44,090 bases of DNA from Desulforamulus putei DSM 12395 (GTDB lineage: Bacteria > Bacillota > Desulfotomaculia > Desulfotomaculales > Desulfotomaculaceae), in contig NZ_FQUY01000022.1 of assembly GCF_900129195.1 (NCBI RefSeq), positions 1-44,090 on the forward strand, written 5' to 3'. Positions within the stretch are counted from its first letter, which is position 1. Each line of letters begins with the position of its first letter. Below, one piece after another: positions 1-44,090 of this stretch. Below the pieces are notes generated by a model. It did no database searches. It saw nothing but the letters and a program-made list of their open reading frames with translations, and was not told where the DNA came from. The translations under genes were made by a program, and so were the position numbers.

Positions 1-1108
1 ATACCGCCATGCTTAGCAGCTGTTCCATCAGGACAGCTTTTTGTCTATCGGTTGATCTTGATGACTGCATGAGGGGCACTGCTTTTTCATAGTGCTCCAT
101 CAGCATTTCATGGGGATTTTTCACGGATTTGATATGGCTACACAAGTAACGAATCTCTCCGCACAGCTCTTTGCAGGCTTCAAGCTTCGGATGCGGTTTT
201 GCCGGAATCGGTGTTATGCCATGCTGCGCTTTCAAGTCCTCATTCCAATCCTTGCATGCGGGCTGTAAATATGAAATGTAGGCGTATCCTTTTTCATGCA
301 ATATGTCTGTAAATCGCCTGGAAGCTTCTATACCGGCAGGATCATGGTCGAGGCACAATACCACATTTTTAATGTGCATATTTTTTGACAGCACATGAAG
401 CATGGCATGTTCAGCCACACCGTCCAGCGCTACATAGCTGTGCTGCTGCCAGCCGTTCTTATGCAGGGTGATAAATGACAGCATGTCGATGGGAGCTTCA
501 AATACATAAAGAATACTGCTTGTACCAATGTAATTGAAACTGTATTTTGGATCGGAGCCTTCCACATTGCCACGGTAACCAGCAGCGTTGGAATAGGTTC
601 CCCTTTTATGTGCATGCCGGGCAGTACCGTTTTCATCATAGCCTACAAAAACAACATTGTGATATTCCTTGTCCTCATATATTTTTTTCTCTCTGACAAA
701 GTGGGTGAGGACATCCCGGTCAATATATCTCTGCTTCAAAAGGTAAGCATATACCCGGCGCATATTATCTGCGGCCTCCGGCAGTATGAATTCTTTTCGT
801 TCTGCTTCCGGCACCTTTTTATCACTTTGTCTAAACGCCATACCCTGTTCGCCGCCCAGCAGCAGTGTCACTGCATCAGGGAATGAGAGGCCATAAAATT
901 CCTGCACAAAATCAATGGCCAGACCACCTTGCCCGGCGCTGTGGCGGAACCACCGGTTGCCCCGGATTGTCACACTATCATGACGCTTCCACCGCCACTC
1001 CCTGCCGGAGCGTATGAGCTGCTCTCCCTGCCGTCTGAGAAAGTCCACAAGGTCAACGGAGTTTGCACGCTGTTTCTGCTCATCGGTAAAATGTACGTAC
1101 TCTGCCAT
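1..1108 (-). CDS. DUF3991/Toprim primase-like protein (3' end cut by window)
   Basis: A continuous minus-strand reading frame runs from an ATG at 1106-1108 to the left edge without a stop. It follows an AAAGGAGG ribosome site 7-8 bases upstream. The N-terminal 100 residues resemble the primase zinc-ribbon-like region of DUF3991 proteins but lack its cysteines. A Toprim-type fold follows: Glu204 in a VFEAPIDML segment and a DHD acid pair at 254-256 (LCLDHDPAGIEAS) are the expected metal-binding residues. DUF3991-Toprim proteins are common in Clostridia ICEs and plasmids and are thought to act in DNA processing or replication during transfer; that role is inferred from context. The gene is downstream of the relaxase, separated by an IS110 insertion that may have uncoupled its transcription. 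At least 369 residues are visible. Confidence 0.85.
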   Translation of the reverse strand, partial: MAEYVHFTDEQKQRANSVDLVDFLRRQGEQLIRSGREWRWKRHDSVTIRGNRWFRHSAGQGGLAIDFVQEFYGLSFPDAVTLLLGGEQGMAFRQSDKKVPEAERKEFILPEAADNMRRVYAYLLKQRYIDRDVLTHFVREKKIYEDKEYHNVVFVGYDENGTARHAHKRGTYSNAAGYRGNVEGSDPKYSFNYIGTSSILYVFEAPIDMLSFITLHKNGWQQHSYVALDGVAEHAMLHVLSKNMHIKNVVLCLDHDPAGIEASRRFTDILHEKGYAYISYLQPACKDWNEDLKAQHGITPIPAKPHPKLEACKELCGEIRYLCSHIKSVKNPHEMLMEHYEKAVPLMQSSRSTDRQKAVLMEQLLSMAV

Positions 1109-1123
1109 AGCGATCCTCCTTTG

Positions 1124-1243
1124 TCAGCGTTTCCGCTTGCCCGACCTGCGAAAATAAGCCACCCTTTTCACAGGTGGCTTCAGTCTTGAGAATATATAAC
1201 AGACGGGGATCTTTTCTTTTTTCTGTAGGTAGTTCTTCTTCAT
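1124..1243 (-). CDS. Short basic ORF (39 aa), possible leader peptide
   Basis: An ATG at 1241-1243 lies 7 bases behind a strong AAGGAGG site and opens a 39-codon frame ending 15 bases before the Toprim gene's start. The product is very basic (ends GKRKR) and has one Cys. I know no family for it. The hairpin at 1156-1180 lies inside this frame, so the ORF may serve as a translated leader controlling the downstream gene rather than encoding a working protein. The good ribosome site is the main support; its length makes it uncertain. Confidence 0.4.
   Translation of the reverse strand: MKKNYLQKKEKIPVCYIFSRLKPPVKRVAYFRRSGKRKR
1156..1180 (-). promoter_or_regulatory. Terminator-like hairpin before Toprim gene
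   Basis: Perfect 8-bp arms AAGCCACC (1156-1163) and GGTGGCTT (1173-1180) enclose a loop that reads TGTGAAAAG on the minus strand, followed by a short T-rich stretch. It sits about 50 bases upstream of the Toprim start. It belongs to the set of hairpins with a GAAAAG loop, so attenuation or RNA processing is the likeliest role. Confidence 0.55.
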
Positions 1244-1261
1244 GGGAATTCCTCCTTGTAT

Positions 1262-1663
1262 ACTAAGAGCAGCTAAGAATTTGGTTCACATAAACCAGAT
1301 TTGCAGTTGCTCTTTAGTTTTTTGTTCTTTGGTAAATTTATCGTAATAGATGTTTACGATCCTGGGATGTCTTTGGGAAAATAGCCTTAGGTAGATGCCT
1401 ACCAAGGGAATGTTCCTATTCCTCCCGTTGCCCCTTTAATGAGGGAGTCTTCCAGGTTTAGAGTGTTCCCCTGGCCCCATGTTGTAGACCAACACGCTGA
1501 CTGTCTCCCGGTCGATCATCCCTTCCGCCCAGCAGAGGAAGGCTCGTGCACCGATGTTCTCCGGTGTATTCCAATAGCTCGCAAGGCTGTCGTGCATGGG
1601 TTTCCCGGGGACATCCCAGGACCGTAGGTATCTTTATCCTCAAACGAAAGGAGGTGAGACTTT
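1262..1663 (+). ncRNA. Structured leader of IS110 element; probable bridge RNA region
   Basis: About 400 bases without a convincing gene precede the IS110 transposase on its strand. IS110-family recombinases are known to use a bridge RNA transcribed from the element's non-coding end, usually upstream of the gene. Several hairpins fit that. A long one at 1262-1318 has an ACTAA/TTAGT outer stem and a TGGTT/AACCA inner stem. Others are GGTAG/CTACC (1390-1403), CCTTCC/GGAAGG around a 10-base loop (1521-1542) and CACCG/CGGTG (1549-1566). I cannot define the exact RNA ends or guide loops by eye, and the element's left end is not certain; part of the first hairpin may belong to the ICE. Confidence 0.5.
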
Positions 1664-2914
1664 ATGCCTTCTCCCTTATTTGTTGGGATTGATGTAAGCA
1701 GTAAAAACAATGTAGTATGCTGTTTAACCAGGGACGAGGAAAAGAAAGCTTTAAGCCGCTTTAGCGTTTCCAATAACCGTCCCGGTATTATGGAGTTTCA
1801 GGAACATATCACCAGCTTAATCCATAAGCACGGATTCGAGCAGGTCTTATTCGGACTGGAGCATACCGGCTGTTACTCTACCCATGCGGCTATGTACCTT
1901 CAACGTCACCTGGACTTCCATTGTAAAGACGTTAAGGTGTATATGTTCAATCCCAGTTTGATCAAGGAGTTTAAGAAATCTCATTATCTGGATGCCCCTA
2001 AGAACGACAGGATTGACGCCTGGTTCATCGCCGCAAAACTTCGCGCCGGTCATCTTCCCTTTCCCTTTACCTGGAGCGAGCCGCTCCTGGCACTGCAACG
2101 CCTGACACGGGCTCGTTTCCATTTAATCCAGGACCTGACGCGGGAGAGCAACTTCCTTATGACCAACCTTTATCTGAAGTTCAGTGACTATACTGTTGTA
2201 CCTTTTACCAACAAATTGTCTGCCACTTCTCTGGCGGTCATGGAAGAGTTTGAGTCGGTGGAAGAGATTGCTGATATTCCCTTGGACAAGCTGGTAGATT
2301 TTTTGGTGATGCACGGTAAAAACCGCTTTGATGACCCCCAAGCCGTAGCCAAGGCTCTGCAAAAAGCCGCACGTTCTTCCTACCGGCTGCCCCAGTCCGT
2401 CGCTGATTCCATTAATCTGGCTATGGCCTCCAGTATCCGTGTTATTCGCGTTATTCAAGAGCAGTTAAAGTCTTTAAAGAAGGCCATTGAGGATCATCTC
2501 AAGGCAATACCTCAAACCCTGGATTCCGTACCTGGCATTGGCCCTATCTTTGCTTCCGGTATCCTGGCTGAAATCGGTGATATTCGCCAGTTTAAAAATC
2601 ATCCACAAGTCGCCAAGTTTGCCGGACTTGCTTGGACGGAGAACCAATCCGGGGATTTTAAAGCTTCCCAAACCCGGCTAATCCGTTCCGGTAACCGCTA
2701 TCTCAAATACTATCTCATCGAAGCGGCGAACAGTGTCAGGGTGCACGACCCTGTTTTTGCCGAGTATTATGCCAAAAAGAAAGCGGAACAGAAGGTTTAT
2801 GCCGATAAACGTGCCCTTGCGCTTACAGCTCGTAAACTGGTGCGGTTGGTCGATTATCTGCTGCGAACTAACCGACTTTACGAACCCAAAGGAGGGATTC
2901 TTCAAAAAGACTAA
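1664..2914 (+). mobile_element. IS110-family transposase (DEDD/Tnp20), intact
   Basis: A 416-residue IS110 recombinase preceded by an AAAGGAGGTGAG ribosome site. The N-terminal RuvC-like DEDD domain shows Asp10 (FVGIDVSSKNN), Glu66 (GLEHTG) and Asp115/Asp118 (KNDRIDAW). The C-terminal Tnp20 domain begins near residue 285 with LDSVPGIGPIFASGILAEIGD and continues to SGNRYLKYYLIEAANSVR, which in this family holds the serine that attacks DNA. Length is normal and there is no frameshift, so it is probably active. It is the only sizeable plus-strand gene inside the ICE and separates the relaxase from the Toprim gene. The element's right end lies somewhere between 2915 and about 3072. IS110 elements lack clear terminal inverted repeats, so I cannot fix the borders. 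Confidence 0.93.
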
Positions 2915-3078
2915 ACCTGACAACGTCTCTATTTCCCTTTTCTGACATTATTTACATATTATTACTCGCGTTGGAAAAGGGGTTAGTTTCTTATTGCCTT
3001 TTTTCGGTGCACCCCCCACAGATAGCAGCGTATCGAAAATATTATGTTGACTTAGGGGCTTGACATTATACCGCTGCT
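2915..3078. other. IS110 right end and relaxase 3' flank
   Basis: This stretch has no gene. It should contain the right end of the IS110 element and the original DNA after the relaxase stop. The GCTGCTCT at 3073-3080 is an inverted copy of AGAGCAGC at 1266-1273 on the other side of the element. Confidence 0.4.
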
Positions 3079-4854
3079 CTAATAGCTTTGATGCGGCGCA
3101 TGGTCGTTATATGCATGACCTTGCGCCAGTTTTTTCTCCATGATTTTTTTGCGAAGCTTTCGGTCAACCTGGATGAGAGGATTGCCAAAAGCTTTCTGAT
3201 ACTCCTCTCTAAAGATGTTGCCCAAGTGATGCATCAAGCGTGTTGCTGCAAGGAGTATGGATGGGTCTTTGAAGGAATCCATGCGTTCCAGCAAATACTT
3301 TGCATAGATATTTCCCTGTGCTGCAGCTGCCGACAGCCAATGCAACGCTGTTTCCTTATCCTGCCTGACATCATGCCCCAAAAGATACAGTTTGCCGAGG
3401 GCATATTGCGCATACTGATTGCCTTGTTCTGCAGATTTGGTGAACAGTTCCACAGCCTTTACGGCATCTTTCTCTAGATGGTTTCCTGTAAGGTACAGCT
3501 TCGCCATTGCATACTGTGCGAGAGCATTCCCGTTGTCCGCAGCTTTCCCCAGCCACTGCAATGCCTTTTCTACATTTTCATGCTCGCTGTCCGATTCAAG
3601 ATAAATCCTTTCGAGCATATACTGTGCGTTGACATTTCCGAGCTTTGCAGATTTCTCAAAATATGTGGTGGCAGCAGTAATATCACCATCATCTTCTATT
3701 GATATATTCTGTTCCTCGTCCGGCTCAAAAGTGAAATGGTGACTGCCGATATTTAACGCTTCGGCAATCACCATGTTTTTAATGCTCTTGAATTCTTTCT
3801 GCTGTGAAAGCGGAAGAGGCGGCGGCAGCTTGTCAACATAGGTGCTTAAAACTTCATTACGCATTTCGTACCAGCTGCTGTAAAGCTCTGTTACTCTTTC
3901 ATCCTTTGCAAGCTCATCGACAATCTGATTAACGAGTGCCTTGAGGGGAGCCTTCAGATAACCGTATTGCTTCTTGCCGGAAGTATGCTTGAGCTTTTCA
4001 GCAAGGTGTGCAATCAATTCCTCTATATTTTTATTCTCACATACCCCTGCACGAATTTGAGCAATGATGTCCTGCATGGCCTCACGGCTCTGTCTATTCA
4101 GAGCATTGCGTCGTTCAGTCTGCTTCTCATAAATCTGCATCAAGTCCTGGCGGAAGATTTCCCGTGCAAGACTTCCCCGCATGTTTTCTATCCCTTGCTT
4201 TGTGACATAGGCTTCTTTGGGATTGATGGAGTAAGCAATCAGGTGGATGTGCGGGTGATGGCTCTCATTGTGAAAAGCAGCATACCATCGCAAATTTTCC
4301 GGAGCGATCTTCATATTTTCCGCAATGATATTCCGTTGTGCCCGGATCAAATCCTGCCACGGTTTTGCGCAGTCATATCCCAGCCTCTCTGCATCTTCGC
4401 GCCGGAGGGATACAATATTTGTCCACACATTTCCGGAATGGTTTGATACTTCATCAGCAACTTTTGATAGTACAACAGGTACACCTTCATCCGTAAAGAG
4501 TCCGTGGCTGCCGAACTTTTCAACTCTCGGACGATTGGCGATGTAGTCTACAAAGTTTTTCTTTTTGCCGATCAGATCGAGATTGTTTTCAAGAGCAATA
4601 GAAATAAACTCCGATGCATTTTCCCTGGTAGGTTTTTTCAGATAGTCCTCGTACTCGAATATGTCAGCAGTATCTGGCAGCATTTTCAGGATTTCAGAAA
4701 TTAGCTGCTGCTGATTTTTTGTTGCAGGAAGAGTTCTGAAACTGTCATCAATTTTTTCGACTCCCTCACGGGTGGCCACATATTCTACCAGATTGGCCAA
4801 ATGTGCTTTGGGTGCATTTTTTAAGTACCGGCATTTGAATATGATCCTGGGCAT
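3079..4854 (-). CDS. MobL/MobP-type relaxase with C-terminal Sel1 repeats
   Basis: This 591-residue protein nicks oriT and leads the transferred strand into the recipient. The N-terminus (PRIIFKCRYLKNAP, then a VEYVATREGVEKI segment) is typical of Clostridia MobL relaxases. The metal-binding histidine motif is AFHNESHHPHIHLIAYS, with His195, His199, His200, His202 and His204. The C-terminal third (about 390-530) carries four Sel1/TPR-like repeats of the form LQWLGKAADNGNALAQYAMA, a protein-contact module. It starts 11 bases after the accessory RHH gene and is preceded by a GGTGA-type ribosome site. Its 3' flank is interrupted by IS110 but the frame is complete. The assignment is firm; the precise subfamily is from memory of related proteins. 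Confidence 0.9.
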   Translation of the reverse strand: MPRIIFKCRYLKNAPKAHLANLVEYVATREGVEKIDDSFRTLPATKNQQQLISEILKMLPDTADIFEYEDYLKKPTRENASEFISIALENNLDLIGKKKNFVDYIANRPRVEKFGSHGLFTDEGVPVVLSKVADEVSNHSGNVWTNIVSLRREDAERLGYDCAKPWQDLIRAQRNIIAENMKIAPENLRWYAAFHNESHHPHIHLIAYSINPKEAYVTKQGIENMRGSLAREIFRQDLMQIYEKQTERRNALNRQSREAMQDIIAQIRAGVCENKNIEELIAHLAEKLKHTSGKKQYGYLKAPLKALVNQIVDELAKDERVTELYSSWYEMRNEVLSTYVDKLPPPLPLSQQKEFKSIKNMVIAEALNIGSHHFTFEPDEEQNISIEDDGDITAATTYFEKSAKLGNVNAQYMLERIYLESDSEHENVEKALQWLGKAADNGNALAQYAMAKLYLTGNHLEKDAVKAVELFTKSAEQGNQYAQYALGKLYLLGHDVRQDKETALHWLSAAAAQGNIYAKYLLERMDSFKDPSILLAATRLMHHLGNIFREEYQKAFGNPLIQVDRKLRKKIMEKKLAQGHAYNDHAPHQSY

Positions 4855-4865
4855 AGCATATCACC

Positions 4866-5273
4866 TTACTTACCCTTTTGATATTTCACTGCCTCCTCAA
4901 AGGTGACGGAGCCGATGGTCTTTTTTACATCGTTGATGCATTTCCCACGGAGCTTTTGCAGCAGGGTTTCATCGATCTCGGCGGTAGACGCAAGGACATT
5001 CATCATCATGGACATCTCCACCGCCAGCTTGAAAAGCAGCCGTGCAATACGGTTCTCAGAGCTTTCAACAATACCGGAAAGGGTGGAAGTAATTGCACTG
5101 GGAAGATATTTGTTGTTTTCACCGGATGTGATATATCCGCTGTAAAAGTGAATGGCCTTTTCTATAAACTCGCTCCGGCTTTTGCAGTTATCCTTCGGGA
5201 AAAGCTCGTCTGTCTTTTTTATGGTTTCAGGATACAGCCACAGGGGAATTCTCTTTTTATTCTCCTCTGCCAC
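4866..5273 (-). CDS. Mobilisation accessory protein, ribbon-helix-helix-like (MobC role)
   Basis: I chose the GTG at 5271-5273 because GGAGGTGG lies 8 bases upstream. The longer open frame to 5417 runs through the repeat-rich oriT candidate and is unlikely to be translated. The product is 135 residues. Its N-terminal half (RIPLWLYPETIKKTDELFP, then SRSEFIEKAIHFYSGYI) has the strand-helix-helix pattern of RHH DNA-binding proteins. The remainder is helical (SENRIARLLFKLAVEM). Its position between the repeats and the relaxase gene suggests an oriT-binding relaxosome protein that recruits the relaxase. Binding to the 5322-5397 repeats is inference. Confidence 0.75.
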   Translation of the reverse strand: MAEENKKRIPLWLYPETIKKTDELFPKDNCKSRSEFIEKAIHFYSGYITSGENNKYLPSAITSTLSGIVESSENRIARLLFKLAVEMSMMMNVLASTAEIDETLLQKLRGKCINDVKKTIGSVTFEEAVKYQKGK

Positions 5274-5279
5274 TCTCAA

Positions 5280-5560
5280 CCACCTCCGTTCCTTGTCTTG
5301 ATTCCATTCATATATTCGGCAACCACCTGTGAGGTGTACCTGCAAAAGCCTTTGCATGCGGGAAAAACCCGGATTTCCGACCACCCGCGAGGTAACCGCA
5401 GCCCTATTTAGGTGCACCTGTCTTAAAGCCTTTCAGTCCGCATTGCGGGCTGATGTGATTCGAGGGGAGGTCGCCTGCGACCACCCCTCTTTAACCTGCA
5501 CCGTTTTCGACCCCATGGTCCACCCCTGCAAGGATAAGCCATGCCTGCTGCCGTCTTCTT
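5280..5560. other. Candidate origin of transfer (oriT) with direct and inverted repeats
   Basis: Gene-free DNA directly upstream of the relaxosome genes. It holds an imperfect direct repeat (ACCACCTGTGAGGTGTACC at 5322-5340 and ACCACCCGCGAGGTAACC at 5380-5397). It also holds a TGCAAA/TTTGCA hairpin (5341-5356), a CCGCA/TGCGG hairpin near 5438-5448, and a strong stem at 5463-5489 centred on GGTCGCCTGCGACC with one mismatch. Clustered repeats beside a relaxase and an RHH accessory gene are the usual form of an oriT. I cannot identify the nick site. Confidence 0.5.
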
Positions 5561-5655
5561 TATGCTCTCAACAAGCCCCAAAAAGGGGCGGAAAACTGCC
5601 GACAGGTATATAATAGACGCCACCCTCCCCCTGAAAAGGCCACACAAGGGCACAC

Positions 5656-5678
5656 AGCCGCCAAATATGCGGCTTTTT
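5656..5678 (+). terminator. Plus-strand intrinsic terminator-like hairpin
   Basis: Arms AGCCGC (5656-5661) and GCGGCT (5669-5674) are followed on the plus strand by five T residues. On the minus strand there is no T-run, so it would act only on plus-strand transcripts. No plus-strand gene is visible here, so any transcript it ends would come from the oriT region. Confidence 0.45.
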
Positions 5679-5687
5679 GTATCCTAT

Positions 5688-5942
5688 TTACACGGTAGTG
5701 TTCGCATCATTATTGGCAGCAGCCGTAGAGGAAGGCCGGAACGGTCTTTTCGGCTTTTCCTGCACCCTGGAATCCCGGCTTTCAATGTACTCACGGACAG
5801 GCGCTGGGACATGCTTTTCGTAGAGCTTTTGCATCACATCTTCCAGTTCATTGTCAAGGGCGGCGTCATTTTTGCCCATGTACTGGCGGATGGCGCGAAG
5901 CTTCTCGGCATCGTATTGGATTTGGATCGTTGCTTTTCTCAT
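5688..5942 (-). CDS. Small DUF6103-like protein, copy A
   Basis: 84 residues behind an AAAGGAGTG ribosome site. The N-terminal 55 residues (KATIQIQYDAEKLRAIRQYM, then LEDVMQKLYEKHVPAPVREY) match the copy at 7265-7639 closely in pattern, so the two are paralogues. I recall this as the DUF6103 family of ICE proteins, function unknown; the beta-then-helix start suggests a small RHH-like DNA-binding or dimerising fold. The Arg/Pro-rich tail lacks the Met-rich C-terminal motif carried by copy B. It sits between the par operon and the oriT candidate, so a role in DNA maintenance or transfer is possible but unproven. Confidence 0.75.
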   Translation of the reverse strand: MRKATIQIQYDAEKLRAIRQYMGKNDAALDNELEDVMQKLYEKHVPAPVREYIESRDSRVQEKPKRPFRPSSTAAANNDANTTV

Positions 5943-5989
5943 AGTGGTTCACTCCTTTATATAATTTTTGTATCGCAGGAAAAAGTAAG

Positions 5990-6051
5990 CCATGTTGGTG
6001 TACTTTCCTGATCCACCATCACAATGACAGCGGGAAAATGAGCCAACATGG
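5990..6051 (-). terminator. Long hairpin after parMR
   Basis: The arms CCATGTTGG (5990-5998) and CCAACATGG (6043-6051) are perfect, with a further TTTCC/GGAAA match inside. The hairpin begins right after the parR stop codon, and the minus-strand sequence after it is T-rich (ACTTTTTCC). It is probably the terminator of the par operon or a processing site before the DUF6103-like gene; a centromere-like role is less likely. Confidence 0.55.
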
Positions 6052-6345
6052 TTACAATTCCTCCAGCGCATGGATCAGGCTGCCGGGGAGATCGGACAGC
6101 CGAACACCATCATCCGTTTCCCCCGGCAGCTTGGTTTGCAGTTGCAGCGCGGCATTTCGCAACTCGTCCCTGACCACCTGCCGGACAACCTTCTCCAGGC
6201 TTTCCGTCTGATGTGCCGTCAGGATGCTGTTGACCACATACTCGGTGCGCTGCCTGCTGGCCTGCCGCGCAAGCAGTGCCTCGGCTCCCCGATGCCTTGG
6301 GTTGTCCATATCGAAGGAGAGATAATATCGTTTTCGCCCGGACAT
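6052..6345 (-). CDS. parR: ParR-like partition adaptor
   Basis: This 97-residue protein begins four bases after the ParM gene, with GGTGAG upstream. The N-terminus (RKRYYLSFDMDNPRHRGAEA) followed by ARQASRQRTEYVVNSILT looks like a strand-helix-helix DNA-binding start, and the rest is helical with an acidic end (HALEEL). ParR proteins bind a centromere-like repeat and cap ParM filaments to move sister DNA copies apart. The assignment rests mainly on tight coupling to a clear ParM. In an ICE it would stabilise the excised circular form; that is inference. Confidence 0.75.
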   Translation of the reverse strand: MSGRKRYYLSFDMDNPRHRGAEALLARQASRQRTEYVVNSILTAHQTESLEKVVRQVVRDELRNAALQLQTKLPGETDDGVRLSDLPGSLIHALEEL

Positions 6346-6349
6346 AGGC

Positions 6350-7231
6350 TCACCCCATCAGGAGCTTGTAGCCGTCCGCATTGGCGAACCGGTTCAGCAC
6401 CGCCACAGTATTGAGGTCGCTCCTGCGCAGCATGAGTTCGAGCAGTTCCGCACCACCGCCCGCGAACACCGTGGGGAGCCGCAGGTCAAGTCCGCGCTCC
6501 CGGAGCGCATTGAGCAGTTCCTTGCAGTAAGCCGCCACAGCCTGCTCCACCACAACATGGATCAATTTGCTGTCGGCGTGCTGGATATCCCCGCGGATCG
6601 CGTCGGTGATAAGTTCGTCCGACAGGAGGATGTCATTGCGCTGGAGCGTATCCTGAATCCGGCTGTAGAGGGTAATGGTTCCCATGCGCAGGCTGGCGCA
6701 GCTCGATCTGTCCAGCCGGAAGTCATGGAGTGTGAGGATATCCACCGTATACCCGCCGATATCCACCAGCGTGATGCTTCGGTAATCCTTCAGCTGCGGA
6801 TAATACCGGCACAGCGCCGCATGACCCTGCGCGAACACCTTGCACTCGGCGATGCGGCATCGGTAAGACGTTCCCTCGAACAAGAACGAAACATTGTCAC
6901 GCAGAAAATATCGCCGAAATGCCTCCTTCTGCGTCCCGTAGCTGCCAATGGGCAGACCCACGCCAAGGGCGATTTCCGCGCTTGTGGTTCCTACGCGCTT
7001 CATTGCGTCAGCGATAGCCGGCAGCGTCAGGATAAAGGTATCCGGCTCTCTGGTCTTGTCCTGCTGGAACCGCATGCGACGCTCGCCGACGGCGTAATAC
7101 CTGCCCTCGTAGAAGAGCTGCATGTCCGGCGTGATGAATTCCTTGTCGCTTGCAGTGTATCCGGAGGCATAGAGCATCCCTTCCGAGGATTTGGTGTTGT
7201 AGTTTCCGTTGTCCACACCAAGCTTGATCAT
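6350..7231 (-). CDS. parM: ParM/StbA actin-like partition ATPase
   Basis: A 293-residue actin-fold protein. I start it at the ATG at 7229-7231, which has AAAGGTGGT 10 bases upstream, not at the GTG five codons earlier that overlaps that site. Actin signatures are visible: phosphate 1 (KLGVDNGNYNTKS, residues 3-15), phosphate 2 (TLVDIGGYTVDILTL, about 165-180) and the adenosine loop (VFAGGGAELL, about 262-271). ParM polymerises with ATP to segregate DNA. It is directly followed by the parR-like gene, forming a type II partition operon inside the ICE. Confidence 0.88.
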   Translation of the reverse strand: MIKLGVDNGNYNTKSSEGMLYASGYTASDKEFITPDMQLFYEGRYYAVGERRMRFQQDKTREPDTFILTLPAIADAMKRVGTTSAEIALGVGLPIGSYGTQKEAFRRYFLRDNVSFLFEGTSYRCRIAECKVFAQGHAALCRYYPQLKDYRSITLVDIGGYTVDILTLHDFRLDRSSCASLRMGTITLYSRIQDTLQRNDILLSDELITDAIRGDIQHADSKLIHVVVEQAVAAYCKELLNALRERGLDLRLPTVFAGGGAELLELMLRRSDLNTVAVLNRFANADGYKLLMG

Positions 7232-7264
7232 TGAAATTAGCACCACCTTTTTCTTTTTTGATTT

Positions 7265-7639
7265 TTACATACTCATGCTCATGCCCTGGGATTCTTCCGG
7301 TTCTTCCGGCGGCTCCGGCTGTCTGGCTTGCGGAGATAATGATGCTGATTCAGCCACCGCCTGCTCACGCTGGCGGCGGGTTTGTCTTGACTGGCGTTCC
7401 CTTTGTGGCTCCGGCTGCTGCTCCTGAGCTCTCTGTTCAGACGTTTCCTCTTGCAGCGATGCTTGGTCAAGCTTGCTTTCCACATATTCTCGGACGTGTA
7501 CCGGAACAACTTTTTCATAGGTTTTATCAAGGTAATCCTTTAGCTCCTGCTCAACAGTCAGCTCCTTTTTGCCCATAAAAAAACGGAGTGCATCCAGCTT
7601 CTCCGTGGGGAACAGTATCTTCAGTTCGGTTTCTCTCAT
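7265..7639 (-). CDS. DUF6103-like protein, copy B, with Met-rich C-terminal tail
   Basis: 124 residues, 33 bases upstream of parM. The first 60 residues (TELKILFPTEKLDALRFFMG, then LKDYLDKTYEKVVPVHVREY) are paralogous to the protein at 5688-5942. A long low-complexity Gln/Glu/Arg/Pro linker (about 65-115) leads to the extreme C-terminus SQGMSMSM, one of the clearest cases of the shared ICE tail. The tail codons ATG AGC ATG AGT ATG differ from those of the amidoligase tail, so the likeness is at protein level. The function is unknown. Confidence 0.8.
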   Translation of the reverse strand: MRETELKILFPTEKLDALRFFMGKKELTVEQELKDYLDKTYEKVVPVHVREYVESKLDQASLQEETSEQRAQEQQPEPQRERQSRQTRRQREQAVAESASLSPQARQPEPPEEPEESQGMSMSM

Positions 7640-7652
7640 GGCTCTTTTCCTC

Positions 7653-8029
7653 CTATAAATTCATTTTCATACCGGTAGATTCCGGCTCCGACTTTGCATC
7701 ATGAAGCCCTTGAGTTTGCTCCTGATGCGCAGCAAGAAAATCACAGGCGTTGGGCAGGAAAGCAGCGTAGCGGGCGTAACTGCTTCCCTCGCTTTCTCAA
7801 GTATACCGTCCGGCCTGTCCTCACCAACCACTAGGAGACAATGATATACGCCTTCCCTATCGCAGTACATGAGATCAATGTTGTTCCGGATAAAGTCATA
7901 GTCGTCCAGCATATTCTTGGAAAACGCATCGTATTCCTGAGAAGTAAGCTCAATTATTTTTTCAATAACGCAGTCCCTGGGCTGAAAATCATTGGTCTTT
8001 CTTTCAAAGATGGCTTTGGTCCTTAACAT
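7653..8029 (-). pseudogene. DUF6329-like small gene with a 1-base frameshift
   Basis: The ATG at 8027-8029 follows AAGGAGGG. The first 90 or so codons (LRTKAIFERKTNDFQPRDCV, then YDFIRNNIDLMYCDREGVYH) read well. Near 7790-7802 the frame then slips. In the frame that is open longest, the end turns into an implausible Arg/Ser-rich sequence stopping at 7667. Restoring one base gives GSSYARYAAFLPNACDFLAA and an end of STGMKMNL at a stop (7653-7655) that overlaps the next gene's AGGAGG. The restored end carries the shared Met-rich tail, strong evidence that it is the ancestral frame. The total length of 377 bases is one short of a whole number of codons. A sequencing error is possible. I recall the family as DUF6329, unknown function. 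Confidence 0.7.
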
Positions 8030-8048
8030 TTTTTCCCTCCTTGGCAAA

Positions 8049-8078
8049 CAAAAAAGCCATCCCTTTTCGAGATGACTT
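8049..8078 (-). promoter_or_regulatory. Terminator-like hairpin before DUF6329-like gene
   Basis: The minus strand reads AAGTCATC, loop with TCGAAAAGG, GATGGCTT, then a run of T residues (8049-8055), ending just before the AAGGAGGG ribosome site. It has the form of an intrinsic terminator directly upstream of a start, so it may attenuate read-through from the Fic gene. Confidence 0.6.
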
Positions 8079-8101
8079 TCGCTTCTAAATTATTCTGTTG
8101 G

Positions 8102-8905
8102 CTACATGCCCTGGGTAAAATCCGACAAGCCTTTGCGTTCCTGCTTCACGCCATTGGCAAAAGCCAAGGCCTTTTCCCATGTTTTTTCGGTTTCATATTT
8201 GAGAAACTCATAAAGGGGATTTAAGTCCTCGGCTTCATCATACTTTTGCAGGCACTCGTAATACATCCGCTTATCCTCGTTATAAACAATGAGAGGAGGG
8301 TGGTTATGTGTCATGAGATAGTAATTCATGAGCGTCCTGCCGACACGTCCATTTCCGTCTGCGAAGGGATGGATATACTCAAACCTTGCATGAAAATAGG
8401 CGGCGGCTTTTAAGACATCCTTTCTCTCATACTCATTTATTTCGGCAATCAGTTCCGTCAGGTCGTTTTCCACATCTTCCGCAGCGGCGCCCACCTCATG
8501 GACGCCGGTTACATAATCGTGTTTTTTAAATTCACCTGGCCGCTCCTCATTTTCAATATACCTGCGCTCATCGTATGTCCCGCTGGTGAGAACCTTGTGA
8601 ATTTCCTTAACCAACTCTATGCTGAGAGGCTCCTTTTTCACGATTTTTTCTTTCAAAAACTCATAGCACAGCTTTTGATTTTGCTGTTCAAATAGGGCAC
8701 GGGGACTTCCGGTATAGTCTACAACCCTGCCGTTTTCAAAGATTTCCCTTGTATCATGATAGGTGATTTCCTCGTTTTCTATCTTTCCGGAATGAAACGC
8801 AAACAGGATGCGGAAGCTGTCAAGGTATTTATCTAAATCAGCGGCGGATGCAATTTTGTATGACTGCCACAGTTCAACAACCCGGTTATATTGATCCAAG
8901 CGCAT
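8102..8905 (-). CDS. Fic-domain protein 1 (class II, self-inhibited)
   Basis: 267 residues. Fic enzymes transfer AMP (or other nucleotide parts) from a nucleotide to hydroxyl side chains of target proteins. The core motif HPFADGNGRVGR spans residues 179-190 with catalytic His179. An N-terminal inhibitory motif SGKIEN at 39-44 matches [S/T]xxxE[G/N], placing it in class II, where an internal helix blocks ATP until released. The gene has its own TATAAT box upstream. The C-terminus reads TQGM, only a weak version of the Met tail. It lies between the M23 hydrolase and the frameshifted small gene. The target is unknown; a toxin-like or host-modulating role is possible. Confidence 0.9.
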   Translation of the reverse strand: MRLDQYNRVVELWQSYKIASAADLDKYLDSFRILFAFHSGKIENEEITYHDTREIFENGRVVDYTGSPRALFEQQNQKLCYEFLKEKIVKKEPLSIELVKEIHKVLTSGTYDERRYIENEERPGEFKKHDYVTGVHEVGAAAEDVENDLTELIAEINEYERKDVLKAAAYFHARFEYIHPFADGNGRVGRTLMNYYLMTHNHPPLIVYNEDKRMYYECLQKYDEAEDLNPLYEFLKYETEKTWEKALAFANGVKQERKGLSDFTQGM

Positions 8906-8931
8906 TCCTCCTTTTTTACAATATTTGTTTC

Positions 8932-8937
8932 ATTATA
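8932..8937 (-). promoter_or_regulatory. -10 box for Fic gene 1
   Basis: The minus strand reads GTGGTATAATG about 27 bases upstream of the Fic start, in AT-rich DNA with AAAGGAGG between. No good -35 hexamer is seen at the right distance. The same GTGGTATAAT string occurs before the second Fic gene. Confidence 0.5.
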
Positions 8938-9053
8938 CCACACTTTTAATAAGCTTAGACAGAATTACGAAGGTTATAGGTTTATTCTAACAGGAAGTCT
9001 CGCCATCGGAAGCTACCCATTTTTCTAATCCACGGCATTGTTTTTCACTTTGC

Positions 9054-10160
9054 TTACGGCAGATAGTTTCTTGGGTTTTGCTTTTCACCGTTCACTCGTA
9101 CCTCAAAGTGCAAGTGCTCTCCGGTGCTTCGGCCTGTGGAACCGACCTGTGCGATGATGTCGCCCGCCTTCACGGTCTGCCCCTCAGTGACAAGGATTTT
9201 GGAGCAATGGGCGTATATAGTGACGAAACCGCCGCCGTGGTCAATGGCCAGATGATAGCCGTAGCCTGTGTTCTTATAGCGTACAAACATCACCGTTCCA
9301 TCAAGGGCTGCATGGATCGGTGTGCCTTTGGGCGCGCCCATGTCCAGTCCGGAGTGTCCTCTGCGCTGGCCGGTGAAGGGATCGGTTCTGTAGCCAAATT
9401 CCGAGGTAACCATGCTGCGCCAGTTTTCACCGAGGGGAGAACAGAAACCGTCCACGCCGGTAAAGGGTGCATCGGACAGCGGCAGTCCGTTTACCCAAGC
9501 ATCGAATTCTTCTCCATAGGTGGGGACACTGCCGCCGTACAATATGTGGTGGTAAATCTCCGAGGCGTTGGCCTGTTCCTCATAAGTGATTTTCCTACCG
9601 AGGGTGCTCTGAAGGTTTCCGTAAATTTCCGGCAGTGATTTAAGCGGTACAGCTACGGTGTATTCTTCCTCCGAGGTTGCGCCATCGCCATTGTCCACGG
9701 TTCGGGTGCGGGTTTCATAACGGACAAAGCAGTCGATAAAGGCACGGTAGTCCGAGCTATCCATCTGTATATTTTCAGCGCCGAAGAACAGAGAATAGAA
9801 AATTGCCTTAACCCTTGTGCTGTCGACACTGCCGTCCTCCACCCGTGATGATATACCGGAGATGGCGGTGTCAAGCTCAGCGAAGCTGTCCTGCATATCC
9901 CGGATATAGGCGGCGTAATCCTCCGGCATTTGGGAAGAAATCGCACCGCCATTAAAGCACAGGTCTATGGCTGCATTGTTATGATCTGCTGTGGCGGAGA
10001 GCAGGCTCACGATCATCACGATGGCCAGAATCAACGGTGTAAGAATGGCAGCGATGAGGACGCCAAGGACTCTCCATGTCCGCCTGTCGGCTGCCGCCTC
10101 GACCGCCGCTTTAACAGCGAGGGTAATGGTAGCCGGAGCAGCCATAACCATCACCACCAT
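9054..10160 (-). CDS. M23-family cell-wall hydrolase of the transfer apparatus
   Basis: About 368 residues. An N-terminal membrane anchor (GVLIAAILTPLILAIVMIVS, about 33-54) is followed by a helical region and a LytM/M23 peptidase domain at 255-368. The zinc ligands are visible: GHSGLDMG (His269, Asp273), YAH (His318) and GEHLHFEV (His349, His351). M23 enzymes cut peptidoglycan cross-bridges; here the enzyme likely opens the wall for the conjugation pore, like the Orf14/VirB1-type hydrolases of other ICEs. The start overlaps the GGCT gene's stop by 10 bases. In-frame ATGs at 10160, 10151 and 10145 are possible; none has an ideal ribosome site. Confidence 0.88.
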   Translation of the reverse strand: MVVMVMAAPATITLAVKAAVEAAADRRTWRVLGVLIAAILTPLILAIVMIVSLLSATADHNNAAIDLCFNGGAISSQMPEDYAAYIRDMQDSFAELDTAISGISSRVEDGSVDSTRVKAIFYSLFFGAENIQMDSSDYRAFIDCFVRYETRTRTVDNGDGATSEEEYTVAVPLKSLPEIYGNLQSTLGRKITYEEQANASEIYHHILYGGSVPTYGEEFDAWVNGLPLSDAPFTGVDGFCSPLGENWRSMVTSEFGYRTDPFTGQRRGHSGLDMGAPKGTPIHAALDGTVMFVRYKNTGYGYHLAIDHGGGFVTIYAHCSKILVTEGQTVKAGDIIAQVGSTGRSTGEHLHFEVRVNGEKQNPRNYLP

Positions 10161-10645
10161 TTCAGGTCAAACAGATTTTCCTGTTCGGGCTGCTGTTCCT
10201 CAGCCAGCCGGATGGATTTTTCCACCGCCTGCTCCAGGTACTCGGTATCAAATCCTGCGCTTTTGTAGCCCTCCATGATGGCATTGAGATAGTAATCGGA
10301 CGGAGATCCGAAGGGATGTCCGTCATTCATGATATAAACCATCGCAGAAATGGTCTTGCCGTTAAGCTCGACATCGAGGATTTCCTTGCGGTAAAAATGG
10401 GGATACCCCTCATAACGGTCAAGGGCCTGCAGGTCTTTTTCTTTCAGTTCCCATAAAAGAACAGGAACATGGCTGCCCTTGAGCGGTTCTACCGTTGCTA
10501 CCGAACCTCTGCGACCGCCACGGAACAGCAGCTCATAATCCTTGATTTTACTTGCCCCGATTACCTTGGCAGTGGGGCATCTAAATGCCATCTGCTGCAG
10601 GTTGAGATTGCTTCCGTACGCAATGTACAAGGTTTTGCTTTTCAT
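10151..10645 (-). CDS. Gamma-glutamylcyclotransferase-like (GGCT/AIG2) protein
   Basis: 164 residues. The family signature YGSNL is at 10-14 and the catalytic Glu is probably Glu79 in DRYEGYP. GGCT-fold enzymes release gamma-glutamyl groups as 5-oxoproline. It lies 15 bases after the amidoligase gene and overlaps the M23 hydrolase, so the three are co-translated. Pairing of amidoligases with GGCT-like enzymes in mobile elements is a known comparative-genomics association, suggesting that one builds and the other removes gamma-glutamyl-type amide links. The substrate here is unknown. Confidence 0.85.
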   Translation of the reverse strand: MKSKTLYIAYGSNLNLQQMAFRCPTAKVIGASKIKDYELLFRGGRRGSVATVEPLKGSHVPVLLWELKEKDLQALDRYEGYPHFYRKEILDVELNGKTISAMVYIMNDGHPFGSPSDYYLNAIMEGYKSAGFDTEYLEQAVEKSIRLAEEQQPEQENLFDLKWW

Positions 10646-10660
10646 GTTTGCTCAGTCCTC

Positions 10661-11680
10661 CTACATGGACATAGAAAGACCGGGGCATTCTTCGGCCTCG
10701 GTCTGTTCGATGTCCTCTTGATTTTGTTCTTCCAAAGCTGCGGCTGCCTGTGCCTGTTCCTTTTCCTTCTTCTGCTTTAATCGTTCCTTTTGCCGCTCGG
10801 CCTGCTGGGGGTCTTTCCAGGCGATGCAGCCGTCCAGATGCTCCAGCAAATGAAGCCGTGCGGTCTTGAATTCATCGCCGATTAAGCCGAGTCTGAGAAG
10901 CCAGGTGCGGAAGGTATATTTTTCATTGGTGCTTTGAGTTTTGGCCCGGCTGGCGCAGCGCTGGGTGAGTGCCTGGTGGCTGATGGCGAGACAGAGCTGA
11001 ATATATGCTTTGATCTTTCCGGCGTGGGTGGTGCCGTTAAACAGCCTGAACTCGATCGTGCCTTTTTGAAACACACTGTGGAGATTGAGGCAGTGGTACC
11101 GGCTGTTGTGGTAATGCTGATGCCTGCCGTCATTGCCGTTGTACCAGATCCAGCTGACATCCTCCAAGGTTTTCGGCTTTTTACGGTTGAGTTCTTCTAA
11201 AAAACTTTGCTCCACCTTTTTGCAGTAGCTCCGCTCTCTTGCCACATTAACCTGCAGCGCCTTATAGATCAAGTCCTCCTTGCTGGCCATGATGTTGGTG
11301 ATATTGCGCAGAGTGTTGGCATTGTGGGGCGAAGCATCCACATGAACATGGATGCCGCAGCTTGCATTGGCAATGGCTCCGGCAGCCCGGAGCTTCCGCA
11401 CAATCTCCTGTATGGTTTCAATATCCTCGTATTTGCAAATGGGACTGACCAGTTCCACGCGGTAAGTGGAATCGGCGCTGCCTCGTTTGCATTCTGTAGA
11501 AATACTGGCATCGCTCACGATTTTCCATCTGCGGTTTTGGCTGTCCAGCACGGAATATGTGTCATAAGCACCTCCGTCATGGGACAGGCGTGTGCCGAAA
11601 TACTCCGATAGAACCTGTGCGGCCCTCTGCCTGGAGAGTCCTGTCATTTCGATTTCAATTCCAAAGCGTTGGGTTTTCAT
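10661..11680 (-). CDS. Amidoligase (glutamine-synthetase-like fold), Met-tailed
   Basis: 339 residues. The N-terminal FGIEIEMTG (6-14), then YRVELVSPICKYEDI (73-87) and the metal-site segment CGIHVHVDAS (108-117) are the signature of the amidoligase family, whose GS/GCS-like fold forms amide bonds using ATP. A Lys/Glu/Gln-rich coiled segment (about 275-325) leads to the C-terminus CPGLSMSM, matching the tail of the DUF6103-like copy B despite different serine codons (TCT, TCC versus AGC, AGT). It starts an amidoligase-GGCT-M23 gene set just after VirB4. Possible substrates include cell-wall peptides or a protein tail; neither can be decided from sequence. Confidence 0.85.
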   Translation of the reverse strand: MKTQRFGIEIEMTGLSRQRAAQVLSEYFGTRLSHDGGAYDTYSVLDSQNRRWKIVSDASISTECKRGSADSTYRVELVSPICKYEDIETIQEIVRKLRAAGAIANASCGIHVHVDASPHNANTLRNITNIMASKEDLIYKALQVNVARERSYCKKVEQSFLEELNRKKPKTLEDVSWIWYNGNDGRHQHYHNSRYHCLNLHSVFQKGTIEFRLFNGTTHAGKIKAYIQLCLAISHQALTQRCASRAKTQSTNEKYTFRTWLLRLGLIGDEFKTARLHLLEHLDGCIAWKDPQQAERQKERLKQKKEKEQAQAAAALEEQNQEDIEQTEAEECPGLSMSM

Positions 11681-11692
11681 CGGCCAGCCTCC

Positions 11693-13525
11693 TTACCGGC
11701 CGCCAGCACTTCCGAACAGTCGTGCTTTATGCTCCGGAGCCTGCACCATGAGGTTATACCTCTCGTTGCCGCATTTGTAGAGACACACACCGCGCTGCGG
11801 GTAGCGGATCAGGTTATATTCGCTCTGCTCCAGCTGCAGGGTATCGATGTAGAATTTGGCATCAATGTTTCCGGCATTAAAGAGGAAGGCATGAGTCGGT
11901 ATGGAAAACAAAGGCTTGGTATACTCCCGGATGCCGTCAATATTGAAATCCTCCAGGTTCTGGCTGGCAAGGATCACGGCGCTGTCCTTCTTGCGGACAC
12001 GCTTCATAAAGTTGCGGATATACTCAACCGCTGTGAGGTTGGTAAGAAACAGGTAAAACTCATCGATGCTTGCTACCGTATTGCCCTTGGTTAAAAGCTC
12101 GTTGGACATGAAGGACAGCACGTTAAACAGCAGGGCGTTGCGGATATTTTTGCTTGCCTGCAGCAGTCCTTTCACACCGAAGGTGATGAAATGGCTGCTG
12201 GTGATGTTGGTATGCCCGTTAAAAAATTTAGACTCCGCACCCTTGCATAGGGAGTGGAGTCCAAGGCAGATTTGCTGCAGGATTTCTGCGGTATAGAGCT
12301 GGCGTTTGCTTTCATCAAAGGTTTTGTATTCGTTTTCAATCAGCTCATACAGGTTGGACAAGATGGGATAATCGGTGGATTTAAGCCGGTCAAAGCTGCT
12401 GTGGTCCGTGATGCCCCATTGCTCATACAGCTTCCCCAGCATGATTTCAATGGTATCGATCTGCCGGTCGTCAAAATCCTTGTAGGTTCTGAAAAAGTCC
12501 TTGAGAAAGCTGATGTGCTGGCTGAGTTTGGAGGTCTGCCGGAACGCCTGGGGAGCTTCAGCATCCCTGGGGTCGCCGTTTTCATCCCATGTTTTCGGTT
12601 CCAGCACATTGATGATATATTCGCCGGACATTAAGTCAATAAAGCAGCCGCCAAGGCTGTTGGTTAGTTCCTCGTACTCCATCTCCGGATCAAGCGCCAG
12701 TACATGCATGCCGGACTGCCGCATGTTGCATAGGATGAGCTTCAGGAGGTAGGACTTTCCTTGTCCTGAGTTGCCAAGAATGAGAATGTTGGCATTGGTC
12801 TTGTCATCGGCACGTTTATTAAAATCCACAAGAATGTTGCTGCCGAACTTGTCCCTGCCCAGGTAGAAGCCGTTGGCATCGGTCTTGCCGGAGTAGTTAA
12901 AAGGATAAAGGTTGGCAACGGAGGAGGCCGGCAGTACCCGCTCAAACTGATCTCCGAACACATTCCAACCCGAAGGCATCACGCATATAAAGCCCTGCTG
13001 CTGGCGGAGCATGAGGCGGTCAACGTTGAGCTTAGAGCGAATCAGTTCGGTCAGCACCTCGGTCTGCAGCAGCTTTAACTGCTCAAGGTCGTATGCTAAA
13101 AGCTCAATGTAGACGGCGGCATGGAGCAGCGGTTCTTTGTTCCGGTGCATGCTGGCTACGATGGAGGCTACATCCTGCAGATTGCTCTCAGCGGTGACGG
13201 TCTGCTGGAGGTCATTGGTGTTGCTCCGCTTCATGCGGTTCTTGTTGGAGGCATTGCTAATGATCTTCTTTTCCTCAACAGGGGTGACGTGACGAGCGTA
13301 AATCTTTAAAGTGACGCCGTCCTTTTCCCCAAGGTGGCGCAGGATTGCCTGTTCCTCCGTGGCTGTGGGGTACTCGCGAAGCGCCCACACACAGCGGTAG
13401 GTATTGCCGCAGATGAAGTGGTCGGTGTTGAATTTGATTACCGACGGTGCGATCATATCAAGAAATTCCTGTATGCGCACGTCCTCCTGCGCCACGGCAG
13501 TATTCATTCGATTTGCTTTTGGCAT
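11693..13525 (-). CDS. VirB4-type conjugation ATPase
   Basis: 610 residues from the ATG at 13523-13525, behind a GAGGAGAGGAG site. The open frame extends upstream through a short possible leader. The N-terminal half matches VirB4/TraE-like pore proteins. The C-terminal P-loop NTPase has Walker A GNSGQGKS (about 251-258), and SIDEFYLFL is the Walker B region. VirB4 is the ATPase that powers assembly and substrate passage of the type IV secretion channel at the inner membrane face. It ends 12 bases before the amidoligase gene. Confidence 0.92.
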   Translation of the reverse strand: MPKANRMNTAVAQEDVRIQEFLDMIAPSVIKFNTDHFICGNTYRCVWALREYPTATEEQAILRHLGEKDGVTLKIYARHVTPVEEKKIISNASNKNRMKRSNTNDLQQTVTAESNLQDVASIVASMHRNKEPLLHAAVYIELLAYDLEQLKLLQTEVLTELIRSKLNVDRLMLRQQQGFICVMPSGWNVFGDQFERVLPASSVANLYPFNYSGKTDANGFYLGRDKFGSNILVDFNKRADDKTNANILILGNSGQGKSYLLKLILCNMRQSGMHVLALDPEMEYEELTNSLGGCFIDLMSGEYIINVLEPKTWDENGDPRDAEAPQAFRQTSKLSQHISFLKDFFRTYKDFDDRQIDTIEIMLGKLYEQWGITDHSSFDRLKSTDYPILSNLYELIENEYKTFDESKRQLYTAEILQQICLGLHSLCKGAESKFFNGHTNITSSHFITFGVKGLLQASKNIRNALLFNVLSFMSNELLTKGNTVASIDEFYLFLTNLTAVEYIRNFMKRVRKKDSAVILASQNLEDFNIDGIREYTKPLFSIPTHAFLFNAGNIDAKFYIDTLQLEQSEYNLIRYPQRGVCLYKCGNERYNLMVQAPEHKARLFGSAGGR

Positions 13526-13879
13526 TGCATCATCTCCTCTCCTCGAAAAAAAATAAAAAAGACCTGCCTGAATTTTTAGGGCAAGCCTCCCACAAATATC
13601 CTGTACAACTGCCATCCTAATCACCTCAGCACACACAATAAACGAAGAAGCAGCGGAAGTCCATAGGAGAAAATAGATAAAGAGCAGCCTCACCCTTCAT
13701 TAATAGGGATAGAGAACATGGCTGCAGCCTTAAAAAAGGCAAAAATAAAACACCAAACGATTTTCGCTTGGCATTTATAATGAATATATTACGTTAGTTG
13801 CTGCCCTGCTGTTTTTTCTTGCTGGTCTTTTTGTCCATCGTCATCCGGTGGAATTTCCTCATAATTTGATATATCTATG
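13526..13879 (-). other. Leader region between Fic 2 and VirB4, with two terminator-like hairpins
   Basis: About 350 bases with no separate gene. Hairpin 1 at 13749-13775 (CCAAGCG/CGTTTGG on the minus strand, then a T-rich tail) could end the Fic 2 transcript. Hairpin 2 at 13563-13585 (CTTGCC/GGCAGG, then T-rich to 13546) lies about 20 bases before the VirB4 ribosome site. A short frame beginning MAVVQDICGRLALKIQ, with GAGGTG upstream, runs in phase into VirB4, so it is either a leader or an N-terminal extension. Confidence 0.5.
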
Positions 13880-14650
13880 CTATAGCTGCATACCCATGCC
13901 GCTGTCCAGCTTTGGAATTGGTATGTGCAAAAGCCGCATGACTTCCTTTTGGGATTCAATAACCCGCTCTGCAATAAACTGTACAAAGGGTTTATCATCT
14001 CTATGGGCTTTTTCAAGAAGTTCAATGTATTCATGTCTAAGCACCGGAGGAATTACAGCCAAAAGATATCCATCCTGTATCAGTGCGGTGTTCATAATGA
14101 GCCTGGCAATTCTGCCATTTCCGTCTTTAAACGGATGAATGAAGACAAATCTTTTATGGAGCTGTGCTGCAAACACTACCGGATGAAACTTGTCTCTTTC
14201 GGTTGCAATCCACTGAAAAAGTCCATCCATTTCTTCCTGTATGCGTTTTGTTTCTGCCACAGGATATCTGGAGCCGCTGATGAAAACATCCATGTCACGG
14301 TATCTTCCGGCATATTCTTTCTCTATATTCTCATAAAACATTTGATGCATTGTCAGAACATCTCTTTCCGTGATGGTTCTATTTTTAAGCAGGGTGAACA
14401 TGAAATCATAGGCTTTGGCATGACCGATTGCCTCAAAGGTATAACGCAAGGGTTTACCGCCAACAGTCAATCCATCCTCAAGCAGCACTTTGGTTTCACT
14501 TTCCGTAAGGGTATTTCCCTCAAGAGCATTGGATGACCAAGTGAGTCCGATACGATAGTATTCTTTAAGTTGTGTCAGCACCTCACCCTCGAAGGGTCTG
14601 CGCTCATCTATGGCAGCCTTATATAAGTCAAGTAATCTGTATATGTCCAT
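13880..14650 (-). CDS. Fic-domain protein 2 (class II), Met-tailed
   Basis: 256 residues. The Fic core HPFKDGNGRIAR is at 172-183 with catalytic His172. The N-terminal inhibitory motif SNALEG at 40-45 marks class II regulation. The C-terminus ends DSGMGMQL, a full match to the shared ICE tail. It is inserted between the VirB3/VirB4-type pore genes and has its own GTGGTATAAT promoter box, unlike its neighbours. It shares only the core motifs with Fic 1, so the two are probably separate acquisitions. It likely AMPylates a protein target; a recipient-cell or host target is speculative. Confidence 0.9.
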   Translation of the reverse strand: MDIYRLLDLYKAAIDERRPFEGEVLTQLKEYYRIGLTWSSNALEGNTLTESETKVLLEDGLTVGGKPLRYTFEAIGHAKAYDFMFTLLKNRTITERDVLTMHQMFYENIEKEYAGRYRDMDVFISGSRYPVAETKRIQEEMDGLFQWIATERDKFHPVVFAAQLHKRFVFIHPFKDGNGRIARLIMNTALIQDGYLLAVIPPVLRHEYIELLEKAHRDDKPFVQFIAERVIESQKEVMRLLHIPIPKLDSGMGMQL

Positions 14651-14686
14651 CTTTATTCACCTATTTTCATTGTATTTATCATTTAA

Positions 14687-14692
14687 TTATAC
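14687..14692 (-). promoter_or_regulatory. -10 box for Fic gene 2
   Basis: The minus strand reads GTGGTATAATTAAATG about 37 bases upstream of the ATG. A GTGACT resembling -35 lies about 18 bases further up, at the end of the preceding coding region. This suggests independent expression of the Fic gene inside the conjugation operon. Confidence 0.5.
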
Positions 14693-14707
14693 CACAAAAA
14701 CTTCCAT

Positions 14708-15298
14708 TTAGTCACCAAAAATCACCCATCTTTCACCATCGAAGTCTTCGAATTTTTCGGTAGTCACGTTCTGCTCAAAGTACACGGCGAGGATTCTTTT
14801 GATGTCCTCTTTTTCGGCCCTTTTAACGGAAAAGCCCTGCTCTCGCAGAGTTTTTTCAATACGGTTTAAATACGGGAATACCTCGTTCGGTTTTTCATCC
14901 CGCAACCGGATAACAATGAGGAATTCACGGGCGGTCGCCATCTGCACCTGTATGCGGTCAAGGAAGGTCAAGTCTGCCTCCAAAATCTTTCGGACAGTGG
15001 GGTTATCCTCCTGTTCAATGCGGTTTCGTAAAAAACGCTTGTTGTCCTCAAAATTTTCACGGCTGTTAAGACACAGCATTTCAATCTCAGCCATGCCTTT
15101 CAGAACAGTCATAAGAGCATAGATTCGGGCGGCGATACTGGCTTCCGACAGAACCGAGATGTTGGTCGGCTTGATGATAAAATATACCAGTTCGCCATGG
15201 CCGTAAGTCAAAAGGCTGTAGTCAGTGATGGCCTTTGTGTTTATGAGCTGCCGTGTGGAGAGCTTTTGTTTGGCTGTCTTTTTTTCTTTTCTGCTCAT
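14708..15298 (-). CDS. Conjugation protein paired with PrgI/VirB4 (cytoplasmic)
   Basis: 196 residues with a basic N-terminus (SRKEKKTAKQKLSTRQ) and no membrane segment. It overlaps the PrgI-like gene by four bases (ATGA), so the two are translationally coupled. Proteins of this size and place in Clostridia ICEs resemble the N-terminal domain of VirB4/TrsE-type proteins, but I do not recognise a named family with certainty. A long helical middle (about 75-125) and a RDEKPNEVFPYLNRIEKTLR segment are visible. Probable role: a subunit of the pore's cytoplasmic ATPase complex. Confidence 0.7.
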   Translation of the reverse strand: MSRKEKKTAKQKLSTRQLINTKAITDYSLLTYGHGELVYFIIKPTNISVLSEASIAARIYALMTVLKGMAEIEMLCLNSRENFEDNKRFLRNRIEQEDNPTVRKILEADLTFLDRIQVQMATAREFLIVIRLRDEKPNEVFPYLNRIEKTLREQGFSVKRAEKEDIKRILAVYFEQNVTTEKFEDFDGERWVIFGD

Positions 15299-15597
15299 TT
15301 GTCCACCTGCTTTCTATTCGGTTCTGAATGGACAGCGGGTTGAAGTTTCCATTCATATAACTGCTGTTTGGTTATAAAAAAGGCACAGGCATACTTGATA
15401 AAATCGAGGATAGAGGTGTCCTCAAAACGGATGGTTAAAAAGGCATAGAGGGCAGTTGCCACTATCGGAAGCAGAATGCCGAGCTGTACGAGCGCAAACA
15501 CAGAAACAAGACATCCGATGCCGATGATGCCGATATCCCGAAGCTGCCACAGCCAGAGTACCGCCTTGGATTTTAAATTATCCGGGTAAATATACAT
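15295..15597 (-). CDS. PrgI-family / VirB3-like membrane protein
   Basis: 100 residues. The start MYIYPDNLKSKAVLWLWQLR and two adjoining membrane segments (about 24-42 and 44-62) followed by LDFIKYACAFFITKQQLYEW fit PrgI/VirB3-like proteins, which sit in the membrane and partner VirB4 in type IV secretion. It overlaps the next gene by four bases. The ribosome site is AAGGAGGGGC. Confidence 0.85.
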   Translation of the reverse strand: MYIYPDNLKSKAVLWLWQLRDIGIIGIGCLVSVFALVQLGILLPIVATALYAFLTIRFEDTSILDFIKYACAFFITKQQLYEWKLQPAVHSEPNRKQVDK

Positions 15598-15610
15598 ACT
15601 CTGCCCCTCC

Positions 15611-16180
15611 TTATAGCTTCATGTTTATGCCAGAGGATTGATCTTCATTTAGTTCAATTTCTATTTCCTTGGGATAGTAGGAGACATTTGCCGTGCCAAT
15701 GTTTTTCATAAGTGTGCTTGCTTTCTCGGCAGCTTCCTCATAAGTATCAAAGATTTGCACCTTTCCTTCCGATTTCAGCCAATCTTCAGCAGCGCCGAAG
15801 ATAGAGGCAGCACTGCGCTTTGCCCAAATTCCCCATCGCTTCATGTTCATCACTCCCTGAATTTTATTTGAATCTTGAAAAATAATTTTAATCCCGAGCC
15901 TTTCGGCTTCCTGAATTTCACGCCGCATACCCTCGGATATCCTATCACCGAACACCCACAGCTCAGAGCATAAGGCAAGAAGCTTAAGCCCCATTTTGAT
16001 TCCCAGCTCTCGTTCTGCTGGATTTGATTCACAGAGAAATCTCGTCAGCAGCAAATGTGGAGCCAGGGGAATTACGCCACAGTCTGCGGCATAGCGGCAG
16101 TATGCTATTGCCCTTTTGGTGTTATATTCAATATCTCCGGCATAGGGAGAACAAATATAGACCAGCTTCGTATCCGTCAT
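15611..16180 (-). CDS. Nucleoside deoxyribosyltransferase-like protein, Met-tailed
   Basis: 189 residues. The first 110 resemble DUF4406/nucleoside 2-deoxyribosyltransferase folds: YICSPYAGDIEYN at 8-20, GVIPLAPHLLL, and ISEGMRREIQEAERLGIKI, where the Glu of SEGM is at the usual catalytic place. The C-terminal 75 residues are a separate region (KRWGIWAKRSAASIFGAAED). The protein ends SSGINMKL, a full match to the shared tail. It overlaps the TrbL gene by four bases and is therefore co-translated with pore genes, although it looks soluble. A substrate cannot be named. Confidence 0.75.
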   Translation of the reverse strand: MTDTKLVYICSPYAGDIEYNTKRAIAYCRYAADCGVIPLAPHLLLTRFLCESNPAERELGIKMGLKLLALCSELWVFGDRISEGMRREIQEAERLGIKIIFQDSNKIQGVMNMKRWGIWAKRSAASIFGAAEDWLKSEGKVQIFDTYEEAAEKASTLMKNIGTANVSYYPKEIEIELNEDQSSGINMKL

Positions 16181-17037
16181 TTTGCCACCGCCCTTACCAC
16201 TGTGCGCGTAATGTTCATCGCAGTCTGCGCCGCATACATGGTACTCATGAGGTTGCCCCTGGTGCTGGTGTCAAGCCCGAACTGCCCGGCAATCCGTGGT
16301 ATCTCTGAAGCTGCAAGCATAAGGCCAAGGCCTAGAAGCATGTTGCTGTTAAACACCATGAGCCCTGCAATGAGGATGGTCGCCTGCAAAAATGCGGTCA
16401 GGCATAAGCCCACCACCTGTTTGCACCATGATACGAATCCGTCTATATATCCTCTGGGGACACTGAACATATACAAGCTGCCCACGGCAATCTGGATGAG
16501 CAGAATTCCCCCTCTCTTGAGGTTGGCAAAAAACACTTTGATTACCGCATAGCCCATGAGGATCAAACAGAATATCCCCATAATGGGACTGACTAAGACA
16601 TCGCCTATGCTGGCAAGGGCAGCGGCAGCCATGGTGCTGATGCTGCTGTCTGCCGCCGCAAGTCCTGTGATGCCGGATGTGAAGGCGCCCTGCAGGGTAA
16701 TCGCCAGCTTGTACAGTTCCACCGGCACAATGGTAAACAGGCTGACAGCCATAAAGCCTTTGATGGCATTTAAAGCTGTATCCTTGATGCTGCCCCTGCC
16801 GCTTTGGTATTCAATACCGCATTCAAAGGCGGAAACTACAAGCCCCGTCCCATAAAGCGCCCATGCAAGATAGGAGAAGAACAGCACGATGGCCTGCACC
16901 CAGCTCATCTCGAACAGCTCGGCTCCCATGTTGCCCATCATAGCGAAGAATTCACCAAGAAAGCCGATTATCTGAGCATAGATCCAGTCCATAATATGTC
17001 CGAGGACAGTGTCAGCAGCAAAATCCCATATGAACAT
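16177..17037 (-). CDS. TrbL/VirB6-type polytopic pore protein
   Basis: 286 residues with about six hydrophobic segments (for example VQAIVLFFSYLAWALYGTGL, MGIFCLILMGYAVIKVFF and TAFLQATILIAGLMVF). The size, topology and place between a VirB2-like small protein and PrgI/VirB3 fit the TrbL/VirB6 channel core of Firmicute ICEs. It ends in a segment rich in Ala and Thr (TAMNITRTVVRAVAK). The ribosome site AAAGGAGTGA lies 8-9 bases before the ATG. Confidence 0.85.
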   Translation of the reverse strand: MFIWDFAADTVLGHIMDWIYAQIIGFLGEFFAMMGNMGAELFEMSWVQAIVLFFSYLAWALYGTGLVVSAFECGIEYQSGRGSIKDTALNAIKGFMAVSLFTIVPVELYKLAITLQGAFTSGITGLAAADSSISTMAAAALASIGDVLVSPIMGIFCLILMGYAVIKVFFANLKRGGILLIQIAVGSLYMFSVPRGYIDGFVSWCKQVVGLCLTAFLQATILIAGLMVFNSNMLLGLGLMLAASEIPRIAGQFGLDTSTRGNLMSTMYAAQTAMNITRTVVRAVAK

Positions 17038-17110
17038 TTATAAGTTCACTCCTTTCGGAAAAGATTGAGAGCCTGCTCTTACACAGACTCCCTGCACAAT
17101 TTTGCTGCTG

Positions 17111-17452
17111 TTACATGCCAAGAATCTGCCAAATATAAAGAGGCGCTGTGAGGGTAAATATCAAGCAGGCGAAGAGAATAGCAGGAGCCGTCCACTCAAA
17201 CATTCCGTGTTTTCTATAGTCGAAGTACGCCATCCCCAGTTTGGCGAAGAAAAACACAGCAAGAATCAGGTCGATTGCAGGGAAAACGACCTTGTTGACC
17301 ACGGTTTTAATCTGCGCGGATGCGTCCTTCCATGTGCTTTCTATGGCTCCCGCAACATCGCCGGTAGGAGCGGCATAGGCGGTCATGCAGAAAACGCTGA
17401 TAAGGACAAGGGTGACGCAAAAAAGGTACAAGAACTTTTTCTTTTTTTTCAT
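17111..17452 (-). CDS. DUF3852-like small membrane protein (VirB2-like)
   Basis: 113 residues from the ATG at 17450-17452, which has AAAGGTGG 8 bases upstream; an in-frame GTG four codons earlier overlaps that site. A signal peptide with a Lys-rich start (MKKKKKFLYLF) ends near AYA, followed by two membrane segments (FPAIDLILAVFFFAKLGMAY and TAPAILFACLIFTLTAPLYI). The small size with signal peptide and two helices is the pattern of VirB2/TrbC pilin-type subunits, and it sits at the head of the pore genes. DUF3852 is recalled from similar ICEs; the pilin role is inference. Confidence 0.75.
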   Translation of the reverse strand: MKKKKKFLYLFCVTLVLISVFCMTAYAAPTGDVAGAIESTWKDASAQIKTVVNKVVFPAIDLILAVFFFAKLGMAYFDYRKHGMFEWTAPAILFACLIFTLTAPLYIWQILGM

Positions 17453-17490
17453 CAATTTTTCCACCTTTCATCCATTATTGCTGAAAAAGA

Positions 17491-17518
17491 AAAGACCGCA
17501 GGGCTTTTCACGCCTTGC
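17491..17518 (-). promoter_or_regulatory. Terminator-like hairpin before the VirB2-like gene
   Basis: The minus strand reads GCAAGGC, loop GTGAAAA, GCCCTGC with one mismatch, then a T-rich tail (CTTTTCTTTTTC) and the gene's ribosome site. It belongs to the GAAAAG-loop set. Confidence 0.55.
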
Positions 17519-17545
17519 GATCCTATTCTTTTTCTGATGATTTTT

Positions 17546-19237
17546 TTAAGGTTTTACGGGCGCGATGTGCCAGTCATCCCATAAGCTTCCGCTTATGTTC
17601 ACTGAGTCTGTTAGGTTCATAGAGAGCATCCCCTGCGGTGTCCAGCAGTCAATTAGGTACGTATACGGGGTGTAGCTTCCATCCGGCATCCAGATTGGGG
17701 TGAAATGGGTGCGCCGGTTGTAGGTTGAATATCTGTTCTTAGCAAACTCGAATTTGGCACTGTAGCCGCTGCTGGTTCTATCCAGCAACCGCCAGTAGTT
17801 TTGGTACTGGAATTCTGGGAAATAGGTCACAGCAGTCTGTGCGCCGGTCACTGCCCAGGACTGATTGGTGCTGACATTGGCAGACACGATTTGGTTGATG
17901 CCATATCCGCTTTTCATGGTTTTCCCCGATGCGGTTGGTGCTTTAGCATCGGGAATGATGCTCATGGAAGCTGAGAGATCTGCCCTGTAGGAGTCATAAT
18001 CAAACTCCCACCAGCCGTGATCGCACCAATAGCCTGAATCTTCGCCGGTGGAGTGCCACACCCAATACTCCTGCCACCAAGGACGCCACACGCCCCATGA
18101 GGTGGATGTTACCTGTGGGTTGCTCGGAACGCTCGGTTTAGAGTAGGAATCATTGCGATCATCCGCAACGGGGTTTGGCGGATCATTGCCCGACAGATCC
18201 ACAATATTGGCGGTGATGGTTCCTTGGCTTGCCCTGCCTCTGCCGGTTACGGACACAGTTATTGTCATGGTCTGCGGTGTGGAAGGTGTCGTCCAGCGCA
18301 CCCACACAAGCTGGCTGTCGCCATCCGGATAATATACGTTGTTTACCGTGTAGGTTTTGCCGCCGATGGTAAAGCGTACCGATACAGGATTGTCGGGATC
18401 AGCCTGGCCTCCGCTGACCGTGACCGAGGTGATGACCTCGGTATTAACACGATAAGTGTAATCGTAGCTGCTCACTTGGGGAGGCTCTGCCTCGCTGAAC
18501 CGTACAATGCCAAGGCCAAGGGAGGACTTTATATCCGCATTGGAAGCTTTTGATGTGGTGCTTCCCGACCACGCAGGATAGCCAAGATCAGGCGTTTCCA
18601 GAAACATGGCAAGGGGTAGATTTTGGTGTGAAAGAGAAGCCATTTTGCTTCTTAAACCGCCGCCGAGCTGCTCGTCATAAAGGGCAGCTTCTGTTGCAGT
18701 CACAGCAATCCTTACGCCTTGAAAGGTCATATACGCAACTGGCTCTAACAGTATTTTGTAGTCACCGCTGATGAGGGTGTCGTAATTGAAGCCGGTAACA
18801 TCGGCAATCCGCATCAGTGTATATTCCGAACAGAAATATCTCTTTATGGCTTCAATGTTTGCATTACCGCTGCCAGAACTGATAATTCTTGGAATCGCTT
18901 GTGCCGGATTGACATAGGTGTATGTTTGTGGATTAGGTGTCAGAGAAACACCTTTTGTATAAGATATTTTGCTGACTTTTCCAAAGTGTGCCTGGATGTT
19001 ATCGGGATTTTTGTTGGTAAAATCAATGGGTGTGGTGACCACCGCACGATCTCTTGCCCTCACAACCGTAACCCGCACACCCTCATCGCCAGGATTCCAA
19101 TAGTTTTCGCTGGTACCGCTGCCCATCCCGCCGCCTCCATGGTCAATGTTCCCTTCGCCCTCGGCATAGGCGGCGAGAGGAGACAGGAAGGTCACCAGCA
19201 AGGCCAACATAAAAAAAATACTAAGGTTTCGTTTCAT
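17546..19237 (-). CDS. Secreted Trp/Tyr-rich surface protein of the transfer region
   Basis: About 563 residues from the ATG at 19235-19237 (AAGGAGG upstream). The start MKRNLSIFFMLALLVTFLSP with a cleavage-like AYA shows a signal peptide; there is no anchor at the end. A Gly-rich stretch (HGGGGMGSG) follows. The middle has Ig-like beta segments (VSVRFTIGGKTYTVNNVYYP), then a striking Trp-rich patch (WGVWRPWWQEYWVW). I recognise no enzyme domain. The placement between pilus and pore genes suggests an extracellular part of the mating apparatus or an adhesin; that is inference. Confidence 0.75.
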   Translation of the reverse strand: MKRNLSIFFMLALLVTFLSPLAAYAEGEGNIDHGGGGMGSGTSENYWNPGDEGVRVTVVRARDRAVVTTPIDFTNKNPDNIQAHFGKVSKISYTKGVSLTPNPQTYTYVNPAQAIPRIISSGSGNANIEAIKRYFCSEYTLMRIADVTGFNYDTLISGDYKILLEPVAYMTFQGVRIAVTATEAALYDEQLGGGLRSKMASLSHQNLPLAMFLETPDLGYPAWSGSTTSKASNADIKSSLGLGIVRFSEAEPPQVSSYDYTYRVNTEVITSVTVSGGQADPDNPVSVRFTIGGKTYTVNNVYYPDGDSQLVWVRWTTPSTPQTMTITVSVTGRGRASQGTITANIVDLSGNDPPNPVADDRNDSYSKPSVPSNPQVTSTSWGVWRPWWQEYWVWHSTGEDSGYWCDHGWWEFDYDSYRADLSASMSIIPDAKAPTASGKTMKSGYGINQIVSANVSTNQSWAVTGAQTAVTYFPEFQYQNYWRLLDRTSSGYSAKFEFAKNRYSTYNRRTHFTPIWMPDGSYTPYTYLIDCWTPQGMLSMNLTDSVNISGSLWDDWHIAPVKP

Positions 19238-19255
19238 AAAGACCTCCTTAAACAG

Positions 19256-19287
19256 CAAGAAGCACAACATTTCTGCTGCGCTTCTTG
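19256..19287 (-). promoter_or_regulatory. Hairpin just upstream of the surface-protein ribosome site
   Basis: 11-bp arms CAAGAAGCGCA and TGTGCTTCTTG (one G-U pair) end seven bases before AAGGAGG. The T-run is short. It matches the pattern of hairpins preceding other ICE genes. Confidence 0.55.
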
Positions 19288-19312
19288 GAGTACTTTATTC
19301 TAATTTGATGGG

Positions 19313-19870
19313 CTAATCCATTTTTCCAACTTGTTTATTGATATCACCATCACCGTCTACTGTTGTACCCGAACCTCCTGTTTCAGTTACCCATCCGAAG
19401 CCGGGAAGATAAACCTTGCCGTCTTTTTTCTCACCGCCCTGCGGCTCACCGGTCTGCGTGGTATTTGGTTTTTTTACACTGTCATGGTCTACCGCTTTCA
19501 CATTGTCAACCTTTTCTCCGTTGGGCTTTTGGGTTTTGTCGGTCTTTTGGCTCTCTGTCGGCGCTGCCGGTTTGGTCACTTCCGGCTGCAGGTTCTGTAC
19601 CGGCTGATCGGTCTTAGCCGCTGTGTCATCGGTCGGCGCTGCAACCGGTTCGTTGGCCTGGATGACCACTTCTTTTTCTTCTGCCTTATCACCGGTGTCG
19701 ATGGCTGGATTGTTCTCATTATCTGTAACTGCAGTCGGCGAAGCTATCACATCATCCACCGGTGTTTGCGTCTTAAATTGAGAGGATATTGCAATAACCA
19801 GCGCCACGCACACAATGCCAAGTCCGGCGATGGTCAGCCATTTCTTTGTCTTGTCAGTTATATTCTTCAT
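19313..19870 (-). CDS. Membrane-anchored disordered protein (DUF6550-like)
   Basis: 185 residues. One N-terminal membrane segment (WLTIAGLGIVCVALVIAIS, about 11-29) is followed by roughly 120 residues of low-complexity Thr/Pro/Lys/Asp sequence and a short ordered end (KVYLPGFGWVTETGG). Topology suggests an extracytoplasmic stalk or spacer. It sits between the secreted protein and the Tad pseudopilins. DUF6550 is a recollection from similar ICEs, not a verified match. Confidence 0.7.
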   Translation of the reverse strand: MKNITDKTKKWLTIAGLGIVCVALVIAISSQFKTQTPVDDVIASPTAVTDNENNPAIDTGDKAEEKEVVIQANEPVAAPTDDTAAKTDQPVQNLQPEVTKPAAPTESQKTDKTQKPNGEKVDNVKAVDHDSVKKPNTTQTGEPQGGEKKDGKVYLPGFGWVTETGGSGTTVDGDGDINKQVGKMD

Positions 19871-19960
19871 AAGAGATTACCTCCTTGTCTATTTTTTACA
19901 GTTCCTTACAAGCCACCCTACCACAAGAGTTTTCAAAAGTCTATTACAACTCTGAAACAG

Positions 19961-20506
19961 TTAAAATAGAGGCATATATTTCGCCTGCACCTTAAGGTTC
20001 ATCCGCATCGGCGGCAGGGATTTGCCGCCAAAGGACACCGGAACCTCCAGCCGGATCACCGCATCGGCGAGAAGGCCCTGCGCACTATCGGAGTCGGAGG
20101 GTGCAAGGGGCACATTAGTAATATCGACGGATAAACCGGAGAGCTTGAATTCCACCGCTTCGCCTGCGTATTTCACATGATAGCCGCCGTTTTTTTGCAA
20201 GCCAAGGGTATTGTCAAGATACTCATAAATATCGCCGTAGTCAATGCTGCCCTCCCATGAGGAACCGCTTGGCTTATACCCTCCTGCATAGCCCTCCCGA
20301 ACGCCGTGGTAAACATCATCATAGTTGTCGTTAACTGTCGAAATGATGGCAGACTGCACCGCATCCCGAACACCAGAGGCGATGATCATGAGCCTCATGT
20401 ATTCGGATATTCCGCACAGGATGATGACAAGCGCGAGAGTTATGGCAACAACCAATGGGAATGACGATCCTTTTTTTTCCTTTAGTATACCATATAATTT
20501 TGTCAT
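19961..20506 (-). CDS. TadE/TadF-like pseudopilin
   Basis: 181 residues from the ATG at 20504-20506. A type IV pilin-like start (KEKKGSSFPLVVAITLALVI) places a hydrophobic helix after a short basic leader. The rest is an extracytoplasmic beta-rich domain ending in VPVSFGGKSLPPMRMNLKVQ. It overlaps the DUF4320-like gene by four bases. TadE/F pseudopilins help assemble the Flp pilus. Confidence 0.75.
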   Translation of the reverse strand: MTKLYGILKEKKGSSFPLVVAITLALVIILCGISEYMRLMIIASGVRDAVQSAIISTVNDNYDDVYHGVREGYAGGYKPSGSSWEGSIDYGDIYEYLDNTLGLQKNGGYHVKYAGEAVEFKLSGLSVDITNVPLAPSDSDSAQGLLADAVIRLEVPVSFGGKSLPPMRMNLKVQAKYMPLF

Positions 20507-20901
20507 TTTTTCCAATACACCTCGCTTTTGCCTGTCGCCTGTGCGGTCAGAGTAATGGGAAAGGAGCCGAAACCGCCAAAGAGTCCGATGTCGGTCTGCA
20601 TGGAAACGGTCACCGTGAACTCTTCATTGAGCTGGATTTTGCCGGTCTTTGACCAGGAAATGGCGGGATCAAGTCCTGTTTTTTCCCGCAACACCTGCGC
20701 CCGCATGCTGGTTTCGCTGCCGACCCTGCCTGCAATCTCCGCTTCTCTGCAAAGTTCTGAGGCAAAGGTGTCAAGTTGGCTCTTGGCGATGTAGACCGGA
20801 AATACCTTGACGGCAAGAGCAATGACAAGCATGGCGCAAAGTACCAGTATCGCCACATCGATGTAGCCCTCCCCGCCCTTGGTTTTCAGGATTTTCAGCA
20901 C
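20503..20901 (-). CDS. DUF4320-like TadE-type pseudopilin
   Basis: 132 residues. The start LKILKTKGGEGYIDVAILVL has the Gly-Glu processing-site look of pseudopilins (GGEGYIDVA), followed by a hydrophobic helix (12-32) and a beta-rich domain. I recall DUF4320 proteins at this place in Clostridia ICEs. It is coupled by overlap to the neighbours on both sides. Confidence 0.75.
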   Translation of the reverse strand: MLKILKTKGGEGYIDVAILVLCAMLVIALAVKVFPVYIAKSQLDTFASELCREAEIAGRVGSETSMRAQVLREKTGLDPAISWSKTGKIQLNEEFTVTVSMQTDIGLFGGFGSFPITLTAQATGKSEVYWKK

Positions 20902-21260
20902 ATTCGCACCCCCTCGTGCTTAGGCTCCATTAGATCATCCTCCATCGGATAGTCCTGTTCGATATCCTTCTTGTCACAGATGTCATTAATCAGAGTCTCT
21001 AAGGCATAAGACAGGTCATTCTCCATAATCAGGCACTGGTCATGGAGAACCATCAGTGGTTGTTTAAATTTCAGCAGGTATTCCAATTGGTGATTTTCCA
21101 TGGGAACACCGGATTTTAAGGCTTTATAAATCTGACGTACTGCGCTGATTTCCTCAGACAAATTTATTAATTCTTCTTTCTCCTTGCTCATCAGATCATC
21201 AAGGTATTTCTTGTAATTATCCTTAATTTTTTCTTGAAACTTTATATTCAAATCATCCAT
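20895..21260 (-). CDS. Helical soluble protein of unknown function (121 aa)
   Basis: 121 residues, mostly helical and charged, without membrane segments. Its central part (SGVPMENHQLEYLLKFKQPL) loosely resembles DUF3848-type ICE proteins, which I would not assert. The C-terminus HEGVRMC is a short form of the shared tail (G-V-x-M-x). It overlaps the DUF4320-like gene by seven bases and follows TadC by 18, so it is expressed with the pilus genes although it does not look like a pilus part. Confidence 0.6.
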   Translation of the reverse strand: MDDLNIKFQEKIKDNYKKYLDDLMSKEKEELINLSEEISAVRQIYKALKSGVPMENHQLEYLLKFKQPLMVLHDQCLIMENDLSYALETLINDICDKKDIEQDYPMEDDLMEPKHEGVRMC

Positions 21261-21278
21261 TTTCTAAAGCCTCCTTTT

Positions 21279-22151
21279 CTAAAACATCCCGCCGAGGGAC
21301 TTAATGATCTCATAGCCAATGATGGCGAGATAGGTAAACAGGAAGCATATCAGCATAATGAAGGAGAAAATCCGGATTTTGGGCGGTATCTTCTGCGCCT
21401 CACCCTTGAGTCTTTGCAGCTCCAGCACCTTAAAATCATGGGCGAGCATCTGAAAATAAATCGCGCCGTCATCGCCGCGCAGAACACCAATGAGTCCGCG
21501 CACTACATCAGAGAGTTGCGGTGAATTGAGCCTTGCCTCGAACCGCGTGAGTGCTGCCTCGTAACTTGATGAGCGCATGTCTGCAGTCACGATGTCCAGT
21601 TCACTTGCAAAAGCAGCGCCTGCATTTTTCTTAAAATTCTCCAGAATGGACAGCACATCGCGGCTGCTTTTCAGCGACTGTTCGATGGTCGCCACGAACC
21701 TTGGCAGCTCGCTTTCGATCTGCTCTCGTTTGACCTTCAGCTGCTCATCCGCTTTTCTGGTTTCCTTGAAATAGACCAGCACGGCGAGCAGCACCATCAC
21801 CAGGGAAAGCAGCGGGAACAAGAACAGGCAGGGTATCACGCCAAGGAGGATCGCTCCTGCTTTGACGAAGGCATACGCAAGGTAAACCTCCGGTGTCATA
21901 CTGATACCCGCCGCTTTGAGGACGTTGGACATGCGGCTTTTGCGGTACTCATCCAGGCGAATAAATCTTGACAGCCTGACAGCGCCGGACATGAAATACG
22001 CATCCACGGTTTTGGCAGCCTTTTTGTCCTGCTTACCGGCACTGAGCATGGCCTTGGCTGCTCCCATGGTCGGCAGCTTGAGCACATCCGCGAGAATAAA
22101 AAACAGCCCTGCCGCAAGCAGGACTGCAAATAAAAATAATAGTATCAACAT
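21279..22151 (-). CDS. tadC: TadC-like pilus inner-membrane platform protein
   Basis: 290 residues with an N-terminal membrane helix (2-22), a pair of helices near 90-130, a cytoplasmic T2SSF-type domain (IESELPRFVATIEQSLKSSR) and a C-terminal helix (IRIFSFIMLICFLFTYLAII). This is the layout of TadB/TadC platform proteins, which form the membrane base of the Flp pilus. It lies five bases after TadB. Confidence 0.82.
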   Translation of the reverse strand: MLILLFLFAVLLAAGLFFILADVLKLPTMGAAKAMLSAGKQDKKAAKTVDAYFMSGAVRLSRFIRLDEYRKSRMSNVLKAAGISMTPEVYLAYAFVKAGAILLGVIPCLFLFPLLSLVMVLLAVLVYFKETRKADEQLKVKREQIESELPRFVATIEQSLKSSRDVLSILENFKKNAGAAFASELDIVTADMRSSSYEAALTRFEARLNSPQLSDVVRGLIGVLRGDDGAIYFQMLAHDFKVLELQRLKGEAQKIPPKIRIFSFIMLICFLFTYLAIIGYEIIKSLGGMF

Positions 22152-22156
22152 GTATG

Positions 22157-23086
22157 CTACCTCCTGTACTCAATGGGCTTAGTCAGCTTAATGACAAAGG
22201 CGGTGGAAATAAAAATTGCCGCCGCACACATGGCAAGGACAAGCTGCCCCACAAAAGTGTGCATTAACGTGTCATACCACGACTTATTGAGGAAATACAT
22301 CAAGGGGATATTGCCCATGACAAGGAGCGCCATGATAATGAATTCCTTGCGAGGCTCGAACACGAGATATTCCAACTCCGCGTTGACAATTCGCATATCC
22401 GAGAGCTTGCTGACAATGGGGGTCAGCGTTGTCTTGAGGCTCCGGTCATACTGGCAGGCGGCAATGGCATCACACCACTCGCGGAACACTTCGTTGTCAA
22501 TCTTGGTCTTCATAGTTTTCAGTGCCGCATCCACATCGGGGTTGATGAGCCTCACCTGTGTCAGAAACCCGGCAAATACATTGCGCACCGGCGGGTTTAA
22601 GTATTGCATATTTTCCTCCACGGCGGTCACAATGTCCTCGTTTCGCAGGTAGGCCGTGGTGATGATGGACAGCGCGGTTTCCAACTCTGCAGCAATATTC
22701 TTTTTGTAGTGGGTGACAGTCAGCTTGATATACCAAAACGGCAGGAACATCAGGCCCAGCGCAAGGACAGGGACGAGGAACACATTCTGCAGCAGAATGG
22801 CAATACTTACGCCTATAGCGAACAACAAGAGCGAACAAGCACAGATCAGGGAGAAGCGGCTGCTTCGTCCGGTCAGCGCGAGAATTTCCTGCGCTTCTAT
22901 AATCTCCCTGCGGAGGAAGGAAGGGCGCTTGCGCTTGGTGGCCTCGTTGATTTCATCCTTGATGCTTTTGGGTCTTTTAATCAAAAAGCTGAACAGGCCG
23001 TCCGTGAACGCTATGGGCGAGATTCCAAGCAAGATAAAAGCACCGGCAATCATGCCGATGCAGGCGATGAGCTGAATAAAAGTCAT
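22157..23086 (-). CDS. tadB: TadB-like pilus inner-membrane platform protein
   Basis: 309 residues. Membrane helices lie near 5-25, 85-120, 255-272 and 278-300. The T2SSF-like domain includes AAELETALSIITTAYLRNED and a conserved-looking FREWCDAIAACQYDRSLKTT. It overlaps the TadA ATPase gene by four bases, as in known tad clusters, and partners TadC in the pilus platform. Confidence 0.82.
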   Translation of the reverse strand: MTFIQLIACIGMIAGAFILLGISPIAFTDGLFSFLIKRPKSIKDEINEATKRKRPSFLRREIIEAQEILALTGRSSRFSLICACSLLLFAIGVSIAILLQNVFLVPVLALGLMFLPFWYIKLTVTHYKKNIAAELETALSIITTAYLRNEDIVTAVEENMQYLNPPVRNVFAGFLTQVRLINPDVDAALKTMKTKIDNEVFREWCDAIAACQYDRSLKTTLTPIVSKLSDMRIVNAELEYLVFEPRKEFIIMALLVMGNIPLMYFLNKSWYDTLMHTFVGQLVLAMCAAAIFISTAFVIKLTKPIEYRR

Positions 23087-24642
23087 TTTTCAATCACTTC
23101 CTCTTTTTTCTCATTTAATTCGCTGGAGGATGAGCTGCTGTTGTGCAATATCTCGGTACGCAAAATGGGTGCAGCAGAAAGGTTCTGTGCCAGATCATCC
23201 TGCCCTTTCGTAATTTTCTTCAGTGTCTCCTGCGGCATGCCGTTTTCCAGGAAGCGCTTTTGCAGGCTCTTGGAGATGGTATTCTCCTTCCGATGGCTGC
23301 CGCTAATGATGAAACGGTCGCCTTCCATGCGGCTCTCCGTGATGTGGAACCGGTATAAGGTGCGGAAGTTGCGTGTGCCATCAGGCAGGATTTCACACTC
23401 CATGATTTCCATGATCTTGCGCTGCTTATTCTCCAGCTGCTTGGTGAACACAACAATCGGAAACGCCTCGGTCACAAGGGACATGAGGGTATCGTCCGCA
23501 ATATCGTATTTCCGTTTGCACAGCGTGGCCATCCTGCGCCATGTGGCTTCACAGGAATTGGAGTGGATGGTGGTCAGCACCGTGTGGCCGGTACGGGCGG
23601 ATTCCTGGGCGGTGTATGCTTCTGCAGAGCGCATCTCGCCCACGCAGATAACCTCCGGATTGAAGCGCAGCGCCATATCCAGGAGCATATCCTGATCAAT
23701 GTTCTGCTTCTCGTTATCACTGGAGCGTGTCAAGGTATGGATAACGCTGTTGACCACCTTGCCGTCCTTTTTTCGCACCAGTGCCAGCTCACGGGAGCCG
23801 TTTTCAATCGTAAAGATACGCTTGTTGTCCGGAATGGTGGTCAGCAACCAGCCGGCCACCGTAGTCTTGCCGGAGCTGGTCGCGCCAGCCACACACACCG
23901 AAATGCCGTACCGAAGGCATTCCGCCAGGAAGTCCAGCATCTCGTCGGTTGCTGTGCCGCCCTTTACAAAGTCAGCTTTCTCCATGTTCTGCGGATTCAC
24001 AATACGGATGGAGGCCGCCACACCTACATCCTCGTCCACGAGGGGTGTTTTCAGCACGGCGATGCGGATATTTTTGCTCAAATGTCCCAAGATAGCGGGA
24101 CTGGCATTGTCCAGCACCATGCCTGACACATGGAGCATACGGCGGATTACGTTGATGGCGTGTTCGGGAGAGTCAAAGTGTTCGTCAAGCTTGACTGTAG
24201 TGCCATTGCTGTACTGGACCTCAATGTCATTCCAGGCGTTGATGTCAATTTCCTCAATCCCTGCGCCGAAGATGTATTTAGTGAGAAATGAGAACTCGGC
24301 CATTTCGGTATAGAGGGCATCAACGAGCTGCTGGTCGGTCATCCCCTTTACGGCGATGCGGCAATCCATCAAGTACTTGCTGATGTACCGCTTGACCTGT
24401 GTTTTAACCTCATCTTTTCCCCCATTGAGAATGAGGGTGGAATACTTGCTGGAGATATACTCCTGCACTTCGCGCAAAACAGTGCCAAAATCCTTGGAGT
24501 TGTTATTTGGCGCAAAAAACAGGTTGTGGTTATGGGCTGCATTCATAGGCCGGATAGTTTGCGGCGATTCTACCGCAAGCACTTCTGCACTTCTTACCTG
24601 GAACTTTTCAAGGGTTCTTTGCTTACGTTTTTTGCTTTTCAT
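23083..24642 (-). CDS. tadA: TadA/CpaF-type pilus assembly ATPase
   Basis: 519 residues of a type II/IV secretion ATPase. Walker A GATSSGKT is at 253-260; a Walker B region EVICVGEMRSAEAYTAQESA and the His-box GHTVLTTIHSNS follow. The N-terminal GAGIEEIDINAWNDIEVQYS is typical of CpaF. CpaF powers Flp pilus extension (and in some systems retraction) at the cytoplasmic face. It is coupled by four-base overlaps to CpaE and TadB. Confidence 0.93.
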   Translation of the reverse strand: MKSKKRKQRTLEKFQVRSAEVLAVESPQTIRPMNAAHNHNLFFAPNNNSKDFGTVLREVQEYISSKYSTLILNGGKDEVKTQVKRYISKYLMDCRIAVKGMTDQQLVDALYTEMAEFSFLTKYIFGAGIEEIDINAWNDIEVQYSNGTTVKLDEHFDSPEHAINVIRRMLHVSGMVLDNASPAILGHLSKNIRIAVLKTPLVDEDVGVAASIRIVNPQNMEKADFVKGGTATDEMLDFLAECLRYGISVCVAGATSSGKTTVAGWLLTTIPDNKRIFTIENGSRELALVRKKDGKVVNSVIHTLTRSSDNEKQNIDQDMLLDMALRFNPEVICVGEMRSAEAYTAQESARTGHTVLTTIHSNSCEATWRRMATLCKRKYDIADDTLMSLVTEAFPIVVFTKQLENKQRKIMEIMECEILPDGTRNFRTLYRFHITESRMEGDRFIISGSHRKENTISKSLQKRFLENGMPQETLKKITKGQDDLAQNLSAAPILRTEILHNSSSSSSELNEKKEEVIEK

Positions 24643-25454
24643 ATGCCAAAGACCTCCTTTGAAATTTTTTCAATCTCCTTGCGGAAGCCGCGGCTGTCCT
24701 TGAGCACCAGGTCCCGGAACAAATCCCCGGCAAGAGCTTGATTCTCCAGTTCATCGGAGTGGGGTATCTTGAACACCACATTGCCCAATACCTGTTCAAT
24801 ATGTTCGCTGGCTTGATTGGTCTTTACATTGCTTGCCACCTTGTACTGCTTATCCGCATCCCATTTGTTGTCTTTCAAGAGCGGGAGCTGGGATGAAAGA
24901 TAGCTGATTGATTTGAGATCGCAATTGACCAGACGCAGTACCGAGTCCGCTTCCATGAGGGCAACAGCGGAGAGGATGTCGTTGGCGATATAGCTGCTGC
25001 AGTCGATAATAACGTATGGCGCAACATCCCGCAGATGATCGAGCAATTCTGTTGCAAGCTCCGCGTTATAGGGCGGGTAGGTGAACACATTCTCTCCCTT
25101 GAGCATGCCGATTAGGGTTAAATAGCTGATTTTCTTATGGGTGATGCAGTTCTGTTTGATCAGGGTATCCGTCACATGGGTTGCAGCCAGAATACTGCCC
25201 AGCGACCGTTCCCATTCAAGGTCAGAGGGCGGACAGATGCAGGGCAGCATGGGCGCGGTCATGTCACATAAAAGCAGCACTACATTGCGCTTTTTGTCTG
25301 CCAGATGCTTGGCCAGCTTGACACTGACGGTGGTCTTGCCGGAGGAGGGGCTGCCCCATACGGCCAGCACCTGAACATCCTTTTCAGATTCCGCAGCCTG
25401 CGCCTCAACACCGGTGTTTCGGGAGAAAATGCTGCCTTTGATAAAATTAAGCAT
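24639..25454 (-). CDS. cpaE: CpaE/MinD-like ATPase of the pilus cluster
   Basis: 271 residues with a deviant Walker A (VWGSPSSGKTTVSVKLAKHL, starting near residue 33) and a CDMTAP segment at the switch position. CpaE/TadZ proteins are ParA/MinD relatives that place the Tad machinery in the cell. The gene directly abuts the CpaB gene and overlaps TadA by four bases. Confidence 0.85.
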   Translation of the reverse strand: MLNFIKGSIFSRNTGVEAQAAESEKDVQVLAVWGSPSSGKTTVSVKLAKHLADKKRNVVLLLCDMTAPMLPCICPPSDLEWERSLGSILAATHVTDTLIKQNCITHKKISYLTLIGMLKGENVFTYPPYNAELATELLDHLRDVAPYVIIDCSSYIANDILSAVALMEADSVLRLVNCDLKSISYLSSQLPLLKDNKWDADKQYKVASNVKTNQASEHIEQVLGNVVFKIPHSDELENQALAGDLFRDLVLKDSRGFRKEIEKISKEVFGI

Positions 25455-26279
25455 TTATTCTCCCTCCTTTGGCGTGTCGGGTTTTATATTTCCGGTATTC
25501 TCTGCCCCGGTTGACTCTGTTTTTTCTTCTCCTGTTTGCACCTTGGCGGAGGGATACAATTCCTCGATTACCTTGTCCTGTGCCTCAATAAACTTGGCGG
25601 CATTCTCCTTGCTGCCCCGGTACACGAGGGACAGGTGCAGCTTGCCGTCCGCCTCCAGCTCGGCAAGGATTTTCGATTGCTCCGGCGATGCCAGAAGGGT
25701 GACGGTGCTTGGGAGCTGCTTTTCATCCTCATTCCCCCGCTGTCCGCCGGTGTCAGTATCATAGCCGGTGTTGGCGGTGACGGCAATGACCTCCACATAC
25801 TTAAGCTCCGCAGGAATGACGGTCGTGCCTCGCTTTTTGTAGTCTGGAGCGATGACTGATACGATGTCGCCAGTAGCCAGCTTGCCGGACAGACCGGTGG
25901 CAAAGCTTTTGAGCGTCACGGAGATGGCCTGCTTTTCGCCATTGAGGTGGTAAAGATAGGCATTTTCTGCCGCAAGCACATCGGTTAGCTTGGAGCTTAA
26001 GATGTAGTCGCCTGCAGCCATGTCAGCCGCAGCATATTTTCCGATAGCCGTATCCACATCTTTGACTACATTTTTAGAAAGGTTGTAGCTGCCGACCTCC
26101 ACAGTTTTCAGCATCTCCCTGGTGATCTGATCTCCGGCTTTGATATCCTTGATGACACGGACAATGTCCGTTTTTTGGGAGATACTGGAGTTAAAAAGCG
26201 GCGCTACCACAAAGCAAATCAAAAGAGATAGCACAATGCAGATGACACCGAGTACGGTTCTGTTTTTTAGAAAGCTCAT
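25455..26279 (-). CDS. cpaB: CpaB/RcpC-like pilus protein (SAF domain)
   Basis: 274 residues from the ATG at 26277-26279 (CAGGAGG upstream); the longer frame to 26519 overlaps the peptidase gene and is rejected. A membrane helix (VLGVICIVLSLLICFVVAPL) precedes a SAF-like domain (DIKAGDQITREMLKTVEV, SSKLTDVLAAENAYLYHLNG). CpaB is thought to work with the cell-wall-spanning part of the Tad system. The tail is low-complexity and acidic but lacks the Met motif. Confidence 0.83.
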   Translation of the reverse strand: MSFLKNRTVLGVICIVLSLLICFVVAPLFNSSISQKTDIVRVIKDIKAGDQITREMLKTVEVGSYNLSKNVVKDVDTAIGKYAAADMAAGDYILSSKLTDVLAAENAYLYHLNGEKQAISVTLKSFATGLSGKLATGDIVSVIAPDYKKRGTTVIPAELKYVEVIAVTANTGYDTDTGGQRGNEDEKQLPSTVTLLASPEQSKILAELEADGKLHLSLVYRGSKENAAKFIEAQDKVIEELYPSAKVQTGEEKTESTGAENTGNIKPDTPKEGE

Positions 26280-26719
26280 AGGGTGATTCCTCCTGTATTC
26301 ATGAAATATATGGCGATACAGCCGATAGATAAAAAGGGTGCAAGAGGGTATGCTTTTGGGCATTCCCTCCCGCGCAGTCTTTGGACTATGGCATGGAAAA
26401 CATAAAAAAGAAGCATGGCAGTAAGTCCAATGACCATGGCCGCAATGCTTCCTGTGAAACCGAGGACAATACCCGATGCCGCCATCAGCTTGATGTCTCC
26501 GCCCCCCAGGCCGCCCCAAACAAGCGCGGCAAGCAGGATCGGCATGGCTGCCAGTACGCCGAACAGCTTCACCGGCTCGAAGCAGATCAGTCCGGTGAAA
26601 GCAATAAACAGGCAGATAGTGTCGGGGATAATCCTCTTTTTGATATCGATGACAGATGCCGCCAAAAGCAGGGCAATAAAAATGCCGCCCTGCATAAAGA
26701 GCAGCAGATTAGCCTGCAT
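26276..26719 (-). CDS. tadV: Prepilin peptidase (A24, TadV/CpaA type)
   Basis: 147 residues, minimal peptidase without the methyltransferase domain. The catalytic aspartates are Asp25 (SVIDIKKRIIPD) and Asp75 in GGGDIK. Several membrane helices span the protein. It would process the Flp pilin and pseudopilins of this cluster. It overlaps CpaB by four bases and the pilin gene by eleven. Confidence 0.88.
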   Translation of the reverse strand: MQANLLLFMQGGIFIALLLAASVIDIKKRIIPDTICLFIAFTGLICFEPVKLFGVLAAMPILLAALVWGGLGGGDIKLMAASGIVLGFTGSIAAMVIGLTAMLLFYVFHAIVQRLRGRECPKAYPLAPFLSIGCIAIYFMNTGGITL

Positions 26720-26939
26720 AATTGAACATCTCCTGGATGCGCTCCTTTAAGGTCGGCAATACCGTTTCGCCAAACAGGGCATAGAGTCCGGCCAGCACGA
26801 GTCCGCCGATGACCACAGCCATTAAAATTTTGATTGCCGTATCCACAAAATTTTCACCGCACTGTGACCGCATCAAAGTTTTTGCTATCAAAAGCTTTCC
26901 GGTGATTTGATCTTTTAGCTTAGTTGCAAGTTTTTTCAT
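26709..26939 (-). CDS. Flp-type major pilin candidate
   Basis: 76 residues. A basic leader ends at SQCG, then ENFVDTAIKILMAVVIGG begins a hydrophobic helix, the layout of Flp pilins cleaved after Gly28. The short tail (TLKERIQEMFNYAG) matches small pilins. As the first gene of the tad cluster it is the likely pilus subunit. The ribosome site is GGAGGTAAATCGCG. I recall DUF6133 for similar proteins. Confidence 0.78.
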   Translation of the reverse strand: MKKLATKLKDQITGKLLIAKTLMRSQCGENFVDTAIKILMAVVIGGLVLAGLYALFGETVLPTLKERIQEMFNYAG

Positions 26940-27008
26940 CGCGATTTACCTCCATAAATTTAATTTTTAATGATTTTCTAGCTACACACATCTTCAACAC
27001 ATCACTGC

Positions 27009-27359
27009 TTACATGCTGACCATTCCCATGCAGTCAGTCTGCTTTGGTGCTTCAAAATCGGGCGACTCACTTTTATTAAGGGATCTTTGTTTATCCTGTT
27101 GATCTATTTGCCTTTTTCGTTGCTGTTTATAGGTAAAAGCTGGCTCAATTCCTTCGAGATCCTTGCGCCTTTTTACCTTATACCTTTCAGTATCCTGTTT
27201 GTACAGGTAGTACCATTCTTCATCAAAGCTGTATACCCCCACCATGCCTGTAGCATTTCCATCCCTGTAAATTAGTTGATACTTAAAAAGAGGATTGGGA
27301 TCGCAGATAACCCTAATCAGGTCAAGCTCTAATTCTTCCGTAACTACCACCTCCGGCAC
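27009..27359 (-). CDS. Soluble ICE protein of unknown function, Met-tailed; start uncertain
   Basis: Up to 116 residues. A compact domain (ELDLIRVICDPNPLFKYQLI, then GMVGVYSFDEEWYYLYKQDT) is followed by a Lys/Gln/Arg-rich linker and the C-terminus TDCMGMVSM, a variant of the shared tail. The start is unclear: the in-frame GTG (27357-27359) has no ribosome site, while GGAGG at 27349-27353 lies ideally before an ACG codon, so a non-standard start is possible. No family is recognised. It follows a strong terminator-like hairpin. Confidence 0.65.
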   Translation of the reverse strand: MPEVVVTEELELDLIRVICDPNPLFKYQLIYRDGNATGMVGVYSFDEEWYYLYKQDTERYKVKRRKDLEGIEPAFTYKQQRKRQIDQQDKQRSLNKSESPDFEAPKQTDCMGMVSM

Positions 27360-27363
27360 AGGC

Positions 27364-27397
27364 AGTAAAAAAACACCGGCGGTTTATTCCGGTGTTT
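27364..27397 (-). promoter_or_regulatory. Strong terminator-like hairpin before the 27009-27359 gene
   Basis: Perfect 9-bp arms AAACACCGG and CCGGTGTTT, followed on the minus strand by seven T residues. The gene begins within about ten bases, so the hairpin could end the upstream transcript or attenuate it. Confidence 0.7.
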
Positions 27398-27417
27398 GGA
27401 TACTCCCTGGTGAAATT

Positions 27418-27600
27418 TTATTTGGTTTTGTATTCTTCTGTTTCATCTACATGAAGAATTCCCTTAACTGCAGACTCAACAATACCCGAAGTTACAAGGG
27501 ACACAGGCGTATCCCCTTTAAATAAAAACCCATCACATATCGAATAGTTTTCCGGCAGCCCTGTATTGGCCTGAGATTTTATGATTTTTTCTATGTCCAT
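27418..27600 (-). CDS. Small hypothetical protein (60 aa)
   Basis: 60 residues from the ATG at 27598-27600, preceded by AAAGGAGA. It starts MDIEKIIKSQANTGLPENYS and ends ETEEYKTK. A C-terminal acidic/basic tail is present but no Met motif. No family recognised. It lies between the SpoVG-like gene and a terminator-like hairpin. Confidence 0.6.
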   Translation of the reverse strand: MDIEKIIKSQANTGLPENYSICDGFLFKGDTPVSLVTSGIVESAVKGILHVDETEEYKTK

Positions 27601-27624
27601 AAAAATCACTATCTCCTTTTATAC

Positions 27625-28017
27625 TTATCCCATCTTTACTCCGGCGGCCTGCTCCGGGGGATCAAAAGGAAGATCGTCCTGGGTGGATGCTTGACTCTGG
27701 TTCATGCTCAGCGCCTGGTGATAGGCATTAATGACCGCATCGTTTAGCTGCTGCCTGAAGGCTGCGGTTACCGGAAAACAGATGTCCTTATACTCACCGT
27801 TTCCCGCCTTATAGCTAGGCATGGCCACGAACAAACCCTTGCTGCTGTCCACCACCTTGACATTGCGGATAGCGAAGCAGTCGTTCAGATTGACCGATGC
27901 GATGGCTTTCACGCTGCCCTCCGGACGAATGGAGCCGATCTTCACGTCTACTTTCATAGGGAGAGAGTGAGCCGTACTTTCTGGAGCAGGGGTTTGAGTG
28001 TTTTCCGTTTTCTTCAT
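27625..28017 (-). CDS. SpoVG-domain protein with short Met tail
   Basis: 130 residues from the ATG at 28015-28017 (CCAGGAGG upstream); the longer frame runs through a terminator hairpin. The SpoVG core is clear: VDVKIGSIRPEGSVKAIASV, LNDCFAIRNVKVVDSSKGLF, then VAMPS and DICFPVT. SpoVG proteins bind nucleic acid, including RNA, and regulate genes in Bacillota. A Gln/Ser/Pro-rich linker leads to EQAAGVKMG, a short form of the shared tail. It could regulate ICE transcripts; that is inference. Confidence 0.85.
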   Translation of the reverse strand: MKKTENTQTPAPESTAHSLPMKVDVKIGSIRPEGSVKAIASVNLNDCFAIRNVKVVDSSKGLFVAMPSYKAGNGEYKDICFPVTAAFRQQLNDAVINAYHQALSMNQSQASTQDDLPFDPPEQAAGVKMG

Positions 28018-28049
28018 ATTCCTTTTTCCTCCTGGTATTAATTTTAGCG

Positions 28050-28074
28050 GCAAAAAAACAGCCACTTGGCTGTT
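28050..28074 (-). terminator. Intrinsic terminator between YodL-like and SpoVG-like genes
   Basis: AACAGCC and GGCTGTT arms with a four-base loop, followed on the minus strand by seven T residues. It lies just after the YodL-like stop and about 30 bases before the SpoVG start, so complete termination would silence the downstream genes unless bypassed. Confidence 0.75.
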
Positions 28075-28081
28075 ATTGGAG

Positions 28082-28642
28082 TTATAGGCTCATGTCTTGT
28101 GTACTTGACTGTTTCAGTGCCGGTGCTTGAAAATCAATCTCCTTGAAGCCAAAGCGGTCTACATAGTAAAAGGTGCTGCCGTTGTCGTCATAAAGCTCAA
28201 TAATGTCCGACATGGACAGGGAGTGCCCTTGGTAATCGGGTGGGTGGTTTAAGTTGAATTTCTCATAAATGGCATCAAGATCGTTGGTTTCCAGCTGTCC
28301 GTCATACACCACGCGGTAGTTTTCCGGATTCGGCTCGCCAAACCGCTCCAGCAGCTCATCATAGCCGATGAATTTCATCATGACATCCACTTCCGGCTTG
28401 AGCTGGTGGATGCGGCAGGCTTTCAGAATCGGCGCGTTGCCGTCCATATCAGGCTTGCTGTTTGCCAGCCGGTCGTACACGCCGTCTGTCCATTGCACGG
28501 TAAGCCCTTTCTTCACTGTAAGATAATCCTTTAATTCCTCACAATGAAATATAGGATCGACCACCGCCTTGCCGCCATCCACATACCCTGCGGTATTGCC
28601 GTAAAAGAGGATGCGGTCTTTTTTGATGCTGATGCCGTTCAT
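28082..28642 (-). CDS. YodL-domain (DUF4316-like) protein, weak Met tail
   Basis: 186 residues. The C-terminal part (NYRVVYDGQLETNDLDAIYE, then HPPDYQGHSLSMSDIIELYD and FYYVDRFGFKEIDF) is the YodL-type domain common in ICE proteins of unknown function. The protein ends STQDMSL, a loose form of the shared tail. It follows the SLH adhesin gene by 34 bases with an AAAGGAGGG site. Confidence 0.78.
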   Translation of the reverse strand: MNGISIKKDRILFYGNTAGYVDGGKAVVDPIFHCEELKDYLTVKKGLTVQWTDGVYDRLANSKPDMDGNAPILKACRIHQLKPEVDVMMKFIGYDELLERFGEPNPENYRVVYDGQLETNDLDAIYEKFNLNHPPDYQGHSLSMSDIIELYDDNGSTFYYVDRFGFKEIDFQAPALKQSSTQDMSL

Positions 28643-28676
28643 TCTGATCCCTCCTTTGGTTGGTGTACCATTCAGG

Positions 28677-31600
28677 CTATTCGAAGTAATAGGTTACCGA
28701 ATAAGTGATATTTGACTTGTTGTACATGCAGTTGTGATTGGTGTAGTAGTAAAACTCCAATTGGCTGTACACCCCTGGGGCCAGCTTTCTGCTGAAGGTG
28801 ATGCCGTTTGTCGTTGTTCGATAGTCCAGTTGATCCCACGCACCGGTCAACACGTTATAGCCCCGCACACGTCCGAAGTCGCTGCCGGAGTGACCGGAGA
28901 CAGGCGGCACCGTAAAGGTATATTCAGTGATGGTGGCACCTTCTATGCCTTGCTCAAGAATGACTGATTCGGGGCCGGTCAGCGTCATGCCGCCGCCATT
29001 TGTGCTATCTGCCACAAAGAATACGATGGCAGCCCACGGGGATTCCGCGCCTGCAGCATCCACGGCTTTCACACGGACAGTGTTCTTGCCTAACGGGTAG
29101 ACTTGGGTTTCGGCATTTCTGCCCTCCCATATATAGGTGATGGCATCTCCGTCCGGATCGGTGGAGGATGCGGTGATTTTAACGGGCGTATTGGGCGGAA
29201 CACTGTTGCCGTTTGGCGTTCTGGTGATAATCGGGGTACTTGGCGCTGAATTGGCAACGGTAAAGTTGATATCCGTCCAATCGGAATACGCACCGTAAGC
29301 ATCCTTTGCTCTGACCTTTACGGTGTGGGAGCCGGCAGCATAGTAGCCGTCCGCGCTTATACCGCTGTATTCATAGGTGACTGCATCTCCATCGGGATCG
29401 CTGGCGGAAACTGTAAAGTTCACAAGGAATTTATGATCCTTAACGGTCCTTGTCACCGTTGCACTGGCGGTCGGCGCATTGGGTGCGGCATTGGTGACTG
29501 CTATGCTCTCAGAATGGGTGAACACCCTGCCTGCATCATCGGTGACGCTGGCAGTCAAGGTATAGGTTCCTGTAGTATTTATGACAATGCTGCCGCCACT
29601 GTTTGTGAGGCTCCCTGTAAAGCTTGCGGCATTGCCATCCTTGGAAAGCGACCATACAATGCTCTTGCCCTCCAAGCCAGAGACATTTCGCATGGACACC
29701 TGAAAGGCCGTACCTGCATGAACGGATGATGGGAGCGTAAAGGAACACTGTGCTATTGGCTTTACAGCAACTGTATCAGACGTAAAAGTAAAGCTGCGGT
29801 TGTTCTTATCCGTTGCGGCCGCAATGATTTTTACGGCAATGGTCTTGTCCGTACTGATGCTTATCTCGCCGCCGCTGTTTGACAATGTGCCGCTGGCATA
29901 ATCGGTATAGGGCACGGCAGCGCCGCCGTTTACCGAAATGCTCCAAGTGATATTAAGACCAGCAAGATCTCTTCCGCTGACTGCGACAGGAATGGCTTCC
30001 CCACCGTAAGAAAGTGGCGGCAGGGTAATCAGCATTTCCGGTATCGGATATATGGTAATGGCGCTGCTGTCAGAAAAAGTTCTGCCAAGAGCGTCTGTCA
30101 TGGTAACAGTCAGCGTATAGCTCCCTTTTTCCACAAAGGTGATGGTACCGCCCTCATCGGAAAGACTGCCGCTGGCATAGTCGGTATAGGGTGCGACATC
30201 ACCGCCATTTGCTGAAATACTCCAAGCGGTATTAAGGTTGTCAAGATGGTTTCCGCCGATAGCGACGGAGACAGGTTCACCCACATAGGAAACATGCGGC
30301 AGCGTAAGCTGTATTTCCGGAATCGGGTGCACGCTGACGGCACTGCTGTATGAAAAAGTTCTGCCGAGGGCATCGGTCATGGAGGCAGTCAGCACATATT
30401 CGCCTTCCTCAGTAAAACGGATTTTTCCTCCCTGGGCGTTGAGCTCACCTTCCACATATTCCGCCAGCTTTACCGCTTTGCCGTCTTTGGTGACGACCCA
30501 TTCAATGGGTAGAACGCCGATGTTTCCTGTTGTTCTAAGGTCGATGGTTCTGTCCGTGTAGGTTGCCTCCGGCAACTCGAACCGGATGTCAAGCACAGGA
30601 TGCACCTCAGTCTTATTTCCATACTCAAAGAGGAACACCCGGCCTGTGGCATCGGCCACCCTCGCCACCAACTCGTAAACTCCGGCGTGTTTAAAGCGAA
30701 TGGTGCCGCCGTTGTTATTCAGCTTGCCATCTACATAAGTCGACCAATCCTGAAAACCATAGGTATTGTCTACCATCCACTCAACGGTTAAACCATCCAT
30801 TTCCTCTGCGGTTGTTATGACAGGGATGGCGGTATCGGTATGCGCCGTGGCAGGCAGGCTGAATGAAAAACTTGGGACGGGATAGACCGTCACCGCCGAG
30901 GTGTAGCTGTAGGTTCTGCCTGCTCCATCCGTAAAGGATGCTTTCAGTACATATTCACCTTTGGAAATGAAGCGGATGGAACCGCCATCATTGGTCAGTT
31001 CGCCTTGGATCGCATCACTGAGTGCAACCGGCTTTCCGTCCTTAGTCAGGGTCCACACTGCCGTAGCCGTGTCAATATTTTGAAAGGTGGCTTCAACGGC
31101 AATAAAGGTATCCGTATGGGTGATTTCCGGCAGATAGAAACCAGCTGATCCAACAGGGTAAACCGTGGTTGTTGCCGTGGTTTCAAAGACTCTGCCTGTT
31201 TTGTCGGTAACCCTGGCGGTCAAGGCGTACACACCTTTTTCCTTGAAACGGATTGTGCCGCCGCTGTTTGACAGTTCACCCTCCACATATTCACGGATGG
31301 AAACTGCTTCGCCATTGTGGGTCAGTCTCCAATCGGCAGTCAGCCCGTCCATTTCCGTCAGGGTAGTGACAAGATCGATGGTCGTGTCGGTGTGCGCTGT
31401 TTCGGGAAGCTCAAACGCCACGCCCGCCACTGGGTAAACGGCGACAGCCTCGCTGTGAGCGAAGATTCTGCCTGTGGCATCGGTGATAGTGGCGGCGATG
31501 TCATAGCTGCCCTTTTCCTTGAAGGCAATCGTACCGCCATCATTGGAGAGCCTGCCGTCAATAACTGTATCCCATGCAACAGCCTCGCCGTCTTTAACTA

Positions 31601-32729
31601 CCGACCATACAATGTCAAGGCTTCCAAGCCCGGAAGCGGTTGCTTTAATGGTGACTGTCCTGTCCGTATGGGTGTACTCCGGCAGCTCAAAGCCTGCGTT
31701 TATCACCGGATAGACCGTGATGCTTTTTGAGCAGGAGGTTTCTCTGCCGCCGTAGTTTACAGCGGTGGCGGTCAAGGTGTAGCTGCCGCTTTCTTTAAAT
31801 ACAATTGTGCCGCCCTCTTTGCCCAGGGAGCCGTCTACCGCTTTTCCAAGGTCAATGGGTTGCAGCTCACCAGTTGCGGTTTCTTTGGCAAGCGACCATG
31901 TAAGTGTCTTGGCGTATTTCAGCTCAGGCGTTATGGTAATACTCGTATCGGTATGCGCCGCAGCGGGAAGCTCAAAAGCCACCTGTGCCTTGGGGTGGCT
32001 GGCAGAGCCGCCGCCTGAACCACCACCCGAACTGCCGCTCGAATTGCCGCCTTCGTTGTTGCCCGTGTTATCGGCGGGTGGTTTCTCCTGATCCGGTTTG
32101 TCCTTTGCTTCGTTCAGATTATCAATCAGTTCAAAGGCTTCGCCTCTGGTGGTTCCACCGTCCGGACGAATGTTTCCGTCAGGATAGCCGCTGATTAGAT
32201 CGTCCTCCTTGGCAATACTGACATATCCCTTATCGGAATTGTTGATTGCCTCATCGTCCTTAAAACCGGTATTTCCACTGAACTGCTTTGCAGCCTCGCC
32301 TTTGCCGATTGCACGCACTAACATCCTGATGATTTCAATGCGGGTAATCGGTTCATCGGGCTTCAGGCTGCCGTCATAATCTGCCGGATCAAGGAGACAT
32401 ATGTCTACGAGGGCCTCGATGTTTTTCTCCGACCAGTGACCGTCAATATCGTCAAAGGTGGGCGGCTCTTTCTCTGCCTCTGTTGTATCAAGCTCCAGAT
32501 TCCTGGCCAGCAGGGCGGCGAACTCGCCTCTTGTAATGGTGTCGTCCGGCCTGATCGTTCCGTCAGGGTAGCCCTTAATCACACCCTTTTCCACGAGTCT
32601 GATGATGGTCTGTTCCGCCCAATGTCCTGCGATGTCGGGAAAAATCAGCGTTCCAGCAAAGACGCTGCCGCAAAGCAGAAAGGACAGAACAAGGACCATG
32701 AGCCAAATTTTTTTGCTTTTCTGTTTCAA
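28677..32729 (-). CDS. Giant SLH-anchored repeat adhesin
   Basis: 1350 residues. A signal peptide (MVLVLSFLLCGSVFAG) is followed by three S-layer homology domains (about 30-78, 92-142 and 155-208; for example FPDIAGHWAEQTIIRLVEKG), which bind secondary cell-wall polymer. A Gly/Ser linker (about 225-245) leads to nine Ig-like repeats of about 80-90 residues, each opening with a FELPxxxHTD-type motif. Two PKD-like domains (SASDPDGDAVTYEY and SSTDPDGDAITYIW) and a beta-rich end follow. There is no LPXTG. It probably displays an adhesive stalk, perhaps for contact between mating cells. The ribosome site is AAAGGATTG, weaker than its neighbours. Confidence 0.88.
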   Translation of the reverse strand: MKQKSKKIWLMVLVLSFLLCGSVFAGTLIFPDIAGHWAEQTIIRLVEKGVIKGYPDGTIRPDDTITRGEFAALLARNLELDTTEAEKEPPTFDDIDGHWSEKNIEALVDICLLDPADYDGSLKPDEPITRIEIIRMLVRAIGKGEAAKQFSGNTGFKDDEAINNSDKGYVSIAKEDDLISGYPDGNIRPDGGTTRGEAFELIDNLNEAKDKPDQEKPPADNTGNNEGGNSSGSSGGGSGGGSASHPKAQVAFELPAAAHTDTSITITPELKYAKTLTWSLAKETATGELQPIDLGKAVDGSLGKEGGTIVFKESGSYTLTATAVNYGGRETSCSKSITVYPVINAGFELPEYTHTDRTVTIKATASGLGSLDIVWSVVKDGEAVAWDTVIDGRLSNDGGTIAFKEKGSYDIAATITDATGRIFAHSEAVAVYPVAGVAFELPETAHTDTTIDLVTTLTEMDGLTADWRLTHNGEAVSIREYVEGELSNSGGTIRFKEKGVYALTARVTDKTGRVFETTATTTVYPVGSAGFYLPEITHTDTFIAVEATFQNIDTATAVWTLTKDGKPVALSDAIQGELTNDGGSIRFISKGEYVLKASFTDGAGRTYSYTSAVTVYPVPSFSFSLPATAHTDTAIPVITTAEEMDGLTVEWMVDNTYGFQDWSTYVDGKLNNNGGTIRFKHAGVYELVARVADATGRVFLFEYGNKTEVHPVLDIRFELPEATYTDRTIDLRTTGNIGVLPIEWVVTKDGKAVKLAEYVEGELNAQGGKIRFTEEGEYVLTASMTDALGRTFSYSSAVSVHPIPEIQLTLPHVSYVGEPVSVAIGGNHLDNLNTAWSISANGGDVAPYTDYASGSLSDEGGTITFVEKGSYTLTVTMTDALGRTFSDSSAITIYPIPEMLITLPPLSYGGEAIPVAVSGRDLAGLNITWSISVNGGAAVPYTDYASGTLSNSGGEISISTDKTIAVKIIAAATDKNNRSFTFTSDTVAVKPIAQCSFTLPSSVHAGTAFQVSMRNVSGLEGKSIVWSLSKDGNAASFTGSLTNSGGSIVINTTGTYTLTASVTDDAGRVFTHSESIAVTNAAPNAPTASATVTRTVKDHKFLVNFTVSASDPDGDAVTYEYSGISADGYYAAGSHTVKVRAKDAYGAYSDWTDINFTVANSAPSTPIITRTPNGNSVPPNTPVKITASSTDPDGDAITYIWEGRNAETQVYPLGKNTVRVKAVDAAGAESPWAAIVFFVADSTNGGGMTLTGPESVILEQGIEGATITEYTFTVPPVSGHSGSDFGRVRGYNVLTGAWDQLDYRTTTNGITFSRKLAPGVYSQLEFYYYTNHNCMYNKSNITYSVTYYFE
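29480..31990 (-). repeat. Tandem Ig-like repeats inside the adhesin gene
   Basis: Nine diverged units, recognisable by [FL]xLPxxxHTD at the start and GGTIxFKExGxYxLTA near the end. Units seven and eight are most alike (both contain YTDYASG), suggesting recent duplication. Borders are approximate. Confidence 0.75.
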
Positions 32730-32761
32730 AGGTTCTCAATCCTTTCTTTTGGATATTCAAA

Positions 32762-32792
32762 GAGCCAGGGTCATCGCTTTAGACCATGGCTC
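32762..32792 (-). promoter_or_regulatory. Hairpin upstream of the adhesin gene
   Basis: 11-bp arms GAGCCATGGTC and GACCCTGGCTC with one mismatch, then a short CTTTG. It lies between the AbrB-like stop and the adhesin start and may be a terminator with weak T-run or an attenuator. Confidence 0.5.
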
Positions 32793-32813
32793 CGTTCCAT
32801 ACTTGAATAATCT

Positions 32814-33104
32814 TTACTCCCTGGTAATTTCTTCGATGAGGGCAATAAGCTGCGCCGCCAGGGAGAGGAGGGTTTGCTTTTCCATCGTCTTTACGGCAGA
32901 AAACACATAAGCCTCCACCGCTTGCGGGGACTGATCCCCCACTTCAATGATGTCAACCTTTTTGGCAGCAACGACTCCCTTTTGCACGGTAAGCTTTATA
33001 ATGTCGCCGTGATTCATCCCGGTGGCGGCGCGAAGCTGCTTAGGGATCAGGATGCGGCCTTTTTCGTCCATTACCTTGTAGACAGGCTTGCTGTTACTCA
33101 TCAT
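32814..33104 (-). CDS. AbrB/SpoVT-fold protein 2
   Basis: 96 residues from the ATG at 33102-33104 (GGAGG upstream; a second ATG follows directly). The N-terminal swapped-hairpin domain reads YKVMDEKGRILIPKQLRAAT, then MNHGDIIKLTV. The C-terminal half is helical (VEAYVFSAVKTMEKQTLLSL). AbrB-fold proteins are dimeric DNA-binding transition regulators. It overlaps AbrB-like protein 1 by 11 bases, so the two are co-translated and may form hetero-oligomers. Confidence 0.82.
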   Translation of the reverse strand: MMSNSKPVYKVMDEKGRILIPKQLRAATGMNHGDIIKLTVQKGVVAAKKVDIIEVGDQSPQAVEAYVFSAVKTMEKQTLLSLAAQLIALIEEITRE

Positions 33105-33513
33105 AAACACCTCCGTTTCTCATAACTGCCCGAACGGTTTCGGGATTGATGCCCAGGTCATCAAACAGCTGGCGCAGTTCATCAGGAAGGCTGTCCAGCA
33201 GATCTGCCTCCATGATGACAACAGCACCCTTTGCACAGACAATTTCCAGGTCGCTGTCCACGGGAATCCCAGCCGCCTCCAGCAGGTCATGGGGCAGGGT
33301 GAGTTCGCTTTCCTCATCTTCTGCGAGGGCGGTAATGCCATCAGGGGTGATGACAAATTCCTTGAAGGTATTGCGGATAGAATCGGGAGCGTTGCTAATG
33401 TATGCAAGCTTCACCGTGTCTCCGGGCGCAAGCCCCATGTTGCGCAGGAGAGACGCAGGAATGGTAAGCTGCCCGTGTCTGTCCACGGCACTTTGGATTT
33501 CAATCATTTTCAT
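33094..33513 (-). CDS. AbrB/SpoVT-fold protein 1
   Basis: 139 residues from the ATG at 33511-33513 (AAGGAGG upstream); the longer frame begins before that site. AbrB-type signature: IEIQSAVDRHGQLTIPASLL, then MGLAPGDTVKLAYI. A second AbrB-like half appears at ELTLPHDLLEAAGIPVDSDL. Its acidic C-terminal part (LPDELRQLFDDLGINPETVR) is helical. It may regulate the ICE or its adhesin; no operator is seen. Confidence 0.8.
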   Translation of the reverse strand: MKMIEIQSAVDRHGQLTIPASLLRNMGLAPGDTVKLAYISNAPDSIRNTFKEFVITPDGITALAEDEESELTLPHDLLEAAGIPVDSDLEIVCAKGAVVIMEADLLDSLPDELRQLFDDLGINPETVRAVMRNGGVYDE

Positions 33514-33577
33514 ATTCGGGTTCCTCCTTATTGTCCATGAATGGAGCATTTAAATTTCGCATGGTCTTTCTAAGTCG

Positions 33578-34513
33578 CTATTCCGTGTTGTAAAAGCCGT
33601 TTGCCAGATCAAACAGCCCTATTTGCATTGGGGCATCCCGCAGCCGCTCCGCGGTGTCGTAGTTGGAAATGAGCACCTCCGGGTATTCGCAGCCTCCCTC
33701 ATATCGCTGTGCGAGGTTATTAATGCGGGTGACGGCTTCGATGTAGTAGCCCTTATATAGCTCTCGGATATATTCGCAGTCGTTATATGACACCAGCCAT
33801 TTGCCCTTACATTGTTTCAGCGTATCCCGCAGTCGCACATGATCCTCCTTTTTAAATTCCACCTCGTAATGCCCCTCGGTCTGGTAGTACGGCGGGTCGC
33901 AATAAAAAAAGGCGTTGTCCCTGTCGTATTGAAGGATCAACGCCTCAAAGTCTTTATTCTCGATGACCGTATCCTTAAGCCTGCGGCTTCCCGACCATAT
34001 AAGGTGAAAGGTTTTCCGGATATCAAAGGGCTGGCAGCTATATGAGGTGCAGCCGCTGCCGTAGCTGTAGCGGATCAGCTTAAAGAAGGCGGCGGCGCGC
34101 TTTACGTCCGACATAGTCGCGTTTTCAATGAGAATCGCTTTGATTTCCTCAAACTGTGGCGGGGATAGGCAGTTCTCCGCCAGTTCCAGTTCCTCCCGCA
34201 GGTATTCGCTGGTGAATTCCTCCTTTTCAAGATATTTTTTGAGAACATTGAATTCGTCCCTGCCGTTTAGGGGCAGGAAATTCAACTCCTTGAGCAGGGC
34301 AAGAGGACGCTCCTTGACGCAGCGGAACAAGTTGGCAAGGTCGGAGTTGAAGTCGTTGTAAACCTCCATGCCGGTGTCGGGTGGCTTTCCGAACAACACC
34401 CAACCGCCTCCGCCGAAGACTTCGATGTACCGCCCGTACTCCTTAGGCATCCGCTGATAAATAAGTTCGCGCAGGGCCTTTTTGCCGCCGACCCAGCTGA
34501 TAATGCTGTTCAA
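33578..34513 (-). CDS. Orphan DNA adenine methylase (Dam/D12 class)
   Basis: 311 residues from a TTG (34511-34513) 10 bases after AAGGAGGTGA. Motifs: SWVGGKKALRELIY (6-19), the SAM-binding EVFGGGGWVL (31-40) and the catalytic DPPYY (206-210). D12-class enzymes methylate adenine N6. No restriction enzyme lies beside it. With ArdA nearby it probably protects the incoming ICE or modulates its expression. The recognition site is unknown. Confidence 0.9.
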   Translation of the reverse strand: MNSIISWVGGKKALRELIYQRMPKEYGRYIEVFGGGGWVLFGKPPDTGMEVYNDFNSDLANLFRCVKERPLALLKELNFLPLNGRDEFNVLKKYLEKEEFTSEYLREELELAENCLSPPQFEEIKAILIENATMSDVKRAAAFFKLIRYSYGSGCTSYSCQPFDIRKTFHLIWSGSRRLKDTVIENKDFEALILQYDRDNAFFYCDPPYYQTEGHYEVEFKKEDHVRLRDTLKQCKGKWLVSYNDCEYIRELYKGYYIEAVTRINNLAQRYEGGCEYPEVLISNYDTAERLRDAPMQIGLFDLANGFYNTE

Positions 34514-34520
34514 TCAGTCA

Positions 34521-34721
34521 TCACCTCCTTGGCCTGCTGATCCTGTCCATATCGGTCCGCATACAGCTCCCGTCTGTACTCCAGCAGATAAAGCCGACAC
34601 CAGGATAGGGACAGCCTTTGCAGCGCTCGGTGTCTTTTGGCAAGGGTACGTTGTGAATTTTTCTCGGTGGCGCAGGATCGCTGCCGGTTTTTTTCTCCTG
34701 TGTTTTTGTGTCTGTGTTCAT
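34521..34721 (-). CDS. Small Cys-rich protein (66 aa)
   Basis: A short gene with a strong AAAGGAG site 7 bases before the ATG. Its stop overlaps the methylase gene's ribosome site, so translation is coupled. The four Cys (C-x2-C-x8-C-x6-C, within ERCKGCPYPGVGFICWS and SCMRTD) suggest a zinc site. No family is recognised. Confidence 0.65.
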   Translation of the reverse strand: MNTDTKTQEKKTGSDPAPPRKIHNVPLPKDTERCKGCPYPGVGFICWSTDGSCMRTDMDRISRPRR

Positions 34722-34744
34722 AGTTCAGCTCCTTTCCGGCAACA

Positions 34745-34773
34745 AAAAAGACGCTGCCTTTTCAGATAGCGCC
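34745..34773 (-). promoter_or_regulatory. Terminator-like hairpin before the Cys-rich gene
   Basis: Minus-strand arms GGCGCT and AGCGTC (one G-U) with loop ATCTGAAAAGGC, then six T residues. The Cys-rich gene's AAAGGAG follows. It belongs to the GAAAAG-loop set. A short ATG frame (MRRYLKRQRLFCC) runs through it. Confidence 0.6.
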
Positions 34774-34816
34774 TCATGCTTATATGCCTTTCATAAAAAA
34801 ATAGCGGCATGCATTG

Positions 34817-35416
34817 CTACACACCACCCATCTGAGGAGTTTCATCCGGCTCATCTTCCATATATTCGTATTCACCGGTGCTTTCATTGTAGAGATATCC
34901 TGCTTCGGCAAGGTCTATATCAAGAATACTTGCCGCCAGCTCAAGCGCCTCGGCAGAGCCACCCTCTGGTGTAAAGTAAATCAGGGTTTTGCCGCCTTTA
35001 AACTCTGCCTTGCCGGTGTTATAGCCAAAGTCCTCGTCCGCCCATTTGTAGTCAAAACGGATATCGGGAAACATAGAGGACAGCTTTTTCATTAGATCGC
35101 TAACGCTGCTCCATGCGGTTAAAAATTTTACCGCGCTGCCATCAAAATACTCTGCGGTATGTTCGTCAAAGCCATAGCAGTTCCACTTGGTTCCCCAATT
35201 TTTCAAGCTCCAGTCGTACCAGCAGTTTTCAGCGCCGTACTTTTCTATTTCCTCCCTGCCAAGATTGCCCCTGTAGATGTGTTCCGGCATCGGTGTAATT
35301 TTATTGAAGTCAATGCTGCCGATTCCAATCTCATCATTTTTGATGGTTTCAAACATTGCTCTGACTTTTTTCTTATCACCATGTGCGGTGAGTATGTTTG
35401 TAATATGATTTGGCAT
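34817..35416 (-). CDS. Api92-like ferredoxin-fold-domain protein
   Basis: 199 residues. The start MPNHITNILTAHGDKKKVRA and the later NCYGFDEHTAEYFDGSAVKF fit the Api92-like/DUF1281 family found in phages and mobile elements; function unknown. It begins one base after the ArdA stop, and its ribosome site GGGAGG lies inside the last codons of ardA, so the two are coupled. It ends ETPQMGGV, a loose form of the tail. Confidence 0.75.
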   Translation of the reverse strand: MPNHITNILTAHGDKKKVRAMFETIKNDEIGIGSIDFNKITPMPEHIYRGNLGREEIEKYGAENCWYDWSLKNWGTKWNCYGFDEHTAEYFDGSAVKFLTAWSSVSDLMKKLSSMFPDIRFDYKWADEDFGYNTGKAEFKGGKTLIYFTPEGGSAEALELAASILDIDLAEAGYLYNESTGEYEYMEDEPDETPQMGGV

Positions 35417-35417
35417 G

Positions 35418-36482
35418 TTACATTCCTCCCATCGTCTGTCCGTTAAAGTTTTGTTCAGCTCCTTGCTTCAGCTCCTGTTCCGGCTTGATAAAGAAATCCT
35501 TGCTATCCCAAAAGCTGACGTAGAGCTCGCCGCCATGAATCTTGATACCTCGCTGTTCAAATCCTTCACCCCAGCCGTCGGAATACTGTCCGGTGAAATA
35601 ATCTGTGAGTATGGACATTTCAGATTCGGTCAGCTCACCATAAACCTCAACCACCATAACACCCCACAGCTCGCCGTTGTATTCCTCAACGGTTGGATGG
35701 GCGCTGTAAACCTTTTCGGCCAGCGCCTTGTCCCTATCGAAGTAAACCATTAAGCCTCGCTGTCCCTCATCGGGAAGTTTTTCTTTTTCTATGGCCTCCA
35801 GGATTTCATCCATGTAATACAGTGCTTCTGCCGGTGAGAGTTCTTCGAGCATATCGTCCGCACCGCACTCTCCATACTCATAAGACGGATAAATTTTTAC
35901 AAATAAGGGACTAAAAAATTTAAGGGTCTGCTTTTCATTGGCAATGGTCTGTTCAAGACTATCGCTGGTTTTCACCACATAGCCGAGACTGGTATAAGCA
36001 CCGGCATTGTTTGCTTCATACTCAACAGCCACCCGTTCATAATCCAGATAGGGCCATGCACTTTTAGGTATTTCAACCTTGCCGCTCTCCACGAGATAGA
36101 CGCCCAGCTCCTTTGCAGTGGTGATGTCGGGAAACAATTCATAGTTTCCCAAGCTGTCCGCAAGTCTCAGGACATCCTCCAGCCCCTTCACCACCTCCAT
36201 TTCCAGTGCAGCAGAGAAGATTGCTGCATCCCTGTCGGACATTTTCTCAAGTTTTGACCCCAGGATGTCAAGCTGTTCGAGGGAGTCATGCTCATGGATG
36301 TACCGCTTGAGGTCTGGGATAGAAGATTGGACATCAGTGATGCAGATGGCAACTGTTGTGCCAAATTCACCATGGGGAGTGAGCTTTTCAAAGACAGCGA
36401 GCTTTTCTCCGGTGTTAAACGGCAGGGACAGCCACTCGCCATGTGCCTTATCCCTGACGTTTGAAACCAATACTTTTAACAT
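35418..36482 (-). CDS. ardA: ArdA antirestriction protein (long form)
   Basis: 354 residues. ArdA proteins mimic B-form DNA and block type I restriction enzymes, protecting incoming mobile DNA. Many Asp/Glu residues (for example EYGECGADDMLEELSPAEAL) and a C-terminal half with LDYERVAVEYEANNAGAYTS fit the family. It is longer than Tn916-type ArdA. It ends QTMGGM, but the last codons also form the next gene's ribosome site, so the tail likeness may be partly forced. GGAGG precedes the ATG. Confidence 0.82.
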   Translation of the reverse strand: MLKVLVSNVRDKAHGEWLSLPFNTGEKLAVFEKLTPHGEFGTTVAICITDVQSSIPDLKRYIHEHDSLEQLDILGSKLEKMSDRDAAIFSAALEMEVVKGLEDVLRLADSLGNYELFPDITTAKELGVYLVESGKVEIPKSAWPYLDYERVAVEYEANNAGAYTSLGYVVKTSDSLEQTIANEKQTLKFFSPLFVKIYPSYEYGECGADDMLEELSPAEALYYMDEILEAIEKEKLPDEGQRGLMVYFDRDKALAEKVYSAHPTVEEYNGELWGVMVVEVYGELTESEMSILTDYFTGQYSDGWGEGFEQRGIKIHGGELYVSFWDSKDFFIKPEQELKQGAEQNFNGQTMGGM

Positions 36483-36526
36483 TGTTTTTCCTCCAATCTT
36501 TTAAATGTAGGCATTAAAATTGGCAA

Positions 36527-36566
36527 TAAAAAAGCGGCAGCATCTTATTTCTAAAATGCCACCGCT
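36527..36566 (-). promoter_or_regulatory. Terminator-like hairpin upstream of ardA
   Basis: 11-bp arms AGCGGTGGCAT and ATGCTGCCGCT (two G-U pairs) followed on the minus strand by six T residues, about 50 bases before the ardA start. It either ends transcripts coming from the STAND gene or attenuates ardA. Confidence 0.65.
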
Positions 36567-36604
36567 AATTTGCTAATGGAGGATTCCTTATTTGGTTTTC
36601 GTCG

Positions 36605-36636
36605 TATATATAAAATGAAGCTGCGCTATCAGGCAA
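36605..36636 (-). promoter_or_regulatory. Possible promoter for the ardA operon
   Basis: Minus-strand TTGCCT (36631-36636) and TATATA (36607-36612) are 18 bases apart. Both hexamers deviate from consensus, so the call is tentative. A terminator-like hairpin follows before ardA. Confidence 0.35.
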
Positions 36637-36736
36637 CCTCTGAATACCCTTGAGAAGCCAACCTAGTTTCTGGTTAGCTGCCAGTTGTCAAACGATTATT
36701 GAAAATACAAAAATTTCTTGACACTGCCCAAATAGA

Positions 36737-39700
36737 TTAAGACCGTATTTTACGGTGCTGTCTGGGCCTTAACGGCGAGGTCAATGTTTTCACCGGTTTT
36801 CGATCTAATATATCTATGGCAGCTCGGGTCTCACGCACATTTAATGAAATGAGTTCCTCAAACATTCGCAGTCCTACCTCACGATATCCAAGATGGCGGT
36901 GCAGCGTGAGGGCAATATTTGTTAGAGGTTCTGCCAGCAAAGCCAAGGATGTGCTTACATTTCCAATGTCCGAACCGCCAGCCCGGATCACTTCCTGACA
37001 CACCTCCGAAACAAGCTCTGGTTCAATTCCTGTATAATCTAGAAGCAACTCAACAAGGTCGGTTGCGGCCTCAAGCAATACTGGACGATGACCACTCACT
37101 GCTTGGATGACCTTTTTTATATCTGAGTTCAATTGGAAATGGTCACGGTTACAACGGAAAACGTCAGCCACTGCGTGTTGTATGGACTTGTCATGGTGAG
37201 AAGCCAAACGGCAGAGGATCTCCCTTGCCATAGTCCGGCTCTTTAACTCATGCCAAAGATGGCTGGCTCCGCAAGCCAGGCCGAGGAGAACGTTTTCGTC
37301 ATCCCCCTCCGATAGGATGCTCATAATGAGGTTCGATGACCAGGATTCCCGGTAATGACAGTGGTAAAGGAACAGCATTTCACCATAAGCTTGACGGTTA
37401 AGGTCGGAAGAACCCTTTATCTTATCTAACCACTCGTGCAATATTTCATTTGGGCGGCACCAGGGCATCACGCGGGCGATGGAATAGAAAGCGACCTGTT
37501 TTTCAAGGACCTGGGGGCAAGTCCTAATAACTGCGTCGTACATACGTGTAGCTTCTTCTGGATCACCATTGAACAGTACAGGCATATGCATCATAGTCAA
37601 TGCCCATACGTTAGGATGCTTTTCATAACGTAGCCTGCTCTTGACGATACGTGCCCAATTGTTGTAATCAGGTGGTTGGCGTTCGAGATATCCTGCTGTA
37701 ATGGCACGTAACATGGTGCCACGGCCGTGGGGTAAGAAGAATAAACCACCCGTCCCGAATAGAATTGATCCTTTGATTTCTTTTGCTTTCTCCTCTTTGG
37801 GTTCATTCATTTCGTGCCAATCAGGTTCCGGGTGTTCTACCAGCCACTTTTCAAGTAGTGATAAAACTTCCTCAGGAAGACCATTTTCACGTCCAGCCAG
37901 TTTTTCAAAAGCTGACGCCGCTCCCTCACGAAAATGTCCTGAAGAAAATCCCCTTTTGTCCAGGTTTTCAACCAGAGTAGTTAGCTCATTAAGCGGTAAG
38001 CCTGATTCAGCCAGACCCTCTAAGCCAGCACCGGCATAGGTTTCATGCCGGCCGGGCTCAAGACTGGCGATCAAGCGGACGGCGCGATGCGGATCAATCT
38101 TTGCCAGTTCCCTAAACTCCCTCGACTGCTGTACCGAGCCACCGCTGCGGGAAAAATCCTCCCATCGACGCTTAGGGTTATCCCACTGAGTTCCGTCTGG
38201 CAACTGATTGAATAAATTCATTAATTCGCCATCGGAGGCTTTAGCCATCTCATCAGCCTTTAACCGGGGACCGATCCACCCACCTGAAACACCGCCATCA
38301 CAATCAGCCAATCTTGGGAAAGCACGTTCTTCTTCCGCTTTTACTTGCCTGGTTCTTAGACTTAGATACTCTTCGGGAAAAGCCCGCAAAAGTCGTAACC
38401 GGTGCTGGCGGTTCCATATTATCCGGCGACGGCGATCTTCCGCGTCCCATTCCGGAACGACTGTTTTATATCGGTTGAACGAAAGTACAGCTTCTTCAAG
38501 CCGCAGTCTGTCTCCCTGACTAAGGTGAGGGAAAGCAGCCGCGATCAGCTGTTTCGTATCTCTGTGGCAATCACTATAGTCACCTAAACACAGCCGCCTC
38601 GGATCGCCGAGTAAATACTCCAAAACCTTTTGGGGTTCAATTGCCCCGATTTGTACCAAGCCACGGGCAAGGAAACGGTGTACGATTAACAAATCCGAGC
38701 TGACGTTATCGTTAAAGAACTGCAGAAAAGCTTGTACGTCGGTTTCCGCTAACTTCTTTATAGCAACTAAAAGTCCGGTAACAACGGTTTTTTCATGTTC
38801 TCTTTCAAACCGGCCGTTTGTGGCAGAATCAGAGCGGTATTGCAAAACAAATTCATGCTCTGCCAATGCCACCCGATTAATCACATTTAAAAACCAGGGC
38901 CATATCCACTGCAAGAAGGACTTTGGCACCTCTTCGGCCAAACTCTCAAGGTTTATATAGTCCATCCGGCTTTCGAGCAACTTCTCCAAGGCATCATTTC
39001 GGTGCAGGGCTCGTATCAAATAATGCTCGTTCTCTTGTAACGGTGTTTTCATTTCCGCCCTTTGTGATTCAAATTCTTCGATTGCCTTAGCAAGCTTCCC
39101 ATCCAGGCGGGCACGCAAGACACGGGGCGCTAGTTCTGGGTTTATTTCTGCAATTCTCTCAACAAGCATCCCGGCTGTCCACAATTCTGAGCGATTAACC
39201 AGTTTTTCCGCTACCAGGATAGTGTGTAAATCCCAATCCTTAAAATCCAGAAGTACATTTAACGCCAAAGGGTCATATGTAGCATCATTGAACCAGTATT
39301 CTTTTATCAGGTAAAAAACATCCATCCCTGCAAAACCTGCCGCCGCGGCGAGGAACGGTACGCAGTGGGAAGCGTGCTCAATTGGTTTGCTCATCCAGCT
39401 TTCCAGACCTTCATACCCACGCAACCTGTTAAACCAGCCGGGGCTGCCTGCCACTGCGCCAAGTACCTTGGGTCCTTCCGTATCAGATTTAAGCAAGGGA
39501 AGCATGAAATATGCTTCTACATCATCCGGACTTTTCTGGCTTCCGAGAAACTCGACCAGCAGCGAAAAGAGGTGCGGTCGCAAACCGGTTTCAAAGAAGA
39601 TTTGCACTTGTTTATGATATTCGGAAAGGGCAGTAGCCCGTAGATAATGTAGGCAGCTCAGGAATGTTGGGCGGACGAAAAGACCGTCCTGCCTTTGAAA

Positions 39701-41245
39701 AACATAATCCGCAAGTGAAATTGAGCCGCTGGCAAAAGCGCGTGTTAACGTGTAATCATAATAGGTCTGATGGCGAAATCCGATAGTCAAGCCGCTCTGG
39801 CCTCGTACCAGGATGTCGTTTTGTTCCAAGAAACGGCGCGCTTCCAGATGGCCATCGGCGCAGGTCAGCGGCAGCCACAAACTTTCTTCCTCTGCCATAC
39901 GCATTGCGAGATCGTTAAGCAACGAAAGGCTATCCTGCGGTACATGCGGTGCCAACACACGTTGTTCCCACAATTCCTCCAGCAATGCGTGTAAGGAATG
40001 AAAAACTACGCCCGGCTTTGCCACGTCGAGAAATATTTTAAGGTGTAAAGGAGTGCGTAATAACTCCTTTAGCTCGTCACTCATGCCGTTAGTTTCGTGC
40101 CCCGCCTGTTCTAGGATAGAGGCAATTTGTCCCCAGGCCGGGAGTTCCAAGGTTACTTTTTCAGCGTTGACGCTGTTTAGCCTGACATCGTGGCGACATT
40201 CGAATTCGCGTGAAGACGCTATGATGTGTACACTTTTTTGACCAGAAAGATTGTGGATGAGGTTTAACAATACGTTTAAACGGCCCGACTTGCGGTCCAG
40301 TAACTCGGAGACTGCGTCGAGCTGGTCTATGATCACGACGACTTTTTCCCTCTCAGCCAGGGCCAAGACACCATCTCTAACATCTAAGCTTAGGTCTAAC
40401 ACTTTTCGTAAATCTTCAACCGTATTGACGTCCGTGCTCAGCGTGTCGGCTTTGATTGCAAGCACGGGCATGCCTTTTTCCTTTAAATGGTGGGCAAGGG
40501 TTGAAAGCAAGGACGATTTACCTGAACCAGGACTGCCCAGGACCAAAGTGGTGGAGTGTTCTGATTCCTCGATGCGTTGAAGCAATTCCGTGAATTCTAG
40601 GCGCTCTATCTGTCGTCCGTCCATAAGGGTTCTTTGATAATTCAACAGTACGTTTGAAGCTAGCAAAAGTTCCTGCCGTAATCGATCAATTGTAATTTCA
40701 CGATGTCCCCCACCAAGGTTCAGCAGGATATCTGTTAAGTGTGCCTGGAATTTTTTCTCAAAATCCCTCGTTCCATCAAAAAAACAAGCTAGAGCCTGGT
40801 ACTCATTAAAAATTGCTTCTCGAAAACGTCTTAAAGCCTCAAGTTGGTAATCATCTTGCTCATGAGGCGGGGCACTTTTTTTGTTAAAAAAGATACTAAC
40901 CCTCGGGTGGCCTCCACCCTTTTCGTTCAGTTGGCGCGCCAAGTTCCACTCTTCCTCTGTACCGGTCATACCCAAGCCAGCGTCGCTGCCAAAGCGGTGC
41001 CAAAAAATAAAAACAAACCAGTCAGGATTAAATTTTTCCACGGCCACGTTAATGATGGATTGGGGGCGCCCAATATTAGAACATACGTCTTCCCAACCAA
41101 ATACGTCCAAAGAAATATGATTTGCTCTGCAGATAGTTAATATAGTATGATCTTCGTTACAAACACGCCGCACTGCTTCTCTTTCCAATATGCAATCGCC
41201 AGGTGAAGCAATAAAAATCCGCAACTGCTTGACAGTATCAACCAT
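36737..41245 (-). CDS. DUF4062-STAND NTPase (1502 aa), possible defence protein
   Basis: The N-terminal 175 residues (QLRIFIASPGDCILEREAVR, PDWFVFIFWHRFG) fit the DUF4062 domain, a TIR-like fold often placed ahead of NTPases. The STAND/NACHT-type NTPase shows Walker A GSPGSGKS (237-244), Walker B VVVIIDQLD (302-310) and a following IIASSREFE. The last 900 residues are helical with TPR- or HEAT-like character, typical of a sensor. STAND proteins switch from a resting to an active oligomer; bacterial ones often sense phage. The ribosome site is weak (GGGGG). The gene lies alone, AT-rich DNA precedes it, and it may be part of the ICE or the host. Confidence 0.85.
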   Translation of the reverse strand: MVDTVKQLRIFIASPGDCILEREAVRRVCNEDHTILTICRANHISLDVFGWEDVCSNIGRPQSIINVAVEKFNPDWFVFIFWHRFGSDAGLGMTGTEEEWNLARQLNEKGGGHPRVSIFFNKKSAPPHEQDDYQLEALRRFREAIFNEYQALACFFDGTRDFEKKFQAHLTDILLNLGGGHREITIDRLRQELLLASNVLLNYQRTLMDGRQIERLEFTELLQRIEESEHSTTLVLGSPGSGKSSLLSTLAHHLKEKGMPVLAIKADTLSTDVNTVEDLRKVLDLSLDVRDGVLALAEREKVVVIIDQLDAVSELLDRKSGRLNVLLNLIHNLSGQKSVHIIASSREFECRHDVRLNSVNAEKVTLELPAWGQIASILEQAGHETNGMSDELKELLRTPLHLKIFLDVAKPGVVFHSLHALLEELWEQRVLAPHVPQDSLSLLNDLAMRMAEEESLWLPLTCADGHLEARRFLEQNDILVRGQSGLTIGFRHQTYYDYTLTRAFASGSISLADYVFQRQDGLFVRPTFLSCLHYLRATALSEYHKQVQIFFETGLRPHLFSLLVEFLGSQKSPDDVEAYFMLPLLKSDTEGPKVLGAVAGSPGWFNRLRGYEGLESWMSKPIEHASHCVPFLAAAAGFAGMDVFYLIKEYWFNDATYDPLALNVLLDFKDWDLHTILVAEKLVNRSELWTAGMLVERIAEINPELAPRVLRARLDGKLAKAIEEFESQRAEMKTPLQENEHYLIRALHRNDALEKLLESRMDYINLESLAEEVPKSFLQWIWPWFLNVINRVALAEHEFVLQYRSDSATNGRFEREHEKTVVTGLLVAIKKLAETDVQAFLQFFNDNVSSDLLIVHRFLARGLVQIGAIEPQKVLEYLLGDPRRLCLGDYSDCHRDTKQLIAAAFPHLSQGDRLRLEEAVLSFNRYKTVVPEWDAEDRRRRIIWNRQHRLRLLRAFPEEYLSLRTRQVKAEEERAFPRLADCDGGVSGGWIGPRLKADEMAKASDGELMNLFNQLPDGTQWDNPKRRWEDFSRSGGSVQQSREFRELAKIDPHRAVRLIASLEPGRHETYAGAGLEGLAESGLPLNELTTLVENLDKRGFSSGHFREGAASAFEKLAGRENGLPEEVLSLLEKWLVEHPEPDWHEMNEPKEEKAKEIKGSILFGTGGLFFLPHGRGTMLRAITAGYLERQPPDYNNWARIVKSRLRYEKHPNVWALTMMHMPVLFNGDPEEATRMYDAVIRTCPQVLEKQVAFYSIARVMPWCRPNEILHEWLDKIKGSSDLNRQAYGEMLFLYHCHYRESWSSNLIMSILSEGDDENVLLGLACGASHLWHELKSRTMAREILCRLASHHDKSIQHAVADVFRCNRDHFQLNSDIKKVIQAVSGHRPVLLEAATDLVELLLDYTGIEPELVSEVCQEVIRAGGSDIGNVSTSLALLAEPLTNIALTLHRHLGYREVGLRMFEELISLNVRETRAAIDILDRKPVKTLTSPLRPRQHRKIRS

Positions 41246-41613
41246 TAAAAAACCCCCAAATTATTTCAAAATAACTATTTAGATCTTAAGCACACAAAAT
41301 GCGGTTAGGTTCATAAATGCCATGCTATGGATGTTTAAGCTCTCTACAACTTCCCATTATAGACATAATTATATCATAAATTCTGGTAAAACTTGTTGAA
41401 AGACTTTTATTTGACTAATTTTTCAGAATATCATTTGTGCTTTCCCTGGCGAGCTATACCCCCATATTTATCAAAGAAAATTCAGTCAGGCAATTAATGC
41501 TTTTCTGGTTGTTTATCTTATAAAAGTAAAAACCCGATTATTTTTAAAAATAACCGAGTTTTTATCATCGTTTTTACCGCTCAAAAAGTGCTCTTCAAAA
41601 TTGCCGGAAAGCC
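41246..41613. other. AT-rich region between STAND gene and rlmD
   Basis: No gene is seen. Two TATAAT strings lie on the minus strand near 41358-41375, suitable for the STAND gene but without clear -35 boxes. A terminator-like hairpin at about 41530-41565 (AAAACTCGGTTATT arms) ends rlmD. Confidence 0.45.
41530..41565 (-). terminator. Terminator of rlmD (bidirectional form)
   Basis: Arms of about 15 bases (AAAACCCGATTATTT and AAATAACCGAGTTTT with G-U pairs) and T-runs on both sides. It lies about 50 bases after the rlmD stop. Confidence 0.65.
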
Positions 41614-43002
41614 TTATTTCATGCGGCTTTCAGCACGTTTTATCTGAATTATGCACTCAACGTGACTCGTCCAGGGAAACATATCCACCGGTTGGGCCAG
41701 TAAGGTTTGATATCCTGAGGCGTCCAAGATACCCAGGTCCCTGGCCAGGGTTCCCGGGTCGCAGGAAACATACACAACCCTAGGTGCCTGCGCTTTGGAG
41801 ATGGCCTGCAGTACTTCTTTTGCGCAACCTTTTCTGGGCGGGTCCAGAACCACCAGGTCTGGTTTCAGGCCTTGTGCAACCATGTTTGGTAATAAACTTT
41901 CTACGGGGCCCGGGATAAATTCGGTATTGGACAGGCCGTTTAGCAGAGCGTTTTCTTTAGCATCTTCCACCGCCTCCGGCACGATTTCCATACCGATCAC
42001 CCGTCCGGCATGGCGTGCCAGGAAGTTCGCAATGGTTCCGATGCCGCAGTAGGCATCTACCACCGTTTCGTTCCCCTTCAGGTCAGCCAGTTGTAAAACC
42101 CTGTTATATCGCACTTCTGTCTGCAGGGGATTGACTTGATAAAAGGAGGCGGCGGAAATTTTAAATTTTAAATCCTTTAAGTAATCAAAAATATACTCCC
42201 TGCCCGTTAATAAACGGTTTTCTGCACCCAGGACAACGCGGCCGGGACTGGTATTAATGTTACGGATAACAGATACAACTTCCGGATGCCTGGTGACAAT
42301 TGCCCTGGCAAACTCCCTAGCGGCGGGCCATCTTTGGGAGGACGTTACGAGGACCACCATGATTTCCCCGGTTCTGAAACCCCGGCGTATCATCACATGG
42401 CGCAGCAACCCGCTTTTCTTCTGCCAATCATAAGGCGGAACAGCTTGTTCATTTATAAGTTCCTCCAGGGTGGCTGCCACCTGGTTGATTTGTTTGTCCA
42501 CCAACAGGCAGGTCTGATGACCCGGACCGGTGGCCAATTGGTAGGTTCCCTCGGCATAAAAGCCCAGTTTTACCCTGTGACCCTCTTGCTTTACCTGCAG
42601 GTGAATTTTATTGCGGTAGTGCCAGGGGTCTGTCATTCCCAGGGTGGGTTGAACCTCTACCTGCTCCAGTCCCCCCAGTCTGGTCAAAGCCGCCTGCACC
42701 ACCGCTCTTTTGTGGTCCAGTTGGGCCTGGTACTCAAGATGCTGTAGTTGACAACCGCCGCACCGGTGGGAGACCGGGCAGGGGGGAACCACCCGGTTTG
42801 CTGCCTGCTCCAGAATATCCACTGCTTCGCCCCTGGCGAAGGATTTTTTTACCCGGGTGATTCTAACCCGGGCCCTTTCCCCCGGGAGAACCCCGGGTAC
42901 AAAGACCGCCAGGTTTTCATATCTTCCCACCCCTTCGCCTGCGTGTCCCAGGCCTTGTATGGTCAAATCAAGGAGATCACCCGTTTTTATAACCTTTTCC
43001 AA
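41614..43002 (-). CDS. rlmD: 23S rRNA (uracil-1939-C5)-methyltransferase RlmD-like
   Basis: About 462 residues. A TRAM domain (LTIQGLGHAGEGVGRYENLA) precedes an iron-sulphur site CPVSHRCGGC with a fourth Cys in GPGHQTC. The SAM-dependent RNA methyltransferase domain has VDAYCGIGTIANFLA, the DPPRKGC motif and VSCDPGTLARDL, where the nucleophilic Cys sits. It methylates uracil in ribosomal RNA. I favour the TTG at 43000-43002 because AGGTG lies six bases upstream; the ATG at 43018-43020 has no ribosome site. It is probably host core DNA. Confidence 0.9.
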   Translation of the reverse strand: MEKVIKTGDLLDLTIQGLGHAGEGVGRYENLAVFVPGVLPGERARVRITRVKKSFARGEAVDILEQAANRVVPPCPVSHRCGGCQLQHLEYQAQLDHKRAVVQAALTRLGGLEQVEVQPTLGMTDPWHYRNKIHLQVKQEGHRVKLGFYAEGTYQLATGPGHQTCLLVDKQINQVAATLEELINEQAVPPYDWQKKSGLLRHVMIRRGFRTGEIMVVLVTSSQRWPAAREFARAIVTRHPEVVSVIRNINTSPGRVVLGAENRLLTGREYIFDYLKDLKFKISAASFYQVNPLQTEVRYNRVLQLADLKGNETVVDAYCGIGTIANFLARHAGRVIGMEIVPEAVEDAKENALLNGLSNTEFIPGPVESLLPNMVAQGLKPDLVVLDPPRKGCAKEVLQAISKAQAPRVVYVSCDPGTLARDLGILDASGYQTLLAQPVDMFPWTSHVECIIQIKRAESRMK

Positions 43003-43113
43003 AGAGAAACACCTCGTCATTGAAGTTGCACAGGGGTATCGGCCCTGCTATAGCATCTACTTGATCACTCTTTTTGATTCGGCTGTATTTATCATTGTCA
43101 CCGAATGAACTCA

Positions 43114-43130
43114 AACCACATAATGTGGTT
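43114..43130. promoter_or_regulatory. Perfect palindrome upstream of the proline-rich gene
   Basis: AACCACA-TAA-TGTGGTT, a 7-bp perfect inverted repeat, lies about 20 bases before the ribosome site of the plus-strand gene. It could be an operator or an RNA hairpin. A TTGATC/TGTATT pair at 43061-43089 might be its promoter, though weak. Confidence 0.4.
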
Positions 43131-43162
43131 ATAGGAAACTTTTCCCTAACGGAGTGGCTGTT

Positions 43163-43759
43163 ATGGCACAGTATAAAGTAGTTGGCAAGGGCCGTCAACT
43201 TCAAACACTCGATCCCTGTAACTGTTATCAAAATGATCATGTGGATTTGGTGGTGGAAGGGGCCGGTATTAGCCTGCGCCGCCTGTCCAGTCTCAGTGTG
43301 CCGGCAGAGGTGTCGGCCTATATTCCAAGGGTGGAGATTCGCCGGCGGCACTATGAAAACGGGCAGCTGGTCTGTGAGGATGAACGGATTTATAACAGCA
43401 TCACCGTTGTGCATGCCCCCAGGCACCCGTTGGAAAACCCGCCCAAGCCACCGGCCCTTGATCTTTCTCCCTTGCCCCAGGAAGGCGGCAACCCCCTCGA
43501 CCCGGCGGCCGGCGGCCAGCATTCTGTACCGCAGCCTCCGCTACCGGGCCAGCCGCCTCCTCCCCCGACGGCGTCAACAGCGCCGGGGCTGGAACACCCG
43601 GGGGCCGTACCGCCGCCGGTGATTCCCTCCCAGCCGGAACCACACCCCCCGCCGGTATCCCCCGGGGAAAACAAAATCCCCTTTCCGCGCCGACTGCACA
43701 GACAAACCGAACGGGGCAACCCCCCGGTCATCACCATTAACAAACGCCCCATTGGATAA
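43163..43759 (+). CDS. Proline-rich hypothetical protein
   Basis: 198 residues from the ATG at 43163 with CGGAG upstream. Residues 1-90 form a beta-rich domain (HVDLVVEGAGISLRRLSSLS, then VEIRRRHYENGQLVCEDERI). The rest is a proline-rich stretch (GQPPPPPTAS, PPVSPGENK). No signal peptide or family is recognised. The Pro-rich codons also explain open frames on the opposite strand. An envelope- or spore-associated role is possible but unsupported. Confidence 0.65.
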   Translation: MAQYKVVGKGRQLQTLDPCNCYQNDHVDLVVEGAGISLRRLSSLSVPAEVSAYIPRVEIRRRHYENGQLVCEDERIYNSITVVHAPRHPLENPPKPPALDLSPLPQEGGNPLDPAAGGQHSVPQPPLPGQPPPPPTASTAPGLEHPGAVPPPVIPSQPEPHPPPVSPGENKIPFPRRLHRQTERGNPPVITINKRPIG

Positions 43760-43790
43760 GAGATCCCGCCTCCTTGGGATTTCTTTTTTT
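43757..43790 (+). terminator. Terminator after the proline-rich gene
   Basis: Arms AGATCCC and GGGATTT around a short loop, followed by TTCTTTTTTT on the plus strand, just after the gene's stop. Confidence 0.65.
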
Positions 43791-43799
43791 GAAATTAAG

Positions 43800-44053
43800 C
43801 TTATAGACCCCCATGCCGCTGACGCGGCACCAGCAGAAGGATGAAAATGGTGCTGTGAAGAATCTTTATTCTACGGCTGGCGAAGGGAGGTCGTTGTACC
43901 TTGGTGCTGCGAGCCCGTCTTATAGACAGACCCCAACGACCAGGTGCACCACAGATTGTTGCCCCCTTTTGGGGAAGCACGCAGGATAGAATAACCACAT
44001 ATGGTTGTTGCACCAGCCCTTCAATTTAACTGCCGTAGAGGAAGAAAGAACAC
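43800..44053 (+). ncRNA. Structured leader of second IS110 element; probable bridge RNA
   Basis: A gene-free stretch upstream of an IS110 transposase start. Hairpins include GCCGC/GCGGC (about 43814-43828), GCACCA/TGGTGC (about 43827-43853), GGTCGTTG/CAACGACC (43889-43896 with 43934-43941), CCCC/GGGG (about 43962-43974) and AACCACATATGGTT (near 43992). This density of pairing in the non-coding end fits a bridge RNA. Guide loops are not assigned. Confidence 0.5.
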
Positions 44054-44090
44054 ATGGAAGTTGTGTACACCCATTGCTGCGGGCTTGACG
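44054..44090 (+). mobile_element. Start of second IS110-family transposase (cut by window)
   Basis: The ATG at 44054-44056 opens MEVVYTHCCGLD, the typical N-terminus of IS110-family recombinases (xCCGLDVHK-type), including the first DEDD aspartate. Only 12 codons are in the window. GAGGAAG upstream is a plausible ribosome site. It differs from the first IS110 gene's start, so it is a separate element. Confidence 0.7.

What the first reader, a model, noticed from the sequence alone, without database searches (positions are those of the whole stretch)
36737..41245. Large DUF4062-STAND NTPase next to the ICE
A 1502-residue lone protein joins a DUF4062 (TIR-like) N-terminus to an intact STAND P-loop domain and about 900 helical residues. 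Such architecture is that of bacterial immune sensors (Avs and NACHT-like proteins), but I cannot place it in a named type. It may be ICE cargo that defends the host, or part of a chromosomal defence island.
Basis: partly seen in the sequence, partly recalled or inferred. Interest (0 to 1): 0.55.

Follow-up and report, generated by a model that had tools for sequence, protein, structure and literature searches.

The report
Mobile immune sensor with swappable killer
A mobile DNA element in this bacterium carries one very large gene that looks like a virus-sensing suicide switch, a relative of our own innate immune sensors, sitting in a slot where a sister element carries a different anti-virus system.

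Summary
Window 36737-41245, minus strand, encodes one intact 1502-residue protein: a DUF4062-like (TIR-like) domain keeping the family's invariant glutamate (E99), an intact STAND switch, and about 980 residues predicted all-helical. I read it as an Avs-like immune receptor whose effector is probably an NADase. A Nostoc relative is 43% identical across switch and sensor but carries a SEFIR effector; a Herpetosiphon one has a third kind of N-terminus. A 77% full-length copy in a Desulfosporosinus MAG lies beside a CBASS pair.

The element's end (CACGTTGAGTGC..., about window 41664) replaces the 3' end of rlmD/rumA; 6 of 398 sampled genomes share it. Between this end and ardA, sister G144 carries SIR2-HerA in exactly this gene's place; in G156 a full-length Avs4 lies beyond ardA.

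An allele in another family (99.5% DNA identity over residues 1-675) differs abruptly over residues about 713-1060: a mosaic sensor. Phage defence, NAD+ cleavage and the trigger are inferred, not shown. It is neither Swarozyc nor a named Avs type: a new variant of a known kind.

The parts
36737..41245 (-). DUF4062-STAND-helical receptor gene, 1502 aa
40691..41245 (-). N-terminal effector, residues 1-185, DUF4062-like / TIR-like
   Evidence: Pfam DUF4062 residues 9-103, below cut-off; PDC-S60 E=6.4e-22
40949..40951 (-). codon of E99, proposed catalytic glutamate (GTEEEW, T96 plus 3)
   Evidence: invariant in 11 of 11 aligned DUF4062 sequences; equivalence to KpSwz E97 inferred, KpSwz sequence not at hand
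40076..40618 (-). STAND NTPase core, residues about 210-390
   Evidence: AAA_16/AAA/nSTAND matches; PDB 9n00 E=2e-18 over residues 210-605
40514..40537 (-). Walker A, GSPGSGKS, residues 237-244
40316..40342 (-). Walker B, VVVIIDQLD, residues 302-310
39752..39778 (-). winged-helix motif FRHQTYYDY, residues 490-498
   Evidence: F.HQT..D present in all four aligned proteins
36740..39685 (-). helical putative sensor, residues 521-1502
   Evidence: all-helical low-confidence model of residues 560-1502
38068..39109 (-). mosaic block, gene nt 2137-3178, residues about 713-1060, where the G268 allele differs about 10% against 0.5% before it
41646..41664 (-). element end / attachment core CACGTTGAGTGCATAATTC inside the rlmD 3' end; crossover lies somewhere in the first 12-15 bases
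41527..41564 (-). terminator-like hairpin between rlmD and the receptor gene
   Evidence: 17 pairs
36533..36566 (-). terminator-like hairpin after the receptor gene
   Evidence: 15 pairs
36717..41360 (.). cargo slot; the flanks match G144, which holds SIR2-HerA here instead
35418..36482 (-). ArdA antirestriction gene, element backbone next to the slot
   Evidence: Pfam ArdA E=2.8e-10
34817..35416 (-). DUF1281_C (Api92-like) gene, element backbone
   Evidence: 87-88% identical in G077 and G030
41614..43020 (-). rlmD/rumA host gene; its last 12 to 16 codons and the stop are supplied by the element

Best explanation
This is an ICE-borne, single-protein, Avs-like immune receptor. The helical C-terminus binds something made by an invading phage or rival element. 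ATP-dependent oligomerisation of the STAND switch then brings the N-terminal DUF4062 domains together into active TIR-like NADases. NAD+ is cut, and the infected cell stops or dies before the invader can replicate. The element carries it as exchangeable cargo in a slot between ardA and its rlmD-side end. SHOWN here: domain order, intact active-site and switch motifs, effector replacement on a conserved chassis, purifying selection, position inside the element, replacement by SIR2-HerA in one sister element, mosaic sensor between two alleles. INFERRED: ligand, oligomerisation, NAD+ cleavage, abortive infection, that the target is a phage.
For: Chassis homology with a different N-terminus: Nostoc C057, 43% over residues 189-1484 with SEFIR; Herpetosiphon, 24% over residues 210-1262 with another N-terminus. 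Invariant E99. DUF4062 was shown to be a portal-activated NADase in bacteria and an NADase in human TEP1, where it adjoins a NACHT domain (PMC13174449, sections read). Relatives' neighbours: CBASS effector and cyclase beside the 77% copy, PADLOC E=2.5e-116 and 5.7e-153; ThsB-type TIR beside the Nostoc one, E=1e-64. The same slot in G144 holds SIR2 (E=2.8e-166) and HerA (E=5e-274). In G156, which has the same end in rlmD, Avs4 lies beyond ardA (2418.7 bits; PDB 8dgf E=0). Patchy spread: 0 of 8 congeners, 95% identical in another family. dN/dS 0.12-0.24 in each region against the 77% copy.
Against: No experiment. The DUF4062 match is below Pfam's cut-off. Human NWD1, NWD2 and NPHP3 carry DUF4062 beside NACHT and showed no NADase activity (PMC13174449), so a kept glutamate does not prove catalysis. 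No trigger is known for this sensor. Both structure models are low-confidence, so neither the TIR-like fold nor the repeat type is confirmed here. A distant switch-region relative in Rhizobium lies among transport and metabolic genes. Only one sister element (G144) has a known defence system exactly in the slot. The cargo could act against rival elements rather than phages.
Confidence: 0.76

Rival explanations
1. Same receptor design, but DUF4062 has lost NADase activity and serves as an adaptor or signalling platform, or makes a second messenger, as some TIR domains do.
For: NWD1, NWD2 and NPHP3 have DUF4062 beside NACHT and were inactive on NAD+ in the published assay. The family's usual SST start motif reads ASPGD here, and the Pfam score is sub-threshold.
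Against: E99 kept in the 11 sequences aligned, effector dN/dS 0.15, no recognised separate effector gene beside it in the window.
Confidence: 0.17
2. Its main job is competition between mobile elements: it protects the element or host from rival ICEs, plasmids or gene-transfer particles rather than lytic phages.
For: It sits at an element's end beside ardA, an antirestriction gene.
Against: Sister cargo is SIR2-HerA and, nearby, Avs4, anti-phage types (function of those types recalled). Not exclusive: the same mechanism would serve both.
Confidence: 0.2
3. Chromosomal defence-island gene that merely lies next to the ICE.
For: It adjoins a housekeeping gene, rlmD.
Against: The shared element end lies on the rlmD side of the gene and is found in six genomes; in six congeners with a readable rlmD end the gene and this end are absent; the same slot holds other cargo in G144.
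Confidence: 0.02
4. STAND regulator of transcription or development (MalT-like), not immunity.
For: STAND proteins include transcription regulators (recalled; MalT also in the listing).
Against: No DNA-binding domain among the 25 best Pfam matches shown; N-terminus is DUF4062-like; close relatives' neighbours are defence genes.
Confidence: 0.03

Closest known systems
PADLOC candidate PDC-M54A and PDB 9n00/9n01/9yix ('AAA family ATPase', 1523 aa)
   Same: Homologous STAND switch and winged-helix region (PDC-M54A E=1.4e-20 over residues 188-525; 9n00 E=2e-18, and 1.3e-42 with a profile of the window protein and three relatives).
   Different: N-terminus and most of the C-terminal region do not match; PDC-M54A is a candidate, and I could not find what 9n00 does (one search found no paper with these codes).
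Swarozyc (KpSwz), DUF4062 anti-phage NADase
   Same: DUF4062 effector with kept glutamate.
   Different: Published KpSwz has a HTH/winged auxiliary domain that binds the portal (PMC13174449); here a STAND NTPase and about 980 helical residues follow.
Avs family (Avs1-5)
   Same: Tripartite design: N-terminal effector, STAND NTPase, large C-terminal sensor.
   Different: Only the P-loop region matches Avs2 weakly (E=0.0027; profile against a PDB Avs2 chain 0.064); no full-length match to an Avs model at E<=1.
Human TEP1 / NWD1 / NWD2 / NPHP3
   Same: DUF4062 adjacent to a NACHT ATPase (PMC13174449).
   Different: Several of those have WD40 repeats; here helical; no sequence comparison was made.
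bSEFIR and Thoeris-type TIR defence
   Same: The Nostoc relative's N-terminus matches bSEFIR (E=5.8e-53) on the same chassis.
   Different: The window protein has a DUF4062-like domain instead.
rumA-targeting serine-integrase ICEs
   Same: Insertion exchanges the 3' part of rumA (PMC4701971, passages read).
   Different: Integrase not seen in this contig; the streptococcal elements' sequences were not compared.

Membership tests
STAND NTPase superfamily | Walker A, Walker B and a C-terminal winged-helix motif | tested here: met
   residues 237, 302, 490; AAA_16 over cut-off
DUF4062 family | Pfam PF13271 score above the gathering cut-off | tested here: not met
   18.0 bits whole protein, 22.1 bits domain alone, cut-off 24.7; PDC-S60 matches residues 6-185 at 6.4e-22. 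Called DUF4062-like for this reason
DUF4062 family | conserved active-site glutamate | tested here: met
   T/S-x-x-E glutamate invariant in 11 of 11 aligned; 5 of the 14 family hits were not picked up by my start-motif search and are not in the 11
Swarozyc | DUF4062 followed by a HTH/winged auxiliary domain, no NTPase | tested here: not met
   a STAND domain follows; auxiliary domain as described in PMC13174449; KpSwz sequence itself not compared
Swarozyc | NAD+ hydrolysis triggered by phage portal | not testable with these tools
   needs assay
Avs (AVAST) | effector - STAND - C-terminal sensor order | tested here: met
   sensor role of the helical part inferred
Avs (AVAST) | homology to a named Avs type beyond the P-loop | tested here: not met
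   best Avs2 E=0.0027 over residues 224-314; hence Avs-like, not Avs
Avs (AVAST) | direct recognition of a conserved phage protein | not testable with these tools
   needs co-expression or binding tests
PDC-M54A | full-length match to the profile | tested here: not met
   residues 188-525 only
rumA-inserted ICE | shared element end replacing the rumA 3' end in unrelated hosts | tested here: met
   window, G268, G156, G134; six congeners without it
rumA-inserted ICE | serine integrase at the other end | not tested
   the contig ends at base 1 (length 44090); the far junction is not in it, and a 19-base search with up to 2 mismatches found no second copy in the genome

The most novel reading that the evidence does not exclude
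An element-borne immune receptor that changes what it recognises by recombination: the NADase and the STAND switch stay fixed while a central sensor segment (residues about 713-1060) is exchanged between alleles, and over longer times the whole effector is exchanged (DUF4062, SEFIR, nuclease-like). It would also be a bacterial counterpart of the DUF4062-NACHT order of human TEP1, linking that order to NAD-depleting immunity.
Probability: 0.35. Interest if true: 0.68.

Novelty: new variant of a known kind. Interest (0 to 1): 0.55.

Why it matters
DUF4062 was reported as an NADase family only in 2026, shown in a bacterial defence protein with a small auxiliary domain and in human TEP1, where the authors can only speculate how the neighbouring NACHT domain controls it (PMC13174449). 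This protein places the same kind of effector on a bacterial STAND chassis, with a natural experiment attached: the same chassis with other effectors, and two near-identical alleles that differ in one sensor segment. It also points to a cargo slot, with an element end placed to within about 15 bases, in an ICE family that carries SIR2-HerA in a sister copy and lies beside Avs4 in another; that end can be used to collect further defence genes from genomes.

Tried and rejected
Structure: AlphaFold2 on residues 1-660 and 560-1502 with a two-sequence alignment gave mean pLDDT 41.9 and 50.8; I did not search folds with them, so the TIR-like fold and the repeat type remain unconfirmed here. Viral collections: no relative in INPHARED phages nor in IMG/VR by two scans (no pattern match; 95 pattern matches, none confirmed), so phage carriage is not supported. 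A DUF4062 structure in the PDB: none found by sequence with residues 1-185 (two chance-level hits). That the nuclease-like N-termini of the distant relatives (L008, L016-L018) are Cap4 domains: rejected as unproven; no nuclease model of Pfam matches those four, only a sub-threshold Cap4_nuclease match in L051 (E=0.022), plus invariant E, V, Q and K positions of the kind seen in PD-(D/E)xK nucleases (motif reading recalled). DNA search for the element end: 18 of 398 genomes matched at E<=0.001; I kept the 6 that match from the first base of the query (E<=5e-21) and dropped 12 (G453, a 99-base match elsewhere in the query at 2.7e-15, and 11 short ones at E>=1e-4). rlmD ends: 9 of 9 genus members hold the gene; G001 and G007 give partial matches and were not read, leaving 6 congeners besides the window's genome. 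Second attachment copy in this genome: none with up to 2 mismatches. Point selection as the cause of the mosaic block: rejected, because synonymous differences rise too (dS 0.308 in the block against 0.013-0.035 elsewhere); in residues 1061-1360 dN/dS is 0.79, but on 15 changes only. A promoter: the scan gives nothing above chance.

Literature limits: nine papers of the library hold 'DUF4062'; I read only PMC13174449 and saw the rest as listings. I saw no bacterial DUF4062-STAND protein with this sensor in the listings. The name Swarozyc itself is not found by the search (probably an accented letter). Supplementary files of PMC13174449, which may list such architectures, were not available. 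Papers: PMC13174449 outline and sections; PMC4701971, PMC12724215, PMC12931631, PMC8195603, PMC7159879, PMC10907252 passages only; the others search listings only. Readings by eye without a database match: serine recombinases and FRG-like protein in L076, SmpB in L075.
Full report
WHAT IS THERE. The ORF at 36737-41245 is real, on the minus strand, 1502 aa, no stop inside. It is the only match in its genome. Residues 1-185 are DUF4062-like: Pfam aligns the whole model to residues 9-103, but at 18.0 bits (whole protein) or 22.1 bits (domain alone) it stays below the 24.7-bit cut-off; PADLOC's PDC-S60 profile matches residues 6-185 at E=6.4e-22. Residues about 210-390 are a STAND-type P-loop NTPase (AAA_16 E=5.6e-9, over cut-off), with Walker A at 237, Walker B at 302 and the winged-helix motif FRHQTYYDY at 490. 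The rest is predicted all-helical with no strands, at low confidence.

ACTIVE SITE. I collected DUF4062 loci from 299 genomes of the phylum (14 of 299 with a match), extracted nine domains by start motif (5 of the 14 loci were not picked up) and aligned them with the window and Desulfosporosinus proteins. The glutamate three residues after a threonine (serine in the Desulfosporosinus protein) is the same in all 11; in the window protein it is E99. PMC13174449 names E97 of KpSwz and E1008 of TEP1 as active-site residues; that E99 is the equivalent is my inference, since I had neither sequence.

RELATIVES AND EFFECTOR REPLACEMENT. The family is rare: matches in 4 of 100 relatives (own included, the other three partial and at most 32% identical), 6 of 398 genomes of the phylum (own included), 4 of 113 of the class with a profile (own included), and 22 plasmid records of which one covers 80% of the query. 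A full-length copy, 77% identical, is in Desulfosporosinus sp. BRH_c37 (MAG). In Nostoc sp. C057 plasmid p057_F a protein is 43% identical over residues 189-1484 (574 of 1350 aligned positions), starting right after the DUF4062-like domain, and its own N-terminus is SEFIR (Pfam E=1.2e-13; bSEFIR E=5.8e-53). The N-termini of the two show no significant match to each other. In Herpetosiphon plasmid pHAU01 the switch and much of the sensor match (24% over residues 210-1262) behind a third kind of N-terminus. More distant relatives in three genomes of the same phylum (L016, L017, L018) share the switch with PDC-M54A and have nuclease-like N-termini that Pfam does not recognise. So one switch/sensor chassis bears different effectors, the known habit of immune STAND proteins (tripartite design: PMC12931631; PMC10907252; passages).

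NEIGHBOURS OF RELATIVES. Directly downstream of the Desulfosporosinus copy, same strand, lie an HNH-SAVED effector and a CD-NTase (PADLOC E=2.5e-116 and 5.7e-153; Pfam SAVED, SMODS, AGS_C), a CBASS core. The Nostoc copy has a ThsB-type TIR gene downstream (E=1e-64). Among the distant relatives, L016 has a type II-A retron pair upstream (NDT 1.1e-44, RT 1.6e-77); L018 has an AbiH/SIR2-like gene upstream (Pfam AbiH 3.3e-7; no PADLOC match). The Herpetosiphon gene has a helicase with partial GajB similarity and a DUF262 gene downstream, weak evidence. Against: the Rhizobium switch-region relative lies among transport and metabolic genes. L015 (G114) is a remnant: only the last 130 codons, 73% identical, next to one of two near-identical 263-aa ORFs.

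INSIDE THE ELEMENT. Aligning the window with G268 (another family, gene 95% identical, cut by the contig end) shows a sharp change inside rlmD: upstream the two rlmD genes agree at only 8-16 of 20 bases per step; from CACGTTGAGTGCATAATTC on they are nearly identical through the start of the receptor gene. In six congeners with a readable rlmD end the protein ends otherwise (for example HVECVVLMSRVEK), none of the window proteins tested (minus-strand ORFs of 120 aa or more, and the IS110 transposase) is found after it in the stretch fetched (about 1.4 kb in G005, 10-12 kb in the other five), and the receptor gene is absent from all 8 congeners searched. Searching the end sequence in 398 genomes of the phylum gave six that match from its first base: window, G268, G144, G209, G134, G156. 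In their alignment identity begins at CACGTTGAGTGCATA in all six, while the sequence before it is rlmD in four (window, G268, G156, G134) and something else in two (G144, G209). Since rlmD itself often reads CACGTTGAGTG here (for example in G002 and G008), the crossover can lie anywhere in this core of 12-15 bases. So the element ends at about window 41664 and supplies the last 12 to 16 codons and the stop of rlmD. Integration at rumA with exchange of its 3' part is known for serine-integrase ICEs of streptococci (PMC4701971, passages). The gene lies inside this end, next to ardA, a DUF1281 gene and a D12-type adenine methylase, followed further in by conjugation genes (TrbL, T2SSE and TraG-like ATPases, MobL relaxase).

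CARGO SLOT. Relative to G144 the window matches on both sides of the receptor gene and not within it: 36475-36716 (82%) and 41361-41671 (93%). In G144 the place between is filled by SIR2 (PADLOC E=2.8e-166; PDB SIR2 relatives) and HerA (E=5e-274; PDB HerA relatives). In G156 the place holds a 260-aa gene without PADLOC match; beyond ardA and a shortened DUF1281 gene lies full-length Avs4 (2418.7 bits; 8dgf E=0), but the contig begins 548 bases further on, so I cannot show that Avs4 is still inside the element. In G030, which shares the backbone but shows no such end in the 19 kb fetched, the ORFs after ardA begin with an FRG-like candidate (PDC-S15 E=1.7e-29) and go on to three large ORFs that I read as serine recombinases by eye. 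G209's next gene (286 aa) has no PADLOC match. G134's contig ends 0.2 kb after the end sequence, and G077 has an SmpB-like ORF near its ardA and no cargo that I read. So one sister element (G144) has a known defence system exactly in the slot, and two more have a known or candidate one close to it. These are small numbers without a matched background.

MOSAIC SENSOR. Between the window and G268 alleles, gene nt 1-2025 differ at 11 of 2025 positions (99.46% identity), codons 676-1050 at 103 of 1119 (90.8%) and codons 1051-1360 at 21 of 930 (97.7%). The best segment is nt 2137-3178 (residues about 713-1060); its scan statistic is 72.7 against a maximum of 26.4 in 2000 permutations. Both alleles are about equally far from the Desulfosporosinus gene there (82.8 and 81.9%). 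Synonymous change rises with the rest (dS 0.308 against 0.013-0.035), so this looks like imported sequence, not point selection. It is one pair of alleles; that the block is the recognition segment is a guess.

CONSTRAINT. Against the Desulfosporosinus gene dN/dS is 0.15 in the effector, 0.12 in the switch and 0.15-0.24 in the helical parts: a gene under purifying selection throughout.

MECHANISM. By analogy with Avs and with portal-activated DUF4062 proteins, a foreign protein binds the helical region, the STAND part assembles, DUF4062 domains are brought together and cut NAD+. None of these steps is shown here. A kept glutamate is not proof: three human DUF4062-NACHT proteins were inactive in the published assay.

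WHAT IT IS NOT. Not Swarozyc (different domains after DUF4062), not a named Avs type (only weak P-loop similarity), not a full PDC-M54A, not a chromosomal island gene. It is built like an Avs and bears a Swarozyc-type effector; I file it as a new variant of a known kind.

Noticed in passing
L074 (G156) 549-5264 minus, and rlmD 8246-9664: A genome with the same element end in rlmD has a full-length Avs4 beyond ardA and a shortened DUF1281 gene.
   Followed up: partly
L071 (G144) 3540-6870 minus: SIR2-HerA pair in the exact place of the window's receptor gene.
   Followed up: partly
L076 (G030) 12875-17259: Three large ORFs that read like serine recombinases near the same backbone, suggesting a related element with a triplet-integrase module; read by eye only.
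   Followed up: no
L016 (G404) 3222-11094: Type II-A retron pair, a 355-aa ORF and a distant STAND relative in a row on one strand.
   Followed up: no
L015 (G114) 8667-9059: Remnant of the last 130 codons of a receptor relative next to one of two near-identical 263-aa ORFs.
   Followed up: no
window 8102-8905 and 13880-14650: Two Fic-domain genes within the element's transfer region; Pfam E=4.9e-23 and 3.1e-22.
   Followed up: no
window 28677-32729: 1350-aa protein with three SLH stretches and repeated Ig/PKD-like units in the element; relatives beside the same backbone in G077 and G030.
   Followed up: no
window 6350-7246: Actin-like protein (ALP_N, MreB-like_C) near the MobL relaxase, possibly for element partition.
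   Followed up: no
window 10661-11680: Amidoligase_2 gene inside the conjugation region, E=9.1e-85.
   Followed up: no
window 1664-2914: IS110-family transposase near the contig edge.
   Followed up: no
L014 (G268) 5619-6116: In G268 only about the C-terminal third of rlmD is seen before the element end, with an unrelated ORF upstream.
   Followed up: no
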